A DNA stretch of 64,000 nucleotides from Colwellia sp. BRX10-3 (GTDB lineage Bacteria > Pseudomonadota > Gammaproteobacteria > Enterobacterales > Alteromonadaceae): NCBI RefSeq assembly GCF_014077505.1, contig NZ_JACGWA010000001.1:930001-994000 (forward strand). Direction: 5' to 3'. This document shows positions 1-64,000 of the stretch, piece after piece (the first letter of the stretch is position 1; the number at the start of each line of letters is the position of its first letter). The notes beneath the pieces are model-generated. The model was not told the origin of the DNA, did no database searches, and worked only from the letters and a program-made list of their open reading frames with translations. Both the position numbers and the translations under genes were made by a program.

Positions 1-847
1 ATGCGGCAAATGTCACTACTATACCTTTTTTATAAGCAGTATATGACGCTTGGTTTATTGGGTTGTTCGGATCAAAGCTATTACCATCGCCACCACCCCA
101 GCTATTAGTGATAACATCAATGCTGTAGCGGTCACTATTAGCAATCGCGTAATCAAAGCCAGCCAGTGAATACAGAATTGAAATGGCTTCACCTGCGCCT
201 AAACCAACTAATTTCGCTCCCGGAGCTATACCATCATGGTAAAATGCACGTCTTTCATCATTTCGAGACGCTTCACCTGAGCCAGCTACCGTGCCGCCGA
301 CATGCGAGCCATGGCCCGAACTCGTATCAGTATTAGGTTGGCCTTCTAAAAATAAATTTACACCGCCCGCAAGATCTAAATCGCCAGCGATTTTTACGTT
401 TTGGATGGTTTTCTCACCCAATTTTAAATCTGGATGCGTTGCATCAACACCAGAATCAAGCACGGCAATTGTTGTCCCAGCGCCTGTTACGCCTTCAACG
501 TCATGAACGTAATGGCCTTCAGTGACTTCACCTGACGTGTAGTTGTAGTACTCAAGTGCGGCGTCATAATAAATACTTTTTACGCGGGCATCAGAAGAGA
601 GTTGCTGAATTTGGGCTTTAGAGAGCGAAGCACCAGCCATGGGTAATGTTGTTAAGGATAAGTAGGGAACATTTAATGTCGCCATTACATGTGGCATTTC
701 AGCACGATCGTAAGTTGAGACGATTACTTTCGTCTGGCCAAGTAATGTTGGCATCATATTTTGCAGTTTTGAACCCAAAAGCGCATCTGCGTTTGCGTTA
801 AAAGCCGTTAATGCTGAAATGGTAATCGCTAATAATTTCTTGTTCAT
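1..847 (-). CDS. Subtilisin-like (S8) serine protease, 3' part cut by window edge
   Basis: The first 282 codons of an exported subtilase; the rest lies left of the window. The start is an ATG at 847 preceded by AGGAAA. It opens with a signal peptide (MNKKLLAITISAL, cleaved near NANA), followed by an I9-like propeptide region. The catalytic Asp lies in TIAVLDSGVDATHPDLK and the catalytic His in SGHGSHVGGTVAG. ITNSWGGG is the substrate-binding strand. The catalytic Ser would be outside the window. Role: secreted or periplasmic proteolysis. The family is clear; the substrate and any C-terminal domains cannot be told. Confidence 0.9.
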   Translation of the reverse strand, partial: MNKKLLAITISALTAFNANADALLGSKLQNMMPTLLGQTKVIVSTYDRAEMPHVMATLNVPYLSLTTLPMAGASLSKAQIQQLSSDARVKSIYYDAALEYYNYTSGEVTEGHYVHDVEGVTGAGTTIAVLDSGVDATHPDLKLGEKTIQNVKIAGDLDLAGGVNLFLEGQPNTDTSSGHGSHVGGTVAGSGEASRNDERRAFYHDGIAPGAKLVGLGAGEAISILYSLAGFDYAIANSDRYSIDVITNSWGGGDGNSFDPNNPINQASYTAYKKGIVVTFAA

Positions 848-1055
848 GGTACTTTCCTATAAAGATAGTTGACCCTGACACTGTGTCGAAAATTAGCAAG
901 ATGATATATCCGGATAAACCCCTAGTTTTAATTTTTTTTACCACCAGTTAACTAAACGTGAATCCACACAAAAATAATCTGGCGAGTAATTTATTTTTAA
1001 AAGTGAACGCTTTTTAATTAATACAATTTTCGTCCTTAATCACACTTGAATTAAA

Positions 1056-1428
1056 TCACTCTTTAGGAACTTTCTTTTTCACCCGACCTATAACTTTAAG
1101 GGTTGCAAAGGTCATAATACTCAATGCGATAGCAATTTCTATACGTTCTAAGCCAACCGCGATACCAATGGCGCCCGTAGGCCAAATAGCCACAGCCGTT
1201 GGAGTACCACTAACTTCTGAAGAGTTTTTTTAAATTGCGCCACCAGCAATAACCTGAGACTGAACGCCTTGACCTTCAAATATCGACATAGCAAGAATAG
1301 TAAAGCTACAGGCCACCATGAACACCATAGGAAAAGATCTTAAGCCTGCCTATCTGCTGGTTGCTCTCTTTCCCTGCGGTCATAATTGGTAAAACTCATG
1401 CGATAAATAATTGCATGAGGCTTTTCAT
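1056..1428 (-). pseudogene. Decayed MgtC/SapB-family membrane protein gene
   Basis: Minus-strand translation gives recognisable MgtC-family pieces in order: AGLRSFPMVFMVACSFTIL, then QVIAGGAI, an in-frame TAA at 1230-1232 next to an A7 run, then TPTAVAIWPTGAIGIAVGLE, ending at a TGA at 1056-1058. Upstream of AGLRSF the frame shifts: a GKE/ERE-like segment lies in another frame, and a plausible ATG is at 1428. MgtC proteins are small membrane proteins linked to Mg2+ limitation and acid survival. At least one stop and one frameshift mean no full product. The MgtC match is by eye from the GLRTFP, QxIxGxGxL and IWxTxAIGIAxG signatures. Confidence 0.7.
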
Positions 1429-1606
1429 CACTTACTCTTAGTTAATATCAATATTAAATAAAACCATAATCACTTTTATCCTTTATTAGCTGGAAACAAC
1501 TTGGTCATTGCAGTGCCAAGTATTAGCCTGTATTGCTTTTTTATGGCACTAACTGAGTTCGCTTTTTGATACCATATTTTGCTGATTGGCCGATAATTTT
1601 CCAAAA

Positions 1607-1632
1607 AAATACCGCGACAGTGCGCGGTATTT
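1607..1632 (-). terminator. Terminator of the OmpA-type lipoprotein gene
   Basis: A perfect 10-bp stem (AAATACCGCG / CGCGGTATTT) with the 6-base loop ACAGTG. The A run at 1603-1609 becomes a U tract when read on the minus strand. It lies 40 bp past the lipoprotein stop codon. Confidence 0.85.
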
Positions 1633-1670
1633 CAAAGCTTGCTTTTGGTTAAGCTAATTAATGTTTCAAT

Positions 1671-2303
1671 TTAGTCAGCTTGATTTGGAACAATTTGAAT
1701 TTCAACTCGACGATTTAGTGCGCGGCCATTAGCAGTTGTGTTGTCAGCAACAGCGCGAGATTCTCCGTAACCCACGGTTTGTAACCTACTAGCAATAATG
1801 CTTTGGTTCGTTAAATATTGTTTAACACTACCGGCACGTTGCTCAGATAAATCTTGATTAAAATCGGCGGCACCTTGGCTATCAGTATGGCCTTCAATAC
1901 TTAATAAGGTTTTTTCATATTTATTTAGCACCCGTGCAATATCGTCCAGTGTGCTGTAAAAACCCGAAGTAATATAAGCTTGGCCAGTCGCAAATGTAAT
2001 GTTGGCAGGCATAATTAAACGTAAGTTATCACCTTCGCGCACCACTTCAATACCAGAGCCTGATAATTCCTCACGAAACTCTTGCTCTTGTTTATCCATG
2101 TAATCGCCAATCGCAACACCGGCAAGAGCACCGATAGCTGCCCCCCAAACCGCACGTTTGTTTTTATGATTACTGGTCGACTTACCGATAACTGCACCAG
2201 TAATAGCACCAATAGCGGCACCTTTTTCTTTATTGGTGCTCGCACAACCGGTGAATGCTAACGACAAAACAACGACACTGATGATGGATTTTTTAAATTG
2301 CAT
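1671..2303 (-). CDS. OmpA-family lipoprotein with glycine-zipper domain (YiaD-like)
   Basis: Outer-membrane lipoprotein of 210 residues predicted to tie the outer membrane to peptidoglycan. The ATG at 2303 is preferred over an upstream ATG at 2372 because it has AAGGTAG 6 bases upstream and puts a lipobox (LAFTGC, Cys20) at the correct distance. Gly-rich helical repeats (GAAIGAITGAVIG and GAAIGALAGVAIG) form a glycine-zipper region. A C-terminal OmpA domain follows, with GHTDSQGAADFNQDLSEQRA and NRRVEI. The order matches E. coli YiaD. The gene is monocistronic, with its own terminator. The exact role is not known. Confidence 0.9.
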   Translation of the reverse strand: MQFKKSIISVVVLSLAFTGCASTNKEKGAAIGAITGAVIGKSTSNHKNKRAVWGAAIGALAGVAIGDYMDKQEQEFREELSGSGIEVVREGDNLRLIMPANITFATGQAYITSGFYSTLDDIARVLNKYEKTLLSIEGHTDSQGAADFNQDLSEQRAGSVKQYLTNQSIIASRLQTVGYGESRAVADNTTANGRALNRRVEIQIVPNQAD

Positions 2304-2402
2304 AAATGCTACCTTAGAGAAAATAATACTAGTTGAAATAACTGATATCCATTGAAATAAATAAGCATTCACTTGCTTAATTCAATGGGTATTAATTTCA
2401 TC

Positions 2403-2541
2403 ATACCAAGAATAAATGAATGGTAGATGAACGAGAATAAGTAATTGTATCAATTAACCACCAAGATATAACCTTTAAGGCCAATATATACCACTTGTTT
2501 TGAACATACATGACTCTTTCATCTGCATTTGTTCTTGGTAT
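2403..2541. repeat. MITE-like element with ATACCAAG ends
   Basis: 139 bp bounded by imperfect inverted repeats: ATACCAAGAATAAATG on the left, and the reverse complement of the right end reads ATACCAAGAACAAATG. AGATGAA blocks lie further in on both arms. It contains no gene. It lies upstream of the lipoprotein gene, and its termini resemble those of the repeat at 36,872. Confidence 0.5.
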
Positions 2542-2545
2542 TGCC

Positions 2546-2606
2546 TGCACGTCGACGAATAGTCAGGTTATATAGAACACATAACCTAACTATTCGTCGA
2601 CGTGCA
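2546..2606. repeat. Long hairpin, 26-bp arms with one mismatch
   Basis: The left arm 2546-2571 starts TGCACGTCGACGAATAG. The right arm 2581-2606 is its reverse complement except for one base. The loop is 9 bases (ATAGAACAC) and T5 follows on the plus strand. It starts 4 bp after the MITE-like repeat. No plus-strand gene ends here, so a plain terminator role is not obvious. It could be a terminator, a small structured RNA or a transposon remnant. Confidence 0.6.
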
Positions 2607-2705
2607 TGTTTTTAAAAGCATGTGAGCCAATAGAGTAATTTAGGAGCAATTACCGAGTGTATTCATACCTTAAAAAATAGGATGTTGTAGCTAGGTCTAA
2701 ATATA

Positions 2706-2732
2706 AAAACACCACGACTAGCGTGGTGTTTT
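2706..2732 (-). terminator. Terminator of the M16 peptidase gene
   Basis: A perfect 11-bp stem AAAACACCACG / CGTGGTGTTTT with loop ACTAG, about 95 bp past the peptidase stop. A-rich sequence on its left gives a U-rich tail on the minus-strand transcript. Confidence 0.8.
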
Positions 2733-2827
2733 ATGAAGTTAATTAACCTTTTATCTTAAAAAATAAGTTAGCCTCTAAAGTTACTTTTATGAGTTAGCCT
2801 ATTCGTTAATTTATGTGTTAATTAGCG

Positions 2828-5716
2828 CTATTCAAATACTGCATCTATAGCGATTACTTCGACATTTTTACTTGGTAAAGTCAGTTTATAGCTTTCGATA
2901 ACTTTATCGGTTGCTAATAACTCAGCCGGTTTTTCAGAATTATATTTCAAAGATGAAACTTGCTCTGACAACAAACGTTTTTTCATGTCTGCGCCATCAC
3001 CTGAAATAAACACATAATGAATATTATCAGTTTGTAAGTTCGCTTTAATCACACGATTCACGTCTGCTAACGACAATTTAGCAAATTGCTCACGCACATA
3101 TTTAACAAATTCATCAGTTTGATAAAATTCACTATCAAGCGCATAACCTAATTGCTGATCTTGGCTGGCTACCAGTTGCGGTGCATAGTTAGTTAAATAA
3201 TTACGCGTAGCTTGAAAGTCTTTTTCGCTCATTCCATTTTCAATAAGCTTGTCCAATTCATACAAAGCCGCACGTGTGGCGAAATGTGCGTCATTATTTG
3301 AACGCAATGGGCGTAACCATACTTGAAAAATTTGGCTAGAACGGCCTAAGTTTGCATCAGGCTTAGTTTGGTACATGCCTCGTGGGAAGTATTCAATGTA
3401 TGAATAATCACCGTAGTTCATGCCGCGCGCTTGGCGTATTTGTTGATACAAGTAACTGTTTGAACTTCTGTGTTCGCCAAAGTATGAACGCACTAACCAA
3501 AGCGCAGCCCAATCTTTGTCATTACGAATAGTGTCGATTGGAAAACCAAATGAAACCGCAGTTGATTGTGCATTTTTTTCAACAATTGTCGCATGATGAC
3601 CTTTTAACATTGGCGCTTTTGCAATGTTCAAACGCTTTTCGTCACCAACAGGTAAGGTGGCTAAATCAGTGAATAATTGCGTTTTTAAATCATTCGACAA
3701 TGCGCCAGTAATACCGACATGCAATTTAGCTTGTGTTAGTTGCGCGTTATAAAAAGCTTTAACATCTTCAAGGGTAATTGCCTCTAAATCTGACAAATCA
3801 CCACTGTTATAGTTTTCATAGGCGTGACCTTGATAAAGTTCGCTATAAAGCACCTCTTTACCTAGCTCTTCATCATTAGACGATTTTAGCCCTGATTTAA
3901 TACCATCAATTAGTTCTTTTTTCAGGCGTTTAAAATCATCTTCGCGCCAGCCTGGATTTAATAATTGGTCACTGACCAATTGATACCACGACTCAGCATT
4001 GTCTTTATGAACACGACCCGTAAACGACATCATTTCTTTATCAAGTTGCGATGAAAACTGTCCGGCTAAAGGATACAAACCTTGTTGAATTTCTTTATAA
4101 CTACGAGTTTGAGAGCCACCTTGCGTTAACATGCGCGCCATTAATGCCGCTACGCCTTTTTTACCTGCCGGGTCTGCTGCTGCGCCAGTATAAAACAAAA
4201 AGTTTACATCGATTAACGGTGAGTCATTGGTTTTATCTAAGACCGCAAATTGTGGTGTGCTTGGCTGTGCCTTTTTCATTTCAAGATTTGTCACCGCTGC
4301 GTTTAAATCAACGTCTTGCTCAAAACCTGACACTTTATCTAGAGCCGATAAGGTTACGGTTGTGCGGTTTTCATCAATAAAATATTTATTAGCAATACTT
4401 TTAATATCTTCAACTGAAATATTATCAAAACTGTTATAAAGATGATTAATAGTTTCGGGATCACGATCAAAATGCATATAACTCGCTAACGTTGATGCGA
4501 TTGACTCCGAAGAGTCTAAACCATTAACAAAGCTATATTTTAAGTTCGATTTTAAATTATCAAGCTTCTCTGCTGACACCAACTCAGTACGTGCCTGAGC
4601 GTACGTTTGATTAACAGCATCACGAACAGTCGCTAAATCTTTTTCTTCGTTTACTTTGATAAATACGTGACGTAAACCGGCATCTTTTGTTTGTGGGTTA
4701 TAGTTAAACATTTGACTCGCCAATTGTTTATCAACCACTAACTCTTGATATAACGCTGAGTTATTTGAAAAATAAAGCTCAGATATAAGATCTAATGCTG
4801 CGCGATCTTTTTTCTTTGGTTGCCAGTCAGCACCTTTGTACGACACTAATAACCAATGGCCTGGTAAACCGTCAAATTTTTCGTGTACGTATTTTGCCAC
4901 TTGTTGTTTTGGCTCTGGCGTAATGTTATTAACAAAGTCACCTTTTTGCCAATTACCCCAATGTTTTTCTACCATAGCCATAGTGGCTTCAGGCTCAACA
5001 TCACCAACAATGACTAACGAGACATACTCTGGTTTATAAAATTGTTTGAAGAATTTTTCGCCATAAGCAATTTGCTCAGGCATAGCTTCTACATCTTCAA
5101 AAAATCCCATGGTGGTGTGTTTATAGGTATGAGTATCAAAGGCTTCTTTACGTACGGCCGCAAGTAATTTTCGTATCGGGCTGGCATTATTTTTTAAGTA
5201 TTCACCCTTTACCGTTAATGCTTCGGTTTTAAATTGAGCATCGGTATAGGTTAAGTTTTTAAAATGATCTGCTTGAATCTCTAAAACTTTTTCTAAATGA
5301 TCTTTAGAAAAGTCTAAATGATAATTAGTGTAATCATTAGTGGTGTAGGCGCCGTTATCAACACCCGCATTTTTAAACAAATCAGCATAAACGTCTTGTG
5401 GAAATTTTTCTGAACCTTTAAACATCATATGTTCAAAAAAATGAGCAAAGCCAGTTCTACCAACTTCGTCTTCATCACGAGAGCCCACTGACACGGGAAT
5501 TTGCACAGACACAAGATCAGGGTAATCGGTTTTAACAATTAGCACGCGCAAACCATTCGCCAATTCTTTAAAAACATAATTTTGACTGAAAACTTTATTA
5601 CTATTGGAGGCAACTGCTGCGCTTTCTGGTGTTGAGTTTTGGTTGGTTTGGGTAGCTATACAAGCTGAGAGAGTAAAGCTGGCAACAATCGCCGCCGCTA
5701 AATATTTTATTTTCAT
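2828..5716 (-). CDS. M16 zinc metallopeptidase, lipoprotein, two-repeat (pitrilysin/insulinase family)
   Basis: A 962-residue envelope protease. The signal peptide ends in a lipobox (LSAC, Cys19), so it should be lipid-anchored. The inverted zinc motif HFFEH is at residues 92-96 (Glu95 catalytic), with a downstream glutamate in TEALTVKGEY as the likely third ligand. The second M16 half (from about residue 500) lacks HxxEH, as usual for the family, and has the typical RSYKEIQQGLYPLAGQFS and ARGMNYGDYSY regions. The length fits full-size two-lobe M16 enzymes. Likely role: degradation of small peptides in the periplasm. It is monocistronic with a terminator behind it. Confidence 0.93.
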   Translation of the reverse strand: MKIKYLAAAIVASFTLSACIATQTNQNSTPESAAVASNSNKVFSQNYVFKELANGLRVLIVKTDYPDLVSVQIPVSVGSRDEDEVGRTGFAHFFEHMMFKGSEKFPQDVYADLFKNAGVDNGAYTTNDYTNYHLDFSKDHLEKVLEIQADHFKNLTYTDAQFKTEALTVKGEYLKNNASPIRKLLAAVRKEAFDTHTYKHTTMGFFEDVEAMPEQIAYGEKFFKQFYKPEYVSLVIVGDVEPEATMAMVEKHWGNWQKGDFVNNITPEPKQQVAKYVHEKFDGLPGHWLLVSYKGADWQPKKKDRAALDLISELYFSNNSALYQELVVDKQLASQMFNYNPQTKDAGLRHVFIKVNEEKDLATVRDAVNQTYAQARTELVSAEKLDNLKSNLKYSFVNGLDSSESIASTLASYMHFDRDPETINHLYNSFDNISVEDIKSIANKYFIDENRTTVTLSALDKVSGFEQDVDLNAAVTNLEMKKAQPSTPQFAVLDKTNDSPLIDVNFLFYTGAAADPAGKKGVAALMARMLTQGGSQTRSYKEIQQGLYPLAGQFSSQLDKEMMSFTGRVHKDNAESWYQLVSDQLLNPGWREDDFKRLKKELIDGIKSGLKSSNDEELGKEVLYSELYQGHAYENYNSGDLSDLEAITLEDVKAFYNAQLTQAKLHVGITGALSNDLKTQLFTDLATLPVGDEKRLNIAKAPMLKGHHATIVEKNAQSTAVSFGFPIDTIRNDKDWAALWLVRSYFGEHRSSNSYLYQQIRQARGMNYGDYSYIEYFPRGMYQTKPDANLGRSSQIFQVWLRPLRSNNDAHFATRAALYELDKLIENGMSEKDFQATRNYLTNYAPQLVASQDQQLGYALDSEFYQTDEFVKYVREQFAKLSLADVNRVIKANLQTDNIHYVFISGDGADMKKRLLSEQVSSLKYNSEKPAELLATDKVIESYKLTLPSKNVEVIAIDAVFE

Positions 5717-5870
5717 TATAGATCCCTTTATTGTTATGCTGACATCTTATGAAATTACTGATGTTTTATCACTATTTTAACAATTAATTTACATAATAAT
5801 CTGTAACAAAATACATACATCACCAAGCCTACGAAGCTTAATAAGCTTTACTTAGAGAGAACTGAGCATT

Positions 5871-6698
5871 ATGAATAGTGATTTTAAAAATAAAACGGTC
5901 ATCATTACCGGTGCCTCTGCCGGTGTTGGCGCGGCAACAGCAAGAACATTTGCGCATTTAGGGGCAAATTTAGTCTTGGTTGCTCGCGGACAAACAGCGT
6001 TAGATGTAATTACCAAAGAACTTGCGCCATTAACATCGGTCATCAATATTGCTATGGATATTAATGACTCAGCAGCTAATGAAAATTTACTGATAAAAGC
6101 AGCGCAGGCATTTGGTTCGATTGATGTTTTGGTTAACAATGCCGGTTTTCACCAACGCGGTGAAGTAGAACGAAATCAAGCGAATGACTTAGCAAAAATG
6201 GTTGATGTGAACTTGCGTGCGCCGATCCAATTATCGTGCTTAATGTTACCGTATTTACGAAAAGCCGGTGGCGGTGCAATCGTTAATGTTGGTTCACTCG
6301 CTGGCAGAACGCCGTTGCAAGGTGCAGCAACTTACGCAGCGACAAAAGCAGGTTTGCGAGCGTTTACTTACTCTTTAGCTGATGAGTTAAAAGGCACGGG
6401 GATTTATGTTGGTGTAGTTTCACCTGGCCCTATTGATACGGGTTTTATTATGTCAGAAATAGAACAAGTAGAAGACATTGTGTTCTCGCAACCCATGAGT
6501 AGTGCCCAACAAGTTGCCGATGCTATTGTTAGTGTGGCGCGCGGAGAAGAAACCGAAATATCCTTACCAAGAGCCAGTGGTTGGCTAACCACTGTTTCAT
6601 ATTTATTTCCAAAACTTAGAAGAGTATTGCGGCCAGCGCTTTATCGCAAAGGCCGCAAAGCGAAAGAACAATACAAACAACGCAATGCTAAGCCTTAG
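5871..6698 (+). CDS. Short-chain dehydrogenase/reductase (SDR)
   Basis: A 275-residue classical SDR: a Rossmann fold using NAD(P)H to oxidise or reduce an unidentified substrate. TGASAGVG (residues 13-20) binds the cofactor, NNAG follows strand 4, and the catalytic pair is Tyr155/Lys159 in TYAATKAG, after a serine in NVGSLAG. The basic C-terminal tail (RKGRKAKEQYKQRNAK) is unusual and may aid membrane or nucleic-acid contact. It faces the cyclophilin gene with only 21 bp between the two stops. The family is sure; the substrate cannot be inferred. Confidence 0.9.
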   Translation: MNSDFKNKTVIITGASAGVGAATARTFAHLGANLVLVARGQTALDVITKELAPLTSVINIAMDINDSAANENLLIKAAQAFGSIDVLVNNAGFHQRGEVERNQANDLAKMVDVNLRAPIQLSCLMLPYLRKAGGGAIVNVGSLAGRTPLQGAATYAATKAGLRAFTYSLADELKGTGIYVGVVSPGPIDTGFIMSEIEQVEDIVFSQPMSSAQQVADAIVSVARGEETEISLPRASGWLTTVSYLFPKLRRVLRPALYRKGRKAKEQYKQRNAKP

Positions 6699-6719
6699 CA
6701 GGTATTAAAATAAATCAGC

Positions 6720-7649
6720 CTAATGATGAGCAAGTAGACGAGTTAGTACCGGAGTTTGGCAAACATCAAGCACCGGTGGCGGTTTCTTAAAGAAGAAAGC
6801 ATTATCACGCTTAATACGCTCGGCTAATTTGGTAGCAAATAATTTACTTTCTGTATTTTTTACTGCCAAATGTATTTGCTCGGCTGATGGTACGTCCACC
6901 ATCATTTGCATCGACACTATGGGGGTATAAGCAGCACTAGTAACTTCAGCTTCACCTTCTATTGTTGCCGTACGAGTTATCGCTTGTACATGGTTCATGC
7001 CATAAACAACCCGGCCAAATATGCTCATAATGCGGTCTAAATACCTAGGTGCTTGACCATTAGTAATATAGAAATGGCTAGAGCCTGAATCAGCATCATT
7101 ACCACGCGCCATGGCAATAATACCCGGACAATGTGTTAACCATGCTCGATTTTCGCTCGAGCTATGTGCAACAGCAAAGCCATCTTTAAAGCCCGTTTGT
7201 TCAGCAAACAAGTCCTGTTTTTGCACTAAGGTGAACGACCAATTTTTATCTGTTGGCCACTCGCCTTCAAGCTTTAGCAAGGGCACTAAACTATCTAATC
7301 TACTGCCGTCTTCAGGACCGGCTTGTGCTACAAAGCCATCAATAACCCGATAAAACTTATTGCCGTCGTAATGGCCATTTTTGGTTAAACGCATAAATTG
7401 TTCTACGTGCTTTGGAGAAAATTGTGGCGCTAATTCAATAACGACTTTGCCGTAGGGTAAGGTTAACAGCACCATGTTTTCAATAGCGACTGTTCGCCAT
7501 TCATCTTGATTGTTTTTAGCAGTTTCGGCGGCGACCTTTGTGGTTATTTGCTTTTGAATATTTTGTTCAGCATTTACCATGCTGCTTAATGACAAGCTTG
7601 AGCAGCTAAACACTACCATGAAATTTAAAAATTTTGATCGAATCTTCAT
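6720..7649 (-). CDS. Periplasmic cyclophilin-type peptidyl-prolyl isomerase
   Basis: A 309-residue exported PPIase catalysing cis-trans isomerisation of X-Pro bonds. An N-terminal signal peptide ends near SSMVNA. The cyclophilin core starts about residue 57 with LPYGKVVIELAPQFSPKHVE. The active-site strand NKFYRVIDGFVAQAG keeps the catalytic Arg and Gln. MARGNDADSGSSHFYI matches MARxxDPxSxxSQFFI but has His for the usual Gln. Insertions around the core and a C-terminal extension of about 60 residues make it longer than E. coli PpiA. It ends convergently with the SDR gene. Confidence 0.9.
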   Translation of the reverse strand: MKIRSKFLNFMVVFSCSSLSLSSMVNAEQNIQKQITTKVAAETAKNNQDEWRTVAIENMVLLTLPYGKVVIELAPQFSPKHVEQFMRLTKNGHYDGNKFYRVIDGFVAQAGPEDGSRLDSLVPLLKLEGEWPTDKNWSFTLVQKQDLFAEQTGFKDGFAVAHSSSENRAWLTHCPGIIAMARGNDADSGSSHFYITNGQAPRYLDRIMSIFGRVVYGMNHVQAITRTATIEGEAEVTSAAYTPIVSMQMMVDVPSAEQIHLAVKNTESKLFATKLAERIKRDNAFFFKKPPPVLDVCQTPVLTRLLAHH

Positions 7650-7838
7650 AAAGTCTCTTTTTTATTATTTTTTTTACTAACCCAATGATTGTTTAATGTT
7701 ACAACAAAAATAGCAAATTAGAACAAAAAGTTACTGACATTATTATCAATAGCTGTCGCTGATAAATGAAATATTGGCGTAACAGCAGGCAATTGATACC
7801 ATAACCAGAATCACTGCCCTCAACTTAATGGATTTTTT

Positions 7839-8549
7839 GTGAATAAGAGTTTTATCACCAATTTTTTAGCCCTAATTGCAATTATTATTGGCTATATAGT
7901 CGCTAACAATATTATTTTCACCATAGGTTTATTTGCTTTATCTGGCGCAATAACTAATTGGCTTGCAATACATATGTTGTTTGAACGCGTACCTTTTTTG
8001 TATGGTTCCGGCGTTATCCCTGCTCGCTTTGAAGACTTTAAAGTTGCCATTCGCGCTCTAATGATGGAACAATTTTTTACTGAAGAAAACATCGACCGAT
8101 TTTTAGCTGGGAACGATAACCCGGCCACGGCAATCGATCTGGCACCTGTCATTAATAAAGTAGATTTATCTCCTGCCTTTGACAACTTAGTTAGCGTTAT
8201 TGAACAATCTTCTTTTGGCGGTATGTTAGCAATGGTGGGTGGCACTGAAGCTCTACAACCTATGCGTGAACCCTTTATTGAAAAAATGCGCGCTTCGGTA
8301 GTCGAAATTAGCCAAAGTGAAGAATTCAATGTCATTCTTCGTGAAGAGTTAGAACAACCCAGCATTATGGCAGGCATGCGCGATAAGGTAAGCGATATTA
8401 TTGAAAAGCGCCTCAATGAATTAACGCCACAACTCGTTAAAGAAATTGTGCAAAAAATGATCCAAGAACATTTAGGCTGGTTAGTGATTTGGGGTGGTGT
8501 TTTTGGCGGAGTTATTGGTTTTATCGCAGCAATTACCGCTACATTCTAA
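7839..8549 (+). CDS. DUF445 family membrane protein
   Basis: 236 residues starting at GTG; the upstream ATG at 7828 runs into a stop at once. Two helices at the N-terminus (residues 6-40) enclose the family signature SGAITNWLAIHMLFERVP, followed by YGSGVIPARFEDFK. An amphipathic central region follows, and a C-terminal helix (LVIWGGVFGGVIGFIAAI) returns to the membrane. DUF445 proteins are conserved inner-membrane proteins of unclear function. A hairpin terminator follows. Confidence 0.85.
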   Translation: MNKSFITNFLALIAIIIGYIVANNIIFTIGLFALSGAITNWLAIHMLFERVPFLYGSGVIPARFEDFKVAIRALMMEQFFTEENIDRFLAGNDNPATAIDLAPVINKVDLSPAFDNLVSVIEQSSFGGMLAMVGGTEALQPMREPFIEKMRASVVEISQSEEFNVILREELEQPSIMAGMRDKVSDIIEKRLNELTPQLVKEIVQKMIQEHLGWLVIWGGVFGGVIGFIAAITATF

Positions 8550-8569
8550 AATATTATTTTTCTAATCAT

Positions 8570-8599
8570 CAGTCAGTAGCAAGTTAAAGTTACTGACTG
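8570..8599 (+). terminator. Hairpin after the DUF445 gene
   Basis: A perfect 9-bp stem CAGTCAGTA / TACTGACTG with a 12-base loop, 20 bp past the stop. The trailing T tract is poor, so intrinsic termination is likely but not certain. Confidence 0.6.
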
Positions 8600-9006
8600 T
8601 CTTGCCCTAACATCCTAATTTATTGGCCAATCCTTTTATGTCATAAGCTAGGTAAAAATTATTTTTACCACAAATACGCTAATTGATAGTATTAAAACTT
8701 TCGGTATGTGAAATTTGCTTTCACCTAAAGCTTACATTTGATAAAACACATAAAAAACTTTAGATAACAGTAATTATAATTGATTCAATCTCATAGCTGT
8801 ATTTGGTCATTAATTCACCGACTATAACTATGCGTTATCAACTAGATTATTTTAGGCTATTGACCATGGAATATTTTAACTTTTGTGCTTTAATTTTAGC
8901 CTGATAGCCGTTATGCTTAACCTTTAATAACAGGGTTTAATGCGGCGACTCCAAGCTCGGAGTTTAATAGCTCAACTCCCTCTCTTCGTAAAAGGTAAAC
9001 CCAAAA
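8600..9006. other. Non-coding stretch upstream of the aminotransferase
   Basis: About 400 A+T-rich bases with no convincing gene. It must hold the aminotransferase promoter. ACTCC/GGAGT at about 8949-8964 could form a small hairpin in the leader. No clear leader peptide or riboswitch was recognised. Confidence 0.5.
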
Positions 9007-10194
9007 ATGTTTGGTAGTTTAACGGCGTTGCCTGCCGATCCTATTTTAGGCTTGTTGGCTAAATATCGTGAAGATTCAAACCCTAAAAAAATCGACTTAG
9101 GTGTTGGTGTCTACAAAAATGAAGCAGGTCATACTGCCGTTTTAAAGTGTGTAAAAGCCGCTGAAAAACATCGACTCGATACCGAAGATACCAAAGTTTA
9201 TATTGGCCCAACGGGTTCATCACTTTTTAACGAAGAAATGGCTAAATTAGTTTTTGGTCATCATAAAGTGTTGTTTGAAAATCGTGCACGCACCGTTTCA
9301 ACTCCGGGTGGTACAGGGGCATTGCGTGTTGCTGCTGAATTTATTAATTCATGCAAAGCTGGCACAACTATTTGGGTAAGTAATCCTACGTGGGCAAATC
9401 ACACGGGGTTATTCCAAGCAGCGGGCTTAATCGTTAAAACATATCCGTATTACGACTATGAAAATAAAACCCTTGATTTTGATGGCATGTTAGCTGCTTT
9501 AAAAGAAGTGAAATCAGATGATGCTGTATTGCTTCATGCTTGTTGTCATAATCCAAGTGGTATGGATTTAACCAAAGAACAATGGCAACAAGTTGCACAA
9601 GTAGCGAAAGATATTGGCTTTTTACCGTTAGTTGATATGGCTTACCAAGGTTTTGGTGAAGGTTTAGACGAAGATGCTTACGGCCTACGTTTAATGGCTG
9701 ATAGCGTTAAAGAAATGATCGTTTGTAGTTCTTGCTCGAAAAACTTCGGCTTGTACCGTGAACGTATTGGCGCTTGTACCATTATAGGCGCGAGCCCGCA
9801 CAGTGTTGACGTGGCAAACTCAGTGCTATTGACCGTTATTCGCTGTATATATTCAATGCCGCCTGCACATGGTGCTGCGATAGTTGAGACCATTTTGCAT
9901 TCTGATGAATTACGCGCTCAATGGCACAGTGAACTTAAAGAAATGCGTGACCGTATTAATGGAAATCGTCAACTACTCGTTGATAAGCTTATTGAAAATG
10001 GCGTAACGCGCGACTTTAGCTTTATTCCGCGCCAAAAAGGTATGTTCTCGTTCTTAGGCATAACGCCTGAACAAGTGCAGCAATTACAAGACGAGTACAG
10101 TATTTACATGGTAGGTTCAAGTCGTATGAGTATTGCAGGCATTGCTAACCGAAACGTTGACTACTTAGCGCAATCAATCGCAAAAGTACTGTAA
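9007..10194 (+). CDS. Aspartate/aromatic amino acid aminotransferase (class I, AspC/TyrB type)
   Basis: A 395-residue cytosolic PLP enzyme that moves amino groups between aspartate or aromatic amino acids and 2-oxoglutarate. It closely follows E. coli AspC/TyrB: ALPADPILGL at the start, LGVGVYKNEAG, HNPSGMDLT, and the PLP lysine in SCSKNFGLYRERIGA. C-terminal SRMSIAGI holds the substrate-carboxylate Arg. The length equals the family's usual 396-397. It is followed at once by a very strong terminator. By eye it cannot be decided whether aspC or tyrB is the better name. Confidence 0.93.
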   Translation: MFGSLTALPADPILGLLAKYREDSNPKKIDLGVGVYKNEAGHTAVLKCVKAAEKHRLDTEDTKVYIGPTGSSLFNEEMAKLVFGHHKVLFENRARTVSTPGGTGALRVAAEFINSCKAGTTIWVSNPTWANHTGLFQAAGLIVKTYPYYDYENKTLDFDGMLAALKEVKSDDAVLLHACCHNPSGMDLTKEQWQQVAQVAKDIGFLPLVDMAYQGFGEGLDEDAYGLRLMADSVKEMIVCSSCSKNFGLYRERIGACTIIGASPHSVDVANSVLLTVIRCIYSMPPAHGAAIVETILHSDELRAQWHSELKEMRDRINGNRQLLVDKLIENGVTRDFSFIPRQKGMFSFLGITPEQVQQLQDEYSIYMVGSSRMSIAGIANRNVDYLAQSIAKVL

Positions 10195-10203
10195 GTTATG
10201 GTT

Positions 10204-10240
10204 AAAAACTCCATGCATTATGATAATGCATGGAGTTTTT
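10204..10240 (+). terminator. Strong intrinsic terminator of the aminotransferase gene
   Basis: A perfect 17-bp inverted repeat (AAAAACTCCATGCATTA and its complement) around TGA, ending in a T run. It lies 10 bp after the stop codon. Confidence 0.95.
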
Positions 10241-10305
10241 TTATTTAGTAGAGGCAAAAACAAGCATAACTCATCAAAATAATTTCACTTTTCAACATCA
10301 TTTAC

Positions 10306-10345
10306 CTAACAAAATCCCTTAACTAACAAAATCCCTTAACTAACA
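10306..10345. repeat. Tandem 17-bp direct repeat
   Basis: Two perfect copies of CTAACAAAATCCCTTAA at 10306-10322 and 10323-10339, plus the first six bases of a third. They lie in the non-coding gap before the DUF2569 gene. The rest of that gap (10241-10582) shows no gene. Confidence 0.8.
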
Positions 10346-10582
10346 TGACTCTACTATTCATGATCATAAGCTCAACAATCGAGTGAGCTAAGTTGCCAGT
10401 AACTTAAGTTATATCCGCTTTTTATCAAACACTCATTTCAGTCTTAATAACTGTTTAACACAATATTTCTAGTGATACTTTCTAATGAGTTGATATTGTG
10501 TGATATTAATAAATAGATAATATTATGGGACGTTTATCACTAAAATATATCCATAAAAAGCAGTTAGGTACTAGGAGAATAA

Positions 10583-11083
10583 ATGGACGTTATTGATGTT
10601 GCTGCAAAGGATACTTCGAAAGAACCATGGGAGTTTGCAGGATTATTACTTTTAGTCGGCTTGGGTGTGGTAATTAGCCCTTTTAGAATAATTATAGATT
10701 TTGTTTCAACTTACCCTCCTATTTTTACTGAAGGTACATGGGATTCGATAACGTCAATGAATTCTTTAAACTATGATCCTTATTGGGGAACATTAATTAC
10801 AGTAGAAATAATTGCTAACTTAGTATTTATATTTTTAACATTTTTTTTGCTCTTTTTATTTTTTAAAAAGAAGTCTATATTTCCTAAATGGTACTTCATA
10901 TGCGCATTAGCCACTGTTTTGTTTGCCTTAACAAATTCATATTTGGTTTCTTGGATATATCCTTCCATAGAATTATGGTCAGAAGATACCATAAGGCATA
11001 TGGTTAGCGGCCTTGTTTCAATATTTGTCTGGACACCCTACTTATTTACATCAGAAAGAGCTAAAAACACCTTTATTCAATGA
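10583..11083 (+). CDS. DUF2569-like four-helix membrane protein
   Basis: 166 residues with an AGGAG ribosome site just upstream of the ATG. Four hydrophobic segments lie at about residues 18-40, 72-95, 100-122 and 135-155. The opening GLLLLVGLGVVISPFRIIID followed by a loop with Trp resembles the DUF2569 pattern (G-x-L-L-L-x-G-L-x-x-x-P). The function of that family is unknown. It is flanked by non-coding DNA, so it is probably transcribed alone. Confidence 0.65.
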   Translation: MDVIDVAAKDTSKEPWEFAGLLLLVGLGVVISPFRIIIDFVSTYPPIFTEGTWDSITSMNSLNYDPYWGTLITVEIIANLVFIFLTFFLLFLFFKKKSIFPKWYFICALATVLFALTNSYLVSWIYPSIELWSEDTIRHMVSGLVSIFVWTPYLFTSERAKNTFIQ

Positions 11084-11232
11084 TGTAGTGAACAAGATAG
11101 TAAAAATGTAAAATTATAGTCAGCTATTAACTATGGCAAAAAACCTTCTGTTTTCTGTCCTCAAAATTTAGGTCACTATGTATAAGCCCTCCGTTGGGCG
11201 TTAGTATCAAATTTTACCCAAGGAGTATATTT

Positions 11233-11637
11233 ATGATTAAGCCCAAAGCAATAGATCATATCGTATTACGCACAGTTAAATATCAACAGCTTATCGATTT
11301 CTACTGCGAGGTTTTAGGTTGTGTTGTAGAACGCGAATTGCCTGACGATATTGGTTTAACTCAGCTACGAGCCGGCGCTTCACTTATTGATATAGTGAAT
11401 GTAAATTCAACCTTAGGTGAAGCGGGTGGCGCTGCACCAAAATCTACGGGTAATAATGTTGATCACTTCTGCCTACAAATAGAAGAGTTTGATGAAAGCG
11501 AATTAAAATCTTATCTCCAAGGTAAGGGTGTAGAGGTTGGTGAATTTGAAGAAAGATATGGGGCTCAAGGGTTGGGGCGCTCACTCTATTTAAAAGATAT
11601 TGCCGGCAATAACATTGAATTGCGTGCAATAATTTAA
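11233..11637 (+). CDS. VOC (glyoxalase/bleomycin-resistance/dioxygenase) family protein
   Basis: 134 residues. The ATG at 11233 is chosen over one at 11194 because AAGGAG precedes it and the VOC fold starts right there (AIDHIVLRT). The two beta-alpha-beta repeats are visible: DHIVLRT...FYCEVLGC in the first half and NNVDHFCLQIEEFD...LYLKDIAGNNIELRAI in the second. Candidate metal ligands are His and Glu at the start of repeat 1 and in NIELRA. VOC proteins include lyases, dioxygenases and resistance proteins; the reaction cannot be told. Confidence 0.85.
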   Translation: MIKPKAIDHIVLRTVKYQQLIDFYCEVLGCVVERELPDDIGLTQLRAGASLIDIVNVNSTLGEAGGAAPKSTGNNVDHFCLQIEEFDESELKSYLQGKGVEVGEFEERYGAQGLGRSLYLKDIAGNNIELRAII

Positions 11638-11702
11638 AATAAGCTAGTTAGCTGTTCACCCAATACAGAGGTTATATAGGTATAGAATTTTGGATTATTA
11701 GA

Positions 11703-11911
11703 GTGTTTAAAGTCTTCATAGGTATTGCCATAGCATTATTTATCGTTGAGTTATTAATAGGCCATACCCTTGATGATGCAGTTTTTTTTCGATAATTGGG
11801 TCATCAATTTCAACGGCAATTTTTATCGGTACAAGGTTGTATTATTCATACAAGGGTGAGGCGTGTACTCTTTGTAACGATGCTCCAGAGACCAGTGACA
11901 AAAACGCCTAA
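11703..11911 (+). pseudogene. Small membrane-protein ORF split by a frameshift at a T8 run
   Basis: Frame 1 from GTG 11703 encodes VFKVFIGIAIALFIVELLIG and more, then stops just after eight T at 11782-11789. Adding one base there opens a second frame, SIIGSSISTAIFIGTRLYYS, ending in a Cys-containing tail (CTLCNDAPE) at TAA 11911. Together they would make a two-helix protein of about 69 residues. It could be a true pseudogene, a sequencing indel, or slippage-dependent expression. No family is recognised. The rest of 11638-12069 shows no gene. Confidence 0.4.
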
Positions 11912-12069
11912 CTACAGCACTAAAACGATAAGATTTAAGCTTACCTTTGTATTTTACTTGAAGTAATATAAACATATATGCTGATTATGAAGCACTGCTA
12001 ACAATGTGCTCAGTGATGAGTATGTACAACAAAGTTGTAATAATTAAATACACATACACTGTACTTTAA

Positions 12070-14331
12070 TTAAAATTTATAACTTGCCTCAATACCCAAT
12101 TGCCTTGCTTCTGCCTTCAACTCAGTTATAGCACCCAGTGCTGCAATTGTGTTAAATCGAAGTTCACTATATTCAGTGTTAGTTAAATTTTTGCCCCAAA
12201 GTGTTAAGGTTAATGCGGGGTTGAATTCATAACTCACATGACCATTAATCACCATAAAGTCAGTTTGTTGAGTGTATGCGTTTTCTTCTTGGTCAAAATA
12301 AAAGTCAGACTGGAAATCAAAACTTAGCTGCGCTGTTAAATCATGTCCCAGCACAAGCATTTCATGAATTATCGCACCACTAATATTCCACTTCGACGCA
12401 AAAGGTAATCTATTATCTTCAACCACGACACCATGTTGATTAAAGCTTCCCATATTGGCTTTAGGTAAATAACCAACATTCAACCGTAATTCCCAATCAA
12501 CGCTTGGTGTTAATACCAATTCAGATTCAAAACCATAAATAGTAGAGTCGCCGGCATTTTTTAATACATGATCAACCGCGATGCCTTGAGTTTGATTAAC
12601 AAATACTTGCTGGTCTTTATAATCATAATAAAATGCCGCTAAGTGTAAGCGAGCATTTTGCTGCCAAAACTGTAAATAACTACCAATTTCATAAGCATCA
12701 AGTTTTTCTGGTGCGTATTCAGATTCTGCTGCTTGCACCGGGTTGGTTGAATATCCAGCGTTATAACCGCCACTTTTATAGCCTCGAGAATAACTATAAT
12801 ATAACGATGCTTGATTATTTATTTTTTGATTTAACGCTAATTTCCCTGAAAACTCATCATCTTCTACAACACCTTTTATATCCCATAAATCAGGAATAAA
12901 AGCATTTACTAGGTCTAAATCAGCACTGGCATGGTAATCGGTTGTTTCATCGGTATAACGCAAGCCTGCGATTAGTGTGAAGGTTTGATTAAGTTTATGA
13001 TCAATTTGAGAGTAAAGCGCAAATGCTCGATTTTCTAGACGATTATCATAAAAAAATTGCGCTGGCACTGCAGCTAGTTCAGGTATGGCACGAAAGTCGC
13101 GAAATAAATCAAAATCATTTTTTTGCTTAATATCTTCACTAACATAGAACAAGCCACTGACCCAATGACTATCGCCCATTTCAACAGCTAAGCTTAACTC
13201 TTGGCTAAATAAAGTGTTATCCGTGCCCATTGAACCTTCAATAAAATTGCCCGCGCCATCGGAGTCCCAAGAATGAAAACGATCTAACGCGCGATAACCA
13301 CTAATTGATGTTAATAGCATGTCTGCATTTAGCTGCCATGCAAGTTTAACGCTAGCCCCCCAGCTTTCGGTGTCATGTTTTCGATCGGCTGTGTCGGCAT
13401 TAACCGCCCAAAAATCCTTACCACCCACTTGACTCCCAAAGTTGTCCATACATAAGTTTGAACCCGCCTGCGAGGGTGAACATCTGCCATTGCCATCAGT
13501 GCGATTAATACCCAAACTCGCAATAGGTTTTGGCTTGCCTGACCAATCTTCAAGATGAAACTTGCTGGTGATGGTTAAATCATCAAATTCAGATTTAACA
13601 ATTAAGCGCAAGTTAGTTTGCTTTAAGCCTCCATCGGGTTGACCTGGCATTTGATTTTCAGTTGAAAATTCATAATCTTGATGACTAAAGGCAAAACGCA
13701 TTGCCGTAGTATCGCTAATAGGTAAGTTCACCGCTCCTTTTAGCGAAAGCGTGTCGTACTGCGCAACACTGGCATTAATATAACCGCCAAACTCTTTTTC
13801 AGGTTGTTGCGAGCGTAAAAGAATCGCGCCGCCTGTAGTGTTGCGACCAAATAAAGACCCTTGTGGACCACGTAATACTTCTACTTGCTCTAAGTCATAA
13901 AGATTTATTGATAAATTATTAGCGCTACCAGTTACAACATCATCAGCATATATAGAAATGGGCGAAATGGTTGAGGTGTTATAATCAATCATACCAACAC
14001 CGCGAATATTAAATGCCGGTGGAGTGCCTTCTCCAGCATTATTGGTGATTTTTAAGTTTGGTACGAGCGCAGAAAGTTGCGTGGTATCTTTTAGCTGCTG
14101 GCGAGCAATTGCTTTGCCATCAATAACGGATACCGCAACACTAAGGTTATTGATATTTTGCTTACGCTTTTGTGCATAAACTTCAATAACTTCAATGTTT
14201 TTGAGCTTACTTTCAGTAATTAACACATTAGCTGGCTGATTATTATCCACACTACCAGCAAAAACAGAGAATGATACCAAAGTAACGCTAACTGAACTTA
14301 CAGCAGCCGATAGTAGATTTGAATTGAACAT
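12070..14331 (-). CDS. TonB-dependent outer-membrane receptor
   Basis: A 753-residue energised outer-membrane transporter. The ATG at 14331 has GCAGGAAATAA before it, then a signal peptide ending near FSVFAG. The plug domain spans residues 45-160: VAVSVIDGKAIARQQLKDT, then NIRGVGMIDYN, and YDLEQVEVLRGPQGSLFGRN, the hallmark end of the plug. The beta-barrel follows with YSYSRGYKSGGYNAGY and FNPALTLTLWGKNLTN, and the chain ends in a C-terminal Phe (ASYKF), as outer-membrane insertion signals do. It resembles the iron-complex or pesticin-type receptors of marine bacteria. The ligand is unknown; no transport or regulator genes adjoin. Confidence 0.93.
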   Translation of the reverse strand: MFNSNLLSAAVSSVSVTLVSFSVFAGSVDNNQPANVLITESKLKNIEVIEVYAQKRKQNINNLSVAVSVIDGKAIARQQLKDTTQLSALVPNLKITNNAGEGTPPAFNIRGVGMIDYNTSTISPISIYADDVVTGSANNLSINLYDLEQVEVLRGPQGSLFGRNTTGGAILLRSQQPEKEFGGYINASVAQYDTLSLKGAVNLPISDTTAMRFAFSHQDYEFSTENQMPGQPDGGLKQTNLRLIVKSEFDDLTITSKFHLEDWSGKPKPIASLGINRTDGNGRCSPSQAGSNLCMDNFGSQVGGKDFWAVNADTADRKHDTESWGASVKLAWQLNADMLLTSISGYRALDRFHSWDSDGAGNFIEGSMGTDNTLFSQELSLAVEMGDSHWVSGLFYVSEDIKQKNDFDLFRDFRAIPELAAVPAQFFYDNRLENRAFALYSQIDHKLNQTFTLIAGLRYTDETTDYHASADLDLVNAFIPDLWDIKGVVEDDEFSGKLALNQKINNQASLYYSYSRGYKSGGYNAGYSTNPVQAAESEYAPEKLDAYEIGSYLQFWQQNARLHLAAFYYDYKDQQVFVNQTQGIAVDHVLKNAGDSTIYGFESELVLTPSVDWELRLNVGYLPKANMGSFNQHGVVVEDNRLPFASKWNISGAIIHEMLVLGHDLTAQLSFDFQSDFYFDQEENAYTQQTDFMVINGHVSYEFNPALTLTLWGKNLTNTEYSELRFNTIAALGAITELKAEARQLGIEASYKF

Positions 14332-15133
14332 TTATTTCCTGCAATAATATTATTTTGAACCAAGATGACCATAGCTTAAAAAGTTTTGATAACTGTAATA
14401 CTCAACAATGCATTTCAAGACATTTGAAAAAAAAGAAAGCGATTAATATTTGACCTATGCCATTTTGAGGGCGACTGTTAATAATCATTGAACCCGTGAA
14501 TTTCAATTAATGCATTGTGCTCTAAGCCGCATTCATGGTTTCAACGGGTATAAGTATATTTTCATTATCAAAGAAAATCTAGCAATAGCAATTTTCAACA
14601 TAATTAAAACCCGTAGCTCATTTCATTGCCATTAATAACATTGACACTTTGGCTGATTCGATAATTTATTGATCTATGTATTGTATACAAAGGCGCTAAG
14701 TTAATAGCACTAATTAAGCTAATTAATATGACTTAATGTTAATTCAATATTTAATATTTAATAGTCACACGTATATGGTTTCAAACTCAACTTAAGTAAC
14801 TTTATTAATCTATTCACCTTACCAAATTAAATAACACGACATATACGTTTTTCAACTTTTCTTAGGTCGTTTATTAAACACTGGCAACATCGCCCAACAA
14901 CTTAATTATACAACCACGCAAATATATAAGATGAGTCAACTAGGAAAATAAAACGAGAATAAGTTTGCTTAAATTATTTCGCTTGTTCTAAATTCCCTAA
15001 TGCAGTGCTAAGTTGTACAATAAAGTGATCTGCTTGGTACTAAATAACAAAGACTATGATAAAACCTTGTTGGGTATATCTCAAATCCGCAGTATTTGAA
15101 TAAGACATAAATTGAGTAAGGCTGTAAATACCA
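14332..15133. other. 800-bp intergenic region between divergent genes
   Basis: Very A+T-rich with no ORF supported by a ribosome site. It lies between the divergent TonB receptor and the giant sensor kinase and must contain both promoters. No Fur-box-like palindrome, tRNA or clear hairpin was seen. The length is unusually large for this window. Confidence 0.5.
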
Positions 15134-18100
15134 ATGGTAAACTTTCAAGACTACACCTTCGTAAAGGAACAGCAAGAAGTTTCAAGCTCAGTTCAGTTAT
15201 TTGTAGTCAAAAATGATAACGAGCAAAATTTCTTAGTTAAACGCCTAAAAAAAACGAATAATTACCAAGCACTTGCTCGCTTTAAAAAGGTTTTGGCCTT
15301 ACAAAGTGAACTCTCAATCGAACAGCTAGTTGCGCCGCTTGAAATTTATGACGAACCACAATATTGTTACGCGGTATTTCCTTTTTCTACACAAACTCAA
15401 TCTCTGTCTGCATTGTCGTCAACAGCTCTTTCATTAAACAGTAAATTACAAATTTCTATTAATATTTGCCAGCTCTATGCTCAGTTGCATCAACTCGGCT
15501 TTATTGTTAATAACATTTGCCCTGATAATATTTTTATTGATGAGCATTTACAGCCAAGAATATACGACTTAAGCTTTGCAACCAAAATTTCTGTACTGTA
15601 TAAAAAGACCTCAAGTATTGCTGTTGAACGTCAATATTTAAGTACCTTAGCCCCTGAAGCTAGTGGCAGAATAAATCGTGCGATTGAGGTTTACTCTGAT
15701 TTTTATTCTATTGGAGCGAGTTTATTCAACTTATTTACCGGTCGATTACCCTTTGTTTATTCCGATGAAATGGAACTCGTTCATGCCCATATTGCAAAGA
15801 AACCCAAACTTGCCAACGAATATAATGCCGATATACCTGAATTAATCACCAATATACTTGCAAAATTATTAGCAAAAGAACCCTCGCAACGTTATCAAAC
15901 CGCAGTAGGGCTTAAAGCCGATTTTGTTCACTGTGCTAATGATTTAAAGAGTTTTGGCGAAATCCATCCTTTTGAGCTGGGTAAAAAAGACTTCAGTAAT
16001 AAACTTATTTTTTCTGCTGCTATTTTTGGACGTAAACACGAACAAGATATTTTACTGCAAGCCTTTAATCATGTTGAACAACAACAAAATAGTCAAATCT
16101 GTGTGCTCAGTGGCCACTCTGGATCGGGCAAGTCTCGACTTATTAAAGAGTTACATCGTCCCATTATTGAAAAACAAGGTTATTGTGTTTCAGGTAAGTA
16201 TGAACAATATAAAAAAAATACTGCCTATTTCGGATTAATTCAAGCGGTTACCGACCTTGTTGAACAAATCCTAGGTGAGAGTGAAGAAAGTCTAACACGC
16301 TGGAAAACAATATTCCAAACGGCATTGCAAGGTAATGGGCAATTGTTGATTGAGCTGGTGCCAGCATTAGCGCTGATAATTGGCCCGCAACCAACACTTG
16401 CCGAATTACCTGTAGAAGAAACTCGTATGCGTTTTAACTCGACAATCGGGCTTTTTCTAGAAGCATTTAGTATGCAAAATAGCATTGTTTCTATTTTTAT
16501 TGATGATATGCAATGGGCTGATATCGCTAGTATGAAATTATTGCAACATTTAGTTGAAGCGAACGTTACTACTAATCTACTGCTGATTATTGCATTTCGA
16601 GATAATGAAATAAGTGCTACACACCCATTAAATCAACTATTAGAAGAAATAAAGAAAACCGAAGCTTTTAATGCGCACATTCACCTATTACCACTCGATG
16701 CCAGCGCAATCGGGCAATTTATCGCCGCATCACTATCACTAAAGCTTGAAGTAATACAACCTTTAGTTGATATCGTTATTGAAAAAACTGCCGGTAATCC
16801 ATTCTTTATTAAAGAGTTTATTAAGTCTTTAAATGAACAATGTATATTAACTAAAAATAAAAAAAATCAGTGGCATTGGGATGAGCAACTAACACACAAA
16901 CTTAACGCAACAGACAACGTTATCGAGTTAATGGCCTTACGACTAACTCATGTATCAAAATTTGGTCAAAACATATTACATCACGCTGCCTGCATCGGTG
17001 GCATAATTCCAATTAGCTTACTAACACGAGTAGTCGGTGCAACCGATAAAGAGATTGAGCGGGAATTACGTCCTTTAATCGCTGATGGCTTATTAATTGC
17101 CTATTCACAAAACCAACAAATGGATGCATTAGAACAAATTAAGTTCTCACATGATAAAATACAACAAGCCGCTTACTTGTTGAACAACCCTGAGCCAAAC
17201 TCGCTTATTCATTACAAAGTGGCGCAATATTATCTCTCATCTGACAACACTAACCATGTAAATAATTTATCTACTGATGAGAATGTTTTTGATTACATTG
17301 AGCATATAAACTTGGCTGCTGCTTTGTATATTGAACAAGGCAATGAAACATTACTAGCTCATTTTAATAATGCTGCGGGCGTAAAGTCGTTAGAAATAAA
17401 TGACTACAATAATGCGCTCTATTACTTTGAACAGGCTGAAGACTATTTAGGTAATATGCATTGGCAGAATGAATACTCCTTAAGCCTTAGCATCGCGCTA
17501 GGCAAAGCCAATGTGCTGTATTACACCCAAGATTACGAACAAGGTAATTTACATTTTCAACAACACATTTCGCTCATTAGTGACGTTATAGATCAGGCTA
17601 GTTTTACAAAAATCCAAGTGCATACACTTATCGCGCAAAACAACATGCAAAAAGCGCTAGATTTGGGGATATCCTCCTTAAAAACGCTTGCTATTAAGCT
17701 GCCTCAAGATTGCGAAAAGCTGAATTATTTAGCTATAGAGCAACATTATCAAAGTAACCGCATTGCTAACCTGCAAAATTTGCCAGCCATGACCGACAAA
17801 CGTCAATTATTAGCCTTAGATATTCTTAATACTATTCAGACACCGGCTTATTTATTAAGCCCTGCAGAGTATATCCGTATCGCTTACGCTTCACTTGAGT
17901 TATGCCTAAATGCTGGGCTTTCTGCGCTAAGTGCTAAGGTATTTGTTACCCATGGATTATTATTATGTGGTGTATTTAGCCGTTTTGAAGAGGGTTCAGC
18001 TTTTGCTGCTTTAGCAAAAAAAGTCAATCAACAATACCCCTCTGAATCTATTTATGTAGAGGTTGAGTTTACTCAAAATGTTTCAATTTCTCCTTGGACA

Positions 18101-21100
18101 TCTTCACTGAGCAAAACATTACAACCATTAGAGCAGAATTTTTATCGTGGTATTGAGTGTGGCAGTATTGAATATGCCTTTCACTCCGCATTATTTCATG
18201 GCATGCATAGTTTATTCAGTGGTGAAGGCCTTATTGCATGCCAAACAGTAATTGCTCGCCATATTAAGGCAATGAAAAACAAAAAACAGTATTATCAGTT
18301 AGTAATAATACAAGTGTGGCAGCAGTATATTAGCAACTTACAAGATGAAAATGCTGACATCAACAATTTACAGGGTGAGCACTTTGATGAGGCATTACAA
18401 CTGCCTATTCTCATGGAAACTCAAAATGTTACTACGCTGTTCGCTTATCATTTAGCCCGAATGATCCAAGCTTATTTATTTAATAATATACCCCAGGCTC
18501 ATGCGCAAATGCTACTTGCGCAACCTTACCAACATTCAGTTGTTTCTTTATATCATTTTGGCGAGTTTAACTTTTATGCCGCGCTTATTCTTGCGCAGTA
18601 TTGCCGTAATACAAAACCTGATCAGCAAGATAGCCGCTATCATGAAAATATTGCCCAAATAAACACTCACCTTGATTTAATTACCCAATGGGCTGAAAGC
18701 AGCCCGGAAAATTATCGTCATAAAGAAACCTTGATCCGTGCTGAATTGCAGTCTTTGTTAAATGACAACGCCGCATGGCAAAACTTTGATCACGCCATTG
18801 AATTGGCAAAGCAGCATTCGGCGCCTCATCATTTTGCCCTTGCTAATGAACTTGCCGGTAATTATTGGTTAGCAGCCAATAAAAAACCGCTGGCAAGAGA
18901 TTATTATCAGCAAGCGTTTAACAGTTACCAAATATGGGGAGCAAACCATAAAGCACAACAATTGCTAAAATTACACCAAGCACTTTTAATTACACAAAAT
19001 CATAGCCACAATAGCTTGCCAAGTGATCAACAACACAATAATGCCCAAGTACTTGATCTTACCTCTGTGCTAAAAGCCTCTGAAACCTTAAGTGGTGAAG
19101 CCGACTTATCGGCTTACTTGCGCCGAATGATGGTGATCATTATTGAAAACGCTGGAGCACAAAGTGGTGTTTTATTATTAGAAAGTGATGGTATTTTAAA
19201 TATCGAAATTTCCTTGTCTCCAGAGGGAATTGCCAACACTTCACAGCAGCAGAAATTACCTTACTCGATAATCAACTTTGTTTCGCGCACGCTAAAAGCA
19301 CAAGTATTAACCAATATCAGTGTTCAAGAGCAATTTTTGTCTGATCCTTATTTTGAAGACCATCAACCAAAATCAATTCTATGTTTTCCCAGTATCGTAA
19401 AAGGGAGTTTACAAGGTATTGTCTATCTTGAGCATTATGATGTGGAAGGTGTATTTAGCTATGAGCAGGTTAACGTTTTGCAGTTGCTAGCCGATCAAAC
19501 CGCTATTTCGTTTGATAATGCCAAACTGTATCAGCTAATACTTAATTACAGTCGTAATCTCGAAAATCAAATTCATGACCGCACAAAAGAGTTGGCTGCA
19601 GAAAAAATTAAAGCAGAACAGGCAAGCCAAGCTAAGTCTAATTTTTTGGCAAATATGAGTCACGAAATAAGAACACCAATGAACGCAGTTATTGGCTTAA
19701 GTCAATTAGCATTGCGTACCAAGCTGTCAGAAACTCAACAAGATTATTTAGAAAAAATACAAGATTCATCAAAGTCATTATTAGGTTTAATTAACGATAT
19801 TTTAGACTTTTCCAAAATAGAAGCCGAAAAACTCACGTTAGAGCGCATTGAATTTTCACTACACGATATTCTGCAACGTGTGGTTAATGTCTGTACCTTT
19901 CAAGTGCATGAAAAAGGTTTAGAGTTTGTTATTGATATAGCACCAGACGTACCGAAAACATTGATCGGTGATCCACTGCGTTTACAGCAAGTTATCGTTA
20001 ATTTAGCCAACAATGCCTTAAAGTTTACTCATGCGGGTTCTATTCATATCAGTATTGAAAAACACAGTAAAAATAATCAAACATGCTGCCTAAAATTCTC
20101 GGTACATGACACTGGTATAGGCATGAGCGAAGCGCAGCAAAAAGGATTATTTCAATCATTTACTCAAGCCGACGATTCCGTCACCCGTAAATACGGGGGC
20201 ACAGGTTTAGGTTTAGCAATAAGTAAACAACTGACCGAACTGATGAATGGCGAAATTTCACTTCAAAGCGAACTCAATGTTGGTTCAACATTCAGCTTTA
20301 CTGCGACCTTTGAACATGCAGAAAAAACACTTGCAATAAATCCAACCATCAATCAAAAAATGTTAAATAACTTAAAAGTTTTAGTTGCTGACGACAGTGA
20401 TATTGCTAGAAAAGTATTAATTGAAGCCTTAGCTTATATTGAAATTTCGGCTGAAGGTGTAGAGAATGGTGAACAAGCGTTAGCTGCGGTATTATCTGCG
20501 GAAAAAAATGGCACACCTTATGATATTGTAATGATGGATTGGAAAATGCCAGCAATGGATGGCATTGAAGCAGCGAAACAAATTCAAGCACAAGCAAAGA
20601 AAAAACTTCCCCATATATTAATGGTTTCAGCTTATGATAAAGATGCAGCAAAAGCACTCGCCATAAATGTTGGCATTGATGAATTTCTTGAGAAGCCGAT
20701 AAACCAATCGGTGCTAGCTGACGCCATTATTGAATTATTAAGTAAAGAGAGTGAACGTATTACCGTGGAAAATATTCAACCTGAACTTATAGCTCCAGAT
20801 TTAAGTGCTTATAAAGTATTATTGGTTGAAGATAATATGATCAACCAACAAGTAGCGAAAGAGTTTTTAGCCGACACAAGAATTAGTGTTGAATGTGCAG
20901 AAAATGGTCTTGTCGCCCTAGAAAAAATAGCTAATCAAGCATTCGATATAGTCTTGATGGATATTCAAATGCCAGAGATGGATGGTTTAACTGCGACTAA
21001 AGAAATTCGCCAAACCTTACAATTACAAGATTTACCAATTATAGCCATGACCGCCCACGCGATGAAAGGCGATATAGAAAAAAGTATCGCGGCGGGTATG

Positions 21101-21835
21101 AACCTTCACCTAACCAAACCTATTGAACCTGAATTTTTATATAAAACACTCAGCCAGTATTTGGTTAAGCCAAGTAGCGCTCGACAAAATTTGTCAACGA
21201 GTTCATTGCAATCAAGCGATACAAAGCAAAAATTAGCCGAACTACGTCAAAAAACTATTTTAGCGGTTGATGAGGCGGTCAAAAAAATTCAAGGTAAAGA
21301 AGGTCTTTATACTGAATTGATCCATGACTTTTGGTTAAATTATCAAGTGCTGTCACAAGAAATGATGCAATTTTATAAGTTAGAACAAACGGAATTACTC
21401 TATCGCAGTGCACATTCGTTAAAATCGACGGCACAATATATCGGTGCTTATGAGTTAGCCGCTTGTGCTAGTGCCCTCGAAAGCGAAATTCATCATCAAG
21501 GTTCAAATGTTGAATTAAAACTCAATGAAGTTACCACACATTTAGACTTTATTATTTGCCAATTAAATCGTATTTATCATCACGTGATATCAGCTAAAAC
21601 CGATCAAAATTTTAATATCGCAAATGCTAAAAAAATTATAGAAAAATTAAAACCTTGCTTAATATCTGCCAATATTCAAGCGGAAGATATTACTAAGGAG
21701 TTAATGGTTATTGGCCATGAAACACCTTACCATCAGCACATAGTTGACATCCAAAAGTTGGTGAACAACTTTGACTTTGTAGATGCTTTAGCTGCATTAT
21801 TAGCCTTAGAGAAAAAAATGAATAACGCGAAATAG
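15134..21835 (+). CDS. Giant hybrid sensor histidine kinase: kinase-like domain, ATPase, TPR-like, GAF, HisKA, REC-REC-Hpt
   Basis: A 2233-residue, apparently cytoplasmic phosphorelay protein with no membrane segment. Domains in order: Ser/Thr kinase-like (1-270); AAA ATPase with Walker [11 protein letters not shown] (about 330) and FIDDMQWAD; a long TPR-like helical region (700-1290); GAF (1310-1470); HisKA with [11 protein letters not shown] (about 1505); HATPase with [10 protein letters not shown] (about 1690); REC1 (Asp in VMMDWKMP, about 1800); REC2 (Asp in VLMDIQMP, about 1941); Hpt (His in SAHSLKS, about 2090). The kinase-like domain keeps the beta-3 Lys (FLVKRLKK) and LAPEASGR, but HRDxKP reads VNNICP and DFG reads DLS, so it is probably a pseudokinase. 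A diguanylate cyclase gene follows after 27 bp. Confidence 0.93.
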
Positions 21836-21862
21836 CGCTTTTGCTATTGAGGTACACATATA

Positions 21863-22840
21863 ATGCAACCGTTCAACTGGGAAGAACGCCGAAGGGCTGA
21901 TGAACAAAGTTATACTATATTGTGCATTGACGATGAAAGCGTTAACTTAAAAGTACTGGCATCCATTTTCAAAGATCACTACAACGTTGTTGCTTGTAAG
22001 AGTGCTAAACAAGGTTTTCAGCATGCGTTACAAGAAAGTCCCGATATTATTTTGCTTGATGTTCTCATGCCAGAAGAAAACGGCTTTGAGTTAATGGAGA
22101 AGCTAAAAAAACACCCTAAATTAGCTCATATACCCGTGATTTTCATTACTGGCTTACAAGATGCCGAAGATGAAGAAAAAGGCTTAATGCTAGGGGCTTG
22201 TGATTATATTCAAAAACCCTTTAATTATAGTATTGTACGCGCACGGGTTAATACCCATTTAGAAATTATCCGCCAACGTAATCTATTGAAAATGTTTGCT
22301 TTATTTGACAGCTTGACTGAATTACCCAATAGACGTAAATGGCAACAAGACAGTATCGACAGCTGGCTATCAGCTAAAGCTAAACAAAGTGCTATGGTGT
22401 ATGGCATTATCGATGTTGACCACTTTAAAAAATATAATGATCATTACGGCCACCAACAAGGTGATGTGGTGTTACGCAAAATTGCTAATATCATTAAACG
22501 AAAATTATATGATTATAATGGCGCTATTTTTCGTTGTGGTGGCGAAGAATTTTATTTTTACTTTCCAGTTAAAAGTAACTGTACAGCGTCAACCGTACTG
22601 TCCGTTTGTCTTAACAGCATAACTGAACTCGCCATTCCTCATCTCGCGATTAGCACAAGTTGTCATGTCTCGGTAAGTATTGGTGCTATTCAGGTAATTC
22701 CAAATAAAAACACCAGTATTGAGCAAATCATGCAGCAAGCCGATGAAAGGTTGTATAAAGTTAAAAATGACTCTCGAAATGCCTTCAGTCTGTTAGAGCT
22801 TGATCAAAACAATAAGCAAATTCCTCTCGATATTTCCTAG
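21863..22840 (+). CDS. Response regulator with REC and GGDEF domains (diguanylate cyclase)
   Basis: 325 residues that should make cyclic di-GMP when phosphorylated. The REC domain (residues 18-135) has acidic CIDDES, phospho-acceptor Asp66 in LLDVLMPEE, Thr in FITG and Lys in QKPF. The GGDEF domain (150-315) has SLTELPNRR and the active site GGEEF at 226-230. The inhibitory RxxD site that normally sits five residues before GGEEF is absent, so product inhibition through it is not expected. It lies 27 bp after the giant hybrid kinase and is probably its output partner. GAGG lies upstream of the ATG. Confidence 0.93.
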   Translation: MQPFNWEERRRADEQSYTILCIDDESVNLKVLASIFKDHYNVVACKSAKQGFQHALQESPDIILLDVLMPEENGFELMEKLKKHPKLAHIPVIFITGLQDAEDEEKGLMLGACDYIQKPFNYSIVRARVNTHLEIIRQRNLLKMFALFDSLTELPNRRKWQQDSIDSWLSAKAKQSAMVYGIIDVDHFKKYNDHYGHQQGDVVLRKIANIIKRKLYDYNGAIFRCGGEEFYFYFPVKSNCTASTVLSVCLNSITELAIPHLAISTSCHVSVSIGAIQVIPNKNTSIEQIMQQADERLYKVKNDSRNAFSLLELDQNNKQIPLDIS

Positions 22841-22947
22841 TTCAATGATAAAGCATCACACTTTTCGAGGACAAATTAATGGGAAATACACTAAATTTTA
22901 GTTATAGTGCGCGCCATTAATACTGACTCAGCTATAAAGGATAAATT

Positions 22948-23571
22948 GTGACAACTAAAGGCAACCTTTTCATTCTATCTGCCCCTAGTGGCGCAGGTAA
23001 GTCGAGTTTAATCTCCGCTTTACTTAAACAAACATCAGCAAGACCTATGCAAGTTTCTGTTTCGCACACTACTCGCGAGCCTCGTCCCGGTGAAGTCAAC
23101 GGTCAACACTATCACTTTGTTAATAAAGAGCAGTTTAAACGCTCGATTGCAGACAAACACTTTTACGAATACGCCGAAGTGTTTGGCAATTTTTATGGCA
23201 CCAGTGAAGTTGCAATAGATCAACAGCTTGCTGAAGGTATTGATGTTTTTCTTGATATTGACTGGCAAGGCGCGCAGCAAGTTAGAATTAAAAAGCCCGA
23301 GGTAACAACTCTATTTATTAGCCCTCCATCCAAGCAAGAATTAGAAAATCGATTGCGCGGACGGGGTCAAGACAGTGAGGAAGTTATTCAAGCCAGAATG
23401 GCACAAGCGCAGGCTCAATGCTCACATTACCAAGAGTTTGACTATATTATTATCAACAATGATTTCGAGACAGCATTAGCAGATTTAACCACAGTAGTGA
23501 ATAATCAACGTTTAAAGCGCAGTCAACAAGTCTGTGAGCATCAAACATTATTTGATGAATTATTAGCGTAG
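22948..23571 (+). CDS. gmk: Guanylate kinase
   Basis: A 207-residue enzyme converting GMP and ATP to GDP and ADP. The start is GTG with AAAGGA before it. P-loop [11 protein letters not shown] is at residues 11-21. The GMP-binding part is [20 protein letters not shown], then [11 protein letters not shown] and [10 protein letters not shown]. The length equals E. coli Gmk (207). It starts the conserved gmk-rpoZ-spoT cluster that joins guanine nucleotide supply to ppGpp metabolism. Confidence 0.97.
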
Positions 23572-23645
23572 CGCTATTGCTTACTTACCTGTGGATCAAG
23601 TAAACTACGCGACTATTTTATAAATTTAATTGTTGGAGTGACCAA

Positions 23646-23921
23646 ATGGCTCGCGTAACTGTTGAAGATGCCGTAGAAAAAGTCGGTAATCGTTTTGACT
23701 TGGTGTTAATCGCATCTCGTCGTGCTCGTCAAATTGCTACGGGCGGTAAAGATCCATTGGTAGACCCTGAAAATGACAAACCAACAGTAATAGCTTTGCG
23801 TGAAATCGAAGCTGGTCTCATTACCACTGAAGTAATGGACCGTTCAGATAAGCATGAACAAGTGCAACAAGATACGGCTGAATTAGCCGCTGTTGCAGCA
23901 ATTGTTGGTGGCAACCAATAG
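23646..23921 (+). CDS. rpoZ: RNA polymerase omega subunit
   Basis: 91 residues opening [20 protein letters not shown], the diagnostic omega N-terminus, then [15 protein letters not shown]. Omega helps assemble beta-prime and forms part of a ppGpp-binding site on RNA polymerase. GGAG lies upstream of the ATG. A strong hairpin follows before spoT, so spoT expression may depend on read-through or its own promoter. Confidence 0.97.
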
Positions 23922-23954
23922 TTTTTACTTACGTTTAACGTTAGTAGTAACATC

Positions 23955-23994
23955 AAAAACGCGTAAATTACATCACTGTGATTTACGCGTTTTT
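23955..23994 (+). terminator. Intrinsic terminator after rpoZ
   Basis: A perfect 14-bp stem AAAAACGCGTAAAT / ATTTACGCGTTTTT with a 12-base loop and a trailing T run, 33 bp after rpoZ. It separates gmk-rpoZ from spoT. Confidence 0.92.
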
Positions 23995-24117
23995 TATTCT
24001 CTGTTTATTTTTTATGATAAAAATCCATGCTAGTGCGCTTAAACATTGGCATAGCGACAAAATAATCGTATTCTAAACTTATCGCTAAAATCTATAGTAC
24101 AAGCAAGGAAATACTGG

Positions 24118-26226
24118 GTGTACCTTTTTGAACCACTAAAAGAACACGTATCAAGTTATCTGTCGAAAGTACAGATTGACCTGTTAAAACAGGCCTATAT
24201 TGTTGCCCGTGAAGCGCACGACGGCCAAATGCGCTCAAGTGGCGAGCCCTATATAACTCACCCCGTAGCCGTTGCACTCAACCTTGCAAAAATGCATTTA
24301 GATCACGAAACCTTAATGGCTGCTTTACTGCATGATGTGATTGAAGATACGCCTGTAACTAAAGACCAATTAGCTGAACTCTTTGGCCATACCGTCGCCG
24401 AACTGGTTGAAGGTGTGAGTAAACTCGATAAGCTAAAGTTCGATAATAAAGAAGAAATGCAAGCGGAAAACTTCCGCAAAATGATTTTAGCCATGGTGCA
24501 AGATATTCGCGTTATTTTGATCAAGCTTGCTGATCGCACCCACAATATGCGTACCTTAGGTTCCTTACGACCAGATAAACGTCGACGTATTGCCCGTGAA
24601 ACATTAGATATTTATGCCCCTATTGCCAATCGCCTCGGTATTCATGATGTTAAAAACGAACTGGAAGTATTAGGTTTTGAGGCGCTTTACCCTATGCGTG
24701 CTCGAGCATTAAAATCGGCAATAAAACAAGCACGTGGCAACCGCAAAGAAGTTATCAATAATATTCAAGAAGAAGTCACCAACCGTTTAGCTGAAAACGG
24801 CATTAATGCACAGGTTATTGGCCGAGAAAAACACCTTTATTCTATTTATCGTAAAATGCGCAATAAAGAACTGATGTTCAATGAAGTGATGGACATTTAT
24901 GCTTTTAGGATTATTGTTGGTGATAAAATTGATGACTGTTACCGCGCGTTAGGTGCTGCTCACAACTTATTTAAACCGATTGAGTCACGTTTTAAAGATT
25001 ATATCGCTATTCCTAAAACCAACGGTTATCAATCACTTCATACCTCTTTAATTGGTCCACATGGTATTCCTGTTGAAATTCAAATTCGTACCCACGATAT
25101 GGATCAAATGGCGGATAAAGGTGTTGCGGCTCACTGGTTATATAAACAAGACGGCGAAGACACCGGCACTACAGCACAAATGAAAGCACGCCGCTGGATG
25201 CAAAGTTTATTAGAATTGCAACAAAGCGCAGGGAGCTCATTTGAGTTTATCGAAAATGTAAAATCGGATCTTTTTCCAGAAGAGATTTATGTTTTCACAC
25301 CAGACGGTCGTATTATCGAATTACCTATGGGGGCTACAGCGGTCGATTTTGCTTATGCTGTGCATACCGACGTGGGTAATTCATGCGTTGGCGTAAAAGT
25401 GGAACGTAAACCTTTCCCATTAAGCAAGCCTTTAGATTCAGGTCAAACCATCGAAGTGGTGACCTCCACTGCTGCGCGACCTAATGCGACTTGGCTTAAC
25501 TTTGTTGTTACCTCAAAAGCTCGTTTACAAATTCGTACCTATTTACGCTCGCAAGAGAAAACCGAATCGCTTGCCTTGGGCAGACGCTTACTTAGCCATG
25601 CTTTAGGTGCGACAAAATTAGAAGATATTGCCGAAGAAAAGCTAACCCAAGTAGTAAAAGACACCGGTAATAAAAATATTGAAGAGTTACTGATCAATAT
25701 CGGTTTGGGTAATGCACTAAGCATAGGTATTGCTAAACGTTTAAAAGACGAATTTACCGAAGAGTCAGAACTAAAACCAACCACCACTAAAAATAAAATG
25801 CCCATTAAAGGTACCGAAGGCATGATGGTCAGTTATGGTAAATGTTGCCGACCTATTCCTGGTGATTCTATTCTGGCCTATTTAAGCCCAGGTAAAGGCT
25901 TGATGGTGCATCAACATGGTTGTAGAAATAACAAAGGTCATGAACAAGGTAGTTTGTTCCCCGTTCGCTGGGATACAGATATTGACCGAGATTTTATTGC
26001 CAAATTACGCATCGAAATTCTCAATCATAAAGGCGCGCTCGCAGCATTAACCAATGTAGTTGCCCGTTGTGGCTCAAATGTTCACTCGCTAAATTCTGGC
26101 GAGAAAGAGTCTGGCTTGTACCTCATTGATATGGAAATTACTTGTCGAAACAGGGTTCACCTTGCCGACATCATCCGGAAAATTAAAGTTATGGTCGACG
26201 TTCAACGCGTTGTGCGTAACAAATAG
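24118..26226 (+). CDS. spoT: Bifunctional (p)ppGpp synthetase/hydrolase SpoT
   Basis: 702 residues, the usual SpoT size. The start is GTG ([15 protein letters not shown]) with AAGGAA upstream. The N-terminal HD hydrolase domain has [17 protein letters not shown] and the metal-binding HD of LLHDVIEDT, both intact, so it should degrade ppGpp. The synthetase region has [22 protein letters not shown] and [15 protein letters not shown]. Then come a TGS domain ([24 protein letters not shown]), a zinc-finger-like region with [10 protein letters not shown], and an ACT domain (residues 628-700). It acts in the stringent response next to rpoZ and gmk. Confidence 0.97.
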
Positions 26227-26234
26227 GAAAAACT

Positions 26235-26624
26235 ATGAAAACAATTATTAATACAGACTTAGCTCCTAGTGCAATAGGCACCTATAGCCAAGCAGTAAAA
26301 GTTAACAATACGGTTTATCTTTCAGGCCAAATCCCATTAGTACCTGAAACTATGGAAATCGTTTCTGACGATTTTGCTGAGCAGACACAACAAGTCTTTA
26401 AAAATATTGTTGCGGTGTGTGAAGCAGCTGGTGGCAATATTAATGACATGGTAAAAGTGAATATTTTTTTACAAGACCTTACTAATTTCGCTACGGTGAA
26501 TGAAATTATGAGCCAATACTTTCAACAGCCTTACCCTGCGCGTGCAGCGGTGCAAGTTGCTCGACTACCAAAAGACGTTGCCATTGAAATTGACGGCATT
26601 ATGGAATTACCAAATTACAGTTAA
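26235..26624 (+). CDS. ridA: RidA family reactive-intermediate deaminase
   Basis: A 129-residue cytosolic enzyme that hydrolyses reactive 2-aminoacrylate/imine intermediates made by PLP enzymes such as threonine dehydratase. Signatures: [29 protein letters not shown], conserved Arg in [16 protein letters not shown], and C-terminal VAIEIDG. It starts 8 bp after spoT with AGGAAAAACT before the ATG, so it is co-transcribed. The ilvA it would protect from is also in this window. Confidence 0.95.
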
Positions 26625-26702
26625 CACCAAATAATAAAATTTTACCGGCAAGCACCACTGATGAGCGCTTACCAACATTTAACTCAACTTTAGAACAAGT
26701 AT

Positions 26703-27413
26703 ATGACTCCGGATAGACTACAACGAATTAACAGCATGTTAGATCAACGCCAACCTGATTTAACCGTATGTATGGAAGGCGTGCACAAAACTCATAACTT
26801 AGCCGCAGTAGTTCGCACTGCAGACGCCGTTGGCGTTAGCGATGTGCATGCAGTATGGAAAAATGAAACCATGCGCCTTTCTGGTGGTAGTGCTGCGGGT
26901 AGTCAAAACTGGATTGATGTGCATGATTACAGTAATACCGAAGATGCAATTAACGAATTAAAAAAGCAGGGTATGCAGGTATTGGTAACAAACTTATCTG
27001 ATACTGCTGTCGACTTTCGCGAAATTGACTATACCAAACCAACCGCTATTATTCTTGGACAAGAAAAATTTGGCGCCTCTGAAAAAGCCCTAGAAATGGC
27101 TGACCAAGATATTATTATTCCTATGGTGGGCATGGTGCAGTCATTAAATGTCTCTGTTGCTTGTTCTGTTGTTTTATATGAAGCCCAGCGCCAACGTCAA
27201 GCAGTGGGGTTATATCAGCAACCAAGAATAAGCCAGCAACGCCGTCAACGCATATTATTTGAAGGGGGTCATCCTATTTTTGCAACGGCTTGCCAACGCA
27301 AAGGCTTGCCCTATCCAGAGATCGATGAAGATGGACAAATTGTTGCATCAGAGCAATGGTGGCAGCAAATGCAAATGACCCAAGATGCTTGGAAAAATAT
27401 AGACAACGAATAA
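26703..27413 (+). CDS. trmH: tRNA (guanosine-18-2'-O)-methyltransferase (SPOUT)
   Basis: 236 residues. It methylates the 2'-OH of G18 in tRNA using SAM. The N-terminus matches TrmH: INSMLDQRQPDLTVCMEGVH, then AVVRTADAVGV. SPOUT knot motifs are ILGQEKFGASEKAL and IPMVGMVQSLNVSVACSVVLYE. It sits between ridA and recG, the order known from other gammaproteobacteria (spoT-trmH-recG in E. coli). Confidence 0.95.
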   Translation: MTPDRLQRINSMLDQRQPDLTVCMEGVHKTHNLAAVVRTADAVGVSDVHAVWKNETMRLSGGSAAGSQNWIDVHDYSNTEDAINELKKQGMQVLVTNLSDTAVDFREIDYTKPTAIILGQEKFGASEKALEMADQDIIIPMVGMVQSLNVSVACSVVLYEAQRQRQAVGLYQQPRISQQRRQRILFEGGHPIFATACQRKGLPYPEIDEDGQIVASEQWWQQMQMTQDAWKNIDNE

Positions 27414-27439
27414 TCAGTAAACTGATAAGGAATTCTGCG

Positions 27440-29539
27440 GTGTCTCGCCAAACGGAAGCGTTAACTAATTTAGCCCAAATTCCAGTCACTACCTTAAAAG
27501 GCGTTGGCCCAGGTATGGCGGCTAAGCTAGAAAAAGTAGGTTTAGTGTCATTGCAAGACCTACTTTTTCATTTACCACTTCGTTACGAAGACCGTACACG
27601 CGTTACCTCTGTTCGTGATCTTATGCCCGGTATATTCACCAATATTATCGGTGAAGTAACCCAAAACGAAATCATACAAGGCAAACGTAGAATGATGCTA
27701 GTTACCATCAATGATGGTACTGGCAGTATCAACCTGCGATTCTTTCATTTTTCAGCTAGTCAAAAAAATAGCCTAGCTATTGGGCTCAATATTCGTTGTT
27801 ATGGCGAAGTTAATCGCGGTATGCGTGGCTTTGAAATGGTGCATCCAGAATATAAAGCGCTAGATCAAGATCAACCCTTAACTCCTGCAGAAGAAACCCT
27901 GACACCGGTCTATTCAACTACCGACGGTTTACGGCAAATATCTTTACGTAATTTAACCGAACAAGCTTTAATCCGTTTAAAACGCGGCCATGTAGAAGAA
28001 TTATTACCCGCAGAAATTAGCCATCAACAATACTCCTTAGCTGAAGCATTAGCATTAATTCATCGACCACCGCCAGACACCTCAGTTGTTTTAATGGAAG
28101 AAGGCAAACATCCGGCACAACTTAGGTTGATCAAAGAAGAGTTATTAGCCCATAACCTCAGTATGTTGAAATTACGTGCGGCTAATGATCATCACCCCGC
28201 GGTTGTTTTGGCAATAGATACTCAGTTAGAGAAAAACTTCTTAGGATCGTTACCTTTTTCACCAACAGGGGCACAAGTAAGAGTTACCGCAGAAATACGC
28301 ACCGACTTACTCAAACCCATGCCGATGATGCGTTTAGTACAGGGTGACGTTGGCTCAGGAAAAACCTTGGTTGCAGCGTTAGCAGCATTAACCGCTATAG
28401 GCCAAGGTTTTCAAGTTGCTTTAATGGCACCGACAGAAATATTGGCTGAACAACATGCGATTAATTTTCAAAAATGGTTTGAGCCTCTTTCCATTTCAGT
28501 AGGTTGGCTGGTCGGTAAAACCAAAGCCAAAGCAAGACGCAATGCCTTAGAGCACATTGAAAATGGCAATATGCAAATGGTTATTGGCACCCATGCATTG
28601 TTTCAAGAGCAGGTAATATTCAACAAACTCGCACTGATTATTATTGATGAACAACATAAGTTTGGTGTGCATCAACGTTTATCATTACGTGAAAAAGGCG
28701 CATGGCAAGGTAATTATCCACACCAGTTAATCATGACAGCAACACCTATTCCTCGTACCTTGGCCATGACAGCTTATGCAGACTTAGACACCTCAGTAAT
28801 TGATGAATTACCGCCGGGGCGAACGCCCATTACCACAGTAGCATTGCCCGACAGTCGTCGAGATGATGTTATTGAACGCATTCGTCAAGGTTGCACAAAA
28901 GATAATCGTCAAGCCTACTGGGTGTGTACCCTAATTGAAGAGTCTGAAGTTCTACAATGTCAGGCTGCAGAAGATACTGCTGTGTACTTGCAAGAGCAAT
29001 TATCCGGATTAAAAATTGGTTTAGTACACGGTCGAATGAAAGCCGATGAAAAACAAGCTGTAATGGAGCGCTTTAAACTTGGTGAACTCGACGTGTTAGT
29101 GGCAACAACCGTTATCGAAGTTGGTGTTGATGTGCCTAATGCAAGTTTAATGGTTATTGAAAATCCAGAGCGTTTAGGCTTGGCCCAATTACATCAATTA
29201 CGCGGTCGTGTTGGCCGTGGCTTAGTAGCTTCGCATTGCGTATTAATGTACAAAGCGCCCTTAACTAAAACCGCCACCAAACGTTTAAAAGTACTCAGAG
29301 AAAGTAACGATGGTTTTGTTATTGCGCAAAAAGATCTCGAAATTCGCGGGCCTGGTGAATTGCTCGGTACCAAACAAACAGGTTTAGCTGATTTAAGGAT
29401 TGCTGACCTACAGCGAGACGCTCACTTAATACCTGAAGTACAACAGCAAGCTCACCTGATATGGCGACAGTACCCTGAAAAGGCCAACGCGCTGATCAAT
29501 CGATGGCTAGCTAACCGTGAAAAATATTCTAATGCTTAA
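27440..29539 (+). CDS. recG: ATP-dependent DNA helicase RecG
   Basis: 699 residues if started at GTG 27440, which has AAGGA eight bases upstream and gives the E. coli length (693). A longer open frame from 27356 overlaps trmH and lacks this signal. The N-terminal wedge domain has TTLKGVGPGMAAKLEKVGL and LLFHLPLRYEDRT. Helicase motifs are GDVGSGKTLVA (I), DEQHKFGVHQR (II), MTATPIPRT (III) and QLRGRVGRG (VI). RecG regresses stalled forks and processes Holliday and D-loop structures. It is the last gene of the spoT run. Confidence 0.97.
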   Translation: MSRQTEALTNLAQIPVTTLKGVGPGMAAKLEKVGLVSLQDLLFHLPLRYEDRTRVTSVRDLMPGIFTNIIGEVTQNEIIQGKRRMMLVTINDGTGSINLRFFHFSASQKNSLAIGLNIRCYGEVNRGMRGFEMVHPEYKALDQDQPLTPAEETLTPVYSTTDGLRQISLRNLTEQALIRLKRGHVEELLPAEISHQQYSLAEALALIHRPPPDTSVVLMEEGKHPAQLRLIKEELLAHNLSMLKLRAANDHHPAVVLAIDTQLEKNFLGSLPFSPTGAQVRVTAEIRTDLLKPMPMMRLVQGDVGSGKTLVAALAALTAIGQGFQVALMAPTEILAEQHAINFQKWFEPLSISVGWLVGKTKAKARRNALEHIENGNMQMVIGTHALFQEQVIFNKLALIIIDEQHKFGVHQRLSLREKGAWQGNYPHQLIMTATPIPRTLAMTAYADLDTSVIDELPPGRTPITTVALPDSRRDDVIERIRQGCTKDNRQAYWVCTLIEESEVLQCQAAEDTAVYLQEQLSGLKIGLVHGRMKADEKQAVMERFKLGELDVLVATTVIEVGVDVPNASLMVIENPERLGLAQLHQLRGRVGRGLVASHCVLMYKAPLTKTATKRLKVLRESNDGFVIAQKDLEIRGPGELLGTKQTGLADLRIADLQRDAHLIPEVQQQAHLIWRQYPEKANALINRWLANREKYSNA

Positions 29540-29670
29540 GACAGATAATTTCAGTAAGTAGTCATTATTTTCATTAACATCAGTGTTATTAACTCCCACC
29601 TTGATCTCAAGTGTTAATTAATCTAAAAAAATACGGTAAACTAACAGTAATTTTATTTTATGGCGAAACC

Positions 29671-30462
29671 ATGATGTCTGCACACGATCAAAATCATCCG
29701 GTAAACAATGACAATAGTGACGAGTCCACCACTCACTTTGGTTTTCAAACCGTCGAAAAAAATGAAAAAGAGTCGAAAGTTGCCAGCGTATTTCATTCTG
29801 TTGCACAACAATACGACGTGATGAATGATTTGATGTCGTTTGGTATTCATCGCTTATGGAAACGTTTTACCATTGACGCCAGTGGCGTACGCCCAGGCAA
29901 TAAAGTATTAGATTTAGCCGGTGGTACTGGTGATTTAACAGCAAAATTCTCTCAACTTGTTGGTCGTGAAGGTAAAGTAATACTCGCTGATATCAATAGC
30001 TCAATGTTGAATGTTGGTCGCGATAAATTGCGCGATCGTGGTTTAGTGCAAAACATTGAGTACGTTCAAGCAAACGCGCAATATTTACCCTTTGAGGATA
30101 ATACTTTTGACGTCATCACTATCGCATTTGGTTTACGCAATGTTACCGATAAAGATATGGCATTGCGCTCTATGTACCGTGTACTTAAGCCTGGTGGCCG
30201 TTTATTAGTATTAGAATTTTCTAAACCTGAGCATGAGTTAGTCAATAAAGCCTACGATTTTTATTCTTTTAATATCTTGCCTAAAATGGGTGCGTTAGTG
30301 GCAAAAGACGGTGACAGCTACCAATATTTAGCAGAATCTATTCGTATGCATCCTGATCAAGAAACACTGAAAACCATGATGGACGCTGCTGGTTTTGAAC
30401 AAACCAGTTTCAAAAATTTAACCGGTGGTGTTGTCGCGCTGCATAAAGGTTATAAATTTTAA
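29671..30462 (+). CDS. ubiE: Ubiquinone/menaquinone C-methyltransferase
   Basis: SAM-dependent methyltransferase of the ubiquinone and menaquinone pathways. The ATG at 29671 (or 29674) is preferred, giving about 263 residues against 251 in E. coli; the frame is open further upstream. Signatures: [35 protein letters not shown], the SAM site [15 protein letters not shown] and [12 protein letters not shown], then [15 protein letters not shown]. It is the first of three ubiquinone genes on one strand (ubiE-ubiJ-ubiB). Confidence 0.96.
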
Positions 30463-30466
30463 CCTT

Positions 30467-31108
30467 ATGCGTCAGACTATTAGTCAACAACTTATGTTTG
30501 CTCAGACCCTAAGTGCGGCGCTTGAAACACTGATCAATCAGTTTCTGCGTTATAATTTGCACGGCACACGGGCGTTAAAACCTTTGTCTGAAAAAACACT
30601 AACAGTGAAGCTTGCAGAATTATCGTTTCCCTTAAGCTTTTCGGTTAGTGATGAAAAAATTCATGTAACCACCAACGATGAGCATTATAATTGCTGTTTA
30701 ATCACCAGTATAAGTACCTTGATTGAGTTAAAAAAAGAGCAGCAACTTACTGATTTAATTAAAAATGACAAACTCGACATTCAAGGTGATTTAAAAGTAG
30801 CTCAACGCTTCGCCGACATTGCACAAACACTCGACATTGATTGGCAAAGTGAGTTAGCCAAACGCATTGGTGATGTTCCAACCTACAAAATTGGGTTGCT
30901 GGGTCGCCAACTTTTGAATAAGTTAAGCTTTGCTGCAAAACAAATTCCAGCAGATGCGAGTGAATGGCTAGTACATGAAAAACGCCTCATCATAACGGCA
31001 GCAGAATTATCTTATTTTAGTCGTGATGTTGAACATACTGAACAACAAACTGCCGATTTAAATCAACGAATTAATCAATTAATTAATCGCATAAGCAAAT
31101 TATCCTAA
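30467..31108 (+). CDS. ubiJ: Ubiquinone biosynthesis accessory factor UbiJ (SCP2-like)
   Basis: 213 residues from ATG 30467, just 4 bp after ubiE. An N-terminal SCP2 lipid-binding fold (about 20-115) precedes a C-terminal coiled coil (about 185-213: QQTADLNQRINQLINRISKL). UbiJ with UbiK organises the soluble ubiquinone-synthesis metabolon, binding its lipid intermediates. It is identified mainly by position between ubiE and ubiB, and by the match in length and domain order to E. coli UbiJ (201). Both ubiJ and ubiK occur in this window. Confidence 0.9.
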   Translation: MRQTISQQLMFAQTLSAALETLINQFLRYNLHGTRALKPLSEKTLTVKLAELSFPLSFSVSDEKIHVTTNDEHYNCCLITSISTLIELKKEQQLTDLIKNDKLDIQGDLKVAQRFADIAQTLDIDWQSELAKRIGDVPTYKIGLLGRQLLNKLSFAAKQIPADASEWLVHEKRLIITAAELSYFSRDVEHTEQQTADLNQRINQLINRISKLS

Positions 31109-31117
31109 GGGCCTTTG

Positions 31118-32683
31118 GTGAGTAGTAAACGTTTATACAAGATAGTAAAAACATTTCTTCAGTTTGGGCTTGATGAGCTTTTGCCGGAAAAATATCTGCC
31201 GTGGTACATAAAAATGCTGCGCAGCTCATTGTTTTGGCTTCGCAACAAGCACCAAGATAAAACTAAAGCGCAGCGCTTTCGATTAGCGATAGAGTCATTG
31301 GGGCCAGTATTTGTTAAATTTGGCCAGATGCTTTCAACTCGCCGAGACTTGTTACCCGAAGACTTCGCTAATGAGTTGACCTTATTACAAGATAAGGTAC
31401 CCGCATTTGCTGGCACAGAAGCTGAAAAAATAATTATTGCCGCAATGGGCGCTGAAGTTTTTGCTGAACAGTTTAAAGATTTCGATCTAACACCGCTTGC
31501 ATCCGCGTCTATTGCCCAAGTGCACACAGCTACCATGTTGCATGCAAATGGCGAGCAAGCCGTGGTGCTAAAAGTATTAAGACCAAACATTGCAGAAACT
31601 ATTTTAGCTGACATCAACGTGATGTCACTCTTTGCCAAAATTATTGCTCGTTGGTTACCTGACGGAAAACGCTTACGCCCTGTAGAAGTTGTCGCAGAAT
31701 ATGAAAAAACTATTTTAGAAGAATTAGATTTAAACCGTGAAGCGGGTAACGCCATTCAATTAAAGCGCAATTTCAGCCAAGGGCGAGATAGCGATAAAGT
31801 GCTTTACGTACCTGAAATATACAGCGAATACTGCTCGAAAAACGTGATGGTTATGGAGCGAATTTATGGTGTTGGTGTGGGTGATGTTGACACCTTAAAA
31901 GCAAAAAATGTCGACATGAAACTACTCGCTGAACGTGGTGTTGAAGTGTTTTTCACACAAGTATTTCGTGATAGTTTTTTCCATGCAGACATGCACCCAG
32001 GTAATGTTTTTGTTGATGCAACAACACCAGCTGACCCCACTTGGATTGCGATTGATTACGGCATTGTTGGGACTCTAAATCGTGAAGATAAGCGCTATTT
32101 AGCAGAAAATTTTGTTGCCTTTTTTAACCGTGACTATCGTAAAGTTGCACAATTACATGTCGATTCTGGCTGGGTACCCAGTGACACCAGTGTTGATGAA
32201 TTTGAATTTGCTATACGCACAGTTTGCGAGCCCATATTTAATAAGCCCTTATCTGAAATATCGTTTGGTCAGGTATTGGTCAATCTTTTCAATACCGCAC
32301 GCCGTTTTAATATGGAAGTACAACCTCAGCTAGTGTTACTACAAAAAACACTGCTCTATATTGAGGGCTTAGGTCGACAACTCTATCCAGCCTTAGATCT
32401 TTGGCAAACAGCCAAACCATTTTTAGAAAATTGGGTTAAAGAACAAATGGGCATTAAAGCGGTTTATAAAAAGGTAAAAGATAACTTACCTTTTTGGAAT
32501 GAAAAACTGCCGGAAATACCTGATTTAGTCTACGATTACTTAAAAACTAATCGAGAAGCTCAGCGACAACAATTAATGTCACTGAAACAGATACAGCAGC
32601 AGCAACAACAACACAGCAAGCAAATGACAAAAATGGTCGTTATTGCCACGCTCGCCATTTGCTTGACCATTAGCTTTACTTAA
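31118..32683 (+). CDS. ubiB: Ubiquinone biosynthesis regulatory protein kinase-like UbiB
   Basis: An atypical kinase/ATPase of the ABC1/ADCK/UbiB family needed for ubiquinone synthesis at the membrane. GTG 31118 is chosen (AAGGG seven bases before); a TTG at 31115 is also in frame. Family marks: KxGQ motif [19 protein letters not shown], Ala-rich loop [32 protein letters not shown] and [10 protein letters not shown]-terminal hydrophobic segment ([15 protein letters not shown]) anchors it, preceded by a Gln-rich stretch (QIQQQQQQH). It is 6-10 bp after ubiJ and forms an operon with it. Confidence 0.96.
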
Positions 32684-32776
32684 TGACGTTAGCAACTTGC
32701 TATTTCAACGTTAGAGATAAGTACTTAGCGTAAAGTATTAAGTAATAAAAAATAGATTAATTAAACAGGAATAAAC

Positions 32777-33256
32777 ATGACTAACAACGAAGTTTTACAT
32801 CACATTCGTTATATATTCACCCTAAGCAATGAAAAAATATCCGCTATTTTTAAGCTTGCTGAATGTCCAAAAACTGATGAAGAAATTAACAGTTTTTTCC
32901 GTAAAAATGGTGAGCCAACTTTTACGCGTATCGCTGATAACAATTTAGCGAGTTTTCTTGATGGTTTAATTATAGAGTGTCGTGGAGCAAAAGAGGGTGC
33001 GCAAGCGCTGTTGAATCAGTCAGTAAATAACAATATAGTCTTTAATAAAGTAAAAATCGCTCTAGCCTTAAAAGCTGAAGATATTATTGCCTTGCTCGAT
33101 TCTGCTGAGTTAACCTTGAGTAAGCATGAGCTCAGTGCTTTTTTCCGTAAACCTGAGCACAAACATTTCCGCACATGTAACGATGACACATTATTGAAGT
33201 TTTTTAATGGCTTACATTTAAAAAATCAACAAGCTATTTTAGAAATAAAGGAATAA
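32777..33256 (+). CDS. DUF1456 family protein (YehS-like)
   Basis: 159 residues made of two copies of one module. The first has NNEVLHHIRYIFTLSNEKI...FFRKNGEP; the second has FNKVKIALALKAEDIIALLD...FFRKPEHKHFRTCNDD. This internal duplication and the FFRK motifs are the DUF1456 signature. The function is unknown. AACAGGA precedes the ATG. It converges on a diguanylate cyclase gene through a shared hairpin. Confidence 0.9.
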   Translation: MTNNEVLHHIRYIFTLSNEKISAIFKLAECPKTDEEINSFFRKNGEPTFTRIADNNLASFLDGLIIECRGAKEGAQALLNQSVNNNIVFNKVKIALALKAEDIIALLDSAELTLSKHELSAFFRKPEHKHFRTCNDDTLLKFFNGLHLKNQQAILEIKE

Positions 33257-33273
33257 AGGAATACAATAAAGCA

Positions 33274-33295
33274 AGCTAGGGTAATAGACCTAGCT
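33274..33295. terminator. Hairpin between convergent genes
   Basis: A 7-bp stem AGCTAGG / CCTAGCT around an 8-base loop. It overlaps the stop codon of the minus-strand cyclase gene at 33,290 and follows the plus-strand DUF1456 gene. It may act in both directions. Confidence 0.5.
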
Positions 33296-34324
33296 AGCTT
33301 TCTCTTCAACTGATTTAGCTGCAATCGCTTTCTCTGTAACTTCTGTTTCAGCTACCACACGATTACGGCCACTATCTTTTGCTAAATATAGCGCAGCATC
33401 TGCTCTACTAATCCAAGCTTCTGCGGACTCAGCAGCACGATATTGCGCAACACCAATAGAAACGGTTACTGAGATGTCATCAGCAAAAGTCGTTTTAGCA
33501 ATTAAAGCACGTAACTTTTCAGCGACCTTTGTGGCCTCAACTAAATCAACTTTTAACGGTAAAATAATAAACTCTTCACCACCATAACGATATAAGGCAT
33601 CTAACGCTCGGCTAGATTTTTGAATTAACTCAACCAATTCAACTAGCACGATATCGCCATTAGCATGACCATAGTTATCGTTAATTTTCTTAAAATGATC
33701 TAAATCTAATAACAGTAATGAAACTTTCGAGGATTCTCTATTTTGATCTGCTAGAATTTTTTCCAGCTTTAAATCCAAAGCCCGACGATTACCAGATGAG
33801 GTTAATGGATCAATACTGGCTAATAAAGCTAGCTTACTATTGGTTTTGCTATAGTTGTTAAAAATTACATAAGCAAACAAAGCCGTTAGAAAGAGTGTTA
33901 AAGTGATGGTTAAAAATTCTAAAGTACTAGTAACAGGCCATAAGATGAGAGCAATTAGCATAATAGCAATGAAACATATTATACCTGCCGGTCGCGCTGG
34001 TAATATGTAGTAAAAGGCGATCATGCAAGGATACAACCAAAATAAATGTGATTGCCCACGAATGGCAACAATAGACACAATAGCGACAGCAAAAAAGCTA
34101 GATAGCACAAGTTTAGCGGTATCAACTTGTCTGGTAATATAAACAAAAGTAAAGAAAGTCGCTGTCACAACCACAAGTGTGCCATCAATAAACGCCATGA
34201 GCATGTCACCATCAAGCCAGCGTAAATACACAAATGGTGAAATGGTAATAACCGCAAACGCACTTAATATTAGTAGCATTTTTTCTGCTGCTGAACGTTT
34301 TGTCATTAAAGCTTTCCTACTCAA
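33290..34324 (-). CDS. Membrane-bound diguanylate cyclase (GGDEF)
   Basis: A 344-residue enzyme making cyclic di-GMP at the inner membrane. About six hydrophobic helices fill residues 15-160 (for example MLLILSAFAVITISPFVYL and LEFLTITLTLFLTALFAYVI), an integral sensory region with no periplasmic domain. The GGDEF domain has ASIDPLTSSGNRRALD, DLDHFKKINDNYGHANGD and active site YRYGGEEF. RALD five residues before GGEEF is an intact RxxD inhibitory site, unlike the cyclase at 21,863. The charged tail (EKAIAAKSVEEK) is not part of the fold. The signal sensed is unknown. Confidence 0.92.
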   Translation of the reverse strand: MSRKALMTKRSAAEKMLLILSAFAVITISPFVYLRWLDGDMLMAFIDGTLVVVTATFFTFVYITRQVDTAKLVLSSFFAVAIVSIVAIRGQSHLFWLYPCMIAFYYILPARPAGIICFIAIMLIALILWPVTSTLEFLTITLTLFLTALFAYVIFNNYSKTNSKLALLASIDPLTSSGNRRALDLKLEKILADQNRESSKVSLLLLDLDHFKKINDNYGHANGDIVLVELVELIQKSSRALDALYRYGGEEFIILPLKVDLVEATKVAEKLRALIAKTTFADDISVTVSIGVAQYRAAESAEAWISRADAALYLAKDSGRNRVVAETEVTEKAIAAKSVEEKAS

Positions 34325-34423
34325 CTATTATTTTCCTTAAAATATTAATTTGACTATCAACCTTTAATATAAAAAATTCAAATAGATAATTCAAATTGAT
34401 GAACTTTATCTTCAGAGTCTATA

Positions 34424-36442
34424 TTATTTTTTATGTTTTAGCATCTCACGTAAATTTGCTACACCCATTTTTGCCGTTTCCTGTTTCTTTTCTATGCTCT
34501 GCTTAGTTTGCGTCAGTTCCCAGCTTAAATCATCTTGCGGTAACTCATGCAAAAAGCGACTGGCTTCAGTACGTGAAACTTCACCATACTGCCTGCGCTC
34601 TCTAGCATAGGTAAATATTAACTCTCGCTGGGCACGAGTAATGCCAACATAAGCTAAACGGCGCTCTTCTTCAACGTTACCTTCGTCCATACTGGTTTGG
34701 TGTGGCAATAAGCCTTCTTCCATACCAATTAGAAAAACATAGGGAAATTCTAGGCCCTTGGAGGCATGTAGCGTCATCAACTGCACTTGGTCAGTATCTT
34801 CTTCATCTTCATTGCGTTCCATCATGTCACGTAAGGTCAATCGCGTAACAACTTGTGCTAAGGTCATTGGCTCTTCATCGTCATTACCTTCGAGCATTTG
34901 TGTTACCCAACTGAACAGTTGCGTAACATTTTTCATGCGCATTTCTGCAGCTTTTGCGCTCGGAGATGTATCGTACAGCCAATCTTCATAGTTAATTTCA
35001 CGCACCATAGAGCGCAATACAGCTGACGTCTCACCACGCTCAGCATGATCAGCGGTTTCTACTAACCAACGGGAAAATTTTTGTACGCTGATCAAACCGC
35101 GACCAGTCAGGTGCTGCTCTAATCCTAGCTCGAAACTAGCAGCAAACATGCTAATTTGACGCATATTGGCGTAACTGCCCAGTTTTTCTAGCGTTGTTGG
35201 GCCAATTTCTCGTCGCGGTACATTCACAATACGTAAAAAAGCATTGTCATCATCAGGGTTAACCAGCACCCTTAAAAACGCCATCATATCTTTAATTTCA
35301 GCGCGCGAGAAAAACGAGGTGCCACCATTAATTTTATAGGGAATTCTATTAGTCATTAACGCTTTTTCGAGTAAGCGCGATTGATGATTTCCACGATACA
35401 AAATCGCATAATCTTTAAATTTGCTCTTGTTCAAAAAGCGGTGGCCGATTAATTCACCAACAACTCGCTCAACCTCATGATCTTCATTTTTAGTTTGCAG
35501 TACACGTAATTCAACGCCGTAATTTAGCTCACTAAACAACGCTTTGTCATAAACATGAGGATTATTGGCAATCAGCGTATTGGCACATTTTAAAATACGG
35601 CCACTAGAGCGATAGTTTTGCTCAAGTTTAATCAGCTTAAGATTGGGATAGTCTTTACCTAGAAGCACTAAATTTTGCGGTTTAGCGCCACGCCAAGAGT
35701 ATATTGATTGGTCATCGTCCCCTACCACGGTCAATAAACCTTGTTCGCCGGTGATCTGCTTGACTAATTCATATTGGCTGGCATTAGTATCTTGATATTC
35801 ATCGACCAACATATACTTAATTTTTTGCTGCCAACGCGAACGTACTTCCGGATAATTACGCATTAATAATGTTGGAATTAAAATCAAGTCGTCAAAATCA
35901 AGCGCGTTATAGGCTTTCATATGCTTTTGGTACATTGCATAAAACTCAGCATATTGCAGAGCATCAGCATCACTGGCTTGTTTAATTGCTGCATCGGGCA
36001 GTAACAAATCATTTTTCCAACTGGAAATCATCATTTGTAATTTATTTAATAAGTCTTTATCACCCTCAAGTTGCTCTTGGGTAAGTTCTTTCAATAACGC
36101 TAAACTGTCTTGGTCATCAAATAAGGTAAAACCGGGCTTATAGCCTAAAGTTTTTAATTCTCGACGAATAATGTCTAAACCCAATGAGTGGAAAGTACAC
36201 ACCGTTAATCCTCTGGTCTGCGATTTATCCATCATTTTAACCACACGCTCTTTCATTTCTCGTGCGGCTTTATTTGTAAAGGTTACTGCAGCAATATTCT
36301 TCGCTTTATAACCACAATTTTCAATTAAGTACGCAATTTTCTGACAAATAACCCCAGTTTTACCACTGCCTGCGCCTGCCAATACTAGGCAAGGACCCTC
36401 AACATATTTTTTTGCTTCATTTTGACCTGGGTTTAATTTCAT
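34424..36442 (-). CDS. rep: ATP-dependent DNA helicase Rep (UvrD/PcrA superfamily)
   Basis: 672 residues from ATG 36442, matching E. coli Rep (673) and its MRLNPGQ start; the frame is open to a TTG at 36460. Motifs: LAGAGSGKT (I, Walker A), [13 protein letters not shown] (Ia), DEYQDTN (II), [15 protein letters not shown] (III), LEQNYRSS (IV), [18 protein letters not shown] (V) and [12 protein letters not shown] (VI). Rep is a 3'-5' helicase that clears proteins ahead of replication forks. It is monocistronic here, divergent from ubiK. Confidence 0.96.
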
Positions 36443-36620
36443 TGCTGCGCTGTAACTCAAATTTATGGTAAATATATTTATACGGCAATTTTACCTGTTT
36501 TTATTGCAAGACAACATCAACTTTGAGCTTACTTGTGTAATTTCTTAGATTCGTTAATGGAGATATTATTCTCAAAAGCGCCTACAATAACGCCATCGCT
36601 AGCAAAAAAAGAAATTTATT

Positions 36621-36872
36621 ATGATTAACGCAAAAAAAATAGAAGAGATAGCCAAACAAGTCACTGATTCAATTCCTGCGGGTTTGAAAGACTTTGCCAA
36701 TGAAATGGAAGATAAAACTAAGGTTGTTTTGCAGCGTAAACTGTCTCAACTTGATGTAGTTACGCGTGAAGAATTCGATGTACAAACACAGGTGTTAATT
36801 AAAACACGTGCTATATTAACAGAGCTTGAAGCCAAAGTTTCCGCGTTAGAAGCAAAGTTAAACGTCGAGTAA
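36621..36872 (+). CDS. ubiK: Ubiquinone biosynthesis accessory factor UbiK (YqiC/BMFP family)
   Basis: 83 residues: an amphipathic N-terminal half (MINAKKIEEIAKQVTDSIPAG) and a C-terminal coiled coil (LIKTRAILTELEAKVSALEAKL) that trimerises in this family. It partners UbiJ in the ubiquinone metabolon; ubiJ lies about 6 kb to the left. The gene ends exactly where a MITE-like repeat begins, so the stop codon overlaps the repeat's first base. Confidence 0.9.
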   Translation: MINAKKIEEIAKQVTDSIPAGLKDFANEMEDKTKVVLQRKLSQLDVVTREEFDVQTQVLIKTRAILTELEAKVSALEAKLNVE

Positions 36873-37031
36873 TACCAATTGAATTAAGTAATTGATCAAT
36901 TGTAAGTGAGGGTAAATATTCAAGAGCAAGGCACTTGATTAAGCAATAGCTAGCTATTGGGATTGAAAGTAACGCAGATATTGAAGGTTTAGACCACTTT
37001 AGAATGATGGATTATTTATTTCACTTGGTAT
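36872..37031. repeat. MITE-like element with ATACCAA ends
   Basis: 160 bp with imperfect inverted termini: the left reads ATACCAATTGAATTAAGTAA, and the reverse complement of the right reads ATACCAAGTGAAATAAATAA. The match runs at about 22 of 27 positions. It contains no gene and is inserted at the stop codon of ubiK. It shares ATACCAA ends and a TAAGTAATTG(x)ATCAATT block with the repeat at 2,403. Confidence 0.55.
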
Positions 37032-37040
37032 AATAGCAAC

Positions 37041-37074
37041 TTCAAAGGCCTTAATTAATCTACAGGCCTTTGAA
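37041..37074. terminator. Terminator between ubiK and the DUF418 gene
   Basis: A perfect 11-bp stem TTCAAAGGCCT / AGGCCTTTGAA with a 12-base loop, placed between two convergent genes. It probably works for both strands, though T tracts are short. Confidence 0.65.
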
Positions 37075-37084
37075 GCAGATACAC

Positions 37085-38662
37085 TTATATACGCATAGTT
37101 TGTAATTTTTTATAAGATAAACTGCGCCATAGCCATTCTAATGGACCAAAGGCATAGTTATTTAACCACCAGCGTGAAAAAAGTAATTGAAAGACAACAA
37201 TGGCCAATACTATTAACATTTGTGGCGCTCGAGATATTTCACCAAAATAGCCGCCAGCATAACTATAAAATATGGTGGTTAAAATTACTGAGTGCATAAT
37301 GTAATTGGTTAATGCCATTCTACCCATAGGGGTAAATACCGATAAACGCTTATGCCATTTTTCATCTGTTAGTAAACACATGATCAAACCAAAATAGCCC
37401 ACTGCCATTACAAACTGACCAATAAAAAATAAACTTTCGCCAACGCCCAGTAACAATATGACTTGTTTCGCAACTGGGTGTTGTACCACTAACAACCCAG
37501 CGGTTTCAAGTACGGCTCCTAAACCTACACCAACATAGGCCATAATTTTAAATGATGCGCCATGTTGTTGATAATTTTTCATAATGCCACTCGATACTAA
37601 CCAATAACCTAAAATAAATATTGGCAACAGCATGCTAAAAGCAAAAGGCAACGTAAACATCAGCATAAATAGAGCAAAGTTCAAACGAAACTCAGTTGCC
37701 TGCCAATAAGTGCCCTCGGTAAAAGCAGTAATTTCTTTATCTATTTCTTGTTGCATTTCAGCTTGCTGAGCCACTATGGCTTGCGCTTGTTGTTCTACTA
37801 AACCTTCCGCAGAAAGCTCGGCTGGTTCTTCAGCACCATCAATTGTCGCTTGCTTAGCGTCAACATGCACAGACATTTCATTCGCTAAATTTTCTTCATT
37901 AGTAGTCATTTCAAGTATTGCTGAGTCTTCAACTAGTAATTCGGTTTTTGTTGCTTCGGTTAGTGCTTCACGCTGTTGTTGCGACAAAATTTCGTTCGCT
38001 AACTTTATGGTTTCAACACGTTCTGCTACTTGGATTTGTTCATGCCATTGTTCTGTTAAGTCGTGTGTATCATTAAAGAGTCCAAAACTGATACCAGCCA
38101 ATACCGACATTAGAATAGGAACAGATAACCAGACTACGGAGAGTTTAAAAAATGATTTAGGATTGTCATATTTTTTAAAGCGTGGCTTATTCAGTAATGA
38201 TACCCAGCCCAGAAGTAACAAACCTGCAATACCATAATCATGAAGAATATCACCGCCCCATAGAAACACCATATGCAATAAACCCAAGACGATTAAAACC
38301 AGCATGCGGCGCGAAAACCAAGCACCAAATGGACGCTCTGCTTCTTTCGCCCTGATCAGCATCACCGCAAAACCCATACCGAATAACAAAGCAAACAGCT
38401 TATAAAATTTACCTTCGACAAAACACCTAACCAACCAACCTACGGCATGATCTAGACCAGTTAAACTGGCATCCTGACTACCTAAACTGGCCATGGCGCG
38501 ATTAAACCACTCAATATTCATCAGCAAAATACCCACAAGTGCCAAGCCTCTAAGAATGTCCATCGCGTCAATGCGCTGGCTGATGACAATCGGTGCTAGA
38601 TTTTCAATTATTGGTGTTGATTTGGGTCTTGTTTCTGGTGTATCAGCTTGAATATCTGACAT
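37085..38662 (-). CDS. DUF418 family membrane protein (YeiB-like) with an acidic Gln-rich insert
   Basis: 525 residues with about 8-10 membrane helices. The N-terminal signature RIDAMDILRGLALVGILLMN and FYKLFALLFGMGFAVMLIRA, and the C-terminal PMGRMALTNYIMHSVI and GPLEWLWRSLSY, are those of DUF418/YeiB proteins, which are related to membrane acyltransferases and have unclear roles. Residues about 210-320 form a hydrophilic insert rich in Glu, Ala and Gln (for example QQAQAIVAQQAEMQQEIDKE) between membrane segments. This makes it well longer than the roughly 380-400 residues usual for the family. Confidence 0.85.
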   Translation of the reverse strand: MSDIQADTPETRPKSTPIIENLAPIVISQRIDAMDILRGLALVGILLMNIEWFNRAMASLGSQDASLTGLDHAVGWLVRCFVEGKFYKLFALLFGMGFAVMLIRAKEAERPFGAWFSRRMLVLIVLGLLHMVFLWGGDILHDYGIAGLLLLGWVSLLNKPRFKKYDNPKSFFKLSVVWLSVPILMSVLAGISFGLFNDTHDLTEQWHEQIQVAERVETIKLANEILSQQQREALTEATKTELLVEDSAILEMTTNEENLANEMSVHVDAKQATIDGAEEPAELSAEGLVEQQAQAIVAQQAEMQQEIDKEITAFTEGTYWQATEFRLNFALFMLMFTLPFAFSMLLPIFILGYWLVSSGIMKNYQQHGASFKIMAYVGVGLGAVLETAGLLVVQHPVAKQVILLLGVGESLFFIGQFVMAVGYFGLIMCLLTDEKWHKRLSVFTPMGRMALTNYIMHSVILTTIFYSYAGGYFGEISRAPQMLIVLAIVVFQLLFSRWWLNNYAFGPLEWLWRSLSYKKLQTMRI

Positions 38663-38730
38663 AAAATTTCCTTTTTTATTATTATAATTTTACTTGATAA
38701 GCCTAAGCAATATAAATCATTTAACAAAAA

Positions 38731-38753
38731 AAAAGCAGCTTAAAGCTGCTTTT
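38731..38753 (-). terminator. Terminator of the ilvLGMEDA operon
   Basis: A perfect 10-bp stem AAAAGCAGCT / AGCTGCTTTT with loop TAA. The A9 run to its left is a U tract on the minus-strand transcript. It lies 31 bp after ilvA. Confidence 0.9.
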
Positions 38754-38783
38754 AACGAAGAATACATTGGCACTAACCAAAGA

Positions 38784-40364
38784 TTAGGTAAGGAAGGTTT
38801 GATAAGCCTTGTTGTCTGTTTCTTCTTGCCAGTCATAATCTAAGGCTTTTAAGTGGGCAAAAAAGTCAGCTTCTTGCGCTTTTTTTACTTCAAAACCCGC
38901 TAATACTTGGCCAAAAGCTGCACCGTGGTTACGATAATGGAACAACGTAATATTGTAATGCTCCCCAAGGGTATCTAAAAATGTCTCTAGTGCACCTGGG
39001 TATTCAGGAAATTGAAAACGAAAAATACGTTCCTGAGCTGACAATGCATTTTTACCACCGATCATGTATCTCACATGAAGCTTGGCCAATTCATTTTCAG
39101 TAAAATCAGCTAATTCATAACCTTGTTGCTGCAAATTTTGGGTTAATGTTTCTCTGTCATTAACATCTCCACCTAAGCGCACACCAACAAAAATATTGGC
39201 ATTTTGTGCTTGATTTGAAGCATTAGGTTTGTCTGCATAACGGTAATTAAATTCGGTGATCACTCTTCCTGCAAGTGCCTTGCAAAACTTTCTAAAGCTG
39301 CCTTTTTCTTCCGGAATTTTGACCGCAAATACCGCTTCTTTTTGCTCACCCAATTCACAGCGTTCAGAAATATAACGCAAAGTATGAAAGTTCATATTAG
39401 CGCCAGAAAGAATCGCCACTAATGACTCGTCACCTTGACTAGTTTGGCAATACTTTTGCAGTCCTGCTAAGGATAATGCGCCGGCAGGTTCAGAAATAAC
39501 TCGGGTTTGCTCGAAAATATCTTTTATCGAGGCACAAATTTCATCGGTAGAAACTGTGATCACGTCGTCACAGTAATGTTTAATTAAATCAAAAGTATGC
39601 TTACCAATACGCTTTACAGCCACACCATCGGCAAATAAGCCAACTTGTGCCAAATCAACCGGCCTACCCGCAGCGAATGCGGCTTTTAAACAGGCAGAGT
39701 CTTCAGCTTCGACGCCAATGACTTTAATATTAGGTTGTAATTGTTTCAGATAAACCGACATACCGGCTAATAAGCCACCACCGCCAACCGGAATAAATAC
39801 CACTTGGGTATGAGGGAGTTGTTGTAATAGCTCTTTTGCCACCGTGCCTTGGCCGGCGATAATATCAACATCATCAAACGGGTGAACCACGGTTTTATTT
39901 TCTGCTTTGGCATATTCCATCGCGGCTTGTTGTGCTTCGTTAAAACTCTTACCGACTAAGCGTACCTCAGCGCCATAGCGCCTAACATTTTCCACCTTGA
40001 TCTCAGGTGTGGTAATGGGCATGACAATGGTCGCTTTAATACCCATTTTATGAGCCGCTAATGCTAAACCTTGTGCATGATTACCGGCAGATGCAGCAAT
40101 AACCCCGTGCAAACATTGCTGCTCAGACAAGTTGACTAATTTGTTATAAGCACCACGCAACTTAAAAGAATGTACCGGCTGTTGATCTTCTCGCTTGAGG
40201 AAAATTTGATTACCTAAACGTGATGACAACTTTGTTAAAGGTGTTAGCGCTGATTCAACGGCAACATCATAAACTGGTGCAAGTAATATTCTCCGTAAAT
40301 AGTCTAGTCCTTGCCCTTGCATAGCTTGGGCTTGCACTAATGCTGCTTGTTCAGCATCAGTCAT
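38784..40364 (-). CDS. ilvA: Threonine dehydratase (biosynthetic)
   Basis: A 526-residue PLP enzyme turning threonine into 2-oxobutyrate, the first step to isoleucine. ATG 40364 overlaps the ilvD stop (ATGACTGA), implying translational coupling; in-frame ATGs at 40376 and further up overlap ilvD more. The PLP lysine lies in [12 protein letters not shown], then [13 protein letters not shown] and [10 protein letters not shown]. Two C-terminal ACT-like regulatory domains (about 330-526), with [14 protein letters not shown], fit feedback inhibition by isoleucine. It is the last gene of the operon. Confidence 0.95.
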
Positions 40365-42231
40365 TGCTTTCACCATTATAATTGCTATCAAGCAATTCAC
40401 GATTACGTACAGCACCTTTATCGGCACTGGTGGCTAACATGGCGTAGTTTTTCAAGGCATAACTAATTGGACGAATACGACCAATTGGCTTCCAAGCATC
40501 TTTACCTTTAGCGTTCATCGCCTTGCGACGCTGGGTGAGTTCTTCTTCACTTACCTTTAACTCAATAACGCGATTAGGGATATCAATATGAATAATGTCG
40601 CCTTGCTCTACTAAAGCAATAGTGCCGCCACTGCCGGCTTCAGGAGAAACATGGCCAATAGATAAACCAGAAGTACCACCAGAGAAACGGCCATCAGTTA
40701 ATAGCGCACAGGCTTTACCTAAGCCCATCGATTTTAAATAAGTAGTTGGATACAGCATTTCTTGCATCCCAGGACCACCTTTAGGGCCTTCGTAACGAAT
40801 AACAACCACTTCACCAGCCACGACTTTTTTATCTAAAATACCGGCTACAGCGGCGTCTTGGCTTTCGAATACGTGCGCAGGACCGGTAAATACTAAATTG
40901 TCGTCACTTACGCCTGCGGTTTTAACTACACAGCCATCAACCGCAATATTACCGGCAAGTACGGCTAAGCCACCTTCTAATGAAAAGGCGTTTTCAATGC
41001 TACGAATACAACCATTTTCGCGGTCATCGTCTAAGGTATCCCAACGACAATCTTGACTGAATGCCTTAGTGGTGCGAATACCTGCAGGACCAGCACGGTA
41101 AAACTTTTTAACCTCTTCATCGTCAGTCACGGTAATATCATATTTAGCTATAACATCAGCTAATGTCGTGCCTAAAACATTCGGTACATCTGTTTTTAAT
41201 AAATTAGCGCGTGCTAGCTCACCTAAAATGGCAATGACACCACCAGCACGATGAACGTCCTCCATGTGGTACTTTGGCGTGGATGGCGCAACTTTACATA
41301 ATTGCGGCACAATGCGTGATAATTTATCCATGTCTTCCATGGTGTAATCAATTTCCGCTTCTTGCGCTGTTGCTAGTAAATGTAAAATAGTATTTGTTGA
41401 ACCGCCCATGGCAATATCTAAACACATCGCATTTGAGAACGAATCTTTATTGGCAATGTTACGTGGTAAGGCCGATTCGTCGTTATCTTGGTAGTAACGC
41501 TTGGTTAATTTGACAATTTCTTTACCCGCGTTTAAAAATAACTGCTCACGGTCTGCATGCGTAGCTAGCATAGAGCCGTTACCGGGTAGTGCTAAACCTA
41601 ACGCTTCAGCTAAGCAGTTCATTGAATTAGCGGTGAACATGCCAGAACATGAACCACAAGTTGGACAGGCTGAACGTTCTACTTGATCAGACTGCTCGTC
41701 AGATACTGACGGATCGGCACCTTGGATCATGGCATCAACTAAATCTAACTTTATAATTTGATCTGAAAGTTTGGTTTTACCGGCTTCCATTGGGCCACCA
41801 GAAACAAATATCACCGGAATATTTAAGCGCATTGCCGCCATTAACATGCCTGGGGTAATTTTGTCACAGTTTGAAATACAGACCATGGCATCAGCACAAT
41901 GGGCATTAACCATGTATTCAACAGAATCTGCAATTAAATCACGTGACGGTAAGCTATAAAGCATACCGCTATGACCCATAGCAATGCCGTCATCAACAGC
42001 AATGGTATTGAATTCTTTAGCTACGCCGCCTGCCTTTTCAATGGCACCTGCAACCAACTGTCCCATATCTTTCAAATGCACATGACCAGGTACAAATTGC
42101 GTAAAAGAGTTAACCACAGCAATAATAGGTTTACCAAAATCACCATCTGTCATACCCGTTGCACGCCAGAGCGCACGAGCTCCAGCCATATTTCGGCCTT
42201 GAGTAGAAGTTGCTGATCTTAATTTTGGCAT
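40357..42231 (-). CDS. ilvD: Dihydroxyacid dehydratase
   Basis: A 624-residue Fe-S enzyme making the 2-oxo acids that precede valine and isoleucine. Signatures: [21 protein letters not shown] at the start, [38 protein letters not shown] with cluster cysteines, and [15 protein letters not shown] near the end. The length is close to E. coli IlvD (616). It follows ilvE after a 237-bp gap, wider than elsewhere in the operon. No leader peptide or strong promoter was recognised in that gap. Confidence 0.97.
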
Positions 42232-42468
42232 GACCTTAGTCCCTATATATTGTATGTATGTTGCTATCAGTAAGCGTGATAAGTATGAAAAATTATTTTA
42301 AAAATTCACTTTACAATGAGCTTATAAAATAACATTTAAGTTGGTGTTGATGACGCAACTCGTGGTCACCTGATACTTTAGTAAAGCGAGAATACCGAAC
42401 TTATAAGAAATAAGTGAGTATTAGCGACACAGATAAAGATCAGATGACAACAAATTGAGTTATTGCAA

Positions 42469-43395
42469 TTATTTAACCGGCTCTAACCAACCCCATTTGT
42501 CTTCAGTTGTACCATCAAAAATGCCGAAAAAGGCTTCTTGAAGTGCTTTAGTGATGGGTCCACGTGTACCTGAACCTACTTGAATGCCATCAACAGTTTT
42601 AACTGGCACAATTTCAGTTGCTGTTCCACACATGAAAAACTCATCGGCGAGGTACAAAGATTCGCGTGAAATAGTCTCTTCACGTACTTCATAGCCTAAT
42701 TCTTTTGCTAACACGAATACGGCATCACGAGTTAAACCTTGTAAAATAGAGGCGGCACTTGGCGGCGTAAATAAAACCCCTTTTTTGATCAAAAATAGGT
42801 TTTGACCTGCGCCTTCACTTACCATGTTATTTACATCTAAGGCGATACCTTCAGTATAACCATGACGAGCAGCTTCTGTAGAAATTAGCTGTGATGACAA
42901 GTAGTTACCACCCGCTTTAGCCGCTGTTGGCATAGTGTTTGGTGCTAAACGATTCCAGCTAGACACACCTACATCAACACCATGTTCAATAGCTTCAGCA
43001 CCTAGGTAAGCTTCCCAACTAAAAGCAGCAACCATTAAATCGGCTTTAGCATCAATCGGTGGACGAAGTCCCATACCTACATCGCCCAAGAATGCTAAAG
43101 GTCTAAGGTATGCAGATTTTAAATTATTTTTCACAACAGCGTCTTTACACGCTTGAACAACTTCTTCATGTGTAAAAGGAATATTCATGCGATAAATTTT
43201 TGCAGAATCGAATAATCTTGCAATGTGTTCTTCTAAACGGAAAATACACGTGCCTTTGTGTGTGTCATAAGCGCGGATACCTTCAAACACTGATGAACCG
43301 TAATGTAGCGCATGACTCATTACATGTACCGTAGCATTTTGCCACGGCATGAGTTCACCGTTAAACCAAATTAGTTCTGCGTTAACTTTTGCCAT
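42469..43395 (-). CDS. ilvE: Branched-chain amino acid aminotransferase
   Basis: A 308-residue PLP fold-type IV enzyme doing the final transamination to valine, leucine and isoleucine. The PLP lysine lies in PTAAKAGGNYLSSQL, then EGIALDVNNMVSEGAGQNLF and SRESLYLADEFFMCGTATEI. The C-terminal EDKWGWLEPV matches E. coli IlvE. It lies between ilvM and ilvD in operon order. Confidence 0.97.
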   Translation of the reverse strand: MAKVNAELIWFNGELMPWQNATVHVMSHALHYGSSVFEGIRAYDTHKGTCIFRLEEHIARLFDSAKIYRMNIPFTHEEVVQACKDAVVKNNLKSAYLRPLAFLGDVGMGLRPPIDAKADLMVAAFSWEAYLGAEAIEHGVDVGVSSWNRLAPNTMPTAAKAGGNYLSSQLISTEAARHGYTEGIALDVNNMVSEGAGQNLFLIKKGVLFTPPSAASILQGLTRDAVFVLAKELGYEVREETISRESLYLADEFFMCGTATEIVPVKTVDGIQVGSGTRGPITKALQEAFFGIFDGTTEDKWGWLEPVK

Positions 43396-43490
43396 TTTCT
43401 TTTCCTAAATTTTATTGCGTATCAATCAGTCAGCTTAAAAAATTAACTGATTAAGTTATATTACGTATTGTCATCGATTTTAACTCAGCA

Positions 43491-43748
43491 TTATGCGATG
43501 CATTGCTGTGATGCGCTATTGTCTACCTTGACTTCTTTGATGTCGATCAGTTTATTAATTTGATCGACCAAAAGTTCGATCGGACGTTCACTTCTGACCA
43601 TTAATTCAATGGTGCCTACGTTGGTACCCGTATTCACTTTTGCATTCATGCCACTGATTAAAAAACCACGATAGCGAGTTACTTGTAGAATTCGTTCAAG
43701 TACCACTTGCTTATCATCCGCTGTTATCATTAATTGATAGTTATTCAT
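43491..43748 (-). CDS. ilvM: Acetolactate synthase II small (regulatory) subunit
   Basis: 85 residues forming one ACT-type domain: YQLMITADDKQVVLERILQVTRYRGF then MNAKVNTGTNVGTIELMVRS. It pairs with IlvG. The ATG directly follows the ilvG stop codon (TAAATG), so translation is coupled. The length matches E. coli IlvM (87). Confidence 0.93.
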   Translation of the reverse strand: MNNYQLMITADDKQVVLERILQVTRYRGFLISGMNAKVNTGTNVGTIELMVRSERPIELLVDQINKLIDIKEVKVDNSASQQCIA

Positions 43749-45413
43749 TTAGGTACTCTCCATCATTTTATCGTTAGCGGTATTCGGTGGCACAAGTGGC
43801 CATACATTCTCTTGCGCATCAATTTTTACTTGCAACAAATATGGCCCGTCATGCTCTAGCATTTCTTCAATGGCGGCGCTCACTTCTGATTTTTTAGTGA
43901 TCATTTGAGCTTTAATATCGAAAGCATTCGCTAACATAATAAAATCAGGGTTATCAGCTAAATCCGTTTCGCTTAATCGGCCATTGAAAAATAGATCTTG
44001 CCATTGACGCACCATACCTAGCTTGGCGTTATCAATAAGCACTATTTTAACCGGTAATTGAAAACGCTTAATGGTTGAAAGCTCTTGCACATTCATCATA
44101 AAAGAACCATCACCCGAAACCGCAATAATACAGTCTGTCGGTCGACTAACTTGGGCGCCAACTGCTGCTGGTATACCAAAACCCATGGTGCCCATACCGG
44201 CACTGGTTAAAAAATTACTTGGGTCATCAAATACCATGTGTTGTGCAGCCCACATTTGGTGTTGTCCAACATCAGTAGTTACGCAACTATTTTCAGGCAT
44301 TTTATCGCTAATTTCTTTTAATACCGCAGGCGCAAAAATGGACTCACCGGGGTGGTTATAATCCCAAGCAAAATCTTCATTCATTTGCAGGCAAACTTTT
44401 TTCCAAGCTTCAATGGCTAATGGAATGGCTAATGCAGGTAAATTAACCTTTAAATCGCCCAATATTGACGCATCGACAATTCGTCGTTTATTTATTTCTG
44501 CGGTATCAATATCAAAATGAATAACTTTGGCATTAGGCGCAAATTCATTTAACTTGCCGGTAACTCGGTCATCAAAGCGCGCCCCTACTGCAATCAATAA
44601 ATCACATTCTTGTACCGCTATATTCGCCGCTTTAGTACCGTGCATGCCCAGCATACCTAGGTAATATTTATCTTCTGGATCAATCGCACCTAATCCTTTA
44701 AGGGTAGAAACACTTGGCAAACCGGTTATTTTGGCAAAATCGCGTAATTCATCGATGGCATTAGCCATACCAACACCGCCACCAACATATAAAATAGGTT
44801 GCTTGGCTTGATTTAATAATGCGATAGCACTACCAACATTCGCTGGTGGCAATTTCACTTTGTTTTGTAAGTTAACTAACTCATCTAAACAGCCATTAAC
44901 TTCGGTGATCTGAATATCTTTAGGAATATCGACTAATACCGGTCCTTGCCTACCTTCTAAGGCAATGGCAAATGCTTGGTGCAGCACGCTGGCTAAATCG
45001 TTAATATCGGTGACTTGAAAAGAGTGCTTAGTACAGGCAAGAGATAAACCAAAAATATCAATTTCCTGAAATGCATCAGAACCCATGGCAGCAGTGGCAA
45101 CTTGTCCTGTAATAGCAACAACGGGAATTGAATCGGCTAAGGCATCAGCAAGGCCTGTGATTAAATTAGTCGCTCCTGGCCCCGATGTGGCAAAGCAAAC
45201 ACCTACTTTACCGGATGCTCTGGCATAACCTACGGCTGAAAATGCGGCTCCTTGCTCATGTCGACACAAAAAGTGTTCTACATCACTGTCATACAGCGCG
45301 TCGTAGATAGGCATTATTGCGCCACCTGGGTAGCCAAAAACATGAGCAACGCCATGCTGCTCTAGCACGTTAAATAATAAGCTTGCGCCGGTCAATTTCT
45401 TTTCAGTTGTCAT
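43749..45413 (-). CDS. ilvG: Acetolactate synthase II large subunit
   Basis: A 554-residue ThDP enzyme condensing pyruvate with pyruvate or 2-oxobutyrate. Signatures: [18 protein letters not shown], catalytic Glu in [22 protein letters not shown]/ThDP region [14 protein letters not shown], and ThDP/Mg motif [20 protein letters not shown]. The gene is intact, unlike the frameshifted ilvG of E. coli K-12. It is the first structural gene after the leader and attenuator. Confidence 0.97.
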
Positions 45414-45558
45414 GTGTTTATTTTACTTTTTAATCACTTTTTATTCATTAGCTATTCATTTATATGAAAAAGCGTAATTGTTTTAGTGATTTATAAGTAT
45501 TCTCCCAAAGGTAAATAATGCTAATGCGTTTTACGCTGCTTAAATAGTTCATATAACG

Positions 45559-45594
45559 ACAAACCCCCCGGTCCTTGCGGAGCGGGGGGTTTGT
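45559..45594 (-). promoter_or_regulatory. ilv attenuator (terminator hairpin of the leader)
   Basis: On the minus strand: AACCCCCCGCTCC, loop GCAA, then GGACCGGGGGGTT, a long GC stem with one mismatch. It closely resembles the E. coli ilvGMEDA attenuator (CCCCCGCACC...GGTCCGGGGG). It lies between the leader peptide and ilvG. When charged Ile, Val and Leu tRNAs are plentiful the leader is translated fast and this hairpin ends transcription. The T tract after it on the minus strand is short and broken (TTTGTCGTT). Confidence 0.85.
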
Positions 45595-45619
45595 TGTTGT
45601 TTTAATTTTTTACTTTTCT

Positions 45620-45700
45620 TTAGCTCAACAAATACCCCCGCGACGATTTAAGAATCACCACGATGAGGACGTTAATAATCATTGAGTTATAATTTTGCAT
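45620..45700 (-). CDS. ilvL: ilv operon leader peptide
   Basis: A 26-residue ORF reading MQNYNSMIINVLIVVILK and ending RGYLLS, dense in Ile, Val and Leu codons, with the attenuator hairpin 26 bp downstream. This is the classic attenuation layout. The ribosome site before ATG 45700 is weak; a second in-frame ATG at 45682 would give a 20-residue peptide with the same control codons. Confidence 0.88.
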   Translation of the reverse strand: MQNYNSMIINVLIVVILKSSRGYLLS

Positions 45701-45723
45701 GTTTATCTATATTTTCTGTAAGT

Positions 45724-45751
45724 ATATTAATTCGAGTACTAAGAATTTCAA
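45724..45751 (-). promoter_or_regulatory. Likely sigma-70 promoter of the ilv operon
   Basis: Minus strand: TTGAAA (45751-45746), 16 bases, TAATAT (45729-45724). It is 24 bp upstream of the ilvL start. The assignment is by consensus only. Confidence 0.6.
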
Positions 45752-45942
45752 GCCTATTTAAATTAGTACCATAGCTCTAATAACAAGCGCAAGTGTTTTT
45801 ATTAGTGTTTTTTTTGTAAAAACATTTTTCTTAGTTATAACCAGCACTTTGGCTTTAAAATTTAGTCTGTTTATTTTTCGCGCAATAAGCATTACTTAAC
45901 TACACTAGTCTATAGTAATAAAGAAAATAAAAATGGATTTTT

Positions 45943-46605
45943 ATGACCTTAGCCTGTGTTTTCAGTCGTGCTCGTGTCGGGCTCGAATCCCCCTTAGTTA
46001 CGGTAGAAGTACATTTAGCCAATGGACTACCCGCATTTAACATTGTTGGTTTACCTGAAACATCGGTTCGAGAAGCAAAAGATCGGGTTCGTAGTGCCAT
46101 TCTCAATTGCGGATATGAATTCCCCGCTAAACGTATCACAGTAAACTTAGCCCCTGCAGATTTACCAAAAGAGGGAGGACGCTTCGATCTGCCTATTGCC
46201 TTAGGTATTCTTGCCGCTGCTGCACAGCTTCCTGAAGCAGACTTAAAGCAATATGAATTTGCTGGTGAGTTGGCGTTGTCTGGCGAACTAAGGGCTATTA
46301 TTGGTGAAATACCCATGGCAATGGCTTGCAAAGAAAGTGGCCGAACACTAGTAATACCAACGGCAAACGCAGAACAAGCCAGCTGGGTACAACAAGTAAA
46401 AATATTAAGTCTGTCACATTTAAATCAACTATTTCCTCATTTTTTAAAACAACAAAGCTTGCCACTTGTTGAAACAAGTACCATACAAGAATATAAAACC
46501 AAAATTGTGCATGACATTGCCGATGTTGTCGGTCAGCCGTTAGCCAAGCGAGCGCTAGAAATTGCCGCCAGTGGTGGTCATAATTTACTTATTTACATGC
46601 CTTAA
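45943..46605 (+). pseudogene. comM: comM 5' part (Lon-like domain), split by the island
   Basis: The first 216 codons (to 46590) are true comM/YifB: VTVEVHLANGLPAFNIVGLP, NLAPADLPKEGGRFDLPIA, then DVVGQPLAKRALEIAASGGHNLL. At that point, just before the Walker A motif, the gene runs into island DNA and ends five codons later (IYMP, stop 46605). ComM is a hexameric AAA+ helicase promoting branch migration during natural transformation. The fragment keeps only the N-terminal Lon-protease-like fold and has no ATPase site. The missing part starts at 56,195. It is divergent from ilvL, as yifB is in E. coli. Confidence 0.95.
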
Positions 46606-46614
46606 TAGACCCAT
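46575..46614. other. attL: left island junction
   Basis: The comM half-site TGGTC(46575)...TTTA, core CTT 46588-46590, then the island arm ending in AATAGACCCAT. In rebuilt comM the core is flanked by TGGTC and GACCA, a small dyad expected of attB. In the rebuilt circular island the arms pair as inverted repeats 22 bases either side of CTT, with 15 of 22 positions matching, expected of attP. Confidence 0.8.
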
Positions 46615-46668
46615 TTAGTTTTAAATCTAAACAAGTAAGAATATAACTCTAAAAATTAACATAAGTTA

Positions 46669-46854
46669 TTATTTAATATTGTTTTTTTTAACAAACTCAA
46701 TAATTGACTTCAAGTCACCAAAAGTATCTAAAAGCATCTTCATGGCATGTTTACTGACTTGCTCGTCTTCATCTCTAGCAAGGATACACCACGTTTGCAT
46801 TAAGGTTATAGGGGGGGTTAACTGCTGTTTTTTAGTGTTAGGTCTATTGCTCAT
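46669..46854 (-). CDS. Small hypothetical protein
   Basis: 61 residues, soluble and probably helical (MQTWCILARDEDEQVSKHAM). ATG 46854 has GGAATTATT before it. The C7 run in codons 13-15 makes the reading frame sensitive to slippage. It is the first gene inside the left end of the island. No family recognised. Confidence 0.5.
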   Translation of the reverse strand: MSNRPNTKKQQLTPPITLMQTWCILARDEDEQVSKHAMKMLLDTFGDLKSIIEFVKKNNIK

Positions 46855-46951
46855 AATAATTCCATTTATTGAGACTCCATATATAAAAAGTAGTAAACAA
46901 TTCTTGTTTCTGCAATAGTGTTTTCTCTATAAAGTCCTCTAGGAATGAACA

Positions 46952-47656
46952 TTGAAGTTATTCTATTTTCTTGTATTACTATCATCTTTATTAATTAACT
47001 TAGCTGATGCGCACAGTGTCCCTAGTTCATGGACTAAGACCAAGCAGACCGCTAGGGATAAAGTCTACTTCGACCACTCAGTAACTAAGTATTGTAGTTG
47101 CCCTTACGAGCCTAAAGGTACTAGTGGTGGTGTTGTCGATACGGAATCCTGTGGGTATGAAGGCTCTGGAGCAAAGTATAAGAATGCTATTAACGTCCTC
47201 GATTGGGAACACGTAGTGCCTGCTTCATTAACGCCAGCTAGACAAATGGACTGTTGGGTTAATGGTAATCGTAGTCAATGCGAAAGAACCTCACAAGATG
47301 CCAAGAATATCATCTTTGATTTACATAACCTTGTACCAGCAGTAGGACAAGCTAACCGTATCAGGTCAGACTCTCGTTATGGGATTATCCAAGGTGAAGA
47401 AAGGAAGTTAGGCTCATGTGACTTTGAATGGACTAAGGAGCTTGTAGAGCCTTCTGATGCTATTAGGGGCGACTTAGCAAGGGTTTGGCTATATATGAAT
47501 TATAAGCATAATGTGGTTGTTTCTGAGAACGAGTTTTTGATGTTCCTTAAGTGGTCTCGTATAGATCCACCTAGTGAATGGGAGTTCATTAGGAATACTA
47601 GGATTAAAGAGATCCAAGGGAACTCTAATGTGTTCGTGGATATGTTTATTGATTAA
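46952..47656 (+). CDS. Secreted endonuclease I (EndA/Dns/Vvn family)
   Basis: A 234-residue exported nuclease that cuts DNA (and usually RNA) without sequence preference. The start is TTG with AGGAA six bases upstream; no ATG or GTG start fits. The signal peptide ends LADA-HS (cleavage about residue 20). The beta-beta-alpha metal site is complete: DWEHVVPAS (Glu86, His87) and DLHNLVPAVGQANRIRSDSR (Asn126). Six or more cysteines (CSCP, ESCGY, DCW, QCE, SCDF) suit disulfides in the periplasm or outside. Related DNases on mobile elements (IdeA of SXT, Dns of Campylobacter elements) block natural transformation. Confidence 0.93.
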   Translation: MKLFYFLVLLSSLLINLADAHSVPSSWTKTKQTARDKVYFDHSVTKYCSCPYEPKGTSGGVVDTESCGYEGSGAKYKNAINVLDWEHVVPASLTPARQMDCWVNGNRSQCERTSQDAKNIIFDLHNLVPAVGQANRIRSDSRYGIIQGEERKLGSCDFEWTKELVEPSDAIRGDLARVWLYMNYKHNVVVSENEFLMFLKWSRIDPPSEWEFIRNTRIKEIQGNSNVFVDMFID

Positions 47657-47734
47657 ATCCATTTATGAACATAGTCGTTATTAGAATGGTTTTTAACATG
47701 AAGTATGGCTGGTAGTGAGTGTAAAACTTAACAA

Positions 47735-48346
47735 TCAAGTATCGACGATATATGGTCTAAAACTTGATATAGCCTCCTTTTCAATTAAACAACGAACACA
47801 ATGTGCTAGAAATCCATAGATACTTAATAAATCTGTAATAGTTGATTGAACCATTTGTGGGTCAGTAGGAGTAATTAAAGTATGTATATTCTCGACCTCT
47901 GCATCCATACGAATTAACTCCGCATCAAAATCGATAGGATACTTTTTTAATTCTGTATGTATATGAGATACCTCAAATGGGAGGTTTTTAATATTATTAG
48001 TGATATGACGATTAATAAAGCTGTTCAGTCTGAGTTCGTTATGTTGGTCAGCTACAGACATACCTAAATAATGTCCCAATTCATTACTAAGACTATCAAT
48101 CGATAATTGGACGCTATTAAGCTTATCTTTATGAAATTCAAATATTTTCTCTCTAGCCTTAAATTCATTGTTTTTGTCTAATTCTTTTATTTTCAAACCT
48201 AATCGAAGTTTACTCTGATGAAAAACGAGTATGCCTGTAATAGAAGCAGGTCCAAGAATTTTTACTGCATCACCTATTACATCTAAAGTAAGTTTATATA
48301 ATTCTATATCCATAAGAGTGTTGTCTTTATCCTGAGGTTTAGGCAT
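47735..48346 (-). CDS. Hypothetical protein, one N-terminal membrane or re-entrant segment
   Basis: 203 residues. A mildly hydrophobic stretch (AVKILGPASITGILVF, about 27-42) is followed by a charged, probably coiled-coil region (KIKELDKNNEFKAREKIFEFHKDKL) and a helical C-terminal half with LLSIYGFLAHCVRCLIE. ATG 48313 (residue 12) is an alternative start; neither has a strong ribosome site. No family recognised. Confidence 0.6.
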   Translation of the reverse strand: MPKPQDKDNTLMDIELYKLTLDVIGDAVKILGPASITGILVFHQSKLRLGLKIKELDKNNEFKAREKIFEFHKDKLNSVQLSIDSLSNELGHYLGMSVADQHNELRLNSFINRHITNNIKNLPFEVSHIHTELKKYPIDFDAELIRMDAEVENIHTLITPTDPQMVQSTITDLLSIYGFLAHCVRCLIEKEAISSFRPYIVDT

Positions 48347-48409
48347 TTCATCGATTAAAAAGTAATATTGGGAGGTAATTAAAAGCTAGCAGTGCTTGCG
48401 TTTCTTTAA

Positions 48410-48829
48410 TTAGTTATTACTTTCACATTCAGTTAGAGGGTACATATCCATTAAATATATGGGATATACAGAAACTATAGATTGACTTGATAGGCTGCTC
48501 TCACTAGCAATTTTCAATTTTGACCAAGAGATGAAAAGTTCTAATTCATCTGTTGCGGACTTTGCAGCATTTGTAAGGCAATAATAAAAAACAGGTTTAT
48601 CAATGTGAGTTTTCTTTGCCATTTCTAAGGCGACATAATTACCATAATACATATGGGTGAAATCTATTACCGCACCTATATGTGCTTCTTTTCCATTACT
48701 ATGATTATCATAGCGACTTATCAAGTGTTCTAGGCTACTTCCATATGCTGTAACCCCTTCCCACTTACCCTTAGCAAATACAGGGGCAACGGTGAATGCA
48801 ATTAAAAGCATGAGTAATAAATTTTTCAT
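48410..48829 (-). CDS. Small exported protein, unknown
   Basis: 139 residues with a clear signal peptide (MKNLLLMLLIAFTVAPVFA, cleavage before KGKW). The mature part is about 120 residues with two cysteines (YYCLTN and TECESN) that could pair in the periplasm. No family recognised. It is on the same strand as the preceding hypothetical, 63 bp away. Confidence 0.65.
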   Translation of the reverse strand: MKNLLLMLLIAFTVAPVFAKGKWEGVTAYGSSLEHLISRYDNHSNGKEAHIGAVIDFTHMYYGNYVALEMAKKTHIDKPVFYYCLTNAAKSATDELELFISWSKLKIASESSLSSQSIVSVYPIYLMDMYPLTECESNN

Positions 48830-49028
48830 AGCTATCCTTAGATCAACAATAGAGATTTACTCATAATATTCCACAATTTAGAAAAATAAGAAAGCACAAA
48901 CTATGTTTCTATATGACTAATGAAAAAACCTTAGTTAAAACACTCTTAGACTGGTATAACACATTGAATTAAATAAATTTAGACCTTAAAATAAATATCA
49001 AGTTGAATTAAGTAACAACTGAGGAACC

Positions 49029-49271
49029 ATGTTTAACTACCTATTACCATTAATAACTTTATCGATAATATTCTACACAGGAGCGCACATTCAAAACATT
49101 AACAAAAAGCATTGTTCCGTCTACCTATTCTTAAGCATATTTGGCTTAGGTGTAAATGCAAAATTCGTAGTGAGTGAATTTGGATTTATAGGACTGTGGA
49201 TCTTTTGGTTTTTAATTTTTGGTGTTGCTTATATACTTTCATATAAGAATATCTTTAAATTCGACAACTAA
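49029..49271 (+). CDS. Small two/three-helix membrane protein
   Basis: 80 residues, almost all hydrophobic: helices at about 2-20, 33-50 and 56-74 (LWIFWFLIFGVAYILSY). GAGGAACC is ideally placed before the ATG, supporting real translation. Function unknown. Confidence 0.6.
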   Translation: MFNYLLPLITLSIIFYTGAHIQNINKKHCSVYLFLSIFGLGVNAKFVVSEFGFIGLWIFWFLIFGVAYILSYKNIFKFDN

Positions 49272-49339
49272 AATCAGATTTATAATGAGCTAATAGCTAT
49301 TCAAGATTCACAATCCCTAATTAATATAGCTTCAAAATC

Positions 49340-49885
49340 TTACTTGTTACGGTCAAGCATCAGTTCCTGAGTTACAGTAAGAATAGGAGACTCTGTAGTT
49401 GAAGGTGGTTTGGGTGTACCTTTTATATCTCCTCTACTTATCAAATTAAGAACAATATATTCCACAAGGATTGTATAGCGGATATTTCCTGCGGGTGAAT
49501 TGACTAACTTGACTACCTCCATATAGCACTTTTTTATGTCTTTAGGATCAGAAACCCCATGATATCGACATTGCTCTCCAAAGTTGTAATAGTTATCATT
49601 AATGAACTCCTCAGAGACTTCTTTACTATTTGACCAAACATATGGTTCATCAATGGGATCAAAAAGAGCTTTTTTAAAACCTAGTTGAATTCGAATATAT
49701 GCTTCCACTACATTACGGAAAGAACAGTAAAACTCTCTAGTTAGCTTGGCAACATCGAAAGCATCAACTCTCTCAATGTAACAATTAAGTTCTTGCTTGG
49801 TGAGTTTGTACTTTTGTATTAAGTGAGCTTGATCTGACTCACTTACTGGTTGTTTAGGTGCCCAACCTTTGAAAAAACTAAACAT
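49340..49885 (-). CDS. Hypothetical soluble protein
   Basis: 181 residues, mostly helical and charged, beginning MFSFFKGWAPKQPVSESDQA. Contains CYIERVDAFDVAKLTREFYCSF and a Pro/Thr-rich tail (KPPSTTESPI). AAAGAG precedes the ATG. It is 13 bp downstream of the exported protein at 49,899-50,435 on the same strand, so the two are probably an operon. No family recognised. Confidence 0.6.
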   Translation of the reverse strand: MFSFFKGWAPKQPVSESDQAHLIQKYKLTKQELNCYIERVDAFDVAKLTREFYCSFRNVVEAYIRIQLGFKKALFDPIDEPYVWSNSKEVSEEFINDNYYNFGEQCRYHGVSDPKDIKKCYMEVVKLVNSPAGNIRYTILVEYIVLNLISRGDIKGTPKPPSTTESPILTVTQELMLDRNK

Positions 49886-49898
49886 AAATATTTACTCT

Positions 49899-50435
49899 TT
49901 ATTTACAAGTTTTAATAAACAAGTCATTTAATGATTTTATTTCTATTTTGATAATTAACCCATCTTTACCACTTCGATATCTCATTAATTTATATTTACC
50001 CGACAACATATTATCGAGGACATTTTCACCAAAATAATTATTGGGTAGTACATGAAGCCAATAACTTTCTCTTTTTAGTTCTTGCTCGAATGCCTTATCA
50101 TCATCAAATCTAAACGTTAGAGTAATAGGTTCATCAGTATGGTAACCATCAGTATTTTTCAATGCGAAATTACCTCCTTTGTTATCACTAGAGCATATAA
50201 CGACTGGCGTAAATCTTGCGGGCGCCCCTTCAGGTGATAAACTGGCTGAAAACTTTCCTGTTAACTCATCTACACTCCTAGAATCATACCAACCGTATTT
50301 ATGATATTTTGATTCCATATCACCTTCTATAGCTTGAAGTTTTGCTACTAGTGTAGGAGAAAGAGCAGTTCCTTTAACAAAAGTTGGATATGAGATAAAT
50401 AAAGAAAATAATATTAGTGTGACTAAAGCTTTCAT
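49899..50435 (-). CDS. Exported protein, unknown
   Basis: 178 residues with a signal peptide (MKALVTLILFSLFISYPTFVKG). The mature part has an internal VDELTGKFSASLSPEG, a Cys in VVICSSDNKGG and a C-terminal Cys (IKTCK). This pattern suggests a small periplasmic disulfide-bonded domain. GGGA precedes the ATG. It is upstream of, and probably co-transcribed with, the 49,340 gene. No family recognised. Confidence 0.65.
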   Translation of the reverse strand: MKALVTLILFSLFISYPTFVKGTALSPTLVAKLQAIEGDMESKYHKYGWYDSRSVDELTGKFSASLSPEGAPARFTPVVICSSDNKGGNFALKNTDGYHTDEPITLTFRFDDDKAFEQELKRESYWLHVLPNNYFGENVLDNMLSGKYKLMRYRSGKDGLIIKIEIKSLNDLFIKTCK

Positions 50436-50823
50436 TTTATTGTCCCATTTTTAAACCTGTATATTTCACTTTAATAGTAATTGCTTTGCCCATGAATTAC
50501 TCACCGTATTTGGGAGGGACTAAAGCTATTATTGTTGTCGAAAGCTAACCAGCGAATTAGTATTAACTAAATGAATTATATGTATTTACCATTATTTATT
50601 CAAGTTTGTAAAAGTAAAAAACAATAGGATAAAGCAATATTATGCAGATGATACATACCTAAATATTTGGAGAAAATTTAAAGACAATAACGAAATATAG
50701 CCCTTACTTAATATACCCATGAGGTATACCCTGCTGACCTCAGTCAAATCATATAAAAACATGTACCTATCAGGGTTGATTTTTAAATGTATACACACTA
50801 AAATCACCACCTCTTAGAACTAG
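50436..50823. other. Non-coding region upstream of the resolvase gene
   Basis: Divergent promoters for the exported-protein pair (minus) and the resolvase (plus) should lie here. Short inverted repeat TGAGGT (50720) / ACCTCA (50737) and GTAC-rich motifs (GTATACC, GTACC, GTATACAC, GGTACACC over the resolvase start) could be recombinase or repressor sites. No gene longer than 18 codons is supported. Confidence 0.45.
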
Positions 50824-51402
50824 ATGGGTACACCTATGGCTTCAGTAGCCTACATTAGAGTATCAACGGTAGACCAGAACACTACACGACAATTAACAGA
50901 CACTGGAATCACTTTCGATAAGGTATTCACTGATAAGTGCAGCGGTAGTACAATTCAGCGACCAGCCCTAGAACAAATGAAAGAGTATGTGCGTGAAGGT
51001 GATGTAATTCATGTTCATAGTATTGACCGTCTGGCTAGAAACCTTGACGACCTTTCTAAATTAGTCAATGACTGGAATAGTGCTGGCGTTACTGTCTTTT
51101 TCCATAAAGAGTCCCTTACTTTTGACTCAGGTGACACCAACCCTATGTCTAAACTCATGCTCCAAATGCTAGGTGCTGTTGCCCAGTTTGAGCTATCCAT
51201 GATCCAAGAGCGTCGCAGGGAGGGGATTGCTAAAGCTAAAGTTGCAGGTAAGTACACTGGTGGGAAAGCTAACCTAAAAAAACATAAACAAATACGTCAA
51301 TTACGCGCTGAGGGTAACTCACTTCGTAAAGTGGCTTCATTAGTTGGAGTATCACTATCTACCGTGCAACGTGTATTGGCTATATCAGAGGAAAATAAGT
51401 GA
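50824..51402 (+). CDS. Small serine recombinase (resolvase/invertase family)
   Basis: 192 residues. The catalytic domain has Ser14 in YIRVSTVDQN, then SGSTIQRPALEQM and HSIDRLARNLDDLSKLV. The long helix (FELSMIQERRREGIAKAK) joins a C-terminal helix-turn-helix (GNSLRKVASLVGVSLSTVQRVL, 167-188). This is the Hin/Tn3-resolvase type, which cuts at short palindromes and performs inversion or resolution; it is not the integrase of the island. ATG 50836 is an alternative start. Its last codons overlap the start of the ParB-like gene (GTGA). Confidence 0.9.
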   Translation: MGTPMASVAYIRVSTVDQNTTRQLTDTGITFDKVFTDKCSGSTIQRPALEQMKEYVREGDVIHVHSIDRLARNLDDLSKLVNDWNSAGVTVFFHKESLTFDSGDTNPMSKLMLQMLGAVAQFELSMIQERRREGIAKAKVAGKYTGGKANLKKHKQIRQLRAEGNSLRKVASLVGVSLSTVQRVLAISEENK

Positions 51403-52355
51403 AACAATTTATGGCAGATAGCTGTCTTAAAGAATTAGACCCTAGAACATTGACGTTAGACCACGCTATGCAAGCTCGAGACGTTGAGTTGATTAAAGAT
51501 AAACGGTTACGCTCATCACAGGAAATTAAGCAAGCAGCGCAAGACCAAGCGATACTTGAAGACCTACGTAATGGAGTAAAGATAAGACAAGCTATAACTG
51601 TATTTGTTGTTGGTGATGTAAATTATGTGGTCGATGGTTTTCATCGTACGGGGGCATGTTTAAAGTACCTAAGAGAAAACCCTAAAGCTAACTTAACAAT
51701 ACCAGCACTAGTAATAAAGAATCGTACATATAGAGAAGCTGTTGCGACAGCTCAAGATGCAAACCAAAACCATGGCGTTGGTGTCACTGTTGACGAAGTT
51801 ATGCAATCAAAGTTTCGTAAGTTAATCGTAGAGGGGAAGTTTAACTTAAGTGTATCTGCGGTGATGAAAGAAGTTGGGTGCAGTAAAGGGCAAGCGGCTC
51901 ATATCGCAAAAGGGCTCAAAGCTTGTGGTAAAGCATTTACTAATCCTGTTGATGTAGAATTCACTGATTTAGCAGTATATGTAGATAAGCTTCAACATGG
52001 ATTACAAAATCAATTCTATTGCCCTGATAGCACTTGGGACTCAAAAGGATTTCCTAAGATTAGACGATTGTCAGATATAGCCTCTGGTAAAGAATTTACT
52101 GGATTTGATATGGATGATGATGCATGGGAGCAAGTTCAAATAGAAACAGCAACCAAAGATTTTGGTCGTCTTATTGAACGCTATGGTGATGATTTATTTC
52201 GAGAAGCTCTCAGGAAGTATGTTAAAGGCACAGGCCTTGGTATATCTATCACTAAACGTAATAATTGGTTAGAACAAGCTGGCTCTGTTAAAGGTGATGA
52301 AGTACCTGAAGGTTGGGATGGTACTGTAGTTCCTGTTATCGATAACGACTTTTAG
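51399..52355 (+). CDS. ParB/sulfiredoxin-fold DNA-binding protein
   Basis: 318 residues starting at GTG within a 4-bp overlap (GTGA) with the resolvase stop, preceded by AGAGGA, so translation is coupled. The N-terminal ParB-like domain has ITVFVVGDVNYVVDGFHRTG (DGFHRTGA, 79-86), matching the DGxHRxxA nucleotide-binding loop, then IPALVI. A helix-turn-helix lies about 150-175 (LSVSAVMKEVGCSKGQAAHI). The C-terminal part is unfamiliar. No ParA is present, so classic partition is unlikely. A regulatory or recombination-accessory role is inferred from the coupling. Confidence 0.75.
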   Translation: MKQFMADSCLKELDPRTLTLDHAMQARDVELIKDKRLRSSQEIKQAAQDQAILEDLRNGVKIRQAITVFVVGDVNYVVDGFHRTGACLKYLRENPKANLTIPALVIKNRTYREAVATAQDANQNHGVGVTVDEVMQSKFRKLIVEGKFNLSVSAVMKEVGCSKGQAAHIAKGLKACGKAFTNPVDVEFTDLAVYVDKLQHGLQNQFYCPDSTWDSKGFPKIRRLSDIASGKEFTGFDMDDDAWEQVQIETATKDFGRLIERYGDDLFREALRKYVKGTGLGISITKRNNWLEQAGSVKGDEVPEGWDGTVVPVIDNDF

Positions 52356-52366
52356 AGTCTTTGTGA

Positions 52367-52406
52367 ATGAGCCTGATAAGTCACACTGAGGTACTATCAG
52401 GCTCAT
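52367..52406 (+). terminator. Hairpin after the resolvase-ParB-like operon
   Basis: A perfect 12-bp inverted repeat ATGAGCCTGATA / TATCAGGCTCAT with a 16-base loop, 11 bp past the stop. The T tract is weak, so it may instead be a protein-binding or RNA-stability element. Confidence 0.6.
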
Positions 52407-52803
52407 ATTGTTGCAGGTGTACACATGTGTACTGTGGGCGAACTTAGGGTGTACACAACAGTTTAATGTTCCTTTATTAGTATGCCCTAATAGTTACATC
52501 TTACTTATGAATAAAGGCTTTAAAAGTGAAGTGAATGAGGGGGGGGGTTAATAATGTCAAAGCTTTGCGAAAAACGGAAATTAGCCATCTATTTTGTTTG
52601 TACCAGATTTTTTTAATAACTATCTTACAAATTCTGATTATTTCATAAGTTAAACACATCAGAAAATAGAAACGCGATGGTTTTATTTCTATTAGTTTAT
52701 TTATACGTCTAAATAAAGCTATCTAATTTATTGAAATTGTATAATATTATATAGTAATGGAAATGATTGAAACGCCAAGAAAAACTTAAGACACGGATAG
52801 TTT
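52407..52803. other. Non-coding region with GTGTACAC palindromes and a G9 run
   Basis: The perfect 14-bp palindrome GTACACATGTGTAC (52419-52432) is followed by GTGTACAC (52449-52456), both near GGTGTACACA. G9 at 52539-52547 lies within a short frame starting ATG 52508, which stops after 14 codons as written. The remainder is A+T-rich and carries the promoter for the 52,804 gene. Confidence 0.55.
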
Positions 52804-53505
52804 ATGCCTCTGAATACTTTTAAAACAATAGACAATTACGGAGCTATGCTAAATAAGCTCGCTTCTATTAATTTTATCGTTTTACTAATACTGCTACATT
52901 TTATTTCCACACAATCAGAAGTAGTGCAAAAATTTCTTGATGGATACAGTTGGGAAGTTACTGTAGTTTCATTAAAAATACCTATTGGTTATTTTCTTCC
53001 TTGTTTTGTTGCCGCCTTATTTGGGCGCATCATTAAACTACACGATAGAATATCAGACTTATTTAGAATTAGGCCTTGGTACGATTGGATATACATTCTT
53101 GAGCCAATGCTAAAAGAGGTAGGATCAAAACAGTCTAAAAAGGTTATATTAAATAACCGCGGCTCAATTATGTTAAAAGTATTCTATAAATACGCTTCAA
53201 GTAAAGATCCAAACTCGGTTGTAGATAAACATCTAATAGAATTAGTCATGGATCAATTATCTTGGTATTGGATTGTACTAGAGTCTTCGTTATCGATATT
53301 TATCGCTACTATTATTCTTTTATATTTAAAGTGCTTTGACCACGTTCATGTTGTTTTTTATATTGGTTTAGGTTTGATTGTTTTCGCTAAAACTATTCAA
53401 AATGGTTGTTCTAAGTATACAAAAAGGGAAGTTTCAAAAATTTTGGAATATCCACCAAGAAGAAAAGAAATTAAGGATGAATTCGATGCAATATCTTCTC
53501 AATGA
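52804..53505 (+). CDS. Four-helix membrane protein, unknown
   Basis: 233 residues. Hydrophobic helices at about 22-37, 57-75, 160-176 and 181-197 leave a central cytoplasmic-looking domain (80-155) with LHDRISDLFRIRPWYDWIYI, and a basic C-terminal tail (KYTKREVSKILEYPPRRKE). It overlaps the methyltransferase gene by 20 bp, so the two are co-translated and probably act together. No family recognised. The ribosome site is weak. Confidence 0.65.
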   Translation: MPLNTFKTIDNYGAMLNKLASINFIVLLILLHFISTQSEVVQKFLDGYSWEVTVVSLKIPIGYFLPCFVAALFGRIIKLHDRISDLFRIRPWYDWIYILEPMLKEVGSKQSKKVILNNRGSIMLKVFYKYASSKDPNSVVDKHLIELVMDQLSWYWIVLESSLSIFIATIILLYLKCFDHVHVVFYIGLGLIVFAKTIQNGCSKYTKREVSKILEYPPRRKEIKDEFDAISSQ

Positions 53506-54163
53506 TAATGTAGTGAAATCTGAGAATGCAGCAAAACCTCACTCTCAAAAAGCAAAGGATGTTCATGATTATTTAATATCGTTAGGTAAAGTGAATAAGA
53601 CTCTTGATTTTGGCTGTGGAAAGCTAAGGTACGCGGACTCAATTGTTGAAATGTCTGAAAGCGTGACATTCTTAGATTCAAAAATACAACTTACCAGGCA
53701 GCAAATGGTTAAAAATGAAAAAACATCTGTAGCCAATTATGTCAGTAATAATTACCTTAATTGTGATTGCGTACCTTATGAAGATGTAGACAAAATTCAG
53801 ACTAAATTTGATTTGATTGTGTGTACTAATGTTATTTCAGCCATCCCATGCCCGGAGACTATACAGAATATATTTAGAATTTTCAGTGATTTAATATCAA
53901 GCAACGGTAAGGTTATTGTCATCAATCAGCACCGTAGTTCCTATTTTAAAAAGTTTGAGTCAGGTGAAAAACATTTATTTGGATATTTGTATGAGAGTAG
54001 ACGTGGAACTTCTTATTACGGGATAATCACAAAAACTGTTGTTAAGGATTTAGTTGCTGAGCATGATATTGAGGTTGTCAATGATTGGGTTTCAGGGGAT
54101 ATAACTTTTTCTGAAATAATGAAATCTTTAAACCCAGGTTGTGAAGAAGAACTAATGACTTAA
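53486..54163 (+). CDS. Class I SAM-dependent methyltransferase
   Basis: 225 residues from ATG 53486, which has AAGGA eight bases upstream; the frame is open back to 53378 but that would overlap the membrane gene by 128 bp. The SAM site is TLDFGCGKLRYADSIVE (about 39-55), acidic strand 2 ends TFLDS (Asp64), and motif IV/post is FDLIVCTNVISAIPCPETI (108-126). C-terminal YYGIITKTVVKDLVAEHDIE resembles small-molecule or lipid methyltransferases. No NPPY/DPPY motif is present, so a base-modifying DNA methyltransferase is unlikely. The partner is the membrane protein upstream. Confidence 0.8.
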   Translation: MQYLLNDNVVKSENAAKPHSQKAKDVHDYLISLGKVNKTLDFGCGKLRYADSIVEMSESVTFLDSKIQLTRQQMVKNEKTSVANYVSNNYLNCDCVPYEDVDKIQTKFDLIVCTNVISAIPCPETIQNIFRIFSDLISSNGKVIVINQHRSSYFKKFESGEKHLFGYLYESRRGTSYYGIITKTVVKDLVAEHDIEVVNDWVSGDITFSEIMKSLNPGCEEELMT

Positions 54164-54612
54164 AGTTATTATTACTACTAAATGCAGTGAAAGTATTCAT
54201 AGTTAATAAGCTTTCTTCCTAAATACTCTGACGATTTCAAAAAGATCGATAGCTGCATTACCATTATTTCCTATCTATTGCATTCTATAAACTTCTAAGA
54301 AGCTACCAAGGTGGTAGTCAACTGCTCCACAAACTATAGAAAGAACTCCAAGGCAAAGCTTCAAATTCAAAATCTAATCTAAACTGAAGTTTTAACTAAA
54401 AGTTTGTGTCTTCTCTGTGAAAATGATTGAACTAATATTCATGAAATTTTGTTAAATTCCGTGTACAGAGGGAAATATTAAAATAAGGTTAACAATCAAA
54501 AATGAACTTTTAAAAAGTACGGTTTTTGTACAAATAATGGAACGATGCAATCGCAGAGGTCATCTAGTACCCCTGCTATACCCCCCTAGACATCAAATAA
54601 ACATCGTAATGG
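54164..54612. other. Non-coding region between methyltransferase and integrase 3' ends
   Basis: About 450 A+T-rich bases between convergent genes. GTACGGTTTTTGTAC near 54517 is a loose GTAC-bounded inverted repeat. A C6 run (TACCCCCCTAG) lies near 54582. No gene or clear terminator was found. Confidence 0.45.
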
Positions 54613-56145
54613 TCAAACCTCAACTCTAAAGCTCATACCATTGTTAGCAGTCCATAGGTTTTCATCTTTGCTATAATTTAGATGAATGTTATTACCGTTA
54701 TTTACTAAGATATCTATGGTTGTTTTATTTGAATGCAGCACAATCGTCTTTAACTGCCTCTTAAGGTATTGATGAAGCTTAAGGCGTTCAGACTGTTCAT
54801 TGATATTACCTGTAAGCTCATTAAGGTCTACTGGCTCATCATCAACTACCTTGCTCGATTGTATATCAACTAGTTCTTTATTTATCTCATCGATACGACT
54901 CTCCTTGGTGCGAATAGCTTTACTAATAGTGCTGCTAAAACCGTGCTCATCAATATCTTGAACTAATTTATCAATTCCCTTTTGAAGAGCTGATAATTCA
55001 CCTTCGAGCCTCACAGTTTTGGCGTTATCTTCAGGCTTTCTAACGTATGTTGTAAGTAATTGCTGGAGTGCTATCAGTACAGCCCATTGGACTGAATAGT
55101 AACGGTGACTAACGTACTTACAACCGCCTCCATACCTTGCTAGGCTGCACACTAGATAGTAACCACCTTTATCAGATGTCCCCTTGTTAACGAACTGGAT
55201 TGATGAGCCACACTCGCAAGACACAAAGCCAGAGAAGATATTCTTTGTAACACCTTTTTTAATAGACCCTGTACTACCAATACGCCTACTATTAATACCT
55301 GCTTGAGACTTAAACCATAAGTTCTCGTCAATGATGGAAGGGTAGTAGTCTTCGATTACATCACCTGTAGGTTCACGCTTACCTAATGCGTTAGTTATAT
55401 GCGGATGATATTCCCCTAAAACTGTACGACCATTAAGGATTTTAGTGATGTAGGATAAATGCCACTTAGTCGATCGAGAGCCAATAGGGGGGAGCTTTTC
55501 TTCATTGAGTCTTCTAATTATAGCTGCCCGTCCATACCCATCAGCAGAAAGAAAAAAGATATACTTAACAATGAGTGCTTTTTCTTCTATGACCCCTATT
55601 TCTGTCTTATCAGCGTTATAATGCAGCCAAGCAGGTAAAGGAGAACCTAAAAGCTCTGTGGCAGCATTGCTTTGCTTTTTATGCCATGCATCCCCTACAC
55701 GTCTACTCTTTACTGCAGACTCTTCATGCGCCCTACTCATTGATATAAGGGATATCATTAGGGTTTGCATATCCATGGAACCCTTTTTAAAAACTTGGCC
55801 ATCCATGAGTGTAACGACGGTTATACCAAGGTTTACTATACGCATCAGCAATAGAAGCGATGTCTCAACAGGCTGACGACTCATACGGTCAAAGCTTTCA
55901 ATGAGTAAATAACTTTCAGGCTCTATTAAGCCACCTTCAACTGCTTGAATAAACTTACCTAGCTCTCCGTCTGTTGTATTTTTACCTTTGTAACCACTAA
56001 CACCTAGGTCTTTGAATGAAAGACTCTGTAGTGCTAACCCATTATTTCTCGCGTATGTTTCAGCACTTTCTAATTGGCGTTTGAGGCTCCGTCCTTCAAT
56101 TTGACCTTTAGTACTGAAACGTATGTAACTGTATGCTTTATTCAT
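54613..56145 (-). CDS. Large serine recombinase (island integrase)
   Basis: 510 residues. The resolvase-type N-terminal domain has catalytic Ser11 in SYIRFSTKGQ and arginines in IESFDRMSR (86-90). The recombinase domain follows with FFLSADGYGRAAIIRRLNEE. A zinc-ribbon (CECGSSIQF...YYLVCSLARYGGGC, about 315-345) and a coiled coil (370-470) complete the large serine integrase layout. It is the only site-specific integrase in the island and begins 47 bp from the right crossover point, as integrases usually adjoin their att site. It is the likely agent of insertion into comM. Excision would normally need a directionality factor, not identified here. Confidence 0.93.
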   Translation of the reverse strand: MNKAYSYIRFSTKGQIEGRSLKRQLESAETYARNNGLALQSLSFKDLGVSGYKGKNTTDGELGKFIQAVEGGLIEPESYLLIESFDRMSRQPVETSLLLLMRIVNLGITVVTLMDGQVFKKGSMDMQTLMISLISMSRAHEESAVKSRRVGDAWHKKQSNAATELLGSPLPAWLHYNADKTEIGVIEEKALIVKYIFFLSADGYGRAAIIRRLNEEKLPPIGSRSTKWHLSYITKILNGRTVLGEYHPHITNALGKREPTGDVIEDYYPSIIDENLWFKSQAGINSRRIGSTGSIKKGVTKNIFSGFVSCECGSSIQFVNKGTSDKGGYYLVCSLARYGGGCKYVSHRYYSVQWAVLIALQQLLTTYVRKPEDNAKTVRLEGELSALQKGIDKLVQDIDEHGFSSTISKAIRTKESRIDEINKELVDIQSSKVVDDEPVDLNELTGNINEQSERLKLHQYLKRQLKTIVLHSNKTTIDILVNNGNNIHLNYSKDENLWTANNGMSFRVEV

Positions 56146-56167
56146 TGTAATTTGTTCTCAAAAATTT

Positions 56168-56206
56168 ATGGGTCTATTCGTGCATTATAACCTTTTCATT
56201 GGACCA
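56168..56206. other. attR: right island junction
   Basis: Island arm ATGGGTCTATT (56168-56178), core CTT 56192-56194, then comM sequence to GACCA (56202-56206). The island arm mirrors that of attL. Confidence 0.8.
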
Positions 56207-57070
56207 CCCGGAACGGGTAAAACTATGCTGGCAAGCCGATTACCTGGCATTTTGCCGCCCATGACTGAACAAGAAGCACTATCAAGCGCCGCCATTCAAT
56301 CTATTTGCCATAAAAATATTAGCCCAGAATCATGGCTAACAAGGCCTTTTCGCGCACCACATCATACCGCATCGTCAGCAGCTTTGGTCGGTGGCGGCAG
56401 TCATCCACAGCCAGGTGAAATTTCTTTAGCCCATAACGGCGTACTTTTTCTTGACGAACTTCCTGAGTTTGAGCGCAAAGTGCTCGACGTATTGCGTGAA
56501 CCCATGGAGTCTGGCGAAGTAACCATTTCACGTGCCCTGATCAAACAAACGTTTCCGGCACAATTTCAACTAGTCGCCGCGATGAATCCAAGTCCCACCG
56601 GATTTTACAATGACAAACGCAGCAGTCCAGAGCAGGTGTTACGCTATCTCAATCGACTTTCAGGACCATTCTTAGACCGTATTGATATACAAATTGAAGT
56701 AACAAGATTACCTCGAGGCATGTGGGCTAACGATGATGGTAAAGGTGAGTCGAGTAGCACAATTCAAAAACGGGTTAGTATTTGCCACCAAAAACAAATT
56801 TTGCGCCAAGGTAAAGCCAATGCTCAACTTGGCAGCGCTGAAGTAAGAACCTTCTGCCAACTCGCTAAAGAGGATAATGAGTTTTTAGAATTAGCCATTG
56901 AAAAACTTAACTTGTCGACAAGAGCTCATCATAAAATACTTAAAATATCGAGAACACTTGCTGATATGGAAGCCGCCGATAATATTGAGAGAAAACATTT
57001 AATCGAAGCATTATCTTACCGTGCTATGGATAGAATATTACGCCATTTAACCGACGCTATTACGGTATAA
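56168..57070 (+). pseudogene. comM: comM 3' part (AAA+ ATPase and C-terminal domain)
   Basis: True comM resumes at 56195 (FIGPPGTGKTMLASRLPGIL) and runs intact for 291 codons: RPFRAPHHTASSAALVGGG, Walker B VLFLDELPEFERK, AAMNPSPTGFYND, and C-terminal ALSYRAMDRILRHL. The open frame begins upstream at an ATG inside the island end (MGLFVHYN), so a 300-residue protein with a whole ATPase but no Lon-like N-terminus could be made. No strong ribosome site precedes it. With the 5' part it reconstitutes a 507-codon gene. Confidence 0.95.
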
Positions 57071-57076
57071 AATTGA

Positions 57077-57970
57077 TTATTGATCTGATTGATATGATTT
57101 GATCGCCTCAAAAAATGCCTGAATTAAGGGTTTATCCTTGCTCTGGTTTAAACAGCAAACACCAAGGTCGATAGGTTCAATTTCGCCAAAATTTTCTAAA
57201 TATTGCACCCGGTCTTTTACTGGGCTATTTTCAACCACCACTCGCGGCACAATACCAACACCACAACCTAAAGCCACCATACTAACCAATGCCTCATGAC
57301 CCGAAACTGTTGCGTAAATATTAGCTTTGCCTTGTTGTTTTTTACGAAACCAATATTCAAATCTTTTACGTGCGGGTCCATATTCTGGCAAAATAATCGG
57401 TATTTCAGACCAAATAAAATCTTGCTGAATTTGCTGTTGAACTTGACACACCATAGTGGGTGCAATGATAGAAACTGGTATTGTTGCTAGGTGATGGAAG
57501 GTAAAAATGCGTGATAATTGCTCGGGCTTTGCGGCAATGGCAAAGTCTACCGCTTGCTTTTCAACTTGCTCTAAGGCGTCGGCGGCATCGCCAGTAGTTA
57601 ACATTATTTCAACCAGTGGATGCTGTTGCCGAAAGCGTTCTAGTAAGGGAGGTAAATGGCTATATGCGGCGGTAACTGAACAATAGATATGTAATTTACC
57701 TTGTAGCTCAGCTTGTTTTTGATTTAACGAAAGTTGCAGTAATTGCCACTGCTCAAGTTGCTGCTCAGCAAATTGATAAAACTGTTTTCCTGCCTCACTT
57801 AGTACCACAGTCCGGTTATCTCGATGCAATAATGCATGACCTAATTCAAGCTCTAGCCTTTGGACTACCCGACTTAAGGTTGAAGGACTGACATGATGTA
57901 GTTCAGCAGTTTTGCCAAAATGTAATGATTTAGCTAAATCGACAAACATCCGCAATGACTTTAATTCCAC
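57077..57970 (-). CDS. ilvY: LysR-type regulator IlvY
   Basis: 297 residues, the same as E. coli IlvY. The N-terminal helix-turn-helix is LRMFVDLAKSLHFGKTAELH and VSPSTLSRVVQRLE; the inducer-binding domain follows from about 90. IlvY activates ilvC when acetolactate or acetohydroxybutyrate accumulates and represses itself. It is divergent from ilvC over a 173-bp region with a matching operator. Its stop is 6 bp from the comM stop. Confidence 0.95.
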   Translation of the reverse strand: MELKSLRMFVDLAKSLHFGKTAELHHVSPSTLSRVVQRLELELGHALLHRDNRTVVLSEAGKQFYQFAEQQLEQWQLLQLSLNQKQAELQGKLHIYCSVTAAYSHLPPLLERFRQQHPLVEIMLTTGDAADALEQVEKQAVDFAIAAKPEQLSRIFTFHHLATIPVSIIAPTMVCQVQQQIQQDFIWSEIPIILPEYGPARKRFEYWFRKKQQGKANIYATVSGHEALVSMVALGCGVGIVPRVVVENSPVKDRVQYLENFGEIEPIDLGVCCLNQSKDKPLIQAFFEAIKSYQSDQ

Positions 57971-58008
57971 AATGATCCCTTAACAGTAAGCAGCCTCTAG
58001 AAACTGTA

Positions 58009-58074
58009 TTGCAAATTATGCAACACTGCAATGCAAATATATCATTTTAAGCAACGATATATTTTCTATATGAT
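58009..58074 (+). promoter_or_regulatory. IlvY operator and ilvC promoter
   Basis: The palindrome TTGCAAATTATGCAA (58009-58023) fits the TTGCA-N5-TGCAA pattern of LysR/IlvY sites. A second, looser ATGCAAAT...AAGCAAC half-site pair follows (58031-58054). TATGAT at 58069-58074 is a likely -10 with a poor -35, as expected for an activator-dependent promoter. Confidence 0.65.
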
Positions 58075-58143
58075 AGCGTCAAGGTCAACATACTGACCAA
58101 ATCACTAATTACCTTGGTCTATAACCAAGTTCAGGAGATAAAA

Positions 58144-59628
58144 ATGTCTAACTATTTCAATACATTAAGTTTACGCGAAAAATTAGCGCAGTTGGGTAAA
58201 TGTCGCTTCATGCAACGTGAAGAGTTTAGTGACGGTTGTAATTTCATTAAAGATTGGAATATTGTTATTGTTGGATGTGGCGCTCAAGGTCTGAACCAAG
58301 GCTTGAACATGCGTGACTCTGGTTTAAACATCTCCTATGCACTACGTGACGCTGCTATTGCTGAAAAACGCCAATCTTATCAATGGGCGACAGAAAATGG
58401 TTTTACCGTAGGTAACTACCAAGAATTGATTCCACAAGCAGACTTAGTGTTAAACCTAACACCTGATAAGCAACATACTTCTGCGGTTAATGCGGTTATG
58501 CCGCTAATGAAAGAAGGCTCTTCTTTAGCTTATTCTCACGGTTTTAACATTGTTGAAGAAGGCATGCAGATTCGTTCTGACATCACAGTGGTTATGGTTG
58601 CCCCTAAATGCCCTGGTACTGAAGTACGAGAAGAATACAAACGTGGTTTTGGTGTGCCAACATTGATTGCGGTTCACCCAGAAAACGATCCTCAAGGTAA
58701 TGGTTGGGCTATCGCTAAAGCATACGCTTCAGCAACGGGTGGCGATCGCGCAGGTGTTTTAGCTTCATCATTCATCGCAGAAGTTAAGTCAGACTTAATG
58801 GGCGAGCAAACCATCCTATGTGGTATGTTGCAAACAGCTGCTATTTTAGGTCACAAGCAATTGTTGGCTCAGGGTGTTGACGCTGGCTATGCACGTAAAT
58901 TATTACAATACGGTATCGAAGGTGTTACTGAAGGCTTAAAATACGGCGGCATCACTAACATGATGGACCGTTTATCAAATCCTGCAAAAATCAAAGCATT
59001 TGATATGTCTTTGGAACTAAAAGAAATTTTACGTCCTTTATTTCAAAAGCACATGGATGACATCATCGAAGGTCGTTTCTCTGCAGGTATGATGGCAGAT
59101 TGGGACAATGGTGATGCTAACCTATTAAAATGGCGTGAAGAAACCGCTGAAACGTCTTTCGAAAAAGCACCAACATGTGATACCGAAATTTCTGAGCAAG
59201 AATATTACGATAAAGGTATTTTCGTAGTAGCTATGGTTAAGGCCGGTGTTGAATTAGCGTTTGATGCCATGGTAGATTCAGGCATCATCAATGCTTCAGC
59301 CTACTACGAATCGCTACATGAGACGCCGTTAATTGCCAACACAATCGCCCGTAACATGTTATACGAAATGAACGTGGTTATTTCTGATACGGCCGAATAC
59401 GGCAACTACTTATTTTCGCACGCTGCGGTTCCTTTATTAGAAGAATTTACCAGCAAACTAACCTTAGAAGAACTTGGCGAAGGCTTAAAATCTGCATCTA
59501 ACGGTGTTGATAATGCGCGTTTAATCGAAGTTAACGAAGCCATTCGCAGCCATGGCGTTGAATCTATTGGTAAAGAACTACGCGGTTATATGACTGATAT
59601 GAAACGTATCGTGGAAGCCAATGCTTAA
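58144..59628 (+). CDS. ilvC: Ketol-acid reductoisomerase (class II, NADPH)
   Basis: 494 residues from ATG 58144, which has CAGGAGATAAAA before it and matches the E. coli start (MANYFNTLNLRQQL). NADPH site [20 protein letters not shown], metal site [20 protein letters not shown] and [13 protein letters not shown], and the duplicated C-terminal domain ([38 protein letters not shown]) mark the long class II form. It converts acetolactate and acetohydroxybutyrate to dihydroxy acids, feeding IlvD. It is under IlvY control. Confidence 0.97.
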
Positions 59629-59654
59629 TAGCTAAAAAATAGACAGTTTATTGT

Positions 59655-59693
59655 AAGCGGTGTTGGCACATTTGGCTGGTACCGCTTTTTTTT
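59655..59693 (+). terminator. Terminator of ilvC
   Basis: Stem AAGCGGT (59655-59661) / ACCGCTT (59681-59687) followed by T8. The 19-base loop is long and may fold further (GTTGGC/GGCTGG). It lies 26 bp past ilvC. Confidence 0.75.
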
Positions 59694-59729
59694 ATGGCGC
59701 ACAATTGATTAAGTAAAAAAGGAAAACTC

Positions 59730-60047
59730 ATGACAGAATTTAATAACGTCACTATCTCAACCGTAGCAAGTATTTATTTTGATGGCCAAGTTACTAGCAG
59801 AAAAGTAACTTTTGCCGATGGTTCATTTAAAACCTTAGGTATTATGATGCCGGGTGAATATACCTTTGCAACCGCTGAAAAAGAGTTGATGGAAATCCAA
59901 CAAGGTACTGTGAGCGTATTATTACCAGGCAGTGATACTTGGCAAACTATTACCGCCAATCAATCTTTTAATGTTCCAGCCAATGCATCGTTTGATATTA
60001 AAGTCATTGAATTAGCCGATTATTGCTGTACTTATATTGCTGAGTAA
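59730..60047 (+). CDS. ppnP: Pyrimidine/purine nucleoside phosphorylase PpnP (YaiE family)
   Basis: A 105-residue small cupin that splits nucleosides with phosphate. The match to YaiE is end to end: FNNVTISTVASIYFDGQVTS, GIMMPGEYTFATAEKELMEI, and SFNVPANASFDIKV. AAGGAAAACTC precedes the ATG. It is transcribed alone between two hairpins. Confidence 0.92.
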   Translation: MTEFNNVTISTVASIYFDGQVTSRKVTFADGSFKTLGIMMPGEYTFATAEKELMEIQQGTVSVLLPGSDTWQTITANQSFNVPANASFDIKVIELADYCCTYIAE

Positions 60048-60423
60048 TTTATTACTTATGAGTCGAAAAATTATATCAACCGAATAATTATAAACAATTG
60101 CGCTGATGGACACCTATCTGGGATCGGTTAGCGCACTTTTTATATCTCCTTTTCGCTTTTTACCTATAGAACTGCGGATACTATTCTAAGTAAAGCAATT
60201 TTATTAACCAAGTCTAGTTAAAACCTAAACGCTGTTCTTATCTCCTCTAATTTTTTAGTCTATCTAGCCGACTAAAAGTCACGCTCACAAAAATCTATGA
60301 ATAAAAATTACACATAAATTTATTTTTTGTGACTTTTCAAATCGCCCTGTCGTCTATACCTACAAACGTCATAATTGCCTTTCTTGAAAGGAAATCGTAA
60401 TCAGTTATATAAAGGAAACTAAA
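60048..60423. other. Non-coding region with a ppnP terminator-like hairpin
   Basis: TGCGCT (60099-60104) and AGCGCA (60130-60135) followed by CTTTTTA form a plausible terminator with a large loop. The rest (60140-60423) shows no gene and should hold the promoter of the OmpA-type lipoprotein, whose ribosome site AAAGGAAAC ends at its ATG. Confidence 0.5.
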
Positions 60424-61857
60424 ATGAAAAAAACAATAATTGCCAGCGCACTGACTCTAGTATTAATTACAGGCTGTGCCTCGAACGCTACATTATCTGA
60501 AAGTGAAATGATGAAGCAATTCCCAACATTGAATCAAGCCAGCCAACTATTAGTGAAAGCTGAGCAAGACGATTTAGCGTTTTATGCCCCAGAACAAATA
60601 AAAGCGGCACAACGCGCCTATGATGATGCGTTAAAGCAGGCTAAAACAGGAAAAAATTCTACCGATATTACCGCTAAAGAAACGGTGGATAGAGTTAATG
60701 CAGCTATCGCACAAAGCAATAAAGCGAAATACGTATTTGAAGAAGCATTTAATGCGCGCCAAAAAGCACTTAGCGTTAATGCCGACTCACTGGTAGCTGA
60801 CCGCTTTAATGATGCTGAAAAACAGTTTAAGAAAATGCTTGCTTGGTTTGAGTTAGGCGAAGATGAACGTGCTAAGCGCGATATCAATGAGTTAAAAAAT
60901 CAATATTTAGCCATTGAACTTACAGCGTTGAAAACCAATATGTTAAGCGTCGCTAAAAATACTATCAGTACAGCTTCTAAACAGGATTTGGATGATGTTG
61001 CCCCTATCTTGTTTGCTCAAGCACAAGATGAGTACCAACTTGCTTTAAATACCTTAGAAGCCGATAGATCTAATACGCAAAAAGCCAATGTCCATTCTAA
61101 TCGCGCAATTTGGTTAATTCAGCGAGCTCAAGGTATTGTTGAAATGAATAAGTATTTCAAAGACGCTAAATTTACTGAAGAACAAAAGCTGATTTGGTAT
61201 CAAGAACAACTTGAATATGCTTTATCTCCAATCGCAACGAGCTTACCGTTTAATCTGTCTAACAAGGAAGTTGTAGCTTACGCGCACAAAACGTTAACAC
61301 AAACTAGCCAACGTACTGATAACCTCAACAGTGAATTAGTCACCTTGGAAGCACGTGAAGCTCGCTTGGCACGAGATAAAGACCAAGCCATTTTGTCTGC
61401 ACAAATGGAACTTGAACAAGAACAAAAAGCAAAACGTGAAGACAATGCTAGATTTGCCGGTGTGCAATCACTGTTTAATGAAGATGAAGCTGCGGTATAC
61501 AGACAGTTAGATAATGTATTAATTCGTGCACAAGGTTTTTCATTTAAACCGGGCGGCAGTGAAATTGAATCATCTAACTTTCCTTTATTAAATAAAATTA
61601 ATGATGCTATTAGCCGATTCCCTAATTCTAAAATAGTGGTTTCAGGGCACACGGATTCAACAGGTAGCGCAGAGTTAAATCTTGCATTATCTAAAAATAG
61701 AGCACAAACCGTGGCAAACTTTATGAGTCAGGTCGGCAATATCGATGTTAATCGCATAGAGTCAACAGGGTTTGGTAAAGGTAAGCCGGTTGCCAGTAAC
61801 GAAACCGTTGAAGGTCGAGCGCAAAATAGACGCGTAGAAATCCTAATCATTAACTAG
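60424..61857 (+). CDS. OmpA-family lipoprotein with DUF4398-like helical domain
   Basis: 477 residues. Lipobox LITGC (Cys18). Residues 30-320 are alanine-rich helices, with APEQIKAAQRAYDDALKQAK resembling the DUF4398 repeat, then a coiled coil (LEAREARLARDKDQAIL, EQEQKAKRED). The C-terminal OmpA domain has GHTDSTGSAELNLALSKNRA, GFGKGKPVASNET and NRRVEIL for peptidoglycan binding. Likely an envelope-spanning lipoprotein. It heads a four-gene run with a small membrane protein, a channel and an ECF sigma factor, suggesting an envelope-stress role by context only. Confidence 0.88.
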   Translation: MKKTIIASALTLVLITGCASNATLSESEMMKQFPTLNQASQLLVKAEQDDLAFYAPEQIKAAQRAYDDALKQAKTGKNSTDITAKETVDRVNAAIAQSNKAKYVFEEAFNARQKALSVNADSLVADRFNDAEKQFKKMLAWFELGEDERAKRDINELKNQYLAIELTALKTNMLSVAKNTISTASKQDLDDVAPILFAQAQDEYQLALNTLEADRSNTQKANVHSNRAIWLIQRAQGIVEMNKYFKDAKFTEEQKLIWYQEQLEYALSPIATSLPFNLSNKEVVAYAHKTLTQTSQRTDNLNSELVTLEAREARLARDKDQAILSAQMELEQEQKAKREDNARFAGVQSLFNEDEAAVYRQLDNVLIRAQGFSFKPGGSEIESSNFPLLNKINDAISRFPNSKIVVSGHTDSTGSAELNLALSKNRAQTVANFMSQVGNIDVNRIESTGFGKGKPVASNETVEGRAQNRRVEILIIN

Positions 61858-61916
61858 TTAGCAAGCGAGATGCTGTGTTCATTAACAGCATCTCCTCTAC
61901 TTTTTGGAGAACATAA

Positions 61917-62150
61917 ATGAGTTTTGACGAAGATAAGTTGAGAACAATGTGGCAAGAAGACACTGCTCAATCTGATGAAGATGAAGCATTAAAAAAAGTC
62001 TTGTCGACATCGTCAAATATCACGGCGGTCAAAGACGTTACAGGCCTTTTTGTTGGATGGATTTGGGTAGTATTTCTAGGGTTTGGGGCATCAATGTACT
62101 CAGCAAAGCGAAAATTTGAGCTCCACCACCAACAAAACCTAAAAAAATAA
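61917..62150 (+). CDS. Small single-helix membrane protein
   Basis: 77 residues: an acidic N-terminus (MSFDEDKLRTMWQEDTAQSD), one membrane helix (FVGWIWVVFLGFGASMYSA, about 45-63) and a basic tail. The layout is like small anti-sigma-type or DUF membrane proteins, and an ECF sigma factor lies two genes on, but no zinc motif is visible. TTTGGAG precedes the ATG. Role unknown. Confidence 0.7.
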   Translation: MSFDEDKLRTMWQEDTAQSDEDEALKKVLSTSSNITAVKDVTGLFVGWIWVVFLGFGASMYSAKRKFELHHQQNLKK

Positions 62151-62193
62151 ATAAAACACCACAACAAAATAATAATTACACTGGAGAGTTAAA

Positions 62194-63108
62194 ATGAATT
62201 TAGATGTTTGGGCGCAGTCATTCAGTAATGCATTGTCTCGTTTTTGGACAGAAATAGCGGGGTTTTTACCAAACCTAATTGCCACAATAATGGTTATATT
62301 TATTGGGCTATTCATTTCAAAAGTGATCACCAAGTGGGTGGCTAAAATTTTAGAAAAAATTGGCTTTGACACACTTTGTCAAAAACTGAGTGTAGATAAA
62401 GCCCTTCAAACATTGGGATTAAAGTTAGCGCCATCAGAGATGATCGGTAAATTACTGCATATCTTTTTTGTCTTGATCATCCTTGTCGCCGGTGCAGACA
62501 CGCTTGGCCTCGACAGATTCTCATCAATTCTAGACGAATTTGTATTGTATCTTCCAAAACTGTTGGGTGCGGTTGTTATTACACTTATGGGCTTATTTAT
62601 AGCCAAATTGGTAAAAACGCAAGTTGAAAGTTCGCTGGATAGCTTGGGTGTTGAATATGGTGCCGCTGCAGGTCGTGTGCTTCAGCTACTGGTACTGTTT
62701 ATCACTTTTTCACTGGTTACAGGCCAACTCGAGCTAGAAATGGCGTTACTTAACACCATTTTCACCGTACTAGTTGCCAGCCTTGGTATCGCATTGGCTT
62801 TAGCTTTAGGTTTAGGCACGAAAACGATAGCGAACAGTATTGTTTCAGGCATTTATGCCAGAGAACAATTAGCGCCGGGTGACGAAGTTGAATTTGATGG
62901 CTTTATCGGCAATGTTGTGGCGGTTTCAACCGTTAATACCTTGATAGAAAATAAAGCAGGCCAACGTTTGAGTATTCCTAATCAGGATTTGTTGACACAA
63001 AAGTATCTCACCACGCAAATGAGTCAGCCGGTTAAATCGACGAAGACAGCTAAAACGACTAAAACGACTAAAACGACTAAGCTAAGTAAAACAACTAAAG
63101 AAAAGTGA
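62194..63108 (+). CDS. MscS-family mechanosensitive channel, short form
   Basis: 304 residues. Four hydrophobic segments lie at about 22-42, 83-105, 120-142 and 168-225. The pore-lining helix is followed by GLGTKTIANSIVSGIYAREQ and the beta-domain GDEVEFDGFIGNVVAVSTVN...LSIPNQDLL. The usual C-terminal alpha/beta cage domain of E. coli MscS is missing; the chain ends in a Lys-Thr-rich tail (TKTTKTTKTTKLSKTTKEK). Such channels open on osmotic downshift or carry solutes. GGAG precedes the ATG. Confidence 0.88.
   Translation: MNLDVWAQSFSNALSRFWTEIAGFLPNLIATIMVIFIGLFISKVITKWVAKILEKIGFDTLCQKLSVDKALQTLGLKLAPSEMIGKLLHIFFVLIILVAGADTLGLDRFSSILDEFVLYLPKLLGAVVITLMGLFIAKLVKTQVESSLDSLGVEYGAAAGRVLQLLVLFITFSLVTGQLELEMALLNTIFTVLVASLGIALALALGLGTKTIANSIVSGIYAREQLAPGDEVEFDGFIGNVVAVSTVNTLIENKAGQRLSIPNQDLLTQKYLTTQMSQPVKSTKTAKTTKTTKTTKLSKTTKEK
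63050..63080 (+). repeat. 9-bp tandem repeat in the channel gene's 3' end
   Basis: Three perfect units of CTAAAACGA (63050-63076) plus CTAA, encoding repeated Thr-Lys-Thr. Units are a multiple of three bases, so copy changes alter tail length without shifting frame. Confidence 0.85.
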
Positions 63109-63115
63109 GCACATA

Positions 63116-63706
63116 ATGACAAAATCAGAGGGCGATAACATCCGTGTCTCTGATCGTTTGTCACAAAAAGATGATGCTGAGCTGGTGCGAATTGCTCGCT
63201 TACAACTTCCTTATGTGACAACGGCCTATGAAGTGCTTTTTCATCGATATCATAACAAGCTAATACAAGTATGCTATCGATACTTAGGCTCAACTCAAGA
63301 AGCTGAAGAGGCTGTTAATGACACTATGCTGAATGTGTTTAACAGTCTTGCTAAATTTGAAGACAGAGCCAGCTTTAAAACGTGGATTTATCGAATTGCC
63401 CATAACCAAGCTTTAACTCGGCTTAGGAAAAAACAACTCGATATAGTCGACCTTGACGAAGCTGAGCATATAGCGGTTGATGAATCACAAAATAGTTTAA
63501 CAGAAGGTCGAGAAGGTATTGACCATCTGTTAGCACTATTGAGCATAGAAGAACGTTCAATTGTTGTGTTTCGTATCGCTGGTGATCTTGATTTTAGCGA
63601 TATAGCTTTGGTGGTGGAACAAAAATTAAGCACAGTAAAAATGCGCTATAAACGTGCGTTAGAGAAAATGGCTGTCAGTGCTCGCACTGTGGATCACGAG
63701 AGATAA
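63116..63706 (+). CDS. ECF-type RNA polymerase sigma factor
   Basis: 196 residues. Sigma region 2 is YEVLFHRYHNKLIQVCYRYL and AEEAVNDTMLNVFNSL with FKTWIYRIAHNQALTRLRK; region 4 is LLALLSIEERSIVVFRIAGD and SDIALVVEQKLSTVKMRYKR. A short linker lacking region 3 marks it as group 4. It lies 7 bp after the channel gene, so it is co-transcribed with it. No dedicated anti-sigma gene follows; the next gene encodes an exported protein. Confidence 0.9.
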   Translation: MTKSEGDNIRVSDRLSQKDDAELVRIARLQLPYVTTAYEVLFHRYHNKLIQVCYRYLGSTQEAEEAVNDTMLNVFNSLAKFEDRASFKTWIYRIAHNQALTRLRKKQLDIVDLDEAEHIAVDESQNSLTEGREGIDHLLALLSIEERSIVVFRIAGDLDFSDIALVVEQKLSTVKMRYKRALEKMAVSARTVDHER

Positions 63707-63857
63707 AAAATCAAACCTTTTAAACAAATAAAATATCTTGGATCACGAAAATATGTAAATTTTTAATCGTGTAAAATTTGGCGTCGTATTTATAAAAATA
63801 TATAATTGCGGCGCTAATGGCATGATGCATATTTTTAAATAAATCTTAGGATACAAC

Positions 63858-64000
63858 ATGAAGAGTACAACCAAATTGAAAGCACCCATGATGTTTTTAT
63901 ATGCGTTTTTTACCTTGGTACTCATTGACGGTTTTATCTTGGATGATAATTCAGCATTATTACTACCAAAGGCCCAGGCAAAAACACCGGGCAGTCTGAA
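63858..64000 (+). CDS. Exported protein, start only (cut by window edge)
   Basis: The first 47 codons of a protein with a signal peptide (MMFLYAFFTLVLIDGFIL, cleavage likely after PKAQA). TTAGGATACAAC precedes ATG 63858. Too little is present to name a family. Confidence 0.6.
   Translation, partial: MKSTTKLKAPMMFLYAFFTLVLIDGFILDDNSALLLPKAQAKTPGSL

Follow-up and report, generated by a model that had tools for sequence, protein, structure and literature searches.

An island with a large serine recombinase and an Endonuclease I-family DNase gene interrupts comM just upstream of its Walker A codons

The comM gene aids bacterial recombination of DNA that has been taken up. Large serine recombinase (LSR) phages of the phiC31/A118 type have an integrase with Resolvase, Recombinase and Zn-ribbon domains and a dyad attP, and some of the anti-transformation DNases borne by mobile genetic elements (MGEs) are members of the Endonuclease I family. 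Already known are MGEs in comM, MGE-borne DNases acting against transformation, and Tn6022-like and Tsy elements at the Walker B codons of comM. MGEs with a CF65_00446-like integrase have been reported in comM of A. actinomycetemcomitans, A. baumannii, M. haemolytica, F. philomiragia and P. syringae (Croucher et al. 2016, PMC4774983), and Tn6022-like and Tsy elements reach the gene via TnsF (PMC10293859). The DNases shown to inhibit transformation include Dns of the C. jejuni element CJIE1 and its CJIE2/CJIE4 kin, and IdeA of a V. cholerae ICE (PMC4774983, PMC10893306). In published work on A. baumannii, loss of comM accompanies non-transformability.

Here we describe an island in comM of Colwellia sp. 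BRX10-3, analysed within a 64-kb stretch of the genome (the window). Like the MGEs of Croucher et al. 2016, it is inserted in comM. What is new is that all four of the closest islands carry a gene for an Endonuclease I-type DNase, co-directional with comM, on the side of the 5' half of comM (comM-N).

Insertion site and attP arms

The 9,604-bp island (46591-56194, one core copy excluded) interrupts comM between GGHNL-L and FIGPPGTGKT. The 5' part of the gene, including the left core copy, ends in GGHNLL (45943-46590, + strand; Pfam ChlI, 8.6e-47); as read, the comM-N frame extends over 45943-46605 and encodes 220 aa with GGHNLL-IYMP-stop at its C-terminal end. The 3' part (comM-C; 56195-57070, + strand; Pfam Mg_chelatase, 1.3e-77) runs from FIGPPGTGKT to the stop and is open in frame from an ATG inside the island at 56168. 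Joining the flanks at the CTT common to both junctions (left core copy 46588-46590, right core copy 56192-56194) gives 507 codons and a stop, with zero internal stops, and all 16 congeners have an uninterrupted, gap-free comM at the same site. An earlier note on this DNA had claimed the split, its scarless reversal on paper and a serine recombinase gene at the right end, all of which are borne out, and had named lost or extra bases relative to an uninterrupted comM as a refutation; the junctions are clean against all 16 congeners. Its description of the flanks as intact also holds, as the comM halves are without decay: their dN/dS is 0.023-0.039 (13 of 15 comparisons with computable dS), and that of congeners compared with each other is 0.011-0.044 (54 of 105 pairs computable).

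Because the junctions of a relative, G309, have only CT in common, the crossover dinucleotide is probably CT, bases 1 and 2 of the codon for the second Leu in GGHNL-L. This position is just upstream of Walker A, outside the motif itself. The island has the anatomy of an LSR element: attL and attR with a 2-3 bp common core and a scarless empty site, Resolvase, Recombinase and zinc-ribbon domains in a single integrase, and symmetric attP arms around the core, with a one-base offset in the window, G1128 and G1174.

The 11-bp inverted repeats near the ends are exact, as had been noted, and ATGGGTCTATT and its reverse complement each occur once in the 64-kb window. They are best read as the outer arms of the attP of the LSR and not as a separate end feature. 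One arm is AATAGACCCAT (46604-46614), which would form the other attP half in the circle, and the second is ATGGGTCTATT (56168-56178), whose ATG shares the reading frame of the comM 3' part. In the window, as in the three relatives closest to it, one ATGGGTCT arm precedes the core by 24 nt and the other follows it by 24-25 nt. Of 2,000 shuffles, 1 reached the dyad score found in the window; the counts out of 2,000 were 0 for G309, 0 for G1128, 2 for G1174, 26 for G1177 and 0 for G030.

The recombinase, the DNase and a possible block on transformation

The sequences show that the insertion is clean, that the arms form an attP-like dyad, that relatives use the same site and that neither comM half has decayed. 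We consider it fairly probable that the locus is an integrative island moved into comM by its own LSR and that it imposes a two-pronged block on natural transformation, the function being inferred. The LSR would recombine the attP of the circular island (the two arms around a CT core) with an attB that lies within comM, a short way upstream of Walker A, at the codon for the second Leu in GGHNL-L. Integration would cut ComM in two and lessen recombination of incoming DNA, and the DNase, from its predicted activity and export, would degrade DNA on the cell surface or beyond it. The two effects combined may shield the island from erasure by natural transformation, with excision predicted to be rare and clean. 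Alternatively, this could be an ordinary LSR island for which comM is merely a conserved dispensable target and the DNase a generic cargo without a tie to transformation, an account that we find rather unlikely.

The LSR (510 aa; 54613-56145, - strand; Pfam Resolvase, Recombinase and Zn-ribbon; phrog_95 integrase, 1.9e-68) starts 46 bases ahead of the right-hand core copy. All five other LSRs found at a minimum of 51% identity are at the same comM codon. Since these close relatives use it in hosts with divergent comM halves (about 49-61% identical to those of the window), the LSR may be an integration tool for marine Gammaproteobacteria. The earlier note held that the integrase targets the P-loop codons and proposed a search for the integrase beside comM in other genomes. 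Targeting of this site is supported for the close relatives, with the correction that it is upstream of Walker A; the wider family is not tied to comM. Among 38 LSR loci of any kinship, 14 are at the same comM site and 1 is elsewhere in comM, and 23 have no comM within 1.5 kb and varied neighbours (by eye), favouring the view of comM as one dispensable target among others.

LSR matches are also present in 90 phage records, every one below 60% identity, and in 39 records of the plasmid collection, three of which (H21, H16 and H29) were inspected and gave no comM by tblastn in the stretches concerned. Viral contigs contain relatives of neither the LSR nor the DNase. The G309 locus is identical across 19,751 bases to that of Pseudoalteromonas sp. 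EB27, and G309 is of the same family as the window's host.

The LSR tree covers 33 of the 38 loci, with long branches and many weak forks; outside it are the partial LSRs of G014 and the second of G395, and the non-extracted ones of G001, G003 and the second of G005. A single clade forced on the 14 same-site LSRs is strongly rejected (p-AU 1.6e-63), as is one forced on the two main clades, which comprise 10 LSRs (p-AU 4.0e-6). The tree seemed to show that comM targeting arose several times independently. The LSR of G539, however, which adjoins an ORF resembling a chemotaxis receptor (by eye), groups as the sister of one comM clade, and with it included a single clade is not rejected (10 plus G539, p 0.41; 14 plus G539, p 0.11). 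We therefore do not claim convergence; these tests neither demonstrate nor rule out that all comM-targeting LSRs share one ancestor.

The DNase (234 aa; 46952-47656, + strand) has a signal-peptide-like start by eye and belongs to the Endonuclease I family (EndA/Dns/Vvn) by its domain (Pfam Endonuclease_1, 9.8e-28) and by alignment over most of its length with solved members (PDB 2vnd, 1.2e-39). It retains the DWEHVVPA and DLHNLVPA blocks, which we take to be the seat of the catalytic residues, and scores 141.9 bits against the NCBIfam E. coli-type equivalog model, below the 372-bit cut-off. The earlier note had overlooked this gene next to comM-N, as well as the fact that the closest islands conserve it. 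The distance from core to gene is about 50 nt in G1128 and G1174 and about 360 nt in the window; in G309, two co-directional genes stand ahead of it.

The DNase gene is present in all four islands of the closest subclade, from two genera, and in each of them stands on the comM-N side, despite turnover of the other cargo. The three other DNases are 70-73% identical to that of the window, and the comM halves of their hosts only 54-56%. This retention supports the two-pronged block and argues against generic cargo, as does the disruption of comM by several kinds of MGE. Conversely, the DNase is missing from the islands of G030 and G1177, the next two relatives in the clade, and Endonuclease_1 genes are common: the window's own genome has them at two additional places, 15 of the 16 remaining genomes in the genus encode them, all 16 lacking this island, and among 72,556 plasmid records 110 do so. 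These facts favour generic cargo and count against the two-pronged reading.

The remaining cargo points to general defence or unassigned roles. On the - strand are a protein of 203 aa (47735-48346) that matches no family in Pfam, NCBIfam, PHROGs or PADLOC, two more without a family match, of 139 aa (48410-48829, signal-peptide-like start by eye) and 181 aa (49340-49885), and one of 178 aa (49899-50435, again with a signal-peptide-like start by eye) with only a marginal PHROG match (0.0076). On the + strand, a small serine recombinase of the resolvase/invertase type (50824-51402; Pfam Resolvase, 9.6e-36), with a homologue in all six islands of the same LSR clade, overlaps by 4 nt a ParB-like protein of 318 aa (51399-52355; phrog_1033, 2.9e-8; no Pfam match). 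They are followed by a membrane-protein-like ORF of 233 aa (52804-53505; hydrophobic stretches by eye, no family match) and a SAM-dependent methyltransferase-like ORF (53378-54163; Pfam Methyltransf_12, 1.8e-7) whose true start is probably further in. The G309 island carries a Pycsar pair, and cargo of this general-defence type speaks against a two-pronged block.

So does the finding that transformation of V. cholerae with identical DNA is hardly affected by loss of ComM (PMC11472951). Taken together, the evidence suggests, and does not prove, that the closest islands hinder DNA uptake in two ways. In such a small island, with a break in comM and a DNase nearby, the two effects could be separated by simple gene removals.

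The comM promoter and reversibility

All 17 genomes of the genus have comEC-type and dprA-type genes, which speaks for the two-pronged reading. Such genes are also present in control genomes (comEC-type in 10 and dprA-type in 11 of 14, including E. coli) and are therefore no proof of competence. The break would place the DNase gene downstream of the comM promoter, and the DNase might be made instead of the recombination helicase upon comM activation, a proposal that we regard as unlikely. If true, the promoter of a competence gene would have been captured by an element that competence would otherwise erase. Between comM-N and the DNase gene of the window, 0 terminators were found (0.3 expected by chance) and 1 promoter-like site (1.8 expected), counts too low to be informative. 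A competence-controlled comM promoter is not supported: the 300 nt upstream of comM contained no CRP-N site, up to 2 mismatches being allowed, in any of 19 regions, a set outside which are G008 and several island hosts, and CRP-S gave one weak match in 19 regions. The CRP results also weigh against the two-pronged reading.

In Listeria, the comK prophage acts as a reversible switch. By analogy, condition-dependent excision could restore ComM here, a scenario that we regard as improbable. The exact restoration of the open frame, the undecayed comM and the intact attP arms are in line with it and fit a young or still excisable insertion; recent insertion accounts for the same facts. Recombination directionality factors are diverse, and family searches of ten island proteins gave no candidate excision factor, the short ORFs at 46669-46854 and 49029-49271 being outside the scan. 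In G1177, a frameshift breaks the comM-C half, indicating that the split state is not always reversible.

Tn6022-like elements are known to target comM, but we reject insertion by a Tn7-like (AbaR/Tn6022) element or another transposon, given that the Pfam scan of ten island proteins turned up none of the Tn7 transposition proteins, that the insertion is ahead of Walker A rather than at Walker B, and that a 2-3 bp common core accompanies an LSR gene at the island end.

Comparison with known systems

The island shares its integrase domains and dyad attP with phiC31/A118-type phages but has no phage structural or lysis families among its ten proteins: the PHROGs families matched are integrase, invertase, DNA-binding/transposase-type, ParB-like, methyltransferase and unknown-function only. 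The same ten proteins include no relaxase or conjugation genes, unlike integrative mobilizable or conjugative elements. A search of open-access titles and abstracts brought up no account of an LSR at this comM site, nor of a comM insertion combined with a DNase in a single element.

As with the MGEs of Croucher et al. 2016, which are read as a transformation block, one orthologous place in comM is used in diverse species; the passages of that study give neither the integrase type nor the exact comM site (PMC4774983). There, comM insertion and MGE-borne DNases are treated as distinct tactics; the island has the two together. Dns and IdeA are likewise encoded aboard mobile elements, but the passages describing them make no link to disruption of a competence gene, and the DNase of the island is on the comM-N side of the break (PMC4774983, PMC10893306). 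The locus bears on the debated idea that MGEs attack transformation to escape deletion.

The earlier note was right that Tn7-like elements insert in comM, with the qualification that their target is Walker B (PMC10293859). They and the island are alike in targeting a conserved ATPase motif of the gene; Tn6022-like and Tsy elements do so with the tyrosine-recombinase-type selector TnsF at Walker B, and the island with an LSR just upstream of Walker A (PMC10293859). With these two as the earlier examples, the island would bring to three the types of element that hit the conserved ATPase codons of comM.

A clean insertion in comM

The genome that holds the window is assembled in 55 contigs (3.87 Mb). 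An island of 9,604 bp (46591-56194) interrupts comM; on the minus strand, oriented divergently from comM, is an ORF identified by eye as acetolactate-synthase-like (43749-45413). The left part of comM terminates in GGHNLL-IYMP-stop, and the right part reads MGLFVHYNL-FIGPPGTGKT from an ATG inside the island. The earlier note had proposed that comM can be restored without a scar; indeed, joining the flanks at their common CTT yields 507 codons and a stop, and alignment with uninterrupted comM is gap-free in 16 of 16 other genomes of the genus. The clean, sharply bounded insertion is real and well delimited, and its kind, an island with a large serine recombinase (LSR) in comM, is near certain. 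G+C is 35.1% in the island, 38.8% in the remainder of the window and 43.9% in comM.

One island-free congener (G008, locus L045, about 8365-8407) carries a frame break of its own in the 5' part of comM; the gene may have been lost independently there, or the assembly may be in error. Elsewhere in the window, an ORF identified by eye as MscS-like ends in a TKTTKTTK-like tail that is encoded by a short tandem repeat (63033-63099).

Integrase, attachment site and target

The LSR (54613-56145, minus strand) has Resolvase, Recombinase and zinc-ribbon domains and is the sole match to the LSR query in its own genome (E 0.001). Its YIRFS start is consistent with the catalytic serine motif. Inverted repeats had been placed just inside the island ends; the 11-bp repeats are present, not at the very ends but 13-14 bp from the core (the bases common to both junctions), which they would flank in a circular form of the island. 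The window and its closest relatives, the three islands of G309 (a Pseudoalteromonas), G1128 and G1174, have ATGGGTCT arms, placed 24 nt ahead of the core and 24-25 nt behind it; the arm sequence is somewhat different in G1177 and G030. Taking the best of five offsets for real sequences and shuffles alike, the attP dyad score of the window is equalled by 1 of 2,000 shuffles, and those of G309, G1128, G1174, G1177 and G030 by 0, 0, 2, 26 and 0 of 2,000, respectively. Dyad arms around a core are the anatomy of an LSR attP. By identity the core is CTT in the window but just CT in G309, so that crossover likely occurs at CT. In G1177, G345 and G395 the common bases are TT, within the same codon, and the core apparently matches whichever Leu codon (CTN or TTR) the host has there.

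The search for LSR homologues drew on 17 congeners (E up to 1e-20), on the family and the order (395 and 394 genomes, both 1e-40), on the class and Pseudoalteromonas (369 and 108 genomes, both 1e-60) and on a named genome collection, partly overlapping sets that gave 38 distinct loci including the window. The earlier suggestion that this integrase targets comM codons holds for its close relatives, all five further LSRs at or above 51% identity lying at the same codon, and does not extend to the wider set, in which 23 of 38 loci have no comM within 1.5 kb by tblastn with the comM of the window, a search that very divergent comM could escape. Fourteen of the 38 occupy the same codon (window, G309, G1128, G1174, G1177, G030, G345, G404, G395, G1163, G706, G714, G452 and G988), with both junctions read in ten and one in four; comM is divergent in G452 and G988, making their site assignment less certain. 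A distant LSR of about 33% identity (G026, locus L042, about 7399-15350) lies elsewhere in comM, near residue 65. LSR matches were found in 5 of the 108 Pseudoalteromonas genomes, all five in comM. At L040 and L081, an ORF of a small MmcQ/YjbR-like protein (by eye) adjoins the LSR upstream, perhaps another recurrent target.

The LSR tree covers 33 of the 38 loci, and many of its deeper forks are weak. The window forms a clade with G309, G1128 and G1174 (100/100), joined next by G030 and G1177 (100/99). G345, G395, G404 and G1163 make up a second comM clade; its sister is G539, whose LSR adjoins a chemotaxis-receptor-like ORF (by eye). A tree test does not reject a single origin of comM targeting from which G539 has switched away, and we therefore do not claim convergence.

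Variable cargo and the age of the split

Queries with ten island proteins of the window found matches in all six islands of its clade for just two of them, the LSR and a small serine resolvase; cargo other than these and the DNase gene described below varies. In the island of Pseudoalteromonas sp. EB27, identical in G309, a Pycsar cyclase/effector pair lies at 11835-13087 (L008), and G309 also has a MazG-like and an HNH protein. After a non-overlap filter, the 3.8-kb island of G030 (L037, about 10325-14172) has no ORFs of 60 aa or more besides those for LSR, RNase H and small serine resolvase. A scan of the ten window island proteins found no relaxase or phage structural family. Islands of the second clade (L039, L064, L063 and L124) hold ORFs resembling, by eye, mobilization or replication proteins and may be mobilizable.

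Each of the six islands in the window's clade (window 56168-57070; L036, L121, L122, L123 and L037) has an ATG, in or near an attP arm, that is in frame with the comM 3' part. Walker A is retained in this reading, from which an N-terminally truncated ComM might be made, although in G1177 a frameshift follows further along; the four islands of the second clade have in-frame stops at the corresponding place. Since attP geometry is fixed, the six in-frame ATGs may represent one chance event.

Rejoined comM of the window gives dN/dS of 0.023-0.039 against 15 congeners (13 pairs with computable dS; G008 excluded for its frame break), compared with 0.011-0.044 between congeners (54 of 105 pairs computable), a coarse test, with many dS values near or above 1. 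Codon changes on the window side of 18 three-way comparisons number 57-79 (synonymous) and 0-9 (non-synonymous), much as in its partners. Given this likeness to congeners, the split is either young compared with the divergence of the species or frequently undone, and the data fit both alike. Decay can follow, as shown by G1177, where the 3' part of comM is spread over two frames.

A DNase gene and a possible role against transformation

The four closest islands (window, G309, G1128 and G1174) contain an Endonuclease I-type gene, which was not found in G030 or G1177. The window protein matches Endonuclease I structures (2vnd, 1.2e-39), and its best identity to other Endonuclease_1 loci of the genus is 41% (29 compared, of 32 matches). 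In all four islands the gene lies on the side of the comM 5' part, co-directional with comM. Its distance from the core copy is about 360 nt in the window, where a short antisense ORF intervenes, and about 50 nt in G1128 and G1174; in G309 it follows two co-directional genes, about 1.4 kb into the island. On the boldest reading, suggested by orientation and spacing in these four islands, the DNase would be driven by the comM promoter; a promoter scan did not support control of comM by competence.

In A. baumannii, according to PMC11472951, comM loss goes with non-transformability, the stated decrease being two orders of magnitude with the DNA used in that work; for V. cholerae the same paper describes a very minor role of ComM with identical DNA. 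For C. jejuni, B. subtilis and V. cholerae, PMC4774983 and PMC10893306 report that DNases borne on mobile genetic elements inhibit transformation. A role of the island against transformation is plausible, and the pairing of a comM break with a DNase in one element fits the intragenomic-conflict idea of PMC4774983. Insertion of mobile elements into comM is already known as a kind, of which an LSR island with a DNase is a variant.
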